In this document: piece after piece, positions 1 through 39,248 of the stretch | How positions within the stretch are numbered: position 1 is the stretch's first letter | Layout: each line of letters begins with the position of its first letter | Source of the DNA: Candidatus Aminicenantota bacterium | GTDB lineage: Bacteria; Acidobacteriota; Aminicenantia; UBA2199 | Assembly: GCA_018262835.1 (NCBI GenBank) | Contig: JADFDP010000017.1 | Location: forward strand, 1-39,248 | DNA length: 39,248 nucleotides | Reading direction: 5' to 3' | Program-made: the position numbers and the translations under genes | Notes under the pieces: model-generated | Database searches by the model: none | What the model saw: only the letters and a program-made list of their open reading frames with translations | What the model was told of the DNA's origin: nothing

Positions 1-808
1 TTTTCGACGCTGCTTGAAAATCCTGAAGGTTATTGAACAAGCCGAATCCCCAGAGTTTCTTTTTAAAAAACTCCTCTTTTGAATAACCCAGAAAATTCTG
101 GACAGCCTCGTTGGAGTTAAGGATGTCGCCTTCGGTTTTATGCACAAGAAATAATCCATCCCGTGATGTTTCAAAGGCCCGCCGATACCGTTCTTCTGAT
201 GCCTCTAGTTCTTCTTTGATACTTTTGCGCTGGGTGATATCTTCGATGGCCAGGAGGATCATTTTCGGCTTTTCCGGCGGCCTGGGGATCCTGCGGGCAT
301 TTAAAAGCATGGCGCGCCTGCCGACGCCGGGGAAATCGTGCTCGACCTCATAGTTGTCAAAGGCCGCTTTTTCGGGAAGAATGGTTTCCAGCAGTTCCCG
401 CAGTTTGGGGATATCCCACTGCCTGTTGCCCAGATCATAAATAAGCCGTCCCGCCGTCTCTTCAGGTTTCACCTTGAAGAATTTATAAAAAGAGCGGCTG
501 GCGGTGACCACTCTTAGATCATGGTCAAGAATGATCAGGGGTTCACGCACGGTATCGATGATGCTCTCTGAGTATTCGCGGGATTCATCTTTGCAGCGTG
601 TTATTACTTGCGGTTCTTTATTCGCCCGCGGCGCCGTTTTTGCCTTCTTGCACTTAGTGAGGATTGAATCTTTTTCCCCGACAAATCCATTATCAGAGCC
701 TGGCTGCCTCATTTTAGGTAAGGGTTTTATGTCTTTTTTGATATTCCGGCCCGGATTTGTCTTTTTTACCCTTTTCGAAATTTTCTTTTTTTTCATGGCT
801 TGGCTCAT
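1..808 (-). CDS. PAS-domain sensor protein, C-terminus cut by window edge
   Basis: The frame is open from an ATG at 806-808 to the window edge, giving about 269 residues. The first ~70 residues are Lys/Arg-rich and probably disordered. A PAS domain follows at about 72-185 (segments SIIDTVREPLIILDHDLRVV and FYKFFKVKPEETAGR), ending in the PAC-like stretch ILLAIEDITQRK. A second PAS domain starts near 200 (ERYRRAFETSRDGLFLVHKT) and runs off the edge. Proteins with this start are usually cytoplasmic histidine kinases or diguanylate cyclases, but the output domain is not visible, so its type is unknown. No membrane segment is seen. It follows the HD-GYP regulator on the same strand but has its own promoter-like sequence and a 171-base gap, so it is probably a separate unit. 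The base composition is more AT-rich than that of the neighbours. Confidence 0.8.
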   Translation of the reverse strand, partial: MSQAMKKKKISKRVKKTNPGRNIKKDIKPLPKMRQPGSDNGFVGEKDSILTKCKKAKTAPRANKEPQVITRCKDESREYSESIIDTVREPLIILDHDLRVVTASRSFYKFFKVKPEETAGRLIYDLGNRQWDIPKLRELLETILPEKAAFDNYEVEHDFPGVGRRAMLLNARRIPRPPEKPKMILLAIEDITQRKSIKEELEASEERYRRAFETSRDGLFLVHKTEGDILNSNEAVQNFLGYSKEEFFKKKLWGFGLFNNLQDFQAASK

Positions 809-860
809 GATCTCTCTCTCGTCCCTTTGTCCGGCAGGAGCCGGCACCGATCATGCATTA

Positions 861-889
861 AGAATACGCAGTGATGATTTAAAAGTCAA
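861..889 (-). promoter_or_regulatory. Sigma-70-type promoter for the PAS sensor gene
   Basis: On the minus strand a TTGACT -35 box (884-889) is separated by 17 bases from a TATTCT -10 box (861-866). Transcription would start near 854, about 45 bases before the ATG at 808. This is a pattern match only. Confidence 0.5.
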
Positions 890-910
890 GAAAAAAGGAA
901 TTTTTAGCAA

Positions 911-933
911 AAATATGAATGCCGTTCATATTT
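911..933 (-). terminator. AT-rich perfect hairpin behind the HD-GYP gene
   Basis: AAATATGAA (911-919) pairs exactly with TTCATATTT (925-933) around a 5-base loop. On the minus strand it lies about 47 bases past the HD-GYP stop and runs into a short T-rich stretch, so it could be a weak intrinsic terminator. A protein-binding palindrome upstream of the PAS gene promoter is the alternative. Confidence 0.4.
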
Positions 934-979
934 AAGCAGGCTTGTGTTTTTTGCCGTTTCAATAAGTCCCGTGTAGAAA

Positions 980-2047
980 CTATTCTATATTAAATCCTGA
1001 CACTGGATCCATTTTCAGAAATACCTCAACCACCTGTGGATCGAAGTGGGAACCCGCAAGCGACCGGATGTTCGCGCGCACTTCCTCTTCCGGCCAGCCC
1101 GCTCGATACGGACGGTCGGAGCGCATCGCATCCCACACATCCACCACGGCAAAGATGCGAGCCGTCAGCGGAATTTGCTCGCCCCGCAAGCCCAGCGGGT
1201 AGCCCGTGCCATCCCACTTCTCATGGTGGCGGTACGGGATGTCCAGCGCCAGCCGCAGGTAACGAACGGGCGCGAGCATCTCGTAGGCGATGGACGGGTG
1301 CTGCTTCATCAGCGCCCATTCCTCGGCCGTCAGCGGGCCGGGCTTGAGCAGGATTCCATCGGCGATGCCCATCTTGCCGATGTCGTGCAGCAGCGCCCCC
1401 CAGCGCACCTGCACCAATTCCGCTTCACCGAGGCCGAAGGTCAGCGCCAGTCTCACGGCCAGTTCCGTCACCCGCTGGGAATGGCCTTCGGTCTCCTTGT
1501 CGCGCAGGTCCAGGGCGCGCGACCAGCCTTCTATCGTGGCATCGTAGGCAAGGGTGAGCTCCGAATTGGCTTTTGCCAACTCTGCCGTGCGTTCCCGCAC
1601 CTTGCTTTCCAACTCATCGTGGGATTTTTGCAGGGCTTCCTCGGCGCGCTTGCGCTCGTCGCTGAGCTCCTTCACCTTCAGCAGCAGCTTGATCCTGGCC
1701 AGCGCCACCGTCTTTTCGATGGGCTTGGCCAAAAAATCCTCCGCCCCGGCCTCGATGCCGCGAACATGGTCTTGCTTGGCGGTCAAGGCCGTGATCATGA
1801 TGATGGGGATGTCCCTGAGCTTTGGGTCTTCCTTGATCTGCCGGCATACCTCAAAGCCGTCCATCCCCGGCATGATCACGTCCAGGAGCACGAGGTCGAT
1901 CGTCTGGCTTTTGATCTTTCGCAGGGCGTCTTGGCCGCTGTTGGCGCTGACTACCGTGTAGCCCCTCGGGACGAGAATATTTTCGAGCAGCTTGAGATTC
2001 GCCACCTCGTCGTCCACGCAGAGGATGACCGGGTTTCGCGGATTCAT
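980..2047 (-). CDS. Response regulator with HD-GYP output domain
   Basis: The 355-residue cytoplasmic protein has a receiver domain at about 7-125 with acidic residues D12/D13, phospho-acceptor D56 (LVLLDVIMPGMDG) and the lysine of FLAKP. A coiled coil follows at about 125-168 (SDERKRAEEALQKSHDELES). The HD-GYP domain spans about 170-350, with the HD pair at H221/D222 (LLHDIGKMGI) and the family signature HHEKWDGTGYP at 274-284. HD-GYP proteins with these ligands usually hydrolyse cyclic di-GMP, so phosphorylation would be expected to tune that messenger; this is a family-based inference. Its start overlaps the end of the receiver gene by 4 bases (ATGA), so the two are translationally coupled. 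The histidine kinase upstream is the likely phosphodonor. Confidence 0.9.
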   Translation of the reverse strand: MNPRNPVILCVDDEVANLKLLENILVPRGYTVVSANSGQDALRKIKSQTIDLVLLDVIMPGMDGFEVCRQIKEDPKLRDIPIIMITALTAKQDHVRGIEAGAEDFLAKPIEKTVALARIKLLLKVKELSDERKRAEEALQKSHDELESKVRERTAELAKANSELTLAYDATIEGWSRALDLRDKETEGHSQRVTELAVRLALTFGLGEAELVQVRWGALLHDIGKMGIADGILLKPGPLTAEEWALMKQHPSIAYEMLAPVRYLRLALDIPYRHHEKWDGTGYPLGLRGEQIPLTARIFAVVDVWDAMRSDRPYRAGWPEEEVRANIRSLAGSHFDPQVVEVFLKMDPVSGFNIE

Positions 2048-2421
2048 GTCTGTGCCCGGTCCAAAACTTGCCTGACCAGTTCAGGGAATATCCGTGTATC
2101 GACGGGCTTGGTGATGTATTCATCGAATCCGGCCTGCAGCGCCTTTTCCCGGTCGCCTTTCATGGCAAAGGAGGTAACAGCGATCGCCTTGGTCTTTCTG
2201 AGCTCGGGATCATTCCGCAGCTCGCGGATGACCATAAAACCGTTCATCACCGGCATCTGGATATCCATAATGATCAGGTCGGGCCTGTGCGCGCGGGCCA
2301 TCTTCAACCCCATCAGCCCATCCGTCGCTTCAAACATATCATAGCCGTGAGGGGTTAAGATCTGCCGCATGAGTATGCGGTTCTGCTCGTTGTCTTCCAC
2401 AACCAGGATTTTCTCAGCCAT
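2044..2421 (-). CDS. Single-domain response regulator (CheY/DivK type)
   Basis: The 125-residue protein is a receiver domain alone. Acidic pocket residues lie at E9/D10, the phospho-acceptor is D53 (DLIIMDIQMPVMNG), the switch threonine lies in AIAVTSFAMKG, and the conserved lysine lies in YITKPVD. There is no output domain, so it acts by protein contact or as a phosphorelay intermediate. Its stop overlaps the start of the HD-GYP regulator by 4 bases, which argues that both receivers serve one pathway. The ribosome-binding site is poor. The histidine kinase lies 179 bases upstream in the same orientation and is the obvious candidate donor. Confidence 0.9.
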   Translation of the reverse strand: MAEKILVVEDNEQNRILMRQILTPHGYDMFEATDGLMGLKMARAHRPDLIIMDIQMPVMNGFMVIRELRNDPELRKTKAIAVTSFAMKGDREKALQAGFDEYITKPVDTRIFPELVRQVLDRAQT

Positions 2422-2509
2422 TTTTTATCTCGTTTGCTTCACCGGCAGGATAAAGGCAAACCAGTTGTCTTTGCCTAATTCGTTCGCCATCTGTACGGGC
2501 TCACTGCAA

Positions 2510-2527
2510 GGATTTTATTTAAAATCC
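2510..2527. repeat. 18-base palindrome between kinase and receiver genes
   Basis: GGATTTTA (2510-2517), two bases, then TAAAATCC (2520-2527) form a perfect inverted repeat in the 179-base gap 2422-2600. It may be a regulator-binding site or a weak hairpin after the kinase gene. Nothing else is recognisable in this gap. Confidence 0.5.
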
Positions 2528-2600
2528 CTGAAATTTGCAATACGCAGTTGTGAATTGTTTGGATTAATTTAATTTTATGAACAATATCTTTTCGCCAATC

Positions 2601-4220
2601 TCAGCCGGCAGCCGAGGAGCGCGCAAAGCACAGACGAAAAGTGGTGCCGCGGGTTCTGTCCAGCTGGATCGTTCCGTTGAGCTGCAGGCACAGCATCTGG
2701 ATCAGCTTCAATCCCAGGGTATCCGCTTTCTCCCAGTCCAGATCAGCGGGCAACCCAACCCCGTTGTCGGCCACGGTCAGCGTGAGCACTCCGCCCTCAT
2801 GCTGCACCGCGACAGCGATCTCGCATTGGCCCGCCCCGGAACGGGGTTTGTCTCCGGGGAAGGCGTGCTTGTAGGCATTGGCGATCAGTTCGTTCAGGAT
2901 CAGTCCGCAGGGAACGGCGAAATCCAGGTTGGCCATCACCCCGGCCGCCCGCACCGAAAAGCGTATATTGCGTTCCGCTCCGAACTGGGCGCGGATATGG
3001 GCGGTCAGCGTCTCGATATAGTATTGCAGGTCGATGCGGGCCAGGTTTGAGGATTTGTGGAGGCTCTCATGCACCAGGGCCATGGCGCGGATGCGGCCTT
3101 CGAGCTCCAGCAGCAAAGTACTGAATACTTCATTATTCGCTTTCGCTCCCTCCATTTTGATCAGGCCGATGACCGACATCAAATTGTTTTTGACGCGGTG
3201 GTGCACTTCCTTTAACAACACCTCCTTCTCCGCCAGGGAAACCCGGATCATATCTTCGGCACGCTTGCGCTCGCTGATGTCGGTGATCGTGCCCACATAG
3301 CCGACGATCTGGTTTTCCATATTCATTTCCGGAGATGCCTGCCCCATCACCCAGGCGACCGTTCCATCCGGGCGCAGGAAACGATAATCCGCGAAAGAAG
3401 GTTCAAGCTGTTGGATCGTTTCTTGCCAGCCCTGGCGCAAGGCCTCCCGGTCAAGCGGATGGACCGCGCCCAGCCAGCCGTCGCCCATTGCCTGTTCCTC
3501 GGACAATCCGGATATCTGGCACCAGGTGGGATTTACAAAAGTGGTGGCGCCGTTTTTATCGGTACGGAAGATCCCGACCGGAGCGATTTTGGCCAGGGTT
3601 TGATACCTTTCCTCGCTTTCCCGCAGCTTTTGATTCGTCATTTCACGCTTCAGGTGATCGGCCATCAGCTTGCCCAGCAGGGCGGTCACGACCGGATAGA
3701 CCAGCAAGACCGGCAGGGTAATGTTGGCCAGTACCTGCCACCGGGTTGCCCCGGGCAGAAAGAACGCGCAGCCCAGCATGGCCAGGTGGATGACCAATCC
3801 GAAAAGATAGAGCTCGCGCCAGGTGATGTCCGCCAAAAAAAGCCGGCGCTTATGCCGCCAGGCCATGCCGATCGCCCCCGAAGTGCAAATCACGGCGATC
3901 CCCATGCCCACGGCGGCTCCGCCTATAATTGCCCGATACGCGGCCGTGATGGCCATGGCCACGACGGTCGGAATCGTGCCGAAATAAAGACCGGAAACCC
4001 CGATCAGGATCGAGCGCGTATCGAAAACGATCCCCGGCTCCATTTTCCAGGAGGCCAGCATGACGATCACGCCCACGATGCCGATGACGACCCCGGCCGG
4101 CACTTGCCGCAGCGATGCCCGTCTCAGGCGCGACCGTACGGCGACCAGGTCGTAGATGAGTGCCAGGGTCATTAAAAGAGAAGCGTTAAAAACCAGCTGC
4201 AGGAAAAAGGCCTTGTTCAT
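2601..4220 (-). CDS. Membrane histidine kinase, 5TM LytS-like / PAS / HisKA_2
   Basis: From the ATG at 4220 the protein has about 539 residues. The first ~190 carry five or six hydrophobic segments (for example VVIGIVGVIVMLASW and ITLPVLLVYPVVTALLGKL) and resemble the 5TM receptor domain of LytS/YhcK-type sensors. A PAS/PAC domain follows (about 200-320). Then comes a HisKA_2 dimerisation motif, LLKEVHHRVKNNLMSVIGL, with the phospho-histidine pair at about 340/341, and a HATPase domain with N box LILNELIANAYKHAF and G box VADNGVGLP. An in-frame extension to 4355 exists, but a promoter-like sequence lies inside it and the extra residues look non-coding, so the start at 4220 is preferred. The ligand is unknown. 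The receiver and HD-GYP regulators downstream are the likely targets. Confidence 0.9.
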   Translation of the reverse strand: MNKAFFLQLVFNASLLMTLALIYDLVAVRSRLRRASLRQVPAGVVIGIVGVIVMLASWKMEPGIVFDTRSILIGVSGLYFGTIPTVVAMAITAAYRAIIGGAAVGMGIAVICTSGAIGMAWRHKRRLFLADITWRELYLFGLVIHLAMLGCAFFLPGATRWQVLANITLPVLLVYPVVTALLGKLMADHLKREMTNQKLRESEERYQTLAKIAPVGIFRTDKNGATTFVNPTWCQISGLSEEQAMGDGWLGAVHPLDREALRQGWQETIQQLEPSFADYRFLRPDGTVAWVMGQASPEMNMENQIVGYVGTITDISERKRAEDMIRVSLAEKEVLLKEVHHRVKNNLMSVIGLIKMEGAKANNEVFSTLLLELEGRIRAMALVHESLHKSSNLARIDLQYYIETLTAHIRAQFGAERNIRFSVRAAGVMANLDFAVPCGLILNELIANAYKHAFPGDKPRSGAGQCEIAVAVQHEGGVLTLTVADNGVGLPADLDWEKADTLGLKLIQMLCLQLNGTIQLDRTRGTTFRLCFARSSAAG

Positions 4221-4303
4221 GCTTATTCCATAAAGCCCAGTCCGTTCATTTTTATCCCCGTTCTCGCCCGCTATTTCCCAAAACTCACTTTGGGTTCTGA
4301 TCA

Positions 4304-4333
4304 AGGGTAGCATGGGCAGATCGGCAAAGTCAA
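4304..4333 (-). promoter_or_regulatory. Promoter for the 5TM histidine kinase
   Basis: On the minus strand, TTGACT (4328-4333) is followed after 18 bases by TACCCT (4304-4309). The predicted start near 4298 supports translation from 4220 and not from 4355. Confidence 0.4.
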
Positions 4334-4393
4334 TTGGAACAGCTTTTTTCGTCAATGTTCCTTAAATGAAACCATAAAATGGAACGCCTGCGT

Positions 4394-4422
4394 TTTGCAG
4401 TCAAGGAGAAATCGCATATAAT
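4394..4422 (+). promoter_or_regulatory. Promoter directly abutting the rlmI start (leaderless)
   Basis: A perfect -10 box TATAAT (4417-4422) ends 6 bases before the ATG at 4429, with TTTGCA (4394-4399) 17 bases upstream of it. The predicted transcription start is the A of the start codon. A GGAG at 4404-4407 lies upstream of the predicted transcript and is too far from the ATG to act as its ribosome-binding site. Confidence 0.55.
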
Positions 4423-4428
4423 ATCCCC

Positions 4429-5619
4429 ATGGCCGCGGAATACAAAAAACTGGTTTTGAAGCCGCACGAGGAGAATCGTGTCCTGAAAGGCGAATTCTGG
4501 GTTTACGACAACGAGCTCCGCGGCAACTGGAAGCATTTTCGACCCGGAGAGCTATGCCGGTTGTATTCTGCGGAAGACATGTACATCGCCACCGGCTACG
4601 TCAACCCCGCCTCAACCATCGCCTTCCGCGTGCTGAGCTACGATCCGCAAGAGGCGATCGACCGGGATTTCCTGCGCCGGCGCGTGGAAACCGCCGACCG
4701 CCAGCGCCAGAGCCTGCGCCCGCAGAACACCTATTACCGGATGGCATACGGCGAGGCCGATCTTTTGCCCGGGCTGGTCATCGACCGCTTCGACGACTAT
4801 TTCATCGTCCAGATCACCACCGCCGGCATGGAAAACCTCAAGGACGACATCTTCGCCATCGTCAGCGAGTTGCATCCCGGGGCCGTGCTGATCGAAAAAT
4901 CGCTGGCCCCGGCCCGGGAAAAGGAGGGCATCCCCCTGATCAACCGCGTGCGGACGCCCGGAGCGAGCCCGGAAAAGGTCATCGAGGTCAACGGCCTGAA
5001 GTTCAGGATCGATTTTCTCAAGAGCCAGAAGACGGGTTTTTTCCTCGACCAGCGCGACAATTACCTGCTCCTGGATCCCATCGCCTCCGGCCGCGATGTC
5101 CTGGATGCCTTTTCCTACGCCGGCGCCTGGGGGCTGCACGCCCGCCGCTTCGGCGCCCGGCATGTCGAATTCCTCGAGATCTCGGGCGAGTACATGAAGC
5201 AGGCCCGGGAAAACGCCGCCCTGAACGGATTTGCCGAAGAGGCGTTCGCATTCACCCAGGAAGACGCCATCAAGAAACTCAAGGAGATGAGCAGGGCGGG
5301 AGTCAGCAAAGACATCGTCATCCTGGACCCGCCAGCCTTCGTCAAGTCCCGCGCCAGGCTGGCTGAAGCCAAGCGCGGCTACAAGGAGATCAACCTGCGG
5401 GCGCTGAAGATGGTCCGCCCCGGAGGCTTTTTGATCAGCTGCTCCTGCTCGCACTTCCTGGGCAAGGACGACTTCATCGGCGTGATCCAGGATGCCGCCC
5501 AGGACGCCGGCCGCCGCATCAAGCTGATCGAGCTGAAAAGCCAGCCCTACGACCACGCCGTGCTCCTGCCCCTGTTCCAATCGGAGTATCTGAAATGCGC
5601 GTTATTCTATGTCTATTGA
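4429..5619 (+). CDS. rlmI: RlmI-like 23S rRNA (cytosine-5) methyltransferase
   Basis: The 396-residue protein matches the RlmI/YccW family, whose E. coli member methylates C1962 of 23S rRNA using S-adenosylmethionine. An N-terminal PUA-type RNA-binding domain (about 1-80) is followed by a linker domain and a Rossmann methyltransferase fold. SAM motif I is VLDAFSYAGAWGLHARRFGA (about 223-242), the catalytic DPP motif is VILDPPAF (about 296-303), and a cysteine-bearing segment ISCSCSHF lies near 335. Length and domain order are normal for the family. The exact target base in this organism is inferred. The end overlaps the next gene by 11 bases, so the two are co-translated. Confidence 0.88.
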   Translation: MAAEYKKLVLKPHEENRVLKGEFWVYDNELRGNWKHFRPGELCRLYSAEDMYIATGYVNPASTIAFRVLSYDPQEAIDRDFLRRRVETADRQRQSLRPQNTYYRMAYGEADLLPGLVIDRFDDYFIVQITTAGMENLKDDIFAIVSELHPGAVLIEKSLAPAREKEGIPLINRVRTPGASPEKVIEVNGLKFRIDFLKSQKTGFFLDQRDNYLLLDPIASGRDVLDAFSYAGAWGLHARRFGARHVEFLEISGEYMKQARENAALNGFAEEAFAFTQEDAIKKLKEMSRAGVSKDIVILDPPAFVKSRARLAEAKRGYKEINLRALKMVRPGGFLISCSCSHFLGKDDFIGVIQDAAQDAGRRIKLIELKSQPYDHAVLLPLFQSEYLKCALFYVY

Positions 5620-6592
5620 TACGATGACGATGCAGGCAGAAAAGAATAAGAACCGGCACATTTTCGGCCCCGTGCCCTCGCGCCGCCTGGGCATCTCCCT
5701 GGGAGTGGACGTCATCCCCTACAAGACCTGCAGCCTGGACTGCCTGTACTGCGAGTGCGGGCGCACGACCCGCCTGACCTGCGAGAGGCAGAGCTTCTTT
5801 CCGCCGCGGCGGGTGCTGGAGGAACTGCAAGCGGTACTGCCCGGCATCCCCCACCTCGACTTCATCACCTTTTCCGGTTCCGGGGAACCGACCTTGAACT
5901 CCGACCTGGGCCGGCTCATCGCCGAGATCAAAAAAATCAGCTCCGTGCCCCTGGCGGTGCTGACCAACGGCACCCTGCTGTTCAGGGAAGACGTACGGCG
6001 CGACCTGCACCAGGCCGATGTCGTCCTGCCGTCGCTGGACGCGGCCACGGCCGCCGGCTTTGCCCGCATCAACCAGCCCCATCCCGACCTGGATCTGGAC
6101 CGGGTCATCGAGGGATTGGTTGCTTTCCGCAAAGAATTTACCGGAAAAATCTGGCTGGAAATTTTCATCGTCAAGGGCATCAACGACAGCCGCGAAGAGA
6201 TCCGGGCCTTGCAGCGCGCCCTGCGGCGCATCCAAGCGGACAAGATCCAGCTCAACACCCTGGACCGCCCCCCGGCCTGCCCGGGCATCGAATCCGCCGA
6301 TTTCGCGACTCTGGAAAAGATCCGCGACCTCTGGCGGGAGCTGCCGGTGGAGATCATCAAGCGCGCCAGCCGCCGCGAAGAAATTTCGGCTTTCAGTTCC
6401 AACCTGGAAAACAGCCTGTTGAACACCATCCGCCGCCGGCCGCTGACCCTGGAGGATCTGATGACACTGACCGCCAAGGGGGAAAACGAACTGCGTCGCT
6501 ACCTGGACGTTCTCGAAAAGGAAAAGAAGATCCAGCCGGTCATCACGGGCAAACGGATATTTTACCGGGAATGGCCGGAGAAAGGCCGTTAA
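5609..6592 (+). CDS. Radical SAM protein, TYW1-like (COG0731) family
   Basis: The 327-residue protein has the radical SAM cluster motif Cx3Cx2C at C41, C45 and C48 (TCSLDCLYCEC). The lead-in GPVPSRRLGISLGVD is characteristic of the COG0731 group, annotated as relatives of the wyosine enzyme TYW1. The glycine-rich SAM-contact segment is FSGSGEPTLN. The last ~60 residues resemble a winged-helix domain (LTLEDLMTLTAKGENELRRY). Bacteria do not make wyosine, so the true substrate is unknown; a tRNA/rRNA modification or activase role is possible. The start lies within the end of rlmI (11-base overlap), with no strong ribosome-binding site. The rlmI linkage hints at RNA modification but does not prove it. 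Confidence 0.85.
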   Translation: MSIDTMTMQAEKNKNRHIFGPVPSRRLGISLGVDVIPYKTCSLDCLYCECGRTTRLTCERQSFFPPRRVLEELQAVLPGIPHLDFITFSGSGEPTLNSDLGRLIAEIKKISSVPLAVLTNGTLLFREDVRRDLHQADVVLPSLDAATAAGFARINQPHPDLDLDRVIEGLVAFRKEFTGKIWLEIFIVKGINDSREEIRALQRALRRIQADKIQLNTLDRPPACPGIESADFATLEKIRDLWRELPVEIIKRASRREEISAFSSNLENSLLNTIRRRPLTLEDLMTLTAKGENELRRYLDVLEKEKKIQPVITGKRIFYREWPEKGR

Positions 6593-6615
6593 AAAAAGCA
6601 AGCGATCTTTTTCCG

Positions 6616-6653
6616 CATCCCGCCGCTGCGCATGATGACGAACTTGCGGGATG
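6616..6653. repeat. Inverted repeat between the radical SAM gene and hslV
   Basis: CATCCCGC (6616-6623) and GCGGGATG (6646-6653) are exact inverse complements separated by 22 bases. The repeat lies just past the radical SAM stop codon. There is no T-run after it, so it is not a standard intrinsic terminator; it may stabilise the mRNA end. Confidence 0.4.
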
Positions 6654-6723
6654 ACCATTCCAAAAATATTTTTCCGGGCCGAACCGGAGGATGACGGCGC
6701 GCCGTGCTCCCGCGCCTGCCGCG

Positions 6724-6752
6724 TTGACTTGACCGGGCAAAAGATATAAAAT
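6724..6752 (+). promoter_or_regulatory. Sigma-70 promoter abutting the hslV start (leaderless)
   Basis: TTGACT (6724-6729), a 17-base spacer and TAAAAT (6747-6752) form a good promoter. Its -10 box ends exactly 6 bases before the hslV ATG at 6759, so the mRNA should begin at the start codon. No Shine-Dalgarno sequence precedes the ATG. No heat-shock (sigma-32) pattern was recognised. Confidence 0.6.
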
Positions 6753-6758
6753 CAGCAG

Positions 6759-7295
6759 ATGAAAGAAAAAATGCATGCCACCACCGTGCTGTGCGTCCGC
6801 CACCAGGGCAAGCTGGTCATGGGCGCCGACGGCCAGGTGACCTTCCAGAACACGGTCTTGAAGCACAAGACCAAGAAGATCCGCCGCTTGTACAACGAAA
6901 AGATCCTGGCCGGGTTCGCCGGGGCCACCTCGGACGCCTTTTCGCTTTTCCAGCGCTTCGAAGCCAAGCTGGAAGAATACAACGGCAACATCTCGCGCGC
7001 CGCCGTGGAGCTTTCCAAGGACTGGCGCACCGACAAGATCCTGCGCCGCCTGGAAGCCATGCTCATCGTGGCCAACGAGGAGAAGATGTACATCCTGTCG
7101 GGCACCGGCGACATCATCGAACCCGACGAGAACGTTCTGGCCATCGGCTCGGGCGGGCCCTACGCCATGGCCGCCGCCCTGGCCCTGAGCCGTGAAACCC
7201 GCCTCGACGCCCGCGCCATCGTCGAAAAATCCCTGGACATCGCCGCCGACATCTGCATCTACACCAACAAGAACTTCACCATCGAGGAGATGTAA
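6759..7295 (+). CDS. hslV: HslV (ClpQ) peptidase subunit of the HslUV protease
   Basis: This 178-residue protein is the proteasome-beta-like peptidase of the cytoplasmic ATP-dependent HslUV protease. It aligns directly with E. coli HslV: TTVLCVRHQGKLVMGADGQV, NTVLKHKTKKIRRLYNEKIL and AGFAGATSDAF. The catalytic nucleophile is expected to be T8, exposed after removal of a 7-residue propeptide MKEKMHA; the E. coli enzyme loses only the initiator Met. The GSGGPYAMAAA segment and the C-terminal CIYTNKNFTIEEM are family-typical. It is separated from hslU by zero bases, so the subunits are made together. It appears to be transcribed from a leaderless promoter. Confidence 0.96.
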   Translation: MKEKMHATTVLCVRHQGKLVMGADGQVTFQNTVLKHKTKKIRRLYNEKILAGFAGATSDAFSLFQRFEAKLEEYNGNISRAAVELSKDWRTDKILRRLEAMLIVANEEKMYILSGTGDIIEPDENVLAIGSGGPYAMAAALALSRETRLDARAIVEKSLDIAADICIYTNKNFTIEEM

Positions 7296-8672
7296 ATGAA
7301 CGACGCCATCCTCAACAAGGGCGACGAACTGACGCCCAAGGAGATCGTCCGCGAGCTGGACAAGTTCATCATCGGCCAGAACAAGGCCAAGAAGGCCGTG
7401 AGCATCGCCCTGCGCAACCGCTTCCGCCGCCAGAAGCTGCCTGCCGACATAGCCGACGACATCATTCCCAAGAACATCCTGATGATCGGCCCCACCGGCG
7501 TCGGCAAAACCGAGATCGCCCGCCGGCTGGCCAAGCTGACCCGCTCCCCTTTCCTGAAGGTGGAAGCGTCGAAATTCACCGAGGTCGGCTATGTGGGGCG
7601 CGATGTGGAATCGATCGTCCGCGACCTGGTGCGCATCGCCGTCGACCTGGTCAAGGCCGAAAAGATGGCGGAAAACAACGAGAAAGCCCGGCGCAACACC
7701 GAGGAAAAAATATTGTCCATCCTGCTGCCGCCGCCGAAAAGTTCCAAGGCGACGGTCGGGGAAAACGAGAACGAAGCCGAGAATTTCGCCGAAAGCAAGG
7801 AGAAATTCCGCAAGATGCTGCGCGAAGGCAAATTGAATGACCGCGTCATCGAAGTGGAGGTCAAGGCCAACTCCTTCGCCCCCTTTGAGATTTTTTCCGC
7901 ATCCGGGGTCGAGGAGATCGGCATCCAGATCAGCGAAATGATGCCCAGCCTGATGGGAGCCAAGGGCCCGAAAAAGCGCAAGATGACCCTTGGCGAAGCT
8001 TTCGATTACATGCTCATGGAAGAGCAGAACCGGCTGCTGGACATGGACCAGGTGGCCAAGGTCGCCATCGGCCGCACCGAGCAGATGGGCATCGTGTTCC
8101 TCGACGAGATCGACAAGATCGCCGGCCGCGAAAGCGGCGGCCACGGCCCCATGGTTTCCCGGGAAGGAGTGCAGCGCGACCTGCTGCCTGTCATCGAAGG
8201 GACCACGGTCAACACCAAGTACGGCATGGTCAAAACCGACCATATCCTGTTCATCGGCGCCGGCGCATTCCACGTGGCCAAGCCCGCGGACATGATCCCC
8301 GAGCTGCAGGGGCGCTTTCCCATCCGCGTGGAGCTTGAATCGCTCAACAAGGCCGATTTCATCCGCATCCTCACCGAACCGCAGAATGCGCTGGTCAAGC
8401 AGTACCAGAACCTGCTGGGCACCGAAGGGCTGGAGATCCTGTTCAGCGCCGACGCCATCGAGGAGATCGCCACCATGGCCGTTGAGATCAACACCTCGTC
8501 GGAAAACATCGGCGCCCGCCGCCTGCATACCATCATGGAAAAAGTCATGGAAGACATATCCTACGAGGCCTCCGACCTGGAACACGGGCAGGTAAAGATC
8601 GATCGCGAGTATGTGAACAAAAAAGTGCAGAGCATCATCAAAGACGGCGATCTGAGCAAGTACATCCTTTAA
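7296..8672 (+). CDS. hslU: HslU (ClpY) AAA+ unfoldase of the HslUV protease
   Basis: The 458-residue protein is the hexameric ATPase that unfolds substrates and feeds them into HslV. It shows Walker A GPTGVGKT (65-72), the pore-loop motif GYVG (98-101), Walker B IVFLDEID (266-273), and the HslU-specific inserted I domain at about 110-240. The C-terminal tail LSKYIL is the segment that docks into HslV. Length and order match the family. Its ATG follows directly on the hslV stop codon, with GGAG inside the end of hslV serving as ribosome-binding site. Confidence 0.97.
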
Positions 8673-8676
8673 AAAA

Positions 8677-9723
8677 ATGAAAAAAATATTTTTGCTTCTT
8701 CTGCTTTTTACCCTGGCTTTTTCCTTTTGCGGCAAAAAGGGCCCATTGGTCCTGGAGCCCGAAAAACTGCCGCTGGCCGCGGAGGCCCTGCAGGTCAGGC
8801 AGATCGGCAACCAGGTCGAACTCAGCTGGAAGTTCCCCGCGTTTCTTTCCGACAATAAAACCCCTTTCCAGCCCAGCCAGTGCCGGGGCGTCACCATTTA
8901 CCATGCGGCCAAGACCATCATCCCCGAGGCCTTCCTGAAAAAAAGCGAAGCGCTGGCCAAGCCAAAGATCAGCGAGATCTCCGACCGCGGCGACGGCACC
9001 TTCTCTTTCGCGATTCCCTTCAAGGGCAAGCTGCTCAAGGACAAGGAGCACAGCTTCGCTTTGACCTATCAGTACGGCCGATCCAGATCGGCTTTGGGTT
9101 CCATTGAGAAAATCACGACGCGCACGCCGCCCCAGGCCATCCAGGACCTGAAATACGCCCGCGAAGGCAAAGTGGTTGTCCTGAGCTGGAGCCGCCCGCA
9201 GACCGACAGCGAAGGCCAGCCGCTGGCCGCGATCGACGGTTATGCGGTTTACCGCAGAATTAATCAAGGTAAAAATCCGGGCGCCTTCAAAATGATCAAC
9301 GCCAAAATAGCGGCCGGAGAATATTATGAAGACCACGACACCGGCGCCGACGGCGAGTACGAATACCAGGTCGCCAGCCGCCTGTCCGAGCGAATCGAGA
9401 GCGCCCCTTCCAACCAGGTGAAGATAGGCATCCGGGATACCTTCCCCCCCGATGTCCCCGCCAACCTGGTGACTTTCACCGCCAGGGACCATATTTTCCT
9501 GACCTGGGAAGCCGTGCGCGATCAGGATTTGGACCACTACCTCGTTTACCGCAAGTCTTCCAAGGACGAGGATTTCAAGCTCCTGGACGCCGCCGTGACC
9601 GAGAATTTCTACCGCGACAAGCAGATTGTCAAAGGACAGCTCTACATCTACGCGGTCGCTGCCGTGGACAAAAAGGGCAACGAGAGCGAGACCAGCACCT
9701 CCGTGCGCCAGATCTTTGAATGA
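8677..9723 (+). CDS. Fibronectin type III-like lipoprotein downstream of hslU
   Basis: The 348-residue protein has a type II-like signal peptide (MKKIFLLLLLFTLAFSFCGK) with the predicted lipidated residue at C18. The residue before the Cys is Phe, unusual because lipoprotein peptidase normally prefers Gly, Ala or Ser. The mature start CGKKGPL resembles the start of LptM/YifL small lipoproteins. The rest looks like three beta-sandwich repeats of fibronectin type III style at about 31-148, 151-250 and 256-346 (VVVLSWSRP, DGYAVYRR, IFLTWEAVRDQDLDHYLVYR). A periplasmic or outer-membrane scaffold or binding role is likely, but the partner is unknown. It starts 4 bases after hslU and ends 3 bases before the DUF362 gene, so it belongs to the same transcript. 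No good ribosome-binding site precedes the ATG. Confidence 0.8.
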   Translation: MKKIFLLLLLFTLAFSFCGKKGPLVLEPEKLPLAAEALQVRQIGNQVELSWKFPAFLSDNKTPFQPSQCRGVTIYHAAKTIIPEAFLKKSEALAKPKISEISDRGDGTFSFAIPFKGKLLKDKEHSFALTYQYGRSRSALGSIEKITTRTPPQAIQDLKYAREGKVVVLSWSRPQTDSEGQPLAAIDGYAVYRRINQGKNPGAFKMINAKIAAGEYYEDHDTGADGEYEYQVASRLSERIESAPSNQVKIGIRDTFPPDVPANLVTFTARDHIFLTWEAVRDQDLDHYLVYRKSSKDEDFKLLDAAVTENFYRDKQIVKGQLYIYAVAAVDKKGNESETSTSVRQIFE

Positions 9724-9726
9724 TCC

Positions 9727-10896
9727 ATGGCCGGCGGTGTTGAAAGCAAGGCCCCGGCAAAAGCGAAAGTCGCCCTCATTGAATGTCCCGACTATGATGG
9801 GGAACTTGTTTTTTCGGCCCTGCGCCGGGGGATCGATCTTCTGGGCGGCATCGCCCGTTTTGCCCGCCCGGGCGAGAAAATCCTGCTCAAGCCGAATTTT
9901 CTGACCGGCGCCCCCCCGGAAAAGTGTGTCACCACCCACCCGGCCGTGGTCAAGGCCATGGGTGAGCTTTGCCAGAAAAACGGCGCCCGGGTCAGTTTTG
10001 GCGATTCCCCCGGATTCGGCAGCGCCCGGGGCGCAGCCGCCAAATCCGGCGTGGCGGCAGCGGCCCGGGAGATCGGCATGGAGCCGGCCGATTTCAACAC
10101 CCCGGTCCAGGTCTCGTTCAAGGACGCCCTGATCGCCAAGCAACTGGTCCTGGCCAAAGGCGCCCTGGAAACCGACGGCCTCATCAGCCTGGCCAAGATG
10201 AAGACCCACGGCTTCATGCGCATCACCGGCGCCATAAAGAACCAGTTCGGCTGCGTCCCGGGCATTCGCAAAGGGGAATACCATGTCAAGATGCCGCACA
10301 CCCGACATTTTGCCTCCATGCTGGTCGATATCAACCGCTTTCTAAAGCCGCGCCTGTACGTTTTGGACGGTATCACGGCCATGGAGGGCAACGGCCCGGG
10401 GTCGGGCTCGCCCCGGAAAATGAAGGTCCTGCTGCTTTCAAGCGACCCGGCCGCCCTGGACGCGGTTTTCTGCAGGCTGATCCGCCTGCCGGCCCAGTAC
10501 GTCCCGACCATGGCTCCCGCCGCCGAAAGCGGCCTGGGAGCGATCGCTGACCAAGAGATCGATATCTGCGGCGATTCGCTTTCCCGCCTGGCCTGCCCGG
10601 ATTTTAAAGTGCTCCGCCAGCCGGCGGTGTCTTTTGACCATTCTTTCCCCTTATATCTTAAAAAATGGATTACGCCGCGGCCTTTCATCGATGGCTCTCT
10701 TTGCGAAAACTGCGGGGTCTGCACGGAGGTCTGTCCCCTGGACCCCAAGGCCGTGAAGCGGCGGCCGGGTGACAGAAATCCCCTGCCGGTTTTTGACTAT
10801 GAGCGCTGCATCCGCTGCTATTGCTGCCAGGAGATGTGTCCCTCGGGAGCCATCGCCATCAAACGGCCGTTGTTAAGCCGCATCATCCACCGCTAA
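9727..10896 (+). CDS. DUF362 protein with C-terminal 2[4Fe-4S] ferredoxin domain
   Basis: The 389-residue protein has a DUF362 domain at about 12-300 (GEKILLKPNFLTGAPPEKCV, GALETDGLISLAKMKTHGFM, NQFGCVPG). It is followed by a bacterial ferredoxin domain with two CxxCxxCxxxC motifs, C326/C329/C332/C336 and C361/C364/C367/C371, each ending in CP. The eight cysteines should hold two [4Fe-4S] clusters. DUF362 proteins are widespread in anaerobes and their reaction is largely undefined; an electron-transfer or cofactor-linked role is a guess from the clusters. It is cytoplasmic, with no signal peptide. It starts 3 bases after the lipoprotein gene and ends in a 4-base convergent overlap with the acyl-CoA synthetase gene. 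Confidence 0.88.
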   Translation: MAGGVESKAPAKAKVALIECPDYDGELVFSALRRGIDLLGGIARFARPGEKILLKPNFLTGAPPEKCVTTHPAVVKAMGELCQKNGARVSFGDSPGFGSARGAAAKSGVAAAAREIGMEPADFNTPVQVSFKDALIAKQLVLAKGALETDGLISLAKMKTHGFMRITGAIKNQFGCVPGIRKGEYHVKMPHTRHFASMLVDINRFLKPRLYVLDGITAMEGNGPGSGSPRKMKVLLLSSDPAALDAVFCRLIRLPAQYVPTMAPAAESGLGAIADQEIDICGDSLSRLACPDFKVLRQPAVSFDHSFPLYLKKWITPRPFIDGSLCENCGVCTEVCPLDPKAVKRRPGDRNPLPVFDYERCIRCYCCQEMCPSGAIAIKRPLLSRIIHR

Positions 10897-13598
10897 AGAG
10901 CCGTCACTTGCTGCGGCAGTTCTTTCACCGCATCGATCACCGAGCCGTCGGCCGAGGGAGTGGTGGCAAAACCGAGGCGTTTGAACAACGTCAGCATGCG
11001 CGTGTTGTCGCTGCCGGTCTGGGCGACCACGCGCTTCAAGCCCCAGCGTGAGGCGATATCCAGGCAGCATTCGGTCAGCACGCTTCCCAGGCCCCTGTTC
11101 TGCCACTTGTCACCGACCAGTACCGCGTATTCCACGCTTTCGTGGTCCGGGTCGGCCACCAGCCGCCCCACGCCCAGCAGCTCGCGCCGGCCCTCTGGCG
11201 ACCCTTCCGCCACCATGGCGATCTCCCGGTCATAGTCGGTGAAGCAGTAGCGGATCGCCGCCTGGTGCGATTGCCATTGAAAAAAATGGCGGAAGCGGGC
11301 GTAGATGGATTCCCGCGAACATCCCTTCAGCAGCTCCATCCACAGCGGCTCATCTTCGGGCCGGATCGGCCTGAGCAGCAGTTCGGTCCCGTCCGGCAGG
11401 CGCGCCGTCCGGACGTATTCCTCGGGATAGGGGCGCAGGGCCAGGTGGGCATAGGGCCGCGCTCCGGGTTCGGGCAAGGGGCCCTCGATGACCAGGCGCG
11501 CGTCCAGGGCGAGCGCCTGCTTCGGAGTGACCAGCAGCGGATTGATGTCCAGCTCGGCGATCTCGGGATAATCGGCGGCAAAGTACGAAAAACGGATCAA
11601 AATTTCCAGCAAACTGTCGATACGGACCGGCGGGCGGCCGCGGTAGCCGTTGAGCAGCGGCCAGATCCTGAGCGACTCGAGCATGCGCCGGGCCAGGCGC
11701 TCGTTCAGCGGCGGGAAACCCAGGCTGCGGTCGGCGAACAGCTCGGCATCGGTGCCGCCCATGCCGGCCATGACCACGGTTCCGAAGACCGGGTCCTTTT
11801 TGATGCCCAGGATCATCTCCACCCCATGCGGGTCCTGAACCATGGGCTGGACCGTAACCCCATCCAGCCTGGCCCCGGGTTTCATTTGCCGGGCCCGGTT
11901 CATGATATCTGCAAAAGCCCGGAGCACCATGGATGCGTCCCGCAGGTCCAGGGCCACTCCGCCCACGTCGCTTTTGTGGGTAATGTCCGGGGAAAGGATC
12001 TTCAAGACAACGGGGAACCCGATCCTTTTCGCCACAGCCGCGGCGGCTTCAGCCGTGGCTGCCGTTTGCGGCATGGCGGTCGGAATGCCATAGGCCTCCA
12101 ACAGGGATTTGGAATCGTTTTCCGACAATATTCGCCTTTGGCTGCCGGCCAGCCTTTTGAAATCGGCATGCAGCTTTTTTCGGTCCGGGGCAAAGGTCAG
12201 CGGGATGTCGATGGGGGTTTCGTAGAGGCTGTCCAGGTTGCGGGCGTAGGCCACCAGGGTCATGAAGGCGCCCACCGCCTGTTCCGGCGTGCGGTAGCTG
12301 GCGATGCCGGCATCGGCCAGGATGCGCCGCCCGGCCTGCATGGTGCTCCCGCCCAGCCAGGTTGCCAGGATCGGCTTGGCCGACAGGTCCTTGAGCTGGG
12401 CCAGCGCCTGGGCCATGGCCGTCGGGTTGGTCATGGCCTGCGGGGTGACGATCACCAGGACGGCGTCGGCGCCGGCATCCTGCAGGACGATTTCCACGGC
12501 TCTGGCCAGGCGCTTGGAACGGGCGTCGCCCAGGACATCGACCGGGTTGCCGTGCGACCAGCAGGGCGGCAGGACTTCATCGAGGCGGGTCCGCGTTGCC
12601 GGCTCCAGCCGCGCCAGGGTGCCGCTGGCGGCGATCAAGGCGTCCGTGGCCATTACACCGGGCCCCCCGGCATTGGTCACGATGGCCAGGCGAGGCCCCA
12701 GGGGAATTTTCTGCCGGCCGATCAGCTCGGCGCAGTCGAAAATCTCGCCGATATCCAGGACCCGGGCCAGTCCGGCGCGCTGAAAGGCGGCGTCATAGAT
12801 CGCGTCCTCGGCCGCCAGGGCGCCTGTATGCGAGGCCGCCACCTGGGCCGATTCCGGGAAGCGGCCGGCCTTGTAGGCTACGATGGGCTTGCCGCGGGCG
12901 AAGGCTCGGGCCGCGGTCATGAACTTGCGCGCCTGGCCGATCGATTCCATGTACAGGATGATGGAACGGGTTTTTTCGTCTTCGCCCAGATAGTCGATCA
13001 GGTCGCCGAAATCCACGTCCAGGGCGTTGCCGATCGAGGCCACGCAGGAAAAACCGATATTTTCTTCAATGGCCCAGTCCAGGACCGCGGCGCACAGGGC
13101 GCCGGATTGGGAAATAAAGGCGATGTGCCCGCCTTTGGGCATGGCGCCGGCAAAACTCATGTTCAGCTGCCGGCCGGGGACGATCACGCCCAGGCAGTTC
13201 GGACCGAGGATGCGCATGCCGTCGAATCGCCTGGCCTCGGCCAGGACTTCGTTTTCCAGGACCAGCCCGTTGGGGCCGGTTTCGCGGAAACCGGCCGAAA
13301 CGATGACCACCCCCGGAATGCCCGCTTCCCCGCATTCGCGCACCAGGGCCGGCACTTTTGCGGCCGGCGCGCAGATCACGCCGACATCGACGGGGCGCGG
13401 CAGCTGCCGCAGGCTAGAAAAACAGGGAATGCCCATGACCGCTTCGAAATCGGGGTTGACCGGATAGACGACGCCGCGGAAACCGCTGCCGACCAGGTTT
13501 CCCAGCACCTTGCCGCCGACGCTTTTCGGATTGGCAGTGACCCCGATCAGGGCGATGCGCTGGGGATTGAAAATATGATCAAGCCGGTGAATGGCCAT
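10893..13598 (-). CDS. ADP-forming acyl-CoA synthetase fused to GNAT acetyltransferase
   Basis: The 901-residue protein has the order of Pat/PatZ (YfiQ) proteins: CoA-binding Rossmann domain (about 5-140), succinyl-CoA-synthetase-like domains (about 150-460), ATP-grasp domain (about 480-700, with HKSDVGGVALDL) and a C-terminal GNAT domain (about 735-890, acetyl-CoA loop QNRGLGS). The histidine in the phospho-His region is present at H257 (AASHTGALAAEDAIYDAAF). Protein-acetylating Pat enzymes are reported to have lost the NDP-forming activity, so this one may still interconvert acetyl-CoA + ADP + Pi with acetate + ATP. The GNAT half could acetylate protein lysines. It is the last gene of the corrinoid operon, overlapping the methyltransferase gene by 20 bases, with GGAGAAGG as ribosome-binding site. 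Confidence 0.9.
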   Translation of the reverse strand: MAIHRLDHIFNPQRIALIGVTANPKSVGGKVLGNLVGSGFRGVVYPVNPDFEAVMGIPCFSSLRQLPRPVDVGVICAPAAKVPALVRECGEAGIPGVVIVSAGFRETGPNGLVLENEVLAEARRFDGMRILGPNCLGVIVPGRQLNMSFAGAMPKGGHIAFISQSGALCAAVLDWAIEENIGFSCVASIGNALDVDFGDLIDYLGEDEKTRSIILYMESIGQARKFMTAARAFARGKPIVAYKAGRFPESAQVAASHTGALAAEDAIYDAAFQRAGLARVLDIGEIFDCAELIGRQKIPLGPRLAIVTNAGGPGVMATDALIAASGTLARLEPATRTRLDEVLPPCWSHGNPVDVLGDARSKRLARAVEIVLQDAGADAVLVIVTPQAMTNPTAMAQALAQLKDLSAKPILATWLGGSTMQAGRRILADAGIASYRTPEQAVGAFMTLVAYARNLDSLYETPIDIPLTFAPDRKKLHADFKRLAGSQRRILSENDSKSLLEAYGIPTAMPQTAATAEAAAAVAKRIGFPVVLKILSPDITHKSDVGGVALDLRDASMVLRAFADIMNRARQMKPGARLDGVTVQPMVQDPHGVEMILGIKKDPVFGTVVMAGMGGTDAELFADRSLGFPPLNERLARRMLESLRIWPLLNGYRGRPPVRIDSLLEILIRFSYFAADYPEIAELDINPLLVTPKQALALDARLVIEGPLPEPGARPYAHLALRPYPEEYVRTARLPDGTELLLRPIRPEDEPLWMELLKGCSRESIYARFRHFFQWQSHQAAIRYCFTDYDREIAMVAEGSPEGRRELLGVGRLVADPDHESVEYAVLVGDKWQNRGLGSVLTECCLDIASRWGLKRVVAQTGSDNTRMLTLFKRLGFATTPSADGSVIDAVKELPQQVTAL

Positions 13599-14493
13599 GG
13601 CGTACGACCTTCTCCTCGTCCAGGGCCCGGCGCATGGCGCGGATGTGTTCCGGCGTGGTGCCGCAGCAGCCGCCGATCACCGCCACCCCGGCCCCAACCA
13701 GTTCCCGGCTCATGGCCGCCATGGTTGCCGGGCTCTCGGGATAGTGCACCCGTCCGGCGCGCAATTCCGGCACTCCGGCATTGGCCTGGATCAGCAGCGG
13801 CAGCTTGGTGCATCTCCTGAATTCCTTGGCAATGGCGACCATCTGCAGGCTGCCGTTGCCGCAGTTGGAGCCGACCAGGTCGGCTCCCGCCTTTTCCAGC
13901 TCCCGGCAGGCTTTCTCGATGGTCGCGCCCATGATGGTGAAAAATCCCCGCGCCGTGGCTTCAAAGGTCATGGTGGCCATGACCGGGATGGACGGGGAAA
14001 CGCTGCGCGCCGCCTGGATGGCAAGCCGCGCCTCATGGATATCGGACATGGTCTCGATGCAGATGATGTCGGCCCCGGCCCGGATCAGGGCCTGGATTTG
14101 CCTTTGAAAGCCCTCCAGCATTTTCTCCGGTTCCGTATCCCCGTAGGGCAGCAGGATCTTGCCGCTCGGCCCGCAGGAGGCCGACACATAGGCTTGCTCC
14201 CCGACCGCCCGCCGCACCGCCCGCACGGCGCTTTCATTGATGGCGTCCGCTTGCTCGGCCAGACCGTAATTGGCCAGCTTCAGCGGCGAGGCGCCGAAGG
14301 TGTTGGTCTGGATGATCTCGGCGCCGGCATCCAGGTAGAGGCGGGCGATCTCTTCCAGCATTTCCGGGTGGGAAAGGTTGAGGCTTTCCGGAGCCGCCCC
14401 ACTGGCCAGGCCGCGGGCCATGAGCAGCGAACCGATGGCGCCGTCGGCCAGCAGGACTTCCCCGCGGCCGACCCTGGCCGTGATCGCTTCCAT
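13579..14493 (-). CDS. Homocysteine S-methyltransferase (MetH N-terminal-type module)
   Basis: The 304-residue protein is a stand-alone homocysteine-binding TIM barrel like the first module of MetH. Zinc ligands are visible as C211 (GSNCGNG) and C276/C277 (GGCCGTTPEH). Further family segments are LLADGAIGSLLMARGL, NLSHPEMLEEIARLYLDAGA and IIQTNTFGASPLKLANYGL. It should move a methyl group from a donor to homocysteine, giving methionine. The neighbouring corrinoid protein is the likely donor here, as within MetH, although S-methylmethionine-type donors are possible. Its ATG directly follows the corrinoid gene's TAG, so expression is coupled. No pterin-binding module is present in this gene or this operon. 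Confidence 0.93.
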   Translation of the reverse strand: MEAITARVGRGEVLLADGAIGSLLMARGLASGAAPESLNLSHPEMLEEIARLYLDAGAEIIQTNTFGASPLKLANYGLAEQADAINESAVRAVRRAVGEQAYVSASCGPSGKILLPYGDTEPEKMLEGFQRQIQALIRAGADIICIETMSDIHEARLAIQAARSVSPSIPVMATMTFEATARGFFTIMGATIEKACRELEKAGADLVGSNCGNGSLQMVAIAKEFRRCTKLPLLIQANAGVPELRAGRVHYPESPATMAAMSRELVGAGVAVIGGCCGTTPEHIRAMRRALDEEKVVRHGHSPA

Positions 14494-15135
14494 CTAGCGG
14501 ACTGCCGCGGCCAGTTTTTTTACGCCGGCGACCGCCTGGGCGCAATCGTATCCATAGGCGTCGACGCCGATCTCGTCGGCGTAATTCTGGGAAACCGGGG
14601 CGCCGCCGATGATGGTTTTGATTCGGCCGTTGAGGTTTTCCTTTTTCAACAGGTCCACGACCTCCTTCATCACCGGCATGGTGGTGGTCAGCAGCGCCGA
14701 CATGCCGATGACGCGGGCGTCGTGGCTTTTGGCCGCGGCCACGAATGTTGTAGCGGCTACGTCGTTGCCCAGGTCGATCACCTCGTAACCGGCCCCTTTC
14801 AGCATGATGCCGACCAGGTTCTTGCCGATATCGTGCAGATCGCCCTGCACCGAGCCGATGACCACCCGGCCGCGGCTGGATACGCCGCTGCTGATGAGCA
14901 ATGGTTTGAGCACGTCCATGCCGGCGTACATGGCCTTGGCCGCGAGCAGCACGTCGGGCAAAAAGATCTCGTGGACGCGGAATTTTTCCCCCACCGTGTT
15001 CATGCCCGCGATCAGGCCCTCATCCAGGATGGTTTTGGGGACAGTCCCCTGCTTCAGGGCCTGGCGCACCAAGGGCGGAACGCCGGCATCGTCTCCGGCT
15101 TCCAGGCATTGCGCGATCTGTTTTAAAATCTCCAT
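14494..15135 (-). CDS. Corrinoid (B12-binding) methyl-carrier protein, MttC/MtbC type
   Basis: The 213-residue protein has a helical cap domain (about 1-88, MetH B12-binding type 1) and a Rossmann B12-binding domain (about 90-210). The cobalt-ligand motif DxHxxG is at D99-H101-G104 (GDLHDIGKNLVGIM), so it is base-off/His-on like MetH and methylamine corrinoid proteins. The motifs SALLTTTMPVMKEVV and IGGAPVSQNYADEIGVDAYG are typical of MttC-like proteins. It would carry a methyl group from the MttB-like enzyme to an acceptor methyltransferase. A strong GGAGGA ribosome-binding site precedes the ATG. It lies 15 bases after the activation-domain gene and abuts the homocysteine methyltransferase gene. 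Confidence 0.95.
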   Translation of the reverse strand: MEILKQIAQCLEAGDDAGVPPLVRQALKQGTVPKTILDEGLIAGMNTVGEKFRVHEIFLPDVLLAAKAMYAGMDVLKPLLISSGVSSRGRVVIGSVQGDLHDIGKNLVGIMLKGAGYEVIDLGNDVAATTFVAAAKSHDARVIGMSALLTTTMPVMKEVVDLLKKENLNGRIKTIIGGAPVSQNYADEIGVDAYGYDCAQAVAGVKKLAAAVR

Positions 15136-15150
15136 GGCATTCCTCCGCTT

Positions 15151-15849
15151 TTATGCCGACCGCGCCATTCCTCTTTCCCGGCAGGTCGGACTTTTACACT
15201 GGCCGCAAAATGGATACACTTCCGAAAACCGGTGGATGGCGGCCGGCCCGGCCACCAGCACACCGGAGATCGATTTCAAGGGACTCATCAGGAAGCTGGC
15301 GTTCAGACTGATGCCGATCCGCTCGGGGCGCAGGCGGGCGAACAGTTTTTCCTGGCCGCTGATGTGCCAGCCGCAATAACCGGGACTGTACAGCAAGGCC
15401 TTGAGCCGCGCGCCCTTCTTTTGCCCCGCGTCCCGGCTTTCCACCCATGCTTCAGCGATGCGCCCGGCCTGGTCGGCGGCCAGGGAAGCCACGGCGTCCA
15501 ATACCGAACCCAGGGCAAAATCGTCACTGGCGAACAGACGCTGGATCTCCCCGCTGATCCGGGCTCCCAGGGTGAAGGCGAAAAGGTGCAGGCGTTCGGC
15601 GCGGGGAAAAACTCCCGCCAGGGGCGTGGCCGGGGCATTCCGCCCCTGGCCGGCAAAGATGCCGGCAAACTCGTCCAGGCGGATGGGTTCGCTCACACCC
15701 AGCGGTTCGCTGCAGGAGTGGAACAGCTCCAGCGCCCGCTGCAGCAAAGCGGCCGAGCGAGTCGAAGGCCGGCTGCCGCTGGGCAAGCCCAGAGCGGCAT
15801 ATACGGCCGCTTCCTGGGGCTGCAGGCGCGAAAGCGGAAAATCGATCAT
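15151..15849 (-). CDS. Stand-alone MetH-type reductive activation domain protein
   Basis: The 232-residue protein, taken from the ATG at 15849 whose ATGA overlaps the mttB-like stop, resembles the C-terminal activation domain of cobalamin-dependent methionine synthase. Diagnostic segments are LLYSPGYCGWHISGQEKLF (about 152-170) and RIGISLNASFLMSPLKSISG (about 177-196). In MetH this domain binds SAM and, with a reductant, remethylates oxidised cob(II)alamin. Here it probably repairs the separate corrinoid protein. The C-terminus adds a cysteine cluster at C215, C218 and C223 (FCGQCKSPTC) that could bind metal or an Fe-S cluster; it is not part of the MetH domain as I know it. A longer in-frame start at 15918 lies inside mttB and is unlikely. 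Confidence 0.82.
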   Translation of the reverse strand: MIDFPLSRLQPQEAAVYAALGLPSGSRPSTRSAALLQRALELFHSCSEPLGVSEPIRLDEFAGIFAGQGRNAPATPLAGVFPRAERLHLFAFTLGARISGEIQRLFASDDFALGSVLDAVASLAADQAGRIAEAWVESRDAGQKKGARLKALLYSPGYCGWHISGQEKLFARLRPERIGISLNASFLMSPLKSISGVLVAGPAAIHRFSEVYPFCGQCKSPTCRERGMARSA

Positions 15850-17318
15850 GCTGTGACCGGGCGGACCGGGAGCTTTTCCATGCCCCAGCGCCGCGCTTCC
15901 GCTTCCATCAGCCGGCACAATTCCTTTTTTCGCTCGCCCGCCAGCCGGGAAGGAACATAGGCGCCGATCAGCCGCTCCACCTCCTGGTGGGCCCGCTGTC
16001 CCAGGGTCAGGCTTCCCTCTTCGCGCCAGCGGGAGAGATTGGCGCGGTCAATGACCCGGCCCGGGAAATAATGCTCCTTTTTCAAATGGCGGCGGGTGTG
16101 CGGGGAGATCAGCAGGTGCCCGTCGCGCAAAAGCTCCTCGAAAATCGGCAGGGCCGGGAAGTCTTCCCTGGGCTCGATGCCCTGCACCAGGCGCAGGGTC
16201 ATGCCGCAGATCTCATTGTCCAGGACCAGTTTTTCCAGGCTCTGGCAGCTTTCGAAATCGAGCATGCCGGGACCGGAGATGCTGTTAATCCCGGAAAGGG
16301 CGGCCAGGGTGGCCCCCATGGCGGTTTCCAGCCCGGCCTGGGCGTCGAGCAGCTTGGCGTCGCTCAAGGAGATGTAGGCCTGGGTGGGCAGGCCGAAGTG
16401 CTTGCCGATTTCGTTATAGGCGCAATCAACCATCTGGGTCTCCACCGCGCCCATGGGCGTGGTCTCGTAGCGCATGTCGAACGCGGCCGGCGAGCCGCCA
16501 TAGAGGACCGGCGCGCCGGGGCGGTTGACCTGGCTGATGACGATGCCGCTGAGCGTTTCGGCCGTATGCTGCACCAGGGTTCCCACCAGGGTGACCGGGG
16601 CCATGAAGCCGGAGAGAGGCATGGAAATGAATTCCACCGGGATGCCGGCCGCCCCGCAGTCGATCACGTTCTGCGAGGTGATCTCGCTCCACTTCAGGGG
16701 CGAGGTCGGGCAGCAGGAAAAAACAGTCAGCGGTTTTTCGCGTAATTCCTTTTCACCGCCGCGCACGGCCAGCTGCATGTCCCTCATCACCCGGAAGGAT
16801 TCGATGGTGAAGGTGCCGGTAACCACGGGTTTCTCGCCGTAGAGCAGGCTCAGGAAAAGCCGGTAGCTGTCGGAGAAGCGGTCGGCCACGTCGGCCGGGA
16901 TGAAGGCCGTGCTTTGCGAAGCGATATGGGACAGGCCGGACAGCAGCTGCGTGTAGCGGACATAGTCGGCGGTATCGGGCTTGCGGATCTGCTGGGTCTG
17001 GTAGTCCAGGACATGCAGGGCGGCCGAACCGGGGGTGAAATGGACCTTGTGCCCAGAGAAATCGTGGGTCTCGTTGCCCAGGACATCAAAAAGCTTGAAT
17101 GAATGCGGGACCGAGGCCAGCGCCCGGTCCAGCAATGCGGGAGTGTACAGGACCTGGTTTTTTTCAAAATCGACCTTGGCGCCGTGATCGGCCAGGAGCT
17201 TCAGGACGCGGGGATTCTGCACCTGGGTCCCCAATCGGCAAAGTAGGTCACGGGCTTCGCTCACTATGCGCGCCAGCAGTTCATCGCCCAACAGTCTCAG
17301 CTGCGGTCTCAAGGCCAT
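15846..17318 (-). CDS. MttB-family corrinoid-dependent amine methyltransferase
   Basis: The 490-residue protein belongs to the trimethylamine methyltransferase (MttB) superfamily. Family segments include FTPGSAALHVLDYQT, FSCCPTSPLKWSEITSQNVI, FISMPLSGFMAPVTLVGTL, GAPVLYGGSPAAFDMRYETT and DAKLLDAQAGLETAMG. There is no in-frame amber codon, so this is a pyrrolysine-free member, the group that demethylates quaternary amines (glycine betaine MtgB, proline betaine MtpB, carnitine MtcB are known examples). The substrate cannot be read from the sequence. It should pass a methyl group to the adjacent corrinoid protein. It is first in its operon, with AGGAGGCGAAACC before the ATG and a perfect-consensus promoter upstream. 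Its stop overlaps the activation-domain gene (ATGA). Confidence 0.93.
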   Translation of the reverse strand: MALRPQLRLLGDELLARIVSEARDLLCRLGTQVQNPRVLKLLADHGAKVDFEKNQVLYTPALLDRALASVPHSFKLFDVLGNETHDFSGHKVHFTPGSAALHVLDYQTQQIRKPDTADYVRYTQLLSGLSHIASQSTAFIPADVADRFSDSYRLFLSLLYGEKPVVTGTFTIESFRVMRDMQLAVRGGEKELREKPLTVFSCCPTSPLKWSEITSQNVIDCGAAGIPVEFISMPLSGFMAPVTLVGTLVQHTAETLSGIVISQVNRPGAPVLYGGSPAAFDMRYETTPMGAVETQMVDCAYNEIGKHFGLPTQAYISLSDAKLLDAQAGLETAMGATLAALSGINSISGPGMLDFESCQSLEKLVLDNEICGMTLRLVQGIEPREDFPALPIFEELLRDGHLLISPHTRRHLKKEHYFPGRVIDRANLSRWREEGSLTLGQRAHQEVERLIGAYVPSRLAGERKKELCRLMEAEARRWGMEKLPVRPVTA

Positions 17319-17397
17319 GGTTTCGCCTCCTATGCCATCATTTGAACTTCACCCGTTTTTGCGGACGGGCGTCGTGCCGCTGGTTCCAGAATTAAAA

Positions 17398-17426
17398 ATT
17401 ATATTTAATCCCGGATACTATGTCAA
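17398..17426 (-). promoter_or_regulatory. Perfect-consensus sigma-70 promoter of the corrinoid operon
   Basis: On the minus strand, TTGACA (17421-17426), exactly 17 bases and TATAAT (17398-17403) match the bacterial consensus at all 12 positions. The start near 17391 gives a leader of about 73 bases containing a short CCCGT/ACGGG hairpin (about 17351-17368) before the mttB-like ATG. A promoter this strong usually needs a repressor; the palindrome at 17437-17444 just upstream is a possible operator. Confidence 0.75.
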
Positions 17427-17436
17427 CAGAACGAGC

Positions 17437-17444
17437 GAGCGCTC
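17437..17444. promoter_or_regulatory. Possible operator in the divergent promoter region
   Basis: GAGCGCTC is a perfect 8-base palindrome set in the repeated context ACGAGCGAGCGCTC. It lies between the -35 boxes of the two divergent promoters and could serve either operon. The assignment is speculative, since a palindrome this short can arise by chance. Confidence 0.25.
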
Positions 17445-17451
17445 TTACGGA

Positions 17452-17492
17452 TTGACTTATTGAAAAATTGGATTAAAATTCAATCTTAATCC
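17452..17492 (+). promoter_or_regulatory. Promoter with inverted repeat upstream of the NtrC-type regulator
   Basis: TTGACT (17452-17457), 16 bases and TAAAAT (17474-17479) form a plausible sigma-70 promoter. An inverted repeat, GGATTAA (17470-17476) and TTAATCC (17486-17492), covers the -10 box and the expected start, a position suited to repression, possibly autoregulation. The gene starts at 17527. Confidence 0.45.
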
Positions 17493-17526
17493 GGAAAAGT
17501 CAGAATGAGAACAGTAAAAACATGAA

Positions 17527-18894
17527 ATGAGCACAAATACTGAAAGACCGGTTGCGCGGCACAGATTGAATGTGCTGGTCGTCGACGATGAAACGAATAT
17601 CCGCAAGACCATTTCCCTCTGCCTCGAGATCGAAGGCTGCCAGGTGCGGGCGGTCAGCAACTTCGCTGATGCCGTGAACGAGATCAAACAGGGGGTTTTC
17701 GACGTGGCCTTTCTGGACCTGCGCCTGGGGACCAAGAATGGTCTGGATCTGATCCCCTATCTGCAGTTCCATTCGCCGCGGGCCAAGATCGTCATCATCA
17801 CCGCCTACGCATCCATCGACTCGGCCATCGAGGCCATCCGCAAGGGGGCCACGGACTACATCCCCAAGCCATTTACGCCGGCCCAGATCAAGATGGTTAT
17901 CGACAAGATCCTCGAGATCGGGGATATGCAGAGGCAGATCGAGTATCTCAAATCCAGTTTGACGGCCAGCATGCCGGAGATCGATTTTTCCACAAAAAGC
18001 ACCGCCATGCAAAAAGTTTTTTCCGTCGCTCGTGAGGCCGCCTCCTCCAGCGCCAATATTCTGCTCAAGGGGGAAAGCGGCAGCGGAAAAAGTGTTTTGG
18101 CCAAAGCCATTCACGATTGGAGCCCCAGGGCGGGCAAGCCTTTCCTGAGCGTCTCCTGCCCTTCCCTGTCCGTCGAGCTGCTGGAAAGCGAGCTTTTCGG
18201 CCATGCCAGGGGTTCATTCACCGGCGCGCTCAAGGACTTCCCCGGGCGGATCTCGCTGGCCCAGCAGGGCACGCTGTTCCTGGATGAGATCGGCGACCTG
18301 CCCCTGGCGATCCAGCCCAAGCTCCTGCGCTTCATCCAGGAAAAAAAATATGAGCGGGTCGGGGAAAATATAACCCGCAATGCGGATGTGCGGCTCATCG
18401 CCGCTTCCAACCTCGATCTGGGCCAGGCCGTCGCCCAAGGGAGGTTCAGGGAAGACCTGTATTACCGCCTGAACGTGGTAGAGATCGAAATGCCGCCGCT
18501 GCGGGACCGGAAGGAAGATATAGCGACCATCGCCGGCACCATGCTGCAGTTCTTCGGGCGTAGCAATCACCGGGCCTACAAGGGATTCACCATGGAGGCC
18601 CTGGAAGCGCTTACGAATTATCCCTGGCCAGGAAACCTCCGTGAACTGCGCAACGCCATAGAGCGCATCGCCATATTCTGCAGAACGGAAACGGTCGGCA
18701 GGGAATGCCTTCCCGATAAGATCTGCACCAGCGAAGAAGCGCCGCGTCTGGGCGACGCGGTCGAACTCGAAAAGATCGAGGAGGCCCATATTCGCCGCAT
18801 TCTGGCCTCCGCGTCATCCATGGAGCAGGCGGCGGAAACCCTCGGCATCAATACGGCCACCCTGTGGCGCAAAAGAAAAAAATACGGCATTTGA
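17527..18894 (+). CDS. NtrC-family sigma-54 response regulator, likely kdp activator
   Basis: The 455-residue protein has a receiver domain (about 14-125; D20/D21 pocket, phospho-acceptor D64 in VAFLDLRLG, lysine in YIPKPF). An AAA+ sigma-54 interaction domain follows (about 150-390) with Walker A GESGSGKS (182-189), Walker B TLFLDEIGDLPL and the sigma-54 contact loop GSFTGA (229-234, a Ser variant of GAFTGA). A Fis-type helix-turn-helix lies at about 414-455 (MEQAAETLGINTATLWRKRK). When phosphorylated it should drive open-complex formation at sigma-54 promoters. The next gene is a histidine kinase, followed by the whole kdp operon and preceded by a sigma-54 promoter match at 19018-19033. Kdp control is therefore the likely role, though inferred from context. 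Confidence 0.93.
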   Translation: MSTNTERPVARHRLNVLVVDDETNIRKTISLCLEIEGCQVRAVSNFADAVNEIKQGVFDVAFLDLRLGTKNGLDLIPYLQFHSPRAKIVIITAYASIDSAIEAIRKGATDYIPKPFTPAQIKMVIDKILEIGDMQRQIEYLKSSLTASMPEIDFSTKSTAMQKVFSVAREAASSSANILLKGESGSGKSVLAKAIHDWSPRAGKPFLSVSCPSLSVELLESELFGHARGSFTGALKDFPGRISLAQQGTLFLDEIGDLPLAIQPKLLRFIQEKKYERVGENITRNADVRLIAASNLDLGQAVAQGRFREDLYYRLNVVEIEMPPLRDRKEDIATIAGTMLQFFGRSNHRAYKGFTMEALEALTNYPWPGNLRELRNAIERIAIFCRTETVGRECLPDKICTSEEAPRLGDAVELEKIEEAHIRRILASASSMEQAAETLGINTATLWRKRKKYGI

Positions 18895-18922
18895 TCCCTG
18901 GCGCGGCAATCCAACCGCCGCT

Positions 18923-18955
18923 GCAAAATGCAAGGCCCGGCGCCGCATGGTTTGC
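18923..18955. promoter_or_regulatory. Imperfect inverted repeat, possible activator site
   Basis: GCAAAATGC (18923-18931) and GCATGGTTTGC (18945-18955) form an imperfect dyad about 65-95 bases upstream of the sigma-54 -24 element. That is a usual distance for enhancer-binding proteins. It is a candidate site for the regulator encoded just before it; no second copy was confirmed. Confidence 0.3.
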
Positions 18956-19017
18956 AAATTTCAATACCCTGCCGGAGAATCCGCATCAAAAAACCTGTCC
19001 ATAGGCCGTCACGGTTT

Positions 19018-19033
19018 TGGCAGGGTTCATGCA
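19018..19033 (+). promoter_or_regulatory. Sigma-54 (-24/-12) promoter of the histidine kinase-kdp operon
   Basis: TGGCAGGGTTCATGCA matches TGGCACGRNNNTTGCW at all but two constrained positions. It keeps the essential GG (19019-19020) and GC (19031-19032) exactly 10 bases apart. Transcription would start near 19044, about 10 bases before the kinase ATG at 19054. A sigma-54 activator is encoded immediately upstream. Confidence 0.55.
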
Positions 19034-19053
19034 TACTGTTTCACGGTGCAGGA

Positions 19054-20889
19054 ATGAAATTTACCATTCGACAAAAAATTTTAGTCGTTTTTGCCATGAT
19101 GCTGTTGATCACCTCCCTGATTTCACTGCAGAGCATCCGGCGCTTCAACCAACTGGGAAGGTCCATCGATGTGATATTGAGGGAAAACTATCGCAGCGTC
19201 ATCGCCTGCCAGCAGATGAAGGATGCCCTGGAACGAATGGACAGCGGGCTGCTTTTCATCCTCTCGGGCTTCATGAAGGAAGGCGCCGCTCAGATCGAAG
19301 TCAACCGGGGCCGTTTCAAAGAGGCCCTGCAAACGGAATTGAACAACCTGACCCTGCCCGAGGAATCCGCCCGGGCCACAGAATTGAAATCGCTCTTCCA
19401 ACTCTATGACCAGGGTCTCGATGAGTTCTTGCTATCCCAGCCGCAAATTCTGCGGCAACTCTATTTTAAAAATCTCTTTCCGCTTTTCAATGATGTCAGG
19501 GACAAGGCGGAGTCCATCCTGCAAATGAATCAGGAGAACATGAACGCCGCCAACAACCGGGCCCGGACCAAGGCCGCCGCGGCCCGGCGCGACATGTATT
19601 TTTTCCTGGGCCTTTCCGTCGGCATCGCCCTGCTTTTCATGCTGTTCAGCAACCATTGGATCCTGAGGCCCATCCGCCGCCTCATCGATTCCACCCAGGA
19701 GATCCGCAAGGGGAACCTGAACCTTGAGATCCAGGTGGATGCGCGGGATGAGATCGGCCAGCTTTCCGAAGCCTTCAATGCCATGGTGGCCAGCCTGCGA
19801 CTTTTCCGCCGTTCCGACCAGGCAAAGCTCGTGCGGGTCCAACGTTCCACGCAGGAGGCGTTCAAGAACCTGCCGGCAGCCATCGCCATCGTCAACACCG
19901 ATAACGTGATCGAGATCGCCACCGCCGCGGCCCGCCGCAATTTCAAGCTGGTTCCCAATACTTCGATCGAGCAGACCCCCTATCCCTGGCTGGCGGAAAT
20001 CCAGCGCAGCCTCGTGAAGAATCCCACCGCGGCCGGCAGTGAAAAAAAATATGAGATCATCCAGCAGTTCAGCGATAACCAGGAAAGGTTTTTCAGACCG
20101 CGGGTGATTCCCATTTTCAATGATGAAAGGGAGTTTAACGGCTCGATCATTATCCTGGAGGATGTCACCTTGCTGATGCAGAACGATGAGATCAAGAAGG
20201 ACCTGTTTTCCACGATCTCCCATCAATTGAAAACGCCGCTGACCTCCATCCGCATGGCGCTGCACCTCCTGCTCGAGGAAAATGTCGGCAGCCTGAACGA
20301 AAAGCAGGCCGACCTGCTGGTTTCCGCGCGCGATGAAAGCGACAGGTTGAACGGCATCATCGAAGACCTCCTCGATATCCGGCGTCTGGAGTCGGGAAAC
20401 GTCAGCTTGAGCCTGGCCACGGTTTCGCCATACCCGCTGGTGCAGGAAGCGGCCGACTCATTTTCCCGCCAGGCCCAGGACAAGGGCATCCGCCTGGAAA
20501 TCGATCTGCCCGCCGATCTGCCCGATGTATGCGCCGACCGCTCCCGCATCCTGTACGTATTCGCCAACCTGCTGTCCAATGCCATTAAATATTCCCCGGT
20601 CGGCGGCGTGGTGCGGCTGTCGGCAAAGCTGGAGGGAGATCGGATCCTGTTTTCCGTCACGGACAACGGACGCGGCATTCCCAGGAAATACCAGAAACGG
20701 ATCTTCGAGAAATTTTTCAGGGTACCGGGACGGAATGCGGAGGGCGGAGTCGGATTGGGCCTGAGCATCGCCAAAGAGATAGTCACGGCGCATCATGGCC
20801 AGATCACCTTCAACAGCGTCGAAGACCGGGGCGCTACGTTCTCCTTCAGCCTGGACCCGCAGGACGGTTTGCCTAAAGGAGGTTCATAA
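19054..20889 (+). CDS. Membrane histidine kinase with HAMP and PAS, kdp-linked
   Basis: From the ATG at 19054 the protein has 611 residues. A first membrane helix (about 8-24) and a second (about 181-199) flank a helical periplasmic sensor domain of the four-helix-bundle type. HAMP (about 203-255, WILRPIRRLIDSTQEIRKGN), a PAS-like domain (about 263-373), HisKA with phospho-His near 390 (FSTISHQLKTPLTSIRMAL) and HATPase (NLLSNAIKYSP, VTDNGRGIP, GVGLGLSIAK) follow. An in-frame extension to 18928 would cross the sigma-54 promoter and is rejected. It probably phosphorylates the preceding NtrC-type regulator. The TAA stop overlaps the next ATG (TAATG), locking it to the kdp genes. The sensed signal is unknown; potassium limitation or turgor is the natural guess. 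Confidence 0.9.
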   Translation: MKFTIRQKILVVFAMMLLITSLISLQSIRRFNQLGRSIDVILRENYRSVIACQQMKDALERMDSGLLFILSGFMKEGAAQIEVNRGRFKEALQTELNNLTLPEESARATELKSLFQLYDQGLDEFLLSQPQILRQLYFKNLFPLFNDVRDKAESILQMNQENMNAANNRARTKAAAARRDMYFFLGLSVGIALLFMLFSNHWILRPIRRLIDSTQEIRKGNLNLEIQVDARDEIGQLSEAFNAMVASLRLFRRSDQAKLVRVQRSTQEAFKNLPAAIAIVNTDNVIEIATAAARRNFKLVPNTSIEQTPYPWLAEIQRSLVKNPTAAGSEKKYEIIQQFSDNQERFFRPRVIPIFNDEREFNGSIIILEDVTLLMQNDEIKKDLFSTISHQLKTPLTSIRMALHLLLEENVGSLNEKQADLLVSARDESDRLNGIIEDLLDIRRLESGNVSLSLATVSPYPLVQEAADSFSRQAQDKGIRLEIDLPADLPDVCADRSRILYVFANLLSNAIKYSPVGGVVRLSAKLEGDRILFSVTDNGRGIPRKYQKRIFEKFFRVPGRNAEGGVGLGLSIAKEIVTAHHGQITFNSVEDRGATFSFSLDPQDGLPKGGS

Positions 20890-20978
20890 TGCTGGATCTG
20901 TTCTATGTTATTTTAACGGCGGGATTCTTATGCCTTTGTTTGCGTTTGGGAAACTTCCTGGAGGAGGTTGCAAAATAA
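20889..20978 (+). CDS. 29-residue membrane microprotein upstream of kdpF
   Basis: An ATG at 20889, overlapping the kinase stop as TAATG, opens a 29-codon frame beginning MLDLFYVILTAGFLCLCLRL and ending in NFLEEVAK. It is one hydrophobic helix with a charged tail. AAAGGAGG stands just upstream (about 20877-20883) and the stop overlaps the kdpF start, again as TAATG. Spacing and ribosome-binding site argue that it is translated. Short single-helix frames of similar length and style (hydrophobic start, arginine/acidic end) occur before kdpF in other bacteria, as I recall. It may be an accessory Kdp subunit. The function is not known. Confidence 0.7.
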   Translation: MLDLFYVILTAGFLCLCLRLGNFLEEVAK

Positions 20979-21058
20979 TGGAAATGATCACCGCTATTGT
21001 CGCCCTGGCATTGGTCGGCTACCTGTTCATCTCGATATTCAAACCGGAGAAATTTTAA
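20978..21058 (+). CDS. kdpF: KdpF, small subunit of the potassium-transporting ATPase
   Basis: The 26-residue peptide MEMITAIVALALVGYLFISI plus FKPEKF is one transmembrane helix with the KdpF pattern, including the LVGYLF core and the C-terminal basic KPEKF. KdpF stabilises the KdpFABC complex in the inner membrane. GGAGGAGG lies upstream inside the microprotein gene. The start overlaps the preceding stop (TAATG), and kdpA begins at the base right after the kdpF stop. Confidence 0.92.
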   Translation: MEMITAIVALALVGYLFISIFKPEKF

Positions 21059-22786
21059 ATGGAAATCGGGAGTTGGCTGCAACTTCTTTTATTCATTGGT
21101 TTGCTCTTTCTGCTGACACGCCCCTTCGGCTCTTACCTGTACAAAGTCATGGAGACAAAAGAAAAAACGATTTTTTCGCCTGTCTTGGGCGGTTGCGAAA
21201 AATTACTGTTCAAAGCCCTGGGCAGGGACGTTGAAAAAGAACAAAGCTGGAAGCAGTACGGAATAGCGCTCGCCTTTTTCAGCCTGGCCGGCATGCTTCT
21301 GACTTATTTCGTTTTGCGCCTGCAGCATATCCTGCCCTTGAATCCCCAGCATTTTGCCGCAGTGGAACCATCCCTGGCCTTCAACACCGCAGCCAGCTTC
21401 GCTGCCAACACCAATTGGCAGAATTATGCCGGAGAAAGTACGATGTCGCATTTCTCGCAAATGGTGGGACTGACTTTCCAGAATTTCGTTTCGGCCGCCG
21501 TCGGCATCGCCGTGGCCGCCGCCCTGGTGCGGGGGATCGCCAGGAAAAGCGTCCGTACGATCGGCAATTTCTGGGCCGACCTGATCCGCGTTACCCTGCA
21601 TGTGCTTTTACCCTTGTCCATCATGCTGGCTATTTTTTTCATCTCCCAGGGCGTCATCCAGAATTTCTCAGCAGATGTCAAGGCGGCCTGCCTGGAAAAA
21701 CCAGCCGGCCGGGAGCCGGCACAATTCATTCCCCAGGGGCCCGTGGCTTCACAGGAGGCGATCAAGATACTGGGCACCAATGGCGGCGGTTTTTTCAACG
21801 CCAATTCCTCCCACCCTTTCGAAAACCCAACCCCTTTGACCAACTTTATCCAGCTGCTGGCCATTTTTCTGATCCCCTCCGCCCTGACCCGCTATCTGGG
21901 CTTGATGGTCGGTAACAAAAAGCACGGATGGGCGGTATGGAGCGCCATGGCCGTTCTTTTTCTGGCCAGCCTGATGGTCTGCTGGACGGCCGAAGGCAAA
22001 GGCAATTCCCGCTATCCGGTCCTGTCTGCGTCCAGCGGCGGCAATATGGAAGGCAAGGAAACGCGTTTCGGCATCTTCAACTCAGCTCTGTACGCCACGG
22101 TCACGACCTCTGCTTCCTGCGGAGCCGTCAACTCCATGCATGATTCCTTCACGCCCCTGGGGGGCCTGATGCCCCTGCTCAACATCCAGCTCGGCGAAGT
22201 GGTGTACGGGGGGGTAGGATCGGGCCTTTCCGGCATGCTGATTTTTGTCATCCTGGCCGTATTCATCGCCGGGTTGATGGTCGGCCGCACTCCGGAATAC
22301 CTCGGCAAGAAAATCGAGTCGGCCGATATCAAACTCTGCGTATTTTATATTCTGGCTTCTGCGATTTTGATTCTCGCTCCGGCCGCTTGGGCGGCAGCCA
22401 GCCGCTGGGGGGTTGCCGGCATAAGCAACCATGGCCCGCATGGATTGAGCGAGATGCTGTACGCTTTTTCTTCAGCTGCCGGGAACAACGGCAGCGCTTT
22501 TGCGGGTTTGTCGGCCAACACCCCGGCCTACAATACCCTTCTCGGCCTGGTCATGCTGGCCGGCCGTTTTTTGCTCATGGTCCCGGTCCTGGCCCTGGCC
22601 GGGAACCTGGCCGCAAAGAAAGTGATCCCTGCGGGCAGCGGCAGCTTTCCGGTCCACGGCATGACTTTCATCGTGCTGCTTGTCGGCACGATCATTATCG
22701 TCGGCTTGCTGACATTTTTCCCTGCCCTTTCACTCGGGCCGGTTGTCGAGCATTTCATCATGACCGGCTCCGGCAAACTGTTTTAG
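21059..22786 (+). CDS. kdpA: KdpA, potassium-channel-like subunit of Kdp ATPase
   Basis: The 575-residue inner-membrane protein is the potassium-binding and -translocating subunit of KdpFABC. The four selectivity-filter regions are visible: NTNWQNYAGE (about 117-126), LGTNGGGFFNANS (238-250), TTSASCGAVNSMHDSF (349-364) and AAGNNGSAFAGL (473-484). The glycines of the second filter (GTNGGG) are intact. About ten hydrophobic helices are evident. Length agrees with the family (about 560-580). It begins directly after the kdpF stop and is followed 12 bases later by kdpB. Confidence 0.98.
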   Translation: MEIGSWLQLLLFIGLLFLLTRPFGSYLYKVMETKEKTIFSPVLGGCEKLLFKALGRDVEKEQSWKQYGIALAFFSLAGMLLTYFVLRLQHILPLNPQHFAAVEPSLAFNTAASFAANTNWQNYAGESTMSHFSQMVGLTFQNFVSAAVGIAVAAALVRGIARKSVRTIGNFWADLIRVTLHVLLPLSIMLAIFFISQGVIQNFSADVKAACLEKPAGREPAQFIPQGPVASQEAIKILGTNGGGFFNANSSHPFENPTPLTNFIQLLAIFLIPSALTRYLGLMVGNKKHGWAVWSAMAVLFLASLMVCWTAEGKGNSRYPVLSASSGGNMEGKETRFGIFNSALYATVTTSASCGAVNSMHDSFTPLGGLMPLLNIQLGEVVYGGVGSGLSGMLIFVILAVFIAGLMVGRTPEYLGKKIESADIKLCVFYILASAILILAPAAWAAASRWGVAGISNHGPHGLSEMLYAFSSAAGNNGSAFAGLSANTPAYNTLLGLVMLAGRFLLMVPVLALAGNLAAKKVIPAGSGSFPVHGMTFIVLLVGTIIIVGLLTFFPALSLGPVVEHFIMTGSGKLF

Positions 22787-22798
22787 GAGGCCTCCCCG

Positions 22799-24820
22799 AT
22801 GAGAACCGCCGCGACTTCCATTTTTCAAAAAGACATCCTGAAGCAGGCCGTCATGGATGCGGTAAAAAAACTCGATCCCCGCTCGCTGGCCAGGAACCCG
22901 GTCATGTTCGTCACCGAGTGCTGCGCCCTGCTCACCACGGCCGCCCTATTTCAAAAAAGCAGCGGCGAACCGAGGGGATTCATCATTCAGATTTCACTCT
23001 GGCTGTGGTTCACCGTTCTTTTCGCCAACTTCGCCGAGGCCGTAGCCGAAGGCCGCGGCAAGGCCCAGGCCGATTCCCTGCGCAAAACCAGGTCCCATAC
23101 CACGGCCAATCGAATGCAGCCGGGCCAAGAGAACGCTCCGGTGCCGGCGGAAGCCTTGCGCAAAAACGACATCGTGGCGGTCAGCGCCGGCGAGACCGTC
23201 CCGGCCGATGGCGAGGTGATCTCAGGCATCGCCACCGTCGACGAATCGGCGATCACCGGGGAATCGGCACCGGTCATCCGCGAATCCGGAGGCGACCGCA
23301 GTGCCGTGACCGGCGGTACCAAAGTGCTTTCCGACAAAATCATCGTCCGCGTCACGGCCAATCCCGGTGAAAGTTTTCTGGACCGCATGATCAGCCTGGT
23401 GGAAGGCGCCAACCGGCAAAAGACGCCGAACGAGATCGCACTGACCATCCTGCTGTCCGCGCTCAGCGTCATTTTCCTGGTGGCGATCTTCACCTTGAAA
23501 TTTTTCGGGATCTACTCCGGTGCATGGTTCAGTATCACCGTACTGGTGTCGCTTTTGGTCTGTCTCCTGCCGACGACCATCGGCGGGCTGCTGAGCGCCA
23601 TCGGCATTGCCGGCATCGACCGTCTGGTGCAGAAAAACGTTCTGGCCATGAGCGGCCGGGCGGTGGAGGCGGCCGGGGATATCGACGTGCTTTTACTGGA
23701 CAAGACCGGCACCATCACCCTGGGCGACCGGCAAGCAGTACGCTTTATCCCGGCCCCGGGAATCACGGTGGGGACCCTGGCTGACATCGCCCAGCTGGCT
23801 TCCCTGTCCGATGAAACCCCGGAAGGCCGCAGTATCGTCATCCTGGCAAAAAAACACGGCTTGCGCGGCCGCTCGATCGCGGAGATTCCCGATGCCCGAT
23901 TCGTCTCCTTTTCGGCGCAGACCCGCATGAGCGGCATCGACATCGGCCTGCATCAATTTCGCAAGGGCGCGCCCGACGCCATCGCGGCATTCGCCGCGAT
24001 CGAGTTCCCGCAGGAGATGAAGCGGGTCATCGAGGAGATCTCCAGGGAAGGAGGTACGGCGCTGGCCGTAGCGGAGAAGGAGGAGGCGCTGGGCGTCATT
24101 CATCTCAAGGATATCGTCAAGGGGGGGCTCAGGGACCGCTTCATCCGGCTGAGGGCCATGGGCATCAAGACCATCATGATCACCGGGGACAACCGTCTTA
24201 CCGCGGCCACGATCGCCCGGGAGGCGGGAGTGGACGATTTCCTGGCCGAAGCCCGCCCGGAAGACAAAATGGCGCTGATCCGCAAGGAGCAAAGGAACGG
24301 CTACCTGGTGGCCATGACCGGCGACGGCACCAACGATGCACCGGCGCTGGCGCAGGCGGACGTGGGCGTGGCCATGAACACGGGCACCCAGGCGGCAAAA
24401 GAGGCGGGCAATATGGTTGACCTGGATTCCAACCCGACCAAGCTCATTGAAATCATAGAGACCGGAAAACAGATGTTGATGACGCGCGGCGCTCTGACCA
24501 CCTTCAGCATCGCCAACGACGTCGCGAAATATTTCGCCATCCTTCCGGCCATGCTCATTGTCCTTTTCCCGGAAATCGCCCCGCTGAACATCATGAAGCT
24601 TGGATCGCCCCTCAGCGCCATTCTCAGCGCCGTGGTCTTCAACGCCATGATCATCATCCTGCTCATTCCCCTGGCCCTCAAGGGCGTAAAATTCAAACCC
24701 ATGAAAGCCATGGCCCTGCTGCGGCGCAACCTGGTAATTTACGGACTGGGCGGTTTGGCCATTCCTTTTGCCGGCATCAAAATCATCGATATCGTGGTCA
24801 ATTTTTTCCATCTGACCTGA
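22799..24820 (+). CDS. kdpB: KdpB, P-type ATPase subunit of Kdp
   Basis: The 673-residue protein is the catalytic subunit that hydrolyses ATP to drive potassium uptake. P-type hallmarks are the phosphorylated aspartate D301 in [10 protein letters not shown], the actuator motif TGES (153-156) including the serine phosphorylated for inhibition in E. coli KdpB, the membrane segment [14 protein letters not shown] (256-269), and the hinge motif [20 protein letters not shown]. Length is normal. An AGGAGG ribosome-binding site precedes the ATG. It lies in the middle of the contiguous kdp operon. Confidence 0.98.
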
Positions 24821-24831
24821 GGAGATAAAAA

Positions 24832-25413
24832 ATGAAAGCTTTGGCGGGTGAAATAAAAAGAGCAGCATGGGCCGTCATCCTGCTGACCATTTTATTGTGC
24901 GGGATCTATCCGCTAGCAATTTGGGGCATCGGGCAATTGCTTTTTTCGGAAAAAGCCAACGGGTCCATCTTGGTAAGGGAAAAAGGAATCGTGGGCTCCG
25001 TCCTGATCGCCCAGCGATTCACCTCGCCCGCTTATTTCCATTCCCGCCCCTCGGCCGTCGCCTACGCCAGTTCCGCAGCTGATTCGGGCGGCAGCAACCT
25101 GGGCCCCCTGTCAAAATTGCTCCACGATCAGCTAATGGCCCGGATAAATAACTATCGCAGGGAAAACGGGCTGGCAGCCTCTTTCCCGATCGCTGCGGAT
25201 GCGGTCAGCGCTTCCGCCAGCGGTTTGGATCCCCATATCAGTCCTGCCAACGCCTTCTCCCAGGCGGCCCGGGTCGCCGGGGCCCGGGGGCTGAGCCGGG
25301 ACCAGGTCATGAGCATGATCCGGCTCCACTTGGAAGAAAGGCAGCTGGGTATCTTCGGTGAAAAAAGGGTCAACGTGCTGTTATTGAACCTGGCCCTTGA
25401 CGGCCATGAATGA
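24832..25413 (+). CDS. kdpC: KdpC, accessory subunit of Kdp ATPase
   Basis: The 193-residue protein has one N-terminal membrane helix (about 12-36, WAVILLTILLCGIYPLAIW) and a KdpC periplasmic domain. Family segments are GSVLIAQRFTSPAYFHSRPS, SGGSNLGPLSKLL, DAVSASASGLDPHISPANA and QAARVAGARGLS. It stabilises the KdpFABC complex. GAGGAGAT precedes the start. Its stop overlaps the KdpD-like gene (ATGA), so the sensor protein is translationally coupled to the transporter. Confidence 0.97.
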   Translation: MKALAGEIKRAAWAVILLTILLCGIYPLAIWGIGQLLFSEKANGSILVREKGIVGSVLIAQRFTSPAYFHSRPSAVAYASSAADSGGSNLGPLSKLLHDQLMARINNYRRENGLAASFPIAADAVSASASGLDPHISPANAFSQAARVAGARGLSRDQVMSMIRLHLEERQLGIFGEKRVNVLLLNLALDGHE

Positions 25414-27065
25414 TGCGCGGATCGCTCTCGCTCATGAATGAAGACAAAGCGAATAAATTTCTGCGCCTGATCCAGCGTTCCGCCCGCGGGCGCCTGAAGA
25501 TCTATCTCGGCTATTGCGCCGGCGTCGGTAAAACCTACCGCATGCTCCAGGAAGGCCAGGCGCTGAAGAATGACGGCATCGACGTGGTCGTCGGCTTCGT
25601 GGAGACGCATGGCCGCGCCGATATTATCAGACTCCTGGATGGTTTCGAGATCGTCCCCAGGCGAGTCAAGGAATACAAGGGGATGAAGATGGAAGAAATG
25701 GACTTGGAAGCGGTGCTGGCCAGGAAGCCGGCCGTGGCGCTGATCGACGAGCTGGCCCACACCAACGTGCCCGAGAGCCGGAACGGCAAGCGCTACCAGG
25801 ATGTGCAGGAGATCCTGGCGGCCGGCATTCACGTGATCACGACCCTGAACGTCCAGCACCTGGAAAGCCTCTATGACACGGTCGAAAAGCTCGTCAAGGT
25901 CAAGGTGCGCGAAAGGCTTCCCGACTCGGTGATCGCCGAGGCCGATCAGATCGTCAACGTCGACCTGACTCCCGAGGACCTGAGAAAAAGGCTTGCCGAA
26001 GGCAAAATATACAAGGAAGACAAGATACGGCCCGCCTTGGAAAACTTTTTTATCCGGGCCAACCTGGAGAATTTGCGGGAACTGACGCTACGGGAGCTGG
26101 CCGCTCAGATCGACCTCCACCGCAAGGACCTGGAAAGCGATGAAAATACGGCCATGCCGGATCAGATCATGGTCTGCCTGAGTTCCCGCGGCCCGAACAG
26201 CGATTTTTTGCTCCGCTATGCCTCGCGCTTCGCCGGCCGCCTGAACAAGAACTGGTATGCGCTGTATGTCCAGACGGCGGCAGAAGATCCTCTGCAGATC
26301 GATATTCAGACGCAGAACGCCCTGGCCCGCACCTTGACGCTGGCCAAGCAACTGGGGGCGATCGTGTTCACCTACAAGGGCGAGGACCTGGCCAGCACGA
26401 TCTTGCGCTTTGCCCGGGAATACCATGTCGGGCACATCATTATCGGGTCTCCCAGCCGATTGCCATTCTTCCAAAGAATTCGGTTCAAAAAAACTCTTTC
26501 TGAAAGGCTGATCCAGGAGGCCGGGGGGATCCATATCGTCGTGGTGGATACCCATCCCCAGCGCGCCGTTGCGGAAGGATCGGAACCGGAAATCGCGGCC
26601 GGCAGCGCCGGCAAAAGGATCGGCCTATGCGACTTCCTGCCGCAAAACCATGTTCTGATCTGGAAGAACGCGGCGATGAAGGAGGAAGTGTTACGCGACC
26701 TGGCCCGGGCCGCGTACAGTACGGAGAAGGATCAGCAGGAAATTTTCACGCGCCTGCTGCAGAGGGAAAAGGAAAGTTCGACATTCTTCAATGAAGGAGT
26801 GGCGTTCCCGCACCTGCGGCTGGAAGATGATTCTCTCCCCAAGATCGCCTTGGGTATCATCCCCCGGGGCATTGTCGATGTTGTCACTATTGAACCGATC
26901 CGCCTGGTCTTTCTCATCGTGACTTCGTTGCGCCAGAGCGATGTCCAGGCAAAATTGCTGGCTGCCGCCAGTAAAATCGCCGGCAACAAACGCCTGGTTG
27001 ATATCCTGATTGCCGCAAAAAATCCCGAAAAGGCAATCCAGGAAATTGACAAATGGGAAGACTAA
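25410..27065 (+). CDS. KdpD-like sensor (KdpD-USP) fused to a PTS EIIA-like domain, no kinase
   Basis: The 551-residue protein begins as KdpD does: N-terminal KdpD domain (about 26-235) with Walker A GYCAGVGKT (34-42) and Walker B VALIDELAHTNVPESRNGKRY (109-129), then a UspA-like domain (about 250-380, IIIGSPSR). Where KdpD should continue with four membrane helices, GAF and histidine kinase domains (about 890 residues in total), this protein instead carries a type-2 PTS EIIA domain (about 410-548). The phosphorylatable histidine is present at H468 in EGVAFPHLR, and VFLIVTSLRQSDVQAKLLAA follows the EIIA pattern. In E. coli, EIIA-Ntr (PtsN) binds and stimulates KdpD, so the fusion joins known partners. 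It cannot autophosphorylate as a kinase. It may report to the separate kinase encoded upstream. Confidence 0.9.
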   Translation: MMRGSLSLMNEDKANKFLRLIQRSARGRLKIYLGYCAGVGKTYRMLQEGQALKNDGIDVVVGFVETHGRADIIRLLDGFEIVPRRVKEYKGMKMEEMDLEAVLARKPAVALIDELAHTNVPESRNGKRYQDVQEILAAGIHVITTLNVQHLESLYDTVEKLVKVKVRERLPDSVIAEADQIVNVDLTPEDLRKRLAEGKIYKEDKIRPALENFFIRANLENLRELTLRELAAQIDLHRKDLESDENTAMPDQIMVCLSSRGPNSDFLLRYASRFAGRLNKNWYALYVQTAAEDPLQIDIQTQNALARTLTLAKQLGAIVFTYKGEDLASTILRFAREYHVGHIIIGSPSRLPFFQRIRFKKTLSERLIQEAGGIHIVVVDTHPQRAVAEGSEPEIAAGSAGKRIGLCDFLPQNHVLIWKNAAMKEEVLRDLARAAYSTEKDQQEIFTRLLQREKESSTFFNEGVAFPHLRLEDDSLPKIALGIIPRGIVDVVTIEPIRLVFLIVTSLRQSDVQAKLLAAASKIAGNKRLVDILIAAKNPEKAIQEIDKWED

Positions 27066-27137
27066 TGCTTAAGCGGGGCTTGACGATTATGGTTTTGATC
27101 GATTTTAAATAAAACTGGATTTGATTCAGGAGGAAAT

Positions 27138-27917
27138 ATGGTTGTTAAGAAAAAACTCTCATTGGGTTTGGGATTTTTGTTTTTCATCATTTTTATCCTG
27201 ACTATATTCTGTTCATTTTACATTGGGAAATTATCCCAGGAAGCCGGCAATATTCTGAAAGACAATTATAGTTCCCTGGTCTATTCAAAAAACATGACTT
27301 TATCACTTGAGAATCTAAGGACAGCCATCAGCAGCATCATCTTCAACCAGGCCGAGAACAAGAAAACATCCAACTACTACTGGCAGCTTTATGAAAAGGA
27401 AAAAACCGAGTTTGAAAAAAACTTGCAGGCGGAAAACAAAAACATAACCGAGATCCATGAAAACGAATATGTGGAGGAGATCAACAAGAACTATGATATT
27501 TTTTTGAAACTCTGCCAGCAAATAAAAACGGGAACCGGCAGCAGCATCATGTACTTCAACGAATTTCAACCCGTTTTTGAACAGCTGAAACACTCCATTG
27601 ACAACATCCATGAAGTCAATATGCAGGCGGTGGTGCGAAAAAGCCAGATGACCCGACATGATGCGGATAAAACCAGGAATTACATGGCGGGCATCGGGGT
27701 TTTTTGCATGATTTTGGCTTTTGCTTATTTTTGGTATTTTCCCCTCTATATTTCCAATTCAATCGCCTATCTGGCAGAAAAAATGAGACTATTATTGAAA
27801 AAATTGGGCATGCCCCTGGATAGTAAAACAGATGACGAATTCAACGTCATTTTACAGTCCATAAATTTGATAGAAAACAAATACGGCGGGGAAAAAAAGA
27901 CTCGAATCCGGGAATGA
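27138..27917 (+). CDS. Kinase-less membrane sensor protein downstream of kdp
   Basis: The 259-residue protein has two membrane helices (about 8-29 and 183-203) flanking a helical periplasmic domain, then only about 55 cytoplasmic residues resembling the start of a HAMP-like region. No kinase, methyl-accepting or cyclase domain follows. Its layout echoes the sensor half of the histidine kinase at 19054-20889, including ILKDNYSSLVYSKNM versus ILRENYRSVIACQQM at the same place. It may be a duplicated sensor module acting as a partner or decoy of that kinase. The stop is genuine, with no downstream frame continuing the kinase. AGGAGGAAAT precedes the ATG, and a possible own promoter (TTGACG at 27080-27085) lies in the 72-base gap. 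Base composition is clearly more AT-rich than in the kdp genes. Confidence 0.75.
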   Translation: MVVKKKLSLGLGFLFFIIFILTIFCSFYIGKLSQEAGNILKDNYSSLVYSKNMTLSLENLRTAISSIIFNQAENKKTSNYYWQLYEKEKTEFEKNLQAENKNITEIHENEYVEEINKNYDIFLKLCQQIKTGTGSSIMYFNEFQPVFEQLKHSIDNIHEVNMQAVVRKSQMTRHDADKTRNYMAGIGVFCMILAFAYFWYFPLYISNSIAYLAEKMRLLLKKLGMPLDSKTDDEFNVILQSINLIENKYGGEKKTRIRE

Positions 27918-27963
27918 GATAGAGATATTCCCCGAGCATTCACCAGAAAAACTTTTGGGGTTT

Positions 27964-29232
27964 CTAGATGGCTCCCCGGATGATGTTCCGCAGGATTTCG
28001 AGGAAACGATCCACTTCCTCGTCTTTGTTGTACAAGCAAAGCCCGGCCCGCACCGCGCCGCCCTTTTCTTCGAGGCCCAGGAATTTCATCGGTTCCCAGG
28101 CGTAATAGTTGCCTTCCCAGACATGGATGCCCGCAGCTCCCAGCTTTCCGGCGATCACGGCCGGCGCCAGGCCCGGCAAAGTGAAGCAGGCCGTGGGCGT
28201 GCGCTGGGAAAAACGCTTAGGATCGGTGATGCCGTAGACGCGCAGCCCGGGAAGCGCCAGAAGCCCCTCCAGCATACGGGAAAAGAGCCGGGTCTCGTGG
28301 TCCTGGATTGCAGCCAGGGCCTGCTTCAGCCAGCGCCGCCGTCCCGCGGCAACCGCTTCCAGCCCCGGGGCTTGGTCTGGGCCGGAATCGCGACCCAGGG
28401 CGGCGAGAAAATCAACGGCCGCCGCGATGCCGGCGATGCCCTCGTGGTTCTTGGTGCCGGTTTCAAAGGAGTCGGGGATCATGTCGCCGGCCGGCCGCAC
28501 CTTGTAGGGCTGCAGGCGCTCCAGCGCTTCCCGCTTTCCAAATAGAACTCCGGAGTGCGGACCGTAGAACTTGTAGGGCGAACAGGCCAGGAAATCGCAA
28601 TCCAGGAGCTGGACGTCGATGGCCCGGTGCGGCGCGTAATGGACGGCGTCGACAAAGGTCAATGCTCCGACCTTTTTGGCCGCGGCCAATATCCGGGGAA
28701 CGTCGTTGATGGTGCCGAAAGCGTTGGAGGCAAAACCCACGGCGACGATCCGCGTTTTCCTGCTGAGGGTCCTTTCCAGAGCGTCCAATTTGAGGGTGCA
28801 ATCCGCGGGATCGATCTCCAGCCAGCGGACCATGGCCCCGCTTTCCTGCAGGTGAAGCCAGGGGGCGATGTTGGCGTCATGGTCCAGGCGCGTGACCACG
28901 ATCTCGTCGCCCGCCTTCAAGGTCCGGCCCAGGGCGCGTGCCAGGTGCAGCGTCAGGGTGGTCATGTTGGCCCCGAAAATTATTTCGGCGGCTTCATGGG
29001 CATTGAGGAAATCGGCGACGGCCTGGCGCGCCTGGCTGATGACGGCGTCACTGCGCCGCGAGGTGGGAAAAAAGCCGTGCTCGTTGGCGTTGGCGTCGCG
29101 ATAATACCCGGCCACGGCGTCGATGACCGCCTGGGGCACCTGAGTGCCGCCCGGGCCATCGAAAAAGACCGCCCCCGAAGCCAGCGCCGGGAAGCGGGTC
29201 CGGATGTTCTCAACGGAATATTCCATGTTCAC
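27964..29232 (-). CDS. Class V aminotransferase-fold protein, cysteine desulfurase-like (TIGR01976 type)
   Basis: The 422-residue PLP enzyme of the NifS/SufS-like class V fold shows the family pattern FFDGPGGTQVPQAVIDAV, the cofactor aspartate-histidine region FVDAVHYAPH and the Schiff-base lysine K221 (LACSPYKFYGPHSGVLFG). The loop that in SufS carries the persulfide cysteine (GHHCA) reads IHVWEGNYYAWEP here, with no cysteine, so genuine desulfurase activity is doubtful. It best matches the uncharacterised VC1184-like subfamily. It lies 20 bases after lhgO in the same direction and is probably co-transcribed with it. The substrate is unknown. Confidence 0.85.
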   Translation of the reverse strand: MNMEYSVENIRTRFPALASGAVFFDGPGGTQVPQAVIDAVAGYYRDANANEHGFFPTSRRSDAVISQARQAVADFLNAHEAAEIIFGANMTTLTLHLARALGRTLKAGDEIVVTRLDHDANIAPWLHLQESGAMVRWLEIDPADCTLKLDALERTLSRKTRIVAVGFASNAFGTINDVPRILAAAKKVGALTFVDAVHYAPHRAIDVQLLDCDFLACSPYKFYGPHSGVLFGKREALERLQPYKVRPAGDMIPDSFETGTKNHEGIAGIAAAVDFLAALGRDSGPDQAPGLEAVAAGRRRWLKQALAAIQDHETRLFSRMLEGLLALPGLRVYGITDPKRFSQRTPTACFTLPGLAPAVIAGKLGAAGIHVWEGNYYAWEPMKFLGLEEKGGAVRAGLCLYNKDEEVDRFLEILRNIIRGAI

Positions 29233-29252
29233 TCCTTTGCTTAACGATTTTT

Positions 29253-30512
29253 TTAAAGTATCGGCGGTTTCAGCGGCCCGGGATCGGGCGCGATCCCCTT
29301 GGGGGACAGGAAGAATTTTTTCAGGGCCAGGGCGGCGATGGATTCGCCGATGCTGATGGACGCCGTGGCCGCCGGCGACGGGGCGTTCAGCACGTGGACC
29401 ATGCGTTCGGCCTCCTTGATGCGGAAATCGTCGACCAGGAAGCCGTTGGCTTCCAAAGCCTGGGCGCGCACACCGGCGCCGCCCGGCTGCAAGTCTCCGG
29501 CCTGGATCTCGGGGACCAGCCGCTGCAGCGCCCGGACAAAAGCCTTCTTGGAAAAGGATCGGTAGAATTCGCCGAGGCCCATTTTCCAGAATTTCAAGCC
29601 CATGAACCAGAATCCGGGATACATGGCGAATTGCGCGGCATCGCGAAGTGAAAAATTGGTTTTTTTATAGCCGTGGCGCTTGAAAGCCAGGACGGCGTTG
29701 GGCCCGGCTTCCACACCGCCGGCGATCCGGCGCGTGAAATGGACGCCCAGAAAGGGAAAACGGGGATCCGGGACCGGATAGATCAAGTTGCGCACGAGAC
29801 GGCGGCGCCCGGGGAGCAAATCAAAATATTCGCCTCTGAAGGGAATGATCTGCAAACCGGGATTGACGCCGCACAGGCGCGCCACGCGGTCGGAATGAAG
29901 TCCGGCGCAATTGACCAGATTGCGGCAGCGGACCTCGCTGCCGGTGGAGCTTAATATCATTTCCTTGGCGGACGTTTTCACCCGCGTTACCCGGAAATTC
30001 AAGCGGATCTCGCCGCCGCCGGCGCGGATGATCTCGGCGTATTTCTCGCAAACCTGGCCGTAATCGACGATGCCGGTCTCCCCGACCCACAGCCCGGCGA
30101 TGCCGGCGACGTGCGGTTCGAATTCCTTCAATTCGGACGCGCCGAGGCGGCGCAGCTTTTTCAAGCCGTTGGCCAGACCCTTTTGTTCCAGGGCGTCAAG
30201 GGCGGCGATCTCGCTTTCCTGGGTAGCCACCACCAGCTTGCCGCAGGCCTGGTGGGCGATCCCCTGCTCCCGGCAAAAGCGGTACAGGGCTTCGCGCCCG
30301 GCCACGCAGTTCCGGGCCTTCAGCGAACCCGGCTTGTAATAGAGCCCGGAATGGATCACGCCGCTGTTGTTGCCGGTCTGGTGCGCGGCCAGCTTGCCTT
30401 CGGCCTCGAGGACGGCTATGGATGTCACCCCGGACCGGACCAGGGCCATGGCCGTGGCCAGCCCGACGATGCCGCCGCCGATGATGCCCACGTCGTAGAT
30501 GCGATCGTCCAT
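29253..30512 (-). CDS. lhgO: L-2-hydroxyglutarate oxidase (LhgO)
   Basis: The 419-residue FAD-dependent oxidoreductase of the DAO fold has the N-terminal dinucleotide motif YDVGIIGGGIVGLATAMAL. LhgO-family segments are HQTGNNSGVIHSGLYYKPGS, NCAGLHSDRVARLCG and PFRGEYFDLLPGRR. The enzyme oxidises L-2-hydroxyglutarate to 2-oxoglutarate, clearing a by-product or feeding electrons to quinone. The start is placed at 30512 because AGGA stands 7 bases upstream; longer in-frame starts at 30518 and 30557 have no better support. A good promoter lies at 30564-30592. The class V aminotransferase-like gene follows in the same unit. Confidence 0.9.
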   Translation of the reverse strand: MDDRIYDVGIIGGGIVGLATAMALVRSGVTSIAVLEAEGKLAAHQTGNNSGVIHSGLYYKPGSLKARNCVAGREALYRFCREQGIAHQACGKLVVATQESEIAALDALEQKGLANGLKKLRRLGASELKEFEPHVAGIAGLWVGETGIVDYGQVCEKYAEIIRAGGGEIRLNFRVTRVKTSAKEMILSSTGSEVRCRNLVNCAGLHSDRVARLCGVNPGLQIIPFRGEYFDLLPGRRRLVRNLIYPVPDPRFPFLGVHFTRRIAGGVEAGPNAVLAFKRHGYKKTNFSLRDAAQFAMYPGFWFMGLKFWKMGLGEFYRSFSKKAFVRALQRLVPEIQAGDLQPGGAGVRAQALEANGFLVDDFRIKEAERMVHVLNAPSPAATASISIGESIAALALKKFFLSPKGIAPDPGPLKPPIL

Positions 30513-30563
30513 TGCCATCCTATGTGTTCTTCGTTTTTCGCTTTTGGGTGGAAACAATGATGG

Positions 30564-30592
30564 AATATAGCAAATGCGCCATTTTTAGTCAA
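30564..30592 (-). promoter_or_regulatory. Sigma-70 promoter of lhgO
   Basis: On the minus strand, TTGACT (30587-30592), 17 bases and TATATT (30564-30569) match the consensus at 5 of 6 positions in each box. The predicted start near 30557 leaves a leader of about 45 bases. Confidence 0.6.
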
Positions 30593-30602
30593 GCGAATTA
30601 TC

Positions 30603-30630
30603 GTGACGAGTGACGCATCACACGTGACAA
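30603..30630. repeat. Four 7-base tandem units (GTGACNN type)
   Basis: GTGACGA, GTGACGC, ATCACAC and GTGACAA run in phase without gaps. They begin the 375-base gene-free stretch 30513-30887. A second, different heptad array is present at 38840-38874. Confidence 0.6.
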
Positions 30631-30661
30631 GTAAAAATTAAATTTCAAGCACCGATAACCC

Positions 30662-30732
30662 AATGACCCAAACAGAGGGCAATTACACGAAGGTAGTACA
30701 GCTTTCAAAAAATTACCTTCGTTTGGGTCATT
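30662..30732. repeat. Long bulged inverted repeat in a gene-free stretch
   Basis: AATGACCCAAAC (30662-30673) plus GAAGGTA (30689-30695) together pair with the continuous right arm TACCTTCGTTTGGGTCATT (30714-30732). The left arm is interrupted by 15 bases. It may be a decayed mobile-element end or a structured RNA. It is followed at about 30749-30764 by GGGGTCAGGTCTCAAC, a phrase I associate with transposase-linked repeats, and by a GGGC/GCCC hairpin (30766-30777). Confidence 0.6.
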
Positions 30733-30887
30733 AGAATTTTGGAAACATTGGGGTCAGGTCTCAACGGGCTGTTGCCCAAATCAAATAAATCAAAGAAATA
30801 ATTAGGTTATTTTTATTGAATATTTATTGAATAAAAGTTGATGAAATGGGACAATTTTATCATGGATAAAAACTTGGAGAGCAAGTC

Positions 30888-31115
30888 GTGATCGGGGTTG
30901 AGAGTCCCAACAACGGGAAGTTGTTTTACAATTTCAATTTGGAAAAGAAGGTCAGGAAGAATCATCCTTTGCGCAAGTTGAAGGAGATAATCAATCTCGA
31001 TTTCATGTACGGTTTATTGAAAGACAAGTATGGAACCAACGGGAATGGAAATGACAATGGGGACGGTGCTTGTAAATATGAATTTAGCATTATGGCAATA
31101 TTTTTCGGTACTTGA
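30888..31115 (+). pseudogene. N-terminal remnant of an IS1182-type transposase
   Basis: From a GTG at 30888 about 50 residues resemble the start of IS1182-family DDE transposases (LFYNFNLEKKVRKNHPLR, KEIINLDFMYGLLKDKYG). After NGN the family pattern (normally followed by VSVPPPVIL) is lost and the frame stops at 31115. The catalytic DDE part is absent. It is a dead fragment marking past insertion into this AT-rich patch. Confidence 0.65.
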
Positions 31116-31226
31116 CTTCATGACTTTATCGATGGCGCATGAGGGATTAGAACGAATGTTTTTGCTATCCTTCTTCATCTGTCGCGGCAAACAACTCGGC
31201 GAGCAATCGTTGAGATTCTCGCAGGC
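31104..31226. repeat. Diverged direct repeat, copy 1
   Basis: This stretch is similar by eye, at roughly four bases in five, to 32350-32473 in the same orientation. Shared blocks include CTTGACTTC, TTTTTGCTATCCT, CTTCATCTG and AAACAACTCGGC. The two copies flank the DUF2202 gene. On the minus strand both encode RESQ(R/N)LLAELF, so they are likely relics of the 3' end of one gene. Confidence 0.6.
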
Positions 31227-31503
31227 CGGATTCGCTGAAGGCCACCGATTTTGTTTTGCCGACAGGATCGGAAATGAAGTCTTTTTTTTGCAGCCGATCC
31301 ATGGCATCCCAATATTTATGTAATTGTTCGAGCCGGGGAATAGCTGGCAAATCTGGAGGCGAAAGACCCAAAGACACACGTGTTTGCGTATAATATCGCG
31401 AATATCCGCGAATCGGATTGATTTCCTGCGAGCAGGTTCCGGTTGCATTTAGATTGAAAGCGCCATCCATAAATGATTTTAAATGGTTTTGCCGACTTGG
31501 CAT
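31165..31503 (-). CDS. Hypothetical 112-residue protein
   Basis: I do not recognise this frame. It reads MPSRQNHLKSFMDGAFNLNA at the start and ESGLRESQRLLAELFAATDE near the end, with no membrane segment and no motif I can name. The ending RESQRLLAELF recurs as RESQNLLAELF in the second repeat copy (32350-32473), which suggests a protein-coding origin rather than chance. The start lies inside the sigma-54 promoter of the divergent DUF2202 gene, and no clear ribosome-binding site was seen. It may be a decayed or accessory gene. Confidence 0.4.
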   Translation of the reverse strand: MPSRQNHLKSFMDGAFNLNATGTCSQEINPIRGYSRYYTQTRVSLGLSPPDLPAIPRLEQLHKYWDAMDRLQKKDFISDPVGKTKSVAFSESGLRESQRLLAELFAATDEEG

Positions 31504-31513
31504 GGCACTTGCT
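31497..31513 (+). promoter_or_regulatory. Sigma-54 promoter of the DUF2202 gene
   Basis: TTGGCATGGCACTTGCT fits the -24/-12 consensus TTGGCACGNNNNTTGCW with one mismatch. GG (31499-31500) and GC (31511-31512) are exactly 10 bases apart. The start near 31524 gives a leader of about 29 bases containing AAAGGAG before the ATG at 31553. This is the best sigma-54 match in the window. Confidence 0.7.
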
Positions 31514-31552
31514 TATCCAATGGTGTTTCTAAATTAACCAAAGGAGTTTAAG

Positions 31553-32269
31553 ATGAAGCAAAGATTCATTTTAGTCACACTGCTGATAGTGATCGGTACA
31601 TTGGGCCTCGTGGCCCAAAACAGTTACGGCAGGAAAGACAACAACAATGGCGGCGGCAATGGCGATTGCATCAACCTGCTGCAGCTACCCAACGAGGATG
31701 TCTCGGATGTTGAGCGGCAATACCTGCTAACCATGCGCGAGGAAGAGAAACTGGCCCGTGATGTCTACAACTATTTGGCCGGCCGCTGGAGCCTGCGCAT
31801 CTTCTCCCAGATCGCCCTTAGCGAGAGCAAACACATGGAGGCGATCAAACAGCTGTTGGACAAGTACGGCATCCCCGACCCCGTGGGCGAGGATATTCCC
31901 GGCCAGTTCAGCCGCGGCGATTTCCAGGAATTGTATGCCCAACTGACTACCACGGGCGGTGCCGCCATCGGCGAGGCGCTGAAAGTGGGAGCAACCATTG
32001 AGGATCTGGATATTTATGACTTGGTAAAGGCGATCGCGGAGTCGGACAGCCAGGACATCCTGACCGTCTTCCAAAACCTGGTCAAGGGATCGCGCAACCA
32101 TCTGCGCTCCTTCGTTTCCCACTTGCAATCGCTGCAAATCACCTACGTGCCGCAATATATTTCCCAGGAAATGTTCGATGCCATCGTCAATTCCGCCCCC
32201 GAACACGGTTATTATGATGCGACGGGGAATCCCAGTGAACAAGGCAACTGGTGGGAGGGCAGCAACTGA
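31553..32269 (+). CDS. Secreted DUF2202 (ferritin-like fold) protein
   Basis: The 238-residue protein has an N-terminal signal peptide (about 1-25, KQRFILVTLLIVIGTLGLVA, cleavage near AQN) and a Gly/Asn-rich linker. The DUF2202 domain (about 45-215) includes LTMREEEKLARDVYNYLAGR, FSQIALSESKHMEAIKQLLD, a helix around EALKVGATIEDLDIYDLVKA and FQNLVKGSRNHLRSFVSHLQ. The E/H residues in the first two segments sit where ferritin-like proteins bind two metals. The DUF2202 function is not established; metal-linked stress protection is a guess. It stands alone behind a sigma-54 promoter and ends at an intrinsic terminator, so its synthesis should be conditional. Confidence 0.88.
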   Translation: MKQRFILVTLLIVIGTLGLVAQNSYGRKDNNNGGGNGDCINLLQLPNEDVSDVERQYLLTMREEEKLARDVYNYLAGRWSLRIFSQIALSESKHMEAIKQLLDKYGIPDPVGEDIPGQFSRGDFQELYAQLTTTGGAAIGEALKVGATIEDLDIYDLVKAIAESDSQDILTVFQNLVKGSRNHLRSFVSHLQSLQITYVPQYISQEMFDAIVNSAPEHGYYDATGNPSEQGNWWEGSN

Positions 32270-32289
32270 CAGGGCGTAAGCAATCACCA

Positions 32290-32318
32290 GGGCGCCCCAT
32301 AAAGGCGCCCTTTTTTTT
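32290..32318 (+). terminator. Intrinsic terminator of the DUF2202 gene
   Basis: GGGCGCC (32290-32296), a 7-base loop and GGCGCCC (32304-32310) form a strong hairpin followed by eight T residues (32311-32318). It lies 20 bases after the stop codon. This is the clearest terminator in the window. Confidence 0.93.
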
Positions 32319-32349
32319 AATGACAAAAGGGACGGACCATGGGATCTTA

Positions 32350-32473
32350 CTCGGTGCTTGACTTCTTGACTTTGTCAGCGGCATATGAGGGGCTTGAAAG
32401 GCCAATTTTTGCTATCCTGCTTCATCTGCCACGTAAACAACTCGGCAAGAAGATTTTGAGATTCCCGCATGAA
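32350..32473. repeat. Diverged direct repeat, copy 2, in a gene-free stretch
   Basis: This is the partner of 31104-31226. It occupies much of the gap between the DUF2202 gene and the antitoxin gene (32270-32592), in which I see no intact gene. On the minus strand it contains RESQNLLAELF followed by unrelated residues, so it is a gene relic. Confidence 0.6.
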
Positions 32474-32566
32474 GGGCCTTGTTCGACAAAGGGGCCATAG
32501 GGGGTTTGGCCTCCGAATTCCAGAAATCACCATCGCCATCAACATTCGAAACAATTTTATTTATGT

Positions 32567-32572
32567 TATAAT
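32567..32572 (+). promoter_or_regulatory. -10 box of the toxin-antitoxin operon
   Basis: A perfect TATAAT lies 20 bases before the antitoxin ATG, with AGAGG between them as a ribosome-binding site. The -35 region (around 32545) is poor, so activation or weak basal expression is expected. Confidence 0.45.
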
Positions 32573-32592
32573 TTGCCTAGAGGTAAAACCAA

Positions 32593-32805
32593 ATGTCACC
32601 CACAAAAACCATCATAAATAAAGCCCTGAATCTGAAGCCTGCCGAACGCTTCCTCGTTATTGAAGCTCTCGTAAACAGCCTTGACAATCCCGATCCGGCA
32701 ATTGACAAAGCTTGGGCTAAAGAAGCGGAAAAACGGCTTAAAGCTTATAAAGCCGGTAAACTAAAAACTGTTTCCTTTGAGGCGATGTTTCCAAAGCATT
32801 CATGA
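32593..32805 (+). CDS. Antitoxin of the addiction-module component family (TIGR02574/PF09720)
   Basis: The 70-residue protein matches the small antitoxin family with the pattern LKPAERFLVIEALVNSLD and a C-terminal helix AKEAEKRLKAYKAGKLK. Such proteins are the labile partners of RelE/ParE-type toxins and usually repress their own operon. The toxin gene overlaps its end by 4 bases. It belongs to the AT-rich accessory patch. Confidence 0.88.
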   Translation: MSPTKTIINKALNLKPAERFLVIEALVNSLDNPDPAIDKAWAKEAEKRLKAYKAGKLKTVSFEAMFPKHS

Positions 32806-33095
32806 AAATTGAAATCCTGCAAATCGCCCGCCTGGAATTTGAAAACGCACAGGAGTATTACGAACTGGAGCAACCCGGGTTAGGCGCCAGATTTGAAAAC
32901 GAAATAAGACAGGCGTTATTGCGTATCCAGCAATATCCAAAAGTTTGGTCAACGGAACGCAAAGAAATCCGCCGCTGTTTTATCCACAAATTCCCCTATA
33001 AAATCCTCTACTCGATCCAAAAAGAAATTATTGTGGTACTCGCATTTGCTCATTTACATAGAAAACCGGATTATTGGATTGATAGAATGAAATAA
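32802..33095 (+). CDS. RelE/ParE-family toxin
   Basis: The 97-residue protein has the RelE/ParE fold pattern: the helix ARLEFENAQEYYELEQPGLG, then FENEIRQALLRIQQYPKVW and the strand-rich end RRCFIHKFPYKILYSIQKE and IIVVLAFAHLHRKPDYW. By family it either inhibits DNA gyrase (ParE) or cleaves mRNA at the ribosome (RelE); the sequence alone does not decide. The start overlaps the antitoxin stop (ATGA), the standard layout for such pairs. Confidence 0.92.
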   Translation: MKIEILQIARLEFENAQEYYELEQPGLGARFENEIRQALLRIQQYPKVWSTERKEIRRCFIHKFPYKILYSIQKEIIVVLAFAHLHRKPDYWIDRMK

Positions 33096-33242
33096 TCTTC
33101 GAAGGCCATTGCGTGGCTTTTAGACCTCGTCAGAATGACCTGGCATTCAGACCTGGGAAAGCGATGGTCCGGAACAGCACAAATTGTCCGTCGATCCTAA
33201 TGGACCTAGTTTGTCTGCCACCTAAAGGGAGTGAGTCTGTCA

Positions 33243-33271
33243 TTGCCCAGAGTGGACTTCTGCTGTATAAT
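33243..33271 (+). promoter_or_regulatory. Sigma-70 promoter of the phosphomannomutase-uppP unit
   Basis: TTGCCC (33243-33248), 17 bases and a perfect TATAAT (33266-33271) precede the ATG at 33296, with GAAGGAGTGA as ribosome-binding site between them. This placement supports the 33296 start and excludes the longer in-frame extension. Confidence 0.6.
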
Positions 33272-33295
33272 GGCGCTTTTGAAGGAGTGACCAAA

Positions 33296-34660
33296 ATGAT
33301 CAACGAAGCGATTTTCAGGGAATACGATATCCGCGGCCTGGCCGAGAGCGAATTGGCCGACCCGGTGGTGGAGCGCATCGCCATGGCCGCCGCCGCCGTT
33401 TATGTCCGCGAAGGGAAAAAGGAGATCGCCATGGGCATGGACGGCCGGCCCAGTTCTCCCCACATAAAAAACCTTTTTAGCCGGACCCTGGCCCGTTACG
33501 GCCTGCAGGTCACCGACCTGGGGCTGGTGCCCACGCCGGTGGTCTATTTCGCGGCTTTCCGGCACAAGATGGACGGGGCCGTCATCATCACCGCTTCGCA
33601 CAACCCGAGCGAATACAACGGCTTCAAGATCATGCTCGGCACGGCGGCGCTCTATGGCGAGCAGATCAAGGAGATCTACCGCCTGGCCCGCGACGGTCCA
33701 TTCCCGGTTGAAAAAAAAGGCGGGATCACCAAAAAAGACATCCTGCCCGAATACCTGGCCTATATCGAGAAAAACATCAAGCTGAAAAAAAAGATCCGCG
33801 TGGTCGTCGACGGCGGCAACGGCACCGGCGGCATCACCGCTCCCGAACTCTACCGCCGGCTGGGCGCCGATGTCATTCCCCTTTTCTGCGACGTGGACGG
33901 GCGCTTCCCCAACCACCATCCCGACCCCACCGTGGTCAAGAACCTGCAGGACCTGATCGCCAAGGTGAAAGAGACCGGCGCCGACCTGGGCATCGGCCTG
34001 GACGGCGACGCCGACCGCATCGGCGTCGTCGACAACCGCGGGCGGATCCTCTGGGGCGACCAGCTGCTGATCATCTACGCCCGCGACATCCTCAGGGACC
34101 ATCCCGGGGCCACGATCATTTCCGAGGTCAAGGCCTCGGAGGTGCTCTACAGCGAGATCCGCAAGTACGGCGGCAAGCCCATCATGTGGCAGGCCGGCCA
34201 TTCGCTGATCAAAAAAAAGCTTTTCGAGGTGAACGCCCTGGCCGCCGGCGAAGTCAGCGGCCACGTTTTCTTTAACGACAAGTGGTTCGGCTTTGACGAC
34301 GCGGTCTATGCCGGGGCGCGGCTGCTGGAGATACTCGCCGCCACGGACTCGAGCCTGGCCGAACTATTCGACACGATACCACAGGTCTTCAATACCCCCG
34401 AGATCCGCGTCGATTGCGGCGATCATGTCAAGTTCAAGGTCGTCGCCGCCATCCGCGATCATTTCAAGAAGATACTGCCGGTGATCGATATCGACGGCGC
34501 CCGCATCAAGTTCCCCCGCGGCTGGGCCCTGGTCCGGGCCTCCAATACCCAGCCGTCGCTGGTCGTCCGTTTCGAGGCCGATTCGGCCGAAGAACTGCAG
34601 AAGATCCAGGACCAGGTCAACGAGGTCATCCGCGGCGCCCAGGCGCGGATCGTCGGCTGA
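33296..34660 (+). CDS. Phosphomannomutase/phosphoglucomutase
   Basis: The 454-residue enzyme of the alpha-D-phosphohexomutase family interconverts hexose 6- and 1-phosphates, supplying sugar nucleotides for envelope polysaccharides. The phosphoserine is S101 in ITASHNPSEYNGFK, the magnesium loop is DGDADR (about 236-241), the sugar-binding loop is GEVSGHVFFN, and the phosphate-binding C-terminal part is RASNTQPSLVVRFEA. The start MINEAIFREYDIRG is family-typical and has a good ribosome-binding site. Whether mannose or glucose is preferred cannot be read. uppP follows with almost no gap, consistent with envelope synthesis. Confidence 0.93.
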   Translation: MINEAIFREYDIRGLAESELADPVVERIAMAAAAVYVREGKKEIAMGMDGRPSSPHIKNLFSRTLARYGLQVTDLGLVPTPVVYFAAFRHKMDGAVIITASHNPSEYNGFKIMLGTAALYGEQIKEIYRLARDGPFPVEKKGGITKKDILPEYLAYIEKNIKLKKKIRVVVDGGNGTGGITAPELYRRLGADVIPLFCDVDGRFPNHHPDPTVVKNLQDLIAKVKETGADLGIGLDGDADRIGVVDNRGRILWGDQLLIIYARDILRDHPGATIISEVKASEVLYSEIRKYGGKPIMWQAGHSLIKKKLFEVNALAAGEVSGHVFFNDKWFGFDDAVYAGARLLEILAATDSSLAELFDTIPQVFNTPEIRVDCGDHVKFKVVAAIRDHFKKILPVIDIDGARIKFPRGWALVRASNTQPSLVVRFEADSAEELQKIQDQVNEVIRGAQARIVG

Positions 34661-34661
34661 C

Positions 34662-35420
34662 ATGCCCTTCACCATCAAGATCATCCTGCTGGCCCTGGTG
34701 CAGGGAGTCACGGAATTCTTTCCCGTCAGTTCCAGCGGCCACCTGCTTGTTTTCCAGAAGGTCCTGAACTTCACTACCCTGCCCCTGGTTTATGACATTT
34801 TTTTTCACCTGGGCACCTTGCTGGCGGTCGTGGTCTATTTTTTCAAGGACCTGAAGCCCCTGGCGCTGCGTTTTTACGAAAAAGAGAATTTCCGCATGCT
34901 GTTGCTGCTGGCGACCGCCACGCTGCCCACGGCGATCATCGGCTTGGTTGGCAAGGATTTTTTTGAAGCGCTTTTCACAAAACCCAACACCCTGGGATTT
35001 TGTTTCATCTTCACCGCCGCGGTACTGCTGGCCTCAAGATTCCTGCGCCTGAAAAAAATGTCCGCGTTTCCGGCCGCGTTCCTCATCGGCGTCGCCCAGG
35101 GCGTCGCCATCATCCCCGGCGTCTCCCGCTCCGGCATGACCATCGCCGCGGCCCTGATCCTCGGCCTGAACTTCGAATTTTCTTTCCGCTTTTCCTTCCT
35201 GCTCTCCATCCCGGCTATTTTGGGGGCGGTGATCCTCGAATGGAACAAGATCCCCTGGCAGGGAGGCCATTGGCCGCAGCTGCTGCTGGCCGTGCTGGCC
35301 GCGGCTCTCTTCGGCTACCTGGCCCTGGGCCTGCTGAAAAAGATCATGCTGCGCGACAAGTTCCATCTCTTTGGAATTTACGCGCTGGCGGCCGGAATTT
35401 TGACCCTGCTTTTTCTTTAG
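34662..35420 (+). CDS. uppP: Undecaprenyl-diphosphatase (UppP/BacA)
   Basis: The 252-residue inner-membrane enzyme recycles undecaprenyl diphosphate to the monophosphate carrier used for peptidoglycan and O-antigen synthesis. Both signature regions are present: LVQGVTEFFPVSSSGHLLVF (about 12-31) with the active-site glutamate, and GVAQGVAIIPGVSRSGMT (about 143-160) with PGxSRSxxT. Seven or eight hydrophobic helices are visible. The ATG lies one base after the mutase stop codon, so the genes are coupled. Confidence 0.95.
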   Translation: MPFTIKIILLALVQGVTEFFPVSSSGHLLVFQKVLNFTTLPLVYDIFFHLGTLLAVVVYFFKDLKPLALRFYEKENFRMLLLLATATLPTAIIGLVGKDFFEALFTKPNTLGFCFIFTAAVLLASRFLRLKKMSAFPAAFLIGVAQGVAIIPGVSRSGMTIAAALILGLNFEFSFRFSFLLSIPAILGAVILEWNKIPWQGGHWPQLLLAVLAAALFGYLALGLLKKIMLRDKFHLFGIYALAAGILTLLFL

Positions 35421-35452
35421 CGCCGCAGCAGGGGGCAGCAGTTCCGAATCCC

Positions 35453-36976
35453 TCAGTGATTCCCCTGCAGCTGCTGGCGCACCATTTCAGTGATGGTGCG
35501 GAAATCGATCTTGCCGCTGCCCATCTTGGGGAACTCACCCAAGACCACGAACTGCTTGGGCAGGGCGATGGTGGGAAGTTCTTCGGCCATGCGTTTCAGT
35601 ATCTTCTTTTCGTTGACTTGGTGGGTCACGGCGGCGACGATCCTGGCCCCCTTCAGAGAATCAGGGACCTCAACCACGCAGCAATCGATGCCTTCAGGCA
35701 GAAGATGGAGCAGCGCGCTTTCCACCCTGACCAGCGAGACCATTTCGCCGCCGATCTTGACAAAGCGCTTCAACCGGCCGCGGTGCCACAGGTAGCCTTC
35801 CTCGTCCAGAACGCCCATATCGCCGGTCTCGTACCAGCCGTCCTTGATGCGCAGCGACGTCTCTTCCAGGTCGTCAAAATAGCCCTTCATGACCAGGTCG
35901 CCCTTGACCAGGATCTTCCCCTCGCCTCCCGGCGGCAGCGCCTCGCCGCTGTTGATGTCCACGATTTTCACCCGCACGCTGGGCAGCACTTTGCCTACGC
36001 TGCCGGGCTTGTTGGCATTGGGCAGGTTGGTGGCCACGACCGGGCTGGTCTCGGTCGTGCCGTATCCCTCGCAGAGTTCGAGGCTGTGCTTTTCCAGGAA
36101 ACCGGCGCGCAGCGAATCCGGGGTCTTGTCGGCTCCGGCGACAGCGACGCGCAGCGAGGAAAAATCACCGGGATCGGACTGGCGCAGGTAGCCGGAAAAA
36201 AAGCTGGGCGTGCCGACCATCAGGGAAACTTTTTCCTCGCGCACGATGGCGCAGATCTTCTTGTACTCCAGGGGGTTGGCATAAGAGACAATGGTCATGC
36301 CGAAAAGCAACGGCAGCCAGAAATCGACATTATGGCCGAAAACATGGAAAAGCGGCAGATTGGCCAGCATGATGTCATCGCTGGTCACGGTCAGGACCTT
36401 GCCGATATCCATGACGTTCGACCCGATGTTGCGGTGCGTCAACTGCACCGCCTTGGGGTCCTTTTCACTGCCCGAAGTGAAGAGGATCACCAAATTGTCA
36501 TCGGGCTCGCCCCGGTGAACCGCTTTCAGCAGGAAACCGATCGGCAGTTTGGATTTTAAAAGCGCCCGCATTTTGTCGGCGGGCCCCAGGTCTTCCATGA
36601 TATCCTCGATGAAGACCATTCCCGATACCAGGCGGCAGCCGATCTTTTCCAGCAATGCCCGGGAGGCGATGATGGTCTTGAAACCGCATTTTCTCTGGGC
36701 GTACTCGGCGTTGTTGGCCGCGCCGGTCGAATAATTGATCATTACCGGAACTTTACCGGCCAGCAGCACGCCTAGGACCGAAAGCATACAGCCCGCCGAA
36801 GTGGGGACCATGATGCCAATGAAGCCGTCATGATATTTTTTGAATTTGCCGGCCAGGATCAGCGAAGCGATCAGGGCCTTGTTGTAGGTGATCTTCTTCT
36901 CGGTGGTGCGGTCGATAATGGCTGGTTTTTCCCCGTATTTCTTGGCGTTTTTGATGAATTCCTGGTGCAGAAGCAT
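35453..36976 (-). CDS. Acyl-CoA/acyl-ACP synthetase (AMP-forming, Aas-like)
   Basis: The 507-residue member of the adenylate-forming superfamily has the P-loop-like motif ILFTSGSEKDPKAVQLTHRN (about 164-183), the adenine-binding region ELCEGYGTTETSP, the hinge ETGDMGVLDEEGYLWHRGRLKRFVKIGGE and the catalytic lysine in FPKMGSGKIDFRT. The P-loop style and overall length recall the C-terminal acyl-ACP synthetase half of Aas, here without the acyltransferase half. It probably activates fatty acids for phospholipid repair or salvage. A GGAGG ribosome-binding site precedes the ATG. It converges with uppP, with 32 bases between the stop codons. Confidence 0.88.
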   Translation of the reverse strand: MLLHQEFIKNAKKYGEKPAIIDRTTEKKITYNKALIASLILAGKFKKYHDGFIGIMVPTSAGCMLSVLGVLLAGKVPVMINYSTGAANNAEYAQRKCGFKTIIASRALLEKIGCRLVSGMVFIEDIMEDLGPADKMRALLKSKLPIGFLLKAVHRGEPDDNLVILFTSGSEKDPKAVQLTHRNIGSNVMDIGKVLTVTSDDIMLANLPLFHVFGHNVDFWLPLLFGMTIVSYANPLEYKKICAIVREEKVSLMVGTPSFFSGYLRQSDPGDFSSLRVAVAGADKTPDSLRAGFLEKHSLELCEGYGTTETSPVVATNLPNANKPGSVGKVLPSVRVKIVDINSGEALPPGGEGKILVKGDLVMKGYFDDLEETSLRIKDGWYETGDMGVLDEEGYLWHRGRLKRFVKIGGEMVSLVRVESALLHLLPEGIDCCVVEVPDSLKGARIVAAVTHQVNEKKILKRMAEELPTIALPKQFVVLGEFPKMGSGKIDFRTITEMVRQQLQGNH

Positions 36977-37086
36977 GGCAACCTCCGGATAGTTTGATTT
37001 TAACGAATCTTTATATCACAATTCTGAGGCCGGGTAAACAAGCGGAGCAGGGAAGAGCGCGGCGGCGGCAGGCGTTCTCCGGGGAA

Positions 37087-37362
37087 TTACTTGGTTTTGA
37101 CTTTTTTTTCCTTGATTTTGAACTTTTTTAATTTTTGGGCGATGGTATTTCGGTGCAGTTTGACGCTCGTCGACATTTTCAGCACGTTATGGTCGTATTT
37201 TTCCAGCAGGGCCTGCAGCAGGGTCTTTTCAAATTCCTCGGTTATCTCCTTGTAAAAAAGGTAGCGGGAATTGACCGCCTTGCCGGCCAGAATCTTCATC
37301 TGATTCTTGATGGTCAGGGCATCAAACTGATCGGTTAGTTCGGCTATCTTTTTTACAGTCAT
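37087..37362 (-). CDS. Small Fis-type helix-turn-helix protein
   Basis: The 91-residue protein ends in a Fis/HTH_8-like domain (about 43-85): EEFEKTLLQALLEKYDHNVL followed by KMSTSVKLHRNTIAQKLKKF, comparable to the DNA-binding end of Fis and NtrC-type regulators. The tail is very lysine-rich (KIKEKKVKTK). It could be a nucleoid-associated or local regulatory protein; the target is unknown. It overlaps cvpA by 41 bases in another frame, an unusually long overlap, so translation from the cvpA mRNA is likely. Confidence 0.75.
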   Translation of the reverse strand: MTVKKIAELTDQFDALTIKNQMKILAGKAVNSRYLFYKEITEEFEKTLLQALLEKYDHNVLKMSTSVKLHRNTIAQKLKKFKIKEKKVKTK

Positions 37363-37867
37363 AGAATTCTATTGCCCTCAACTTGTTCCTCAGCGAGGGA
37401 GGCAACACTTGCATACCGACCACGAGCACCCTGACCAGATGGGGCGCCAGCTGCGAATCGTTCAATAATTCCTGGTTCAAGGGAAAAACCAGGAAGCTGT
37501 AGATCACCAGGCCGGCCAGCAGGACGCCGCGCAACAACCCAAAGGCAGCTCCCAACAGGCGATCCATGGCTTTAAGCGGACCCACCAGCAAGTATCTGCC
37601 GACCAGATGAGTGATGAGCGAACCGGCGGCGGCAACCAGCACCAGCACCAGCAGGAAACCGGCGAAATTGGCCAGGTCCCGGCTGCCGATCCAGCCGTTC
37701 AGCAGAAGTCCGGCTTCCTGATAATAGAAAAAAGCGACCAGCAAAGCCGCGATCAGGAAAATCAGTGAAAACAGCTCGCGCACCAGGCCGCGGAAAAGGC
37801 CGAAAAAAAAGGAAAAAAACAGGATCAATATAAAAAGCAGGTCCAGGATGTTCCATTCGCCGTTCAT
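37322..37867 (-). CDS. cvpA: CvpA family membrane protein
   Basis: The 181-residue protein has four hydrophobic helices (about 9-25, 30-47, 67-88, 105-128). The start NILDLLFILILFFSFFFGLF with the following RGLVRE, and the LDRLLGAAFGLLRG segment, are typical of CvpA. The family is needed for colicin V production and envelope stress resistance in E. coli; its biochemical role is unclear. Its start overlaps the purC stop by 4 bases (ATGA), and a purine gene neighbour is a common cvpA setting. Confidence 0.88.
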   Translation of the reverse strand: MNGEWNILDLLFILILFFSFFFGLFRGLVRELFSLIFLIAALLVAFFYYQEAGLLLNGWIGSRDLANFAGFLLVLVLVAAAGSLITHLVGRYLLVGPLKAMDRLLGAAFGLLRGVLLAGLVIYSFLVFPLNQELLNDSQLAPHLVRVLVVGMQVLPPSLRNKLRAIEFYDCKKDSRTNRSV

Positions 37868-38745
37868 GGTTCCTGACCGGTCAAAATACGGAAAATCTCC
37901 CGGTATTTTTCGCTGGTGGAGACAATCACTTCAGCGGGGAGTTCGGGGGGGGGCGAATGCCGGTCCCAGGAAGTGCCCAGCAGGTAATTGCGCACGAACT
38001 GCTTGTCGAAGGGCAGAGGCTCCTGACCGGGTTGGTAGTCGTCCCGTTTCCAGAACCGCGAGCAATCGGGAGTGAAAATTTCATCGACCAGAAAAATGTT
38101 CCCCTGGCCGTCGTGGCCGAACTCGAATTTGGAATCGGCGATGATGATCCCCCTGGACAGGGCGTATTCGCTTGCCGCCGCGAACAATTGCAGCGACAGG
38201 GACTGCAGGACCGCCGCCGTTTCGCCGCCCAGCTTGTCGGTAAATTGCTCTGAAGTCATGTCCTCGTCGTGGCCACGCTCGACTTTGGTCGTCGGCGTAA
38301 AGATCGGCTCGGGAAGCCTTTCCGCGAATTTCAACCCCGCCGGCAGCTTGACGCCGCAGATGGCTCCGGTCTTTTGATAGGCCTGCCAGCCGGAACCAAC
38401 GATGTAGGCGCGGACAATGGCCTCGATGGGAAAGACGGTCAGTTTCCGGGCCAAAAGAGAGCGCTTCTCCAGCACCGGGAAATGGGGTGCGAATTCCGGT
38501 AATTTTTCCGGTTCAACGCTCAAAACATGGTTGGGGACCCGGCTTTTTGTCTTTTCGAACCAGAAAGCGGCGATGCGGTTCAAAACCTGGCCTTTGCCGG
38601 GGATCAGGGACGGGAGGACGAAATCAAAGGCCGAAATGCGGTCGCTGGAAACGATCAGCAGCCGGTCGTCGACTTCGAATACGTCGCGCACCTTTCCCCT
38701 CTTGAATAATTTGAATGGCAATTCTGCCCTGTTCAGCGGTTTCAA
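37864..38745 (-). CDS. purC: Phosphoribosylaminoimidazole-succinocarboxamide synthase (PurC)
   Basis: The 293-residue cytoplasmic enzyme joins CAIR and aspartate with ATP in de novo purine synthesis. Motifs include FKRGKVRDVFEVDDRLLIVS, SDRISAFDFVLPSLIPGKGQ, EAIVRAYIVGSGWQAY, SKFEFGHDGQGNIFLVDEI and TPDCSRFW. It is the longer, yeast Ade1-like form. The start is taken as TTG at 38745 because AGGAGAGGAG stands just upstream; an in-frame TTG at 38772 lacks a ribosome-binding site. It leads the purC-cvpA-fis-like unit. Confidence 0.95.
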   Translation of the reverse strand: MKPLNRAELPFKLFKRGKVRDVFEVDDRLLIVSSDRISAFDFVLPSLIPGKGQVLNRIAAFWFEKTKSRVPNHVLSVEPEKLPEFAPHFPVLEKRSLLARKLTVFPIEAIVRAYIVGSGWQAYQKTGAICGVKLPAGLKFAERLPEPIFTPTTKVERGHDEDMTSEQFTDKLGGETAAVLQSLSLQLFAAASEYALSRGIIIADSKFEFGHDGQGNIFLVDEIFTPDCSRFWKRDDYQPGQEPLPFDKQFVRNYLLGTSWDRHSPPPELPAEVIVSTSEKYREIFRILTGQEP

Positions 38746-38784
38746 TTCTCCTCTCCTCGTATGGGTTTGCAATTGGAAAAATGT

Positions 38785-38813
38785 ATTTTATTGAAGTCAA
38801 TAGTATTTGTCAA
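38785..38813 (-). promoter_or_regulatory. Sigma-70 promoter of purC
   Basis: On the minus strand, TTGACA (38808-38813, perfect), 17 bases and TAAAAT (38785-38790, one mismatch) form a strong promoter. The predicted start near 38778 gives a leader of about 33 bases before the TTG start. No PurR-like operator or purine riboswitch was recognised. Confidence 0.7.
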
Positions 38814-38839
38814 TCGGGGAAAACCTAACGAAAAAACAG

Positions 38840-38874
38840 GTTCAAAGTTCGATGTTCGAAGTTCGACGTTCGAC
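38840..38874. repeat. Five 7-base tandem units (GTTCRAN)
   Basis: GTTCAAA, GTTCGAT, GTTCGAA, GTTCGAC and GTTCGAC run in phase in the 197-base queA-purC gap. The period equals that of the array at 30603-30630, although the unit differs. Confidence 0.75.
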
Positions 38875-38960
38875 GTTAATGGAAAAGCCCTGCAATTTTA
38901 CTACCCTATATCTTTTGCCTTTTTTCTTGCCATACGCCGTCTGCCCTATGCCAGTTTCTT

Positions 38961-39248
38961 TTATACGATCAGCATCGCATCGCCGTAGGAAAAGAAGCGG
39001 TAGCCTTCGCTGATGGCCTGGCGATAGGTTTCCTGCAGCAGGTCCAGGCCGGCGAAAGCGGCGGCCAGGATGAACAGCGAAGAGCGCGGCAGGTGAAAAT
39101 TGGTAAGCAGCTTGTCCACCAGATGGAAGCGAAAACCCGGACTGATGAAAATATCGGAAGCGAAGGTCTCTTGCGGTTCGGCCAGCAGAGCGTAGCTCTC
39201 CAGGGAACGCACCGCAGTGGTGCCTACGGCCAGAAGCTTCCCGCCCTG
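38961..39248 (-). CDS. queA: QueA, S-adenosylmethionine:tRNA ribosyltransferase-isomerase, 5' part missing
   Basis: The last 95 residues of QueA enter from the right edge. [36 protein letters not shown] (a highly conserved C-terminal segment) and [19 protein letters not shown] identify it. The enzyme makes epoxyqueuosine in the anticodon of tRNAs for Asp, Asn, His and Tyr. The stop (TAA) is at 38961-38963. It lies upstream of purC on the same strand but is separated from it by purC's own promoter. Confidence 0.95.

Follow-up and report, generated by a model that had tools for sequence, protein, structure and literature searches.

A conserved four-gene unit linking a pyrrolysine-free MttB-family methyltransferase with MetH-type modules in a Candidatus Aminicenantota bacterium

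The window analyzed here, a 39,248-nucleotide stretch of DNA from a Candidatus Aminicenantota bacterium, carries four genes that are read on the minus strand from 17318 to 13579 in the order MttB, Act, MttC, and HMT. They comprise the following.

15846 to 17318, minus strand: MttB (no pyrrolysine), 490 aa, proposed methylated-amine:corrinoid methyltransferase (PF06253, fold match, Leu318)
15151 to 15852, minus strand: Act, stand-alone MetH-type activation protein, 233 aa from its ATG, proposed SAM-dependent reductive reactivator (PF02965, 1j6r fold)
14494 to 15135, minus strand: MttC, corrinoid (B12) methyl-carrier protein, 213 aa, with a DxHxxG motif (PF02607 and PF02310)
13579 to 14493, minus strand: HMT, homocysteine S-methyltransferase, 304 aa (PF02574)

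The original prediction of four consecutive, overlapping or abutting genes held for every gene in position and, by Pfam, in family. Act was listed as an ORF with a GTG start at 15918; its probable ATG lies at 15852, giving a 7-nt overlap with MttB. Act and MttC are separated by 15 nt, and MttC and HMT by none. MetH has four modules (homocysteine, methyl-folate, B12, and activation), and the Pfam matches to PF02574, PF02607 plus PF02310, and PF02965 agree with the claim that three of them (homocysteine, B12, and activation) are present as separate proteins. The next gene downstream (10893 to 13598) encodes an acyl-CoA synthetase/GNAT fusion and shares 20 nt with HMT. It was considered as a fifth conserved member and rejected: it follows HMT in only two relatives of the same genus (L032 and L044) and is missing in the seven others that could be read past HMT, placing it outside the conserved unit. 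No SAM or cobalamin riboswitch scored above the Rfam threshold in the window or in 25 loci, and a sigma-54-like pattern was uninformative, with 188 matches versus 186 expected by chance.

MttB matched the Pfam family MTTB (PF06253) with 251 bits, and its AlphaFold model resembled the structures of MttB (7xcl, TM 0.89) and MtgB (9yce, TM 0.88). The codon aligned with Pyl334 of Methanosarcina barkeri MttB is TTG (Leu318), in agreement with the prediction of a pyrrolysine-free enzyme. An Rfam PYLIS_3 match lies just past this codon (16268 to 16367), and 10 of 25 other loci have one too. Given the lack of an in-frame UAG in the window gene, we read the match as coding similarity and rejected a pyrrolysine-type MttB. 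By sequence and model, MttB is a member of the non-pyrrolysine branch of the MttB superfamily, and demethylation of a quaternary amine is its predicted activity. Docking predicted Y94, N199, R309, and H345 as the glycine betaine ligands of Desulfitobacterium hafniense MtgB (PMC6855144). In an alignment made by eye on HMMER output, with numbering off by one and a gap in the H345 region, these positions correspond to S98, C203, Q313, and S348, so all four predicted ligands are absent. The window residues are conserved in 71, 72, 72, and 71 of 72 MttB sequences, respectively. Glycine betaine is thus a less likely, yet possible, substrate, since the MtgB ligands are not conserved but are themselves only predictions. 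Among the papers listed in a literature search on the active site, none was recognized as describing the 9yce structure.

Act matched Met_synt_B12 (PF02965) with 27.8 bits (cut-off 25), over its C-terminal part only; all 20 aligned homologs also matched the family. Its AlphaFold model (pLDDT 89.6) had 1j6r (TM0269) as its best solved match, with TM scores of 0.72 and 0.84, and also matched 1msk and 6bm5, two solved MetH activation domains. Judged from these matches, Act is a member of the MetH activation-domain family and fold. Four of its cysteines are conserved in an alignment of 58 rows: C160 (55 rows), C216 (55), C219 (54), and C224 (55). We dropped the idea that the C-terminal cysteine motif is unique to Act, as it is shared with class-level relatives (L048, L055, and L060, but not L050) and with a clostridial stand-alone activator. 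The cysteine of the Act motif GYCGW likewise has a counterpart in L060, as GYCDW. At the arginine position of RxxxGY, which we take to be the SAM-binding motif of the MetH activation domain, the window protein has Leu154; arginine is found there in 22 of the 58 rows and leucine in 12. At 45 to 51% MttB identity, 10 of 14 loci have a member of a RACo-type activator family (two members checked with Pfam) near MttB, and in five of those 10, HMT adjoins MttB.

MttC matched B12-binding_2 (77 bits) and B12-binding (98 bits) in Pfam. Its nearest NCBIfam models were MtgC (213 bits) and pyl_corrinoid (201 bits), both below their cut-offs, followed by MetH (134 bits), and its residues D99, H101, and G104 were invariant (alignment A4, 20 rows). 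HMT matched S-methyl_trans (PF02574) with 230 bits, and its closest solved relative is 1q7m, a 5-methyltetrahydrofolate S-homocysteine methyltransferase. In alignment A3 (22 rows), C211, C276, and C277, presumably the zinc ligands, were invariant. So was Gly67, which would correspond to the betaine-cage tyrosine of human betaine:homocysteine methyltransferase (BHMT).

Conservation of the unit was assessed in 80 loci collected with MttB alone as the query. MttB, MttC, and HMT occurred together on one strand in 52 of these, and the exact order MttB-Act-MttC-HMT in 47, which answers positively whether the arrangement is found in other genomes. Forty-two of the 52 come from beyond the host family, in about ten phyla by title; the genomes concerned are mostly from uncultured bacteria. 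Preservation of the gene order so far outside the host family indicates linkage beyond chance. Among the 57 loci with at least 2.6 kb of downstream sequence, 45 had the three genes together and 12 had no HMT adjoining MttB. Clustering of 771 ORFs from 72 loci gave no further broadly recurrent neighbor, and among the neighboring ORFs of the four-gene clade it gave no substrate-hinting transporter or other recurrent gene. Within the host family, HMT was found in 19 of 21 genomes with a window-type MttB and in none of 13 without it; the contiguous four-gene order was present in 14 of the 21, and three more were cut by contig ends. Distance matrices of the four proteins correlated with each other (r 0.68 to 0.85, 30 loci), with none of 999 shuffles reaching such values. 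Some genomes depart from the arrangement. One (L160) has MttB alone, with Act-MttC-HMT remaining together elsewhere, and four of the host family (G019, G025, G031, and G033) have a window-type MttB with Act but with neither MttC nor HMT adjoining, the HMT being found near a TAG-containing, pyrrolysine-type MttB.

The most direct reading of a conserved MttB/corrinoid/HMT unit that includes a MetH-type activator but lacks a pterin gene is a flow of methyl groups from an amine to homocysteine. On balance, we lean toward regarding the four gene products as a dispersed methionine synthase that depends on B12 but not on folate and is fed by a methylated amine. MttB would transfer a methyl group from the amine to MttC, and HMT would then move it from MttC onto zinc-bound homocysteine to yield methionine. 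Should the cobalt become oxidized to Co(II), Act would reactivate it through SAM-dependent reductive methylation, with electrons perhaps delivered via a metal centre on its conserved cysteines. The net reaction would resemble that of BHMT, an amine methyl group being passed to homocysteine, but by MetH chemistry. We infer each step of catalysis, which partners are cognate, that an amine serves as donor, and which way the methyl group travels.

The operon could instead encode an ordinary split methionine synthase using methyl-folate, with MttB as a passenger with a separate role. Three of the four MetH modules are indeed in the operon, and the host genome encodes a stand-alone Pterin_bind protein of 283 aa on another contig (C7). 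MttB, however, leads the operon and is better conserved (mean distance 0.29) than the other subunits (0.36 for MttC and 0.39 for HMT), the HMT ortholog is missing where MttB is missing in the host family, and the host already has a folate-type MetH. We consider a passenger role for MttB highly improbable. Its strong conservation suggests one common substrate.

The original claim that the operon has no pterin-binding protein held, but the protein on C7 shows that it does not extend to the genome. Searches of the 80 loci with three pterin-protein queries (E 1e-5) found no pterin gene beside MttB. Alternatively, MttC might be shared, as in MtgBCDE, with a pterin methyltransferase encoded elsewhere linking it to folate. 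Most amine methyl groups would then enter folate and be catabolized, with HMT making methionine from either source. The protein on C7 could serve as such a drain of methyl groups into folate. In three genomes (G035, G038, and G043), HMT is separated from MttB and adjoins a stand-alone pterin protein; in another (G095), MttC-HMT adjoin an MTHFR and a pterin-like match; and the pairing of HMT with another MttB in the four family genomes noted above points in the same direction. Against this, a stand-alone pterin protein is present in 11 of the 13 family genomes without MttB and so does not track the operon, and the sole PF00809 match is folP-like by score in ten genomes (G060, G061, G063, G065, G068, G069, G076, G078, G080, and G083). 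Searches for MTHFR gave no match in G000, G061, G063, and G083. Besides the lack of a pterin gene beside MttB, these observations make a folate-linked MttC rather unlikely.

The proposal that the operon stands in place of MetH did not hold in the host. A 1,084-aa frame, open at the end of contig C1, contains the homocysteine, pterin, B12, and activation modules, and we rejected the operon as a replacement for it; MetE was not found in the host genome. Absence of metE and metH alongside the unit, a check suggested at the outset, was observed in part: MetE was not found in six genomes (G036, G053, G055, G056, G058, and G059, group f4), but MetH-like or MetE-like genes are present in 27 of 32 genomes from other phyla, so that most of the genomes tested with the unit have such a gene as well. 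Together with the host MetH, these 27 genomes leave room for a role of the operon other than methionine supply. PF02574 enzymes differ in their acceptor, and HMT might methylate another thiol or a selenol, the operon serving to dispose of or salvage methyl groups. Corrinoid clusters acting on S- or Se-methyl compounds have been proposed elsewhere (PMC10418091). The nearest solved and NCBIfam relatives are nevertheless of the methionine-synthase type, and in the six f4 genomes the HMT beside MttB is the sole full-length PF02574 protein, which makes an acceptor other than homocysteine improbable. Those six genomes also encode pterin proteins, in three cases next to an MTHFR-like match. In G083, a single contig, no MetE, MTHFR, or MetH-like frame was found; two further partial PF02574 matches weaken the case for a sole synthase there, and we toned that claim down.

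For the folate-independent route from amine to methionine, then, the conserved unit without a pterin gene supports the original prediction, while the host MetH, the pterin protein on C7, and a pairing of HMT with MttB that is not fixed count against it. A broader version, in which a horizontally spread, self-contained, folate-free synthase with a dedicated Act, maybe bearing a four-cysteine metal cluster, uses one shared amine across about ten phyla, is tentative and falls somewhat short of an even chance. If the amine-fed reading is right, methionine would have one more route in addition to folate-fed MetH and MetE, BHMT, and core synthases of the MetE type, and uncultured phyla would have a direct link from amine demethylation into the SAM cycle. 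The identity of a common substrate would reveal a shared methylated metabolite, and with dozens of orthologs arranged in one fixed order, the function can be put to the test.

The unit shares with MetH the families of its homocysteine, B12, and activation modules, but these are separate chains, with no pterin module in the operon and with MttB added. BHMT, whose kind of net reaction is proposed for the unit, is a single enzyme without B12, and HMT has Gly67 at the presumed position of the betaine-cage tyrosine of the human enzyme. Separate activation proteins also occur in Peptoclostridium (L172) and in Thermotoga maritima (TM0269). The clostridial one likewise ends in CxxCx5C; its partner is a 793-aa three-module MetH (HMT, pterin, and B12), and it differs from the window Act family, which has the further conserved cysteine in GYCGW. 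MtgB-MtgC-MtgA of D. hafniense resembles the unit in pairing a non-pyrrolysine MttB with a cognate corrinoid protein (27 to 28% identity between MtgB and the window MttB in a structure alignment), but the acceptor there is folate, through MtgA, and the predicted betaine ligands differ. Core methionine synthases MesA-D are also folate independent, with a methyl-corrinoid protein as proposed donor for MesA-C (PMC7857596), but have a MetE-type catalytic domain instead of the PF02574 type of HMT. The closest system is MtgBCDE of Ruegeria pomeroyi and Phaeobacter inhibens, published in 2025, which combines a corrinoid protein and an HMT with a donor enzyme of the MttB family and has an essential pterin subunit, MtgD, and reactivation by RamA/DUF1638 (PMC12478193). 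With plasmid records standing in for the published proteins, identities were 26.8 to 29.3% for MttB among the best 12 listed (rhizobia and roseobacters) and about 35 to 40% for HMT against the alphaproteobacterial ones among the 12 listed for it. Beyond that paper, no listed title or abstract opening pointed to the same combination in a search that covered few subscription journals. The combination, which the original prediction did not know from the literature, is thus new only in part. MtgBCDE shares the MttB-family donor enzyme, the separate corrinoid protein and HMT, and a link between amine demethylation and methionine, so the connection of these three proteins was already known, and the window unit is a variant without the pterin subunit and with a MetH-type activator in the operon in place of RamA and DUF1638.

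The four consecutive genes of the original prediction were borne out as one minus-strand series in the window, and all four were identified by Pfam:

17318-15846, minus strand: MttB, methyltransferase
15852-15151, minus strand: Act, MetH-type activation protein
15135-14494, minus strand: MttC, corrinoid protein
14493-13579, minus strand: HMT, homocysteine methyltransferase

MttB and Act overlap by 7 nt, Act and MttC are 15 nt apart, and MttC and HMT are separated by 0 nt. The nearest NCBIfam models were the pyl-MttB model for MttB (355, below cut-off), the MtgC-type (213 bits) and pyl-type (201 bits) models for MttC (both below cut-off; MetH, 134), and PRK08645 (286) followed by the betaine-homocysteine model PRK07534 (217) for HMT (below cut-off); no NCBIfam model matched Act. 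The AlphaFold model of MttB (pLDDT 83.7, with weak stretches at about 236-239, 279-287, and 382-388) was closest to the solved structures 7xcl (MttB) and 9yce (MtgB). The Act model (pLDDT 89.6) was closest to 1j6r, the activation domain protein TM0269, and then to MetH activation domains. Rfam PYLIS_3 matched the minus strand of the window at 16268-16367, directly after the Leu318 codon, and also matched 10 of 25 other loci. The window mttB gene carrying this match has no in-frame UAG, which suggests that PYLIS_3 detects mttB coding sequence and not pyrrolysine insertion.

Divergent from MttB, window positions 17527-27065 encode a sigma-54-type response regulator, a histidine kinase, KdpA, KdpB, and a KdpD sensor-domain protein that carries a PTS_EIIA_2 domain and lacks the kinase part; the kinase/regulator pair also adjoins the operon at loci L032, L033, and L045. 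The gene at 10893-13598, a fusion of an ADP-forming acyl-CoA synthetase with a GNAT domain, overlaps HMT by 20 nt and adjoins the operon in just two genus relatives.

Distribution of the unit was analyzed by an alignment-based genome scan with MttB alone as bait, keeping the best 80 of at least 548 confirmed relatives (MttB identity, 66-89%); 12 of these loci belong to the host family. The proposed search for the same gene order elsewhere gave a positive answer: among these best 80 of at least 548, MttB-Act-MttC-HMT was found at 47 loci, Act-MttB-MttC-HMT at three, and MttB-MttC-HMT at two, so that MttB, MttC, and HMT occur together at 52 of 80 loci (10 in the host family and 42 outside). By record title, loci with the full set include Acidobacteria, WOR-3/Stahlbacteria/TA06, Cloacimonadota, Eisenbacteria, Aegiribacteria/Fermentibacteria, Phycisphaerae, Zixiibacteriota, Neomarinimicrobiota, Bacteroidetes, Deltaproteobacteria, and Hatepunaea; HMT is absent from the KSB1 (L087) and Gemmatimonadetes (L144) loci. 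HMT is missing at 16 of the 80 loci on contigs that end within 2.6 kb. At least 2.6 kb downstream was available at 57 loci, 45 of which have the set; at the other 12 (L077, L087, L101, L107, L126, L128, L132, L136, L137, L138, L140, and L145), HMT is not beside MttB. For L107 and seven HMT-less genomes whose other PF02574 loci were read, Act-MttC-HMT stand together away from MttB in one case (L160), MttC-HMT adjoin an MTHFR and a pterin-like match in another (L161), and HMT occurs on its own in the remainder. Three pterin queries (tblastn, E 1e-5) detected no pterin gene at the 80 loci, and clustering of 771 ORFs from 72 loci revealed no broadly recurrent gene besides the four (other clusters, nine loci at most). 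The four proteins have concordant pairwise distances across 30 loci within length limits, which shows common descent of the unit, not function. The four-gene unit is real and widespread.

Sixty relatives were surveyed for co-occurrence, 34 of them in the host family. An MttB orthologue is present in 21 of the 34, and an HMT orthologue (at least 57% identity) in 19 of the 21 MttB-positive and none of the 13 MttB-negative genomes. In 14 of the 21, the four genes follow one another in this order without a break; in G018, G021, and G030, contig ends cut the series. Four genomes (G019, G025, G031, and G033) have Act alone beside MttB, with HMT near a TAG-containing MttB on a different contig. At L062 5997-11452 (G031) and L063 3948-8555 (G033), a TAG-containing (pyrrolysine-type) MttB, a Dimeth_Pyl-like dimethylamine methyltransferase (PF09505, 468 bits at L062), and corrinoid protein(s) adjoin a window-type HMT (62-63% identity); methylamines may therefore feed methionine in these two genomes. 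At L045 2820-4098 (G013, a member of the host genus), MttB matches as residues 1-63 and 127-490, and it is perhaps broken or misassembled since the middle is missing.

The host assembly (2.73 Mb, 160 contigs, 81% complete) encodes one MttB copy and two PF02574 proteins, one of which is a 1,084-aa frame, open at a contig end, with homocysteine, pterin, both B12, and activation domains (MetH). Neither a MetE-type match nor, although this four-module MetH is present, an MTHFR (PF02219) match was found in the 81% complete assembly. The lack of a pterin-binding protein noted originally holds for the operon but not for the genome: besides the MetH pterin domain, contig C7 encodes a stand-alone Pterin_bind protein of 283 aa (39 bits), and a third PF00809 match is folP-like (282 bits). 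The C7 protein is independent of the operon because it occurs in 20 of 21 MttB-positive and 11 of 13 MttB-negative family genomes.

Absence of metE/metH beside the four-gene order, also raised originally, was seen in a minority of the 32 other-phylum genomes (G060-G091): a MetH-like PF00809 frame spanning 500 aa or more occurs in 20, a PF01717 match in eight, at least one of the two in 27, and neither in five (G061, G063, G077, G080, and G083). The host itself has MetH. The set is incomplete at four of the 32 loci (L107 and L132 without HMT; L094 and L133 without Act). The single-contig WOR-3 genome G083 has two separate partial PF02574 matches (L155 and L156); in G074 and G087, a weaker PF02574 match lies in a frame of roughly 310 aa.

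Wider, class-level relatives (14 genomes, L046-L059; MttB identity, 45-51%) have MttC near MttB at 14 of 14 loci, HMT at six, and an Act-like protein at three. A RACo-type activator family is nearby at 10 loci, five of these with HMT, and an amino-acid permease family at seven; Pfam-checked members comprised two RACo, three permease, and two Act-like proteins (one Act-like below cut-off). The recurrence of permease and RACo families hints at an imported, amino-acid-like compound as a possible class-level substrate. MetE had no match in these 14 genomes. The HMT that adjoins MttB is the only full-length PF02574 protein in G036, G053 (which has one further 71-aa fragment), G055, G056, G058, and G059. 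All six also carry stand-alone pterin proteins, adjoined in three by an MTHFR-like match, so the same corrinoid protein could serve a folate route in these genomes.

Act has conserved cysteines at Cys160 (GYCGW; 55/58), Cys216 (55/58), Cys219 (54/58), and Cys224 (55/58) in a 58-row alignment, some rows of which are misframed or truncated ORFs. All four are absent from the activation domain of host MetH, and TM0269 has Gly at the Cys160 position, in a comparison that stops before its last residues. A stand-alone activator from a clostridium, whose gene lies between metF and the gene for a three-module MetH, shares the C-terminal Cys triplet but lacks the GYCGW Cys. Act may carry a metal cluster that would supply electrons to cobalt.

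Of the four subunits, MttB is the best conserved (mean distance 0.29 versus 0.36 for MttC, 0.39 for HMT, and 0.54 for Act; 26 loci outside the family), and orthologues at least 66% identical probably have one common substrate. Eubacterium limosum MtcB and MtyB, 53% identical, are described as specialized for different substrates, yet MtyB accepts both (PMC8604678). Four betaine ligands of DhMtgB predicted by docking (PMC6855144) align with window S98, C203, Q313, and S348, which are near invariant among 72 sequences; with the predicted ligands so replaced, glycine betaine would be a possible but not favored substrate. The Q313 position is His in nine of nine class-level sequences, which hints at a different substrate there. 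Met249, a pocket residue of pyl-MttB (PMC9842639), is retained as M233.

On balance we lean slightly toward reading the unit as a folate-independent, amine-fed methionine synthase, with the protein pairing and methyl donor putative. The literature found includes MetE-type core synthases (PMC7857596) and further papers (PMC12155760, PMC13044021, PMC10418091, and PMC10147059); among the titles and abstract openings listed, the only candidate for the combination was PMC12478193. The impression of an unfamiliar combination stands for the exact unit, which is not described in the literature found, but a related kind of system was published in 2025, so no new category is involved. This nearest precedent is the Mtg system of Ruegeria, whose reported account (PMC12478193) does not use the term "activation domain" in its main text; there, MtgE is the homocysteine module, and genetics show that MtgC and MtgD take part in methionine synthesis as well as in the demethylation of glycine betaine.

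What the first reader, a model, noticed from the sequence alone, without database searches (positions are those of the whole stretch)
25410..27065. KdpD sensory half fused to a PTS EIIA-like domain instead of a kinase
The KdpD (Walker A/B intact) and USP domains are followed by a type-2 EIIA domain with its phospho-histidine (H468), and the 4TM-GAF-kinase half is missing. In E. coli, EIIA-Ntr binds KdpD and modulates it, so the fusion makes a known contact covalent. It suggests potassium sensing coupled to PTS or nitrogen phosphorylation state, with output to the separate kinase.
Basis: partly seen in the sequence, partly recalled or inferred. Interest (0 to 1): 0.72.

Follow-up and report, generated by a model that had tools for sequence, protein, structure and literature searches.

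The report
Potassium-pump off-switch kinase fused to EIIA
In a little-studied bacterium and in at least nine other bacterial groups, the protein domain known to switch off the Kdp potassium pump is fused to a sugar-relay (PTS) phosphate-accepting domain, so that potassium uptake may be tied directly to the cell's energy and carbon state.

Summary
Window 25410-27062 (+) encodes KdpD domain - Usp domain - EIIA in one 551-aa frame, the last gene of a sigma54-RR / histidine kinase / kdpA / kdpB / kdpC cluster. The C-terminus is a genuine PtsN-type EIIA: Pfam PF00359 at 65.6 bits, confident model (pLDDT 92), best PDB match EIIA-Ntr (TM 0.83). His468 and Arg452 match the PtsN active site.

It is not a one-off. 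62 of 66 homologous loci carry the same fusion in one frame, in Aminicenantes, Desulfobacterota, Hydrogenedentota, Fibrobacterota, Planctomycetota, Lentisphaerota and others. All fusions fall in one fully supported clade. The active His is conserved in 66/66 and the Arg in 65/66. The genome has HPr, EI, HprK and a diadenylate cyclase.

The KdpD domain is itself a kinase: in E. coli it phosphorylates KdpB Ser162 and stops the pump (PMC11018627). PtsN's known contact sites on KdpD (HisKA, GAF) are absent here. Best explanation: a PTS-gated serine kinase that switches off KdpFABC post-translationally, with transcription left to the separate HK/sigma54 pair. No published description was found. New variant of a known kind; activity and sign of regulation are untested.

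The parts
25410..27062 (+). fused gene KdpD-Usp-EIIA, 551 aa (likely true start ATG 25434); overlaps the kdpC stop
25485..26111 (+). KdpD domain (residues 26-234), atypical serine kinase domain
   Evidence: PF02702 2.5e-93; PDB 2r8r match 3.3e-65
25509..25535 (+). Walker A G34-YCAGV-GKT42
   Evidence: aligned to E. coli KdpD G30..T38; invariant GKT 61/61
25746..25760 (+). Walker B region D113-E-L-A-H117 (E. coli D109-H113)
   Evidence: D 62/62, H 62/62
26160..26546 (+). Usp-like domain (residues ~251-379), possible c-di-AMP site S259...Y286
   Evidence: weak Pfam Usp, NF038185/PRK10490 coverage, motif columns
26634..27053 (+). EIIA domain, PtsN-like (residues 409-548)
   Evidence: PF00359 65.6 bits, fold match 1a6j TM 0.83
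26811..26813 (+). codon of His468, phospho-acceptor (PtsN H73)
   Evidence: 66/66 in the family
26763..26765 (+). codon of Arg452, active-site Arg (PtsN R57)
   Evidence: 65/66
26946..26948 (+). codon of Gln513 in place of the second His (PtsN H120)
   Evidence: Q 52, H 13, N 1 of 66
17527..18894 (+). NtrC-type sigma54 response regulator
   Evidence: Response_reg + Sigma54_activat + HTH_8
18928..20889 (+). membrane histidine kinase, 4HB-HAMP-PAS-HisKA-HATPase, not KdpD-derived (start probably 19054)
21059..22786 (+). kdpA
   Evidence: TIGR00680 725 bits
22799..24820 (+). kdpB; TGES Ser156 = E. coli Ser162, codon 23264-23266
   Evidence: TIGR01497 1006 bits; motif
24832..25413 (+). kdpC
   Evidence: TIGR00681 198 bits

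Best explanation
The protein is a short, cytoplasmic KdpD/Usp-type regulator of the KdpABC potassium pump that has acquired a PtsN-type EIIA as an extra input domain. Proposed working: the PTS relay (PEP -> EI -> HPr, itself tunable by HprK) phosphorylates His468; the phosphorylation state of the EIIA alters the KdpD-domain serine kinase; that kinase phosphorylates the TGES serine of KdpB (Ser156) and stops the pump. K+ status probably enters through c-di-AMP at the Usp domain, and kdp transcription is run separately by the neighbouring HK and sigma54 regulator. Shown by sequence: the architecture, EIIA fold, intact catalytic residues, PTS and DAC genes, conserved operon. Taken from published work on homologues: serine-kinase activity on KdpB and c-di-AMP stimulation of a short KdpD/Usp. 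Inferred only: that His468 is phosphorylated, that it gates the kinase, and the sign. By analogy with E. coli, where dephospho-PtsN promotes Kdp, dephospho-EIIA would keep the pump on.
For: EIIA identity and fold. Phospho-His 66/66 and Arg 65/66 across at least nine phyla while the second His drifts to Gln, compatible with an EIIA that accepts phosphate but need not donate it. Kinase motif GKT 61/61, Walker B D 62/62, R190 62/62. The fusion gene lies behind kdpC in 51 of 57 loci with at least 500 bases upstream, and last in the kdp cluster of Aminicenantia. KdpD NTD alone phosphorylates KdpB S162; HK-less KdpDs occur mainly without KdpE; a short KdpD/Usp is c-di-AMP stimulated (PMC11018627). 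HPr, EI and DAC in 20/20 genomes of the first set (18 of them fused), EI in 48/50 of the second. HPr carries LGLHARAA and NAKSLLGIL sites. All fusions lie in one 100% clade, so the combination has been kept while spreading.
Against: No biochemistry exists for any fusion that I could find. Adenine-contact Trp39 of E. coli KdpD is Tyr in most. The TGES serine is common to P-type ATPases, so its presence proves little. EI is also in 18/18 of a second set of genomes with unfused KdpD/Usp and in 26/50 unfused Acidobacteriota ones, so EI co-occurrence does not discriminate. EIIA is missing in about four lineages of the clade even though EI is present, so it is not essential. The full-length model is too poor (pLDDT 62) to show domain contacts.
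Confidence: 0.55

Rival explanations
1. The fused EIIA acts in trans on the operon's histidine kinase: dephospho-EIIA binds its HisKA domain and changes phosphotransfer to the sigma54 regulator, so the fusion links PTS state to kdp transcription.
For: In E. coli PtsN binds the KdpD HisKA/transmitter (PMC9239096); an HK related to the window's lies near the fusion in 39 of 44 loci with at least 6 kb upstream (counted from the output).
Against: The same HK and regulator accompany unfused KdpD/Usp proteins (L198, L200, L202), so the HK does not depend on the EIIA. The related HKs are only about 25-32% like the KdpD transmitter.
Confidence: 0.2
2. The EIIA is a structural or docking add-on (for example for KdpB or TrkA-like partners) that is not controlled by PTS phosphorylation.
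For: EIIA is dispensable in some lineages; many regulatory EIIA contacts in E. coli are made by the unphosphorylated form (PMC13104625).
Against: Strict conservation of the His/Arg phosphorylation site (66/66 and 65/66) and presence of EI in nearly all fused genomes.
Confidence: 0.15
3. Information also flows the other way: the EIIA takes phosphate from P~HPr and so shifts PTS output when Kdp is abundant, reporting K+ state to the PTS.
For: A regulatory PTS with HprK and EIIA-Man lies in the genome.
Against: The protein should be scarce relative to HPr; no data.
Confidence: 0.05

Closest known systems
Short KdpD/Usp regulators such as D. geothermalis KdpD (PMC11018627)
   Same: KdpD serine-kinase domain plus Usp, no TM/GAF/histidine-kinase half, tied to the kdp operon
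   Different: Has an additional PtsN-like EIIA of ~140 residues; encoded with a sigma54 RR/HK pair; not tested for activity
D. vulgaris DVU3334-DVU3339 kdp operon (PMC3333781)
   Same: its own response regulator, a separate HK and a KdpD/Usp ORF in the kdp operon
E. coli PtsN (EIIA-Ntr) acting on KdpD
   Same: EIIA fold, Arg/His active site, link to Kdp regulation
   Different: PtsN is a separate protein that binds the HisKA domain of a full KdpD; here EIIA is fused to a KdpD without that domain, and the second His is Gln
NCBIfam NF038185 KdpD_non_kinase
   Same: 357 bits over residues 14-379
   Different: Below the curated cut-off (550 bits); the model ends at 373 positions and has no EIIA

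Membership tests
KdpD/Usp atypical serine kinase (short KdpD) | KdpD domain with G-x5-GKT Walker A and Walker B Asp | tested here: met
KdpD/Usp atypical serine kinase (short KdpD) | Trp39/Arg190 adenine pair | tested here: inconclusive
   Arg190 62/62; Trp39 is Tyr here and in 48 of the aligned sequences
KdpD/Usp atypical serine kinase (short KdpD) | no DHp/CA histidine kinase domains | tested here: met
   Pfam scan
KdpD/Usp atypical serine kinase (short KdpD) | phosphorylates KdpB TGES Ser | not testable with these tools
   target Ser156 present
KdpD/Usp atypical serine kinase (short KdpD) | c-di-AMP response through Usp (S. aureus SXS-X20-FTAXY motif) | tested here: inconclusive
   S259 and Y286 match Sa S244/Y271, G261 and W282 do not; R269-x3-R273-x8-W-x-A-x-Y matches the E. 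coli type; DAC present
NCBIfam NF038185 KdpD_non_kinase | score above curated cut-off | tested here: not met
   357 against 550 bits
Full-length KdpD sensor histidine kinase (NF007793) | 4 TM, GAF, HisKA, HATPase | tested here: not met
   360 against 1123 bits
PTS EIIA type 2 (PF00359) | profile score above gathering cut-off | tested here: met
   65.6 against 27 bits
PTS EIIA type 2 (PF00359) | EIIA-Ntr/Mtl fold | tested here: met
   1a6j TM 0.83, E 2.1e-8
PTS EIIA type 2 (PF00359) | active-site His and Arg (PtsN H73, R57) | tested here: met
   H468, R452; 66/66 and 65/66
PTS EIIA type 2 (PF00359) | phosphorylated by HPr | not testable with these tools
   HPr, EI present
PtsN proper (TIGR01419) | equivalog cut-off and second His (H120) | tested here: not met
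   31.7 against 138.7 bits; Gln513. Stand-alone EIIAs of related genomes also vary at this site, H 9/20

The most novel reading that the evidence does not exclude
A family of PTS-gated serine kinases, arisen by one fusion and spread with its kdp operon across at least nine phyla, ties the post-translational shut-off of the high-affinity K+ pump directly to the PEP/pyruvate (and HprK) state of the cell, probably combined with c-di-AMP in the same molecule.
Probability: 0.45. Interest if true: 0.75.

Novelty: new variant of a known kind. Interest (0 to 1): 0.6.

Why it matters
Why regulatory PTS proteins control potassium transport is an old open question (PMC13104625 speaks of discrepant mechanistic models). 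Here the link is built into one predicted soluble protein with a known kinase domain, a known target and a defined phospho-site, so the question can be tested with a handful of purified components. If shown, it would be a serine kinase with a PTS EIIA as its regulatory domain, and it points to a route for carbon/energy control of ion uptake in uncultured groups such as Aminicenantes.

Tried and rejected
Sigma54 promoter upstream of kdpA or the regulator: pattern scan at chance level and no consistent site in 13 intergenic regions; dropped. EI co-occurrence as proof of PTS coupling: nearly all fused genomes have EI against 26/50 unfused Acidobacteriota, but 18/18 of a second unfused set, mostly from the Syntrophaceae phylum, also have EI, so it was demoted to 'machinery available'. 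Second His to Gln as a signature of the fusion: stand-alone EIIAs also vary, and the NM-IIANtr structure paper doubts a role for that His (PMC1201152), so only weak. Loss of EIIA explained by loss of EI: rejected. Full-length AlphaFold model: too poor to use. D. radiodurans KdpD/Usp as a motif standard for c-di-AMP: too divergent, lacks the Tyr. Assembly or frameshift artefact: rejected by conservation in many independent genomes; L107 and L128 are frame-broken copies and were not counted as intact. Plasmid collection: 436 records with KdpD, none with a match covering 80% of the query. Eight literature searches found no description of a KdpD-EIIA fusion; most subscription papers and all supplements were out of reach.

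Full report
Observation. The frame 25410-27065 (+) encodes 551 residues. Pfam assigns KdpD (26-234, 2.5e-93) and PTS_EIIA_2 (409-548, 6.3e-18, far above cut-off); Usp is weak, but KdpD models run on to residue 379-391. The start is probably Met9 (25434), where relatives begin. The EIIA profile built from 17 relatives hits E. coli EIIA-Ntr in the PDB at 6.8e-15. AlphaFold on the C-terminal 152 residues gives pLDDT 92, and Foldseek returns EIIA-Ntr structures first (1a6j TM 0.83). H468 and R452 sit on PtsN H73 and R57; the second His H120 is Gln513.

Surroundings. Upstream lie a sigma54-type response regulator, a membrane histidine kinase with HAMP, PAS, HisKA and HATPase domains, and kdpA, kdpB, kdpC. 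The same order with the fusion last was found in Aminicenantia genomes with enough flank. The HK is not a detached KdpD half; its best profile matches are PnpS and WalK. KdpB has the TGES motif, with Ser156 matching E. coli Ser162, though this motif is general to P-type ATPases.

The genome. The window's close relatives are named Candidatus Aminicenantes or Acidobacteria, so the class is taken to be Aminicenantia. The genome holds an hpf - HprK - EIIA-Man - HPr - EI cluster, a stand-alone EIIA and a diadenylate cyclase. HPr has the phospho-His (LGLHARAA) and the HprK serine (NAKSLLGIL), and EI has its GGETSH site. So every part needed to phosphorylate H468 is present.

How common. In the class, 18 of 142 genomes held have a fusion-type match (one cut at a contig end, one frame-broken) in three families. 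In a sample of 396 genomes of the phylum all fusions are in this class; other KdpDs stop near residue 380-390 or continue as full kinases. A scan of 84,980 species genomes with the EIIA alignment gave 66 loci, and 62 of these have KdpD, Usp and EIIA in one frame. Record titles name Aminicenantes, Hydrogenedentota, Syntrophaceae, Desulfomonile and other deltaproteobacteria, Krumholzibacteriia, Schekmanbacteria, Fibrobacteria, Planctomycetota, Lentisphaeria and Oligoflexaceae. The scan used one short peptide pattern, so this is a lower bound. A sample of 395 genomes of the Syntrophaceae phylum has about 21 full fusions among 73 genomes with KdpD, and seven loci with close KdpD/Usp proteins (61-66% identical) lacking EIIA.

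Conservation. Over 66 sequences the phospho-His is invariant, the Arg is 65/66, and the second His position is Gln 52, His 13, Asn 1. Walker A GKT is 61/61, Walker B Asp 62/62, Arg190 62/62; Trp39 is mostly Tyr. A domain kept by chance would not hold its catalytic pair across this range.

History. In trees of the KdpD-Usp part, all fusions fall in one 100%-supported clade (quick method, SH-aLRT only). With the first sample this needs two changes of state. Adding the close unfused proteins, it needs five, for example one gain and four losses, as deep branches of the clade (Fibrobacterota, Planctomycetota, Schekmanbacteria) are fused. The unfused relatives keep the same HK, regulator and kdpABC neighbours, so the module exists without the EIIA. 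The species pattern points to transfer between phyla, though binning errors in metagenome-assembled genomes could explain single cases.

Mechanism. PMC11018627 (2024) shows that the KdpD N-terminal domain alone phosphorylates KdpB Ser162 and stops the pump, that HK-less KdpDs occur mainly where KdpE is missing, and that a short KdpD/Usp responds to c-di-AMP, not K+. Its main text does not mention EIIA. PtsN contacts KdpD at HisKA in E. coli and at GAF in S. fredii (PMC9239096); which phosphorylation form is active differs between species (PMC13104625). As both contact sites are absent here, the fused EIIA must act on something else; the nearest candidate is the attached serine kinase. Hence the proposal of a PTS-gated off-switch. 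The neighbouring HK remains a possible second target.

The Usp motif is mixed. Ser259 and Tyr286 match the S. aureus residues shown to matter for c-di-AMP, while R269-x3-R273-x8-W282 matches the E. coli type. c-di-AMP input is therefore plausible and unproven.

Limits. PTS presence is not specific to fusions: EI is in all 20 genomes of the first set, 18 of them fused, in 48/50 fused genomes of the second, in 26/50 unfused Acidobacteriota and in 18/18 of a second unfused set. The full-length model is unusable. No sigma54 promoter was found. The closest published precedent for the operon is D. vulgaris DVU3334-3339, with its own response regulator and a separate KdpD/Usp ORF (PMC3333781).

Verdict. 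Real, conserved over several phyla, apparently undescribed as a family, and mechanistically testable, but assembled from known parts: a new variant of a known kind.

Noticed in passing
window 27138-27917 (+): 259-aa membrane protein without Pfam/NCBIfam match, distantly similar (19%, E 4e-5) to the input half of the operon's histidine kinase; homologues flank the fusion in L079, L084, L088, L089 and an unfused KdpD/Usp in L203. Possibly a stand-alone sensor partner or decoy.
   Followed up: partly
window 15846-17318 (-): MttB-family trimethylamine methyltransferase-like protein, below the pyrrolysine-type equivalog cut-off (355 against 525 bits).
   Followed up: no
L205 (G582:C240) and L204 (G582:C289): One genome carries both a KdpD-Usp-EIIA fusion and an unfused KdpD/Usp copy with its own HK and sigma54 regulator: a natural pair for comparison (binning not checked).
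   Followed up: partly
L092:1652-3736, L093:8994-11018: Two genomes of another family of the class have KdpD-Usp followed by DUF4118 and a tail without kinase domains: another HK-less KdpD type, outside the fusion clade.
   Followed up: partly
L107 (G491), L128 (G487): Fusion genes broken into two frames; sequencing error or decay not distinguished.
   Followed up: no
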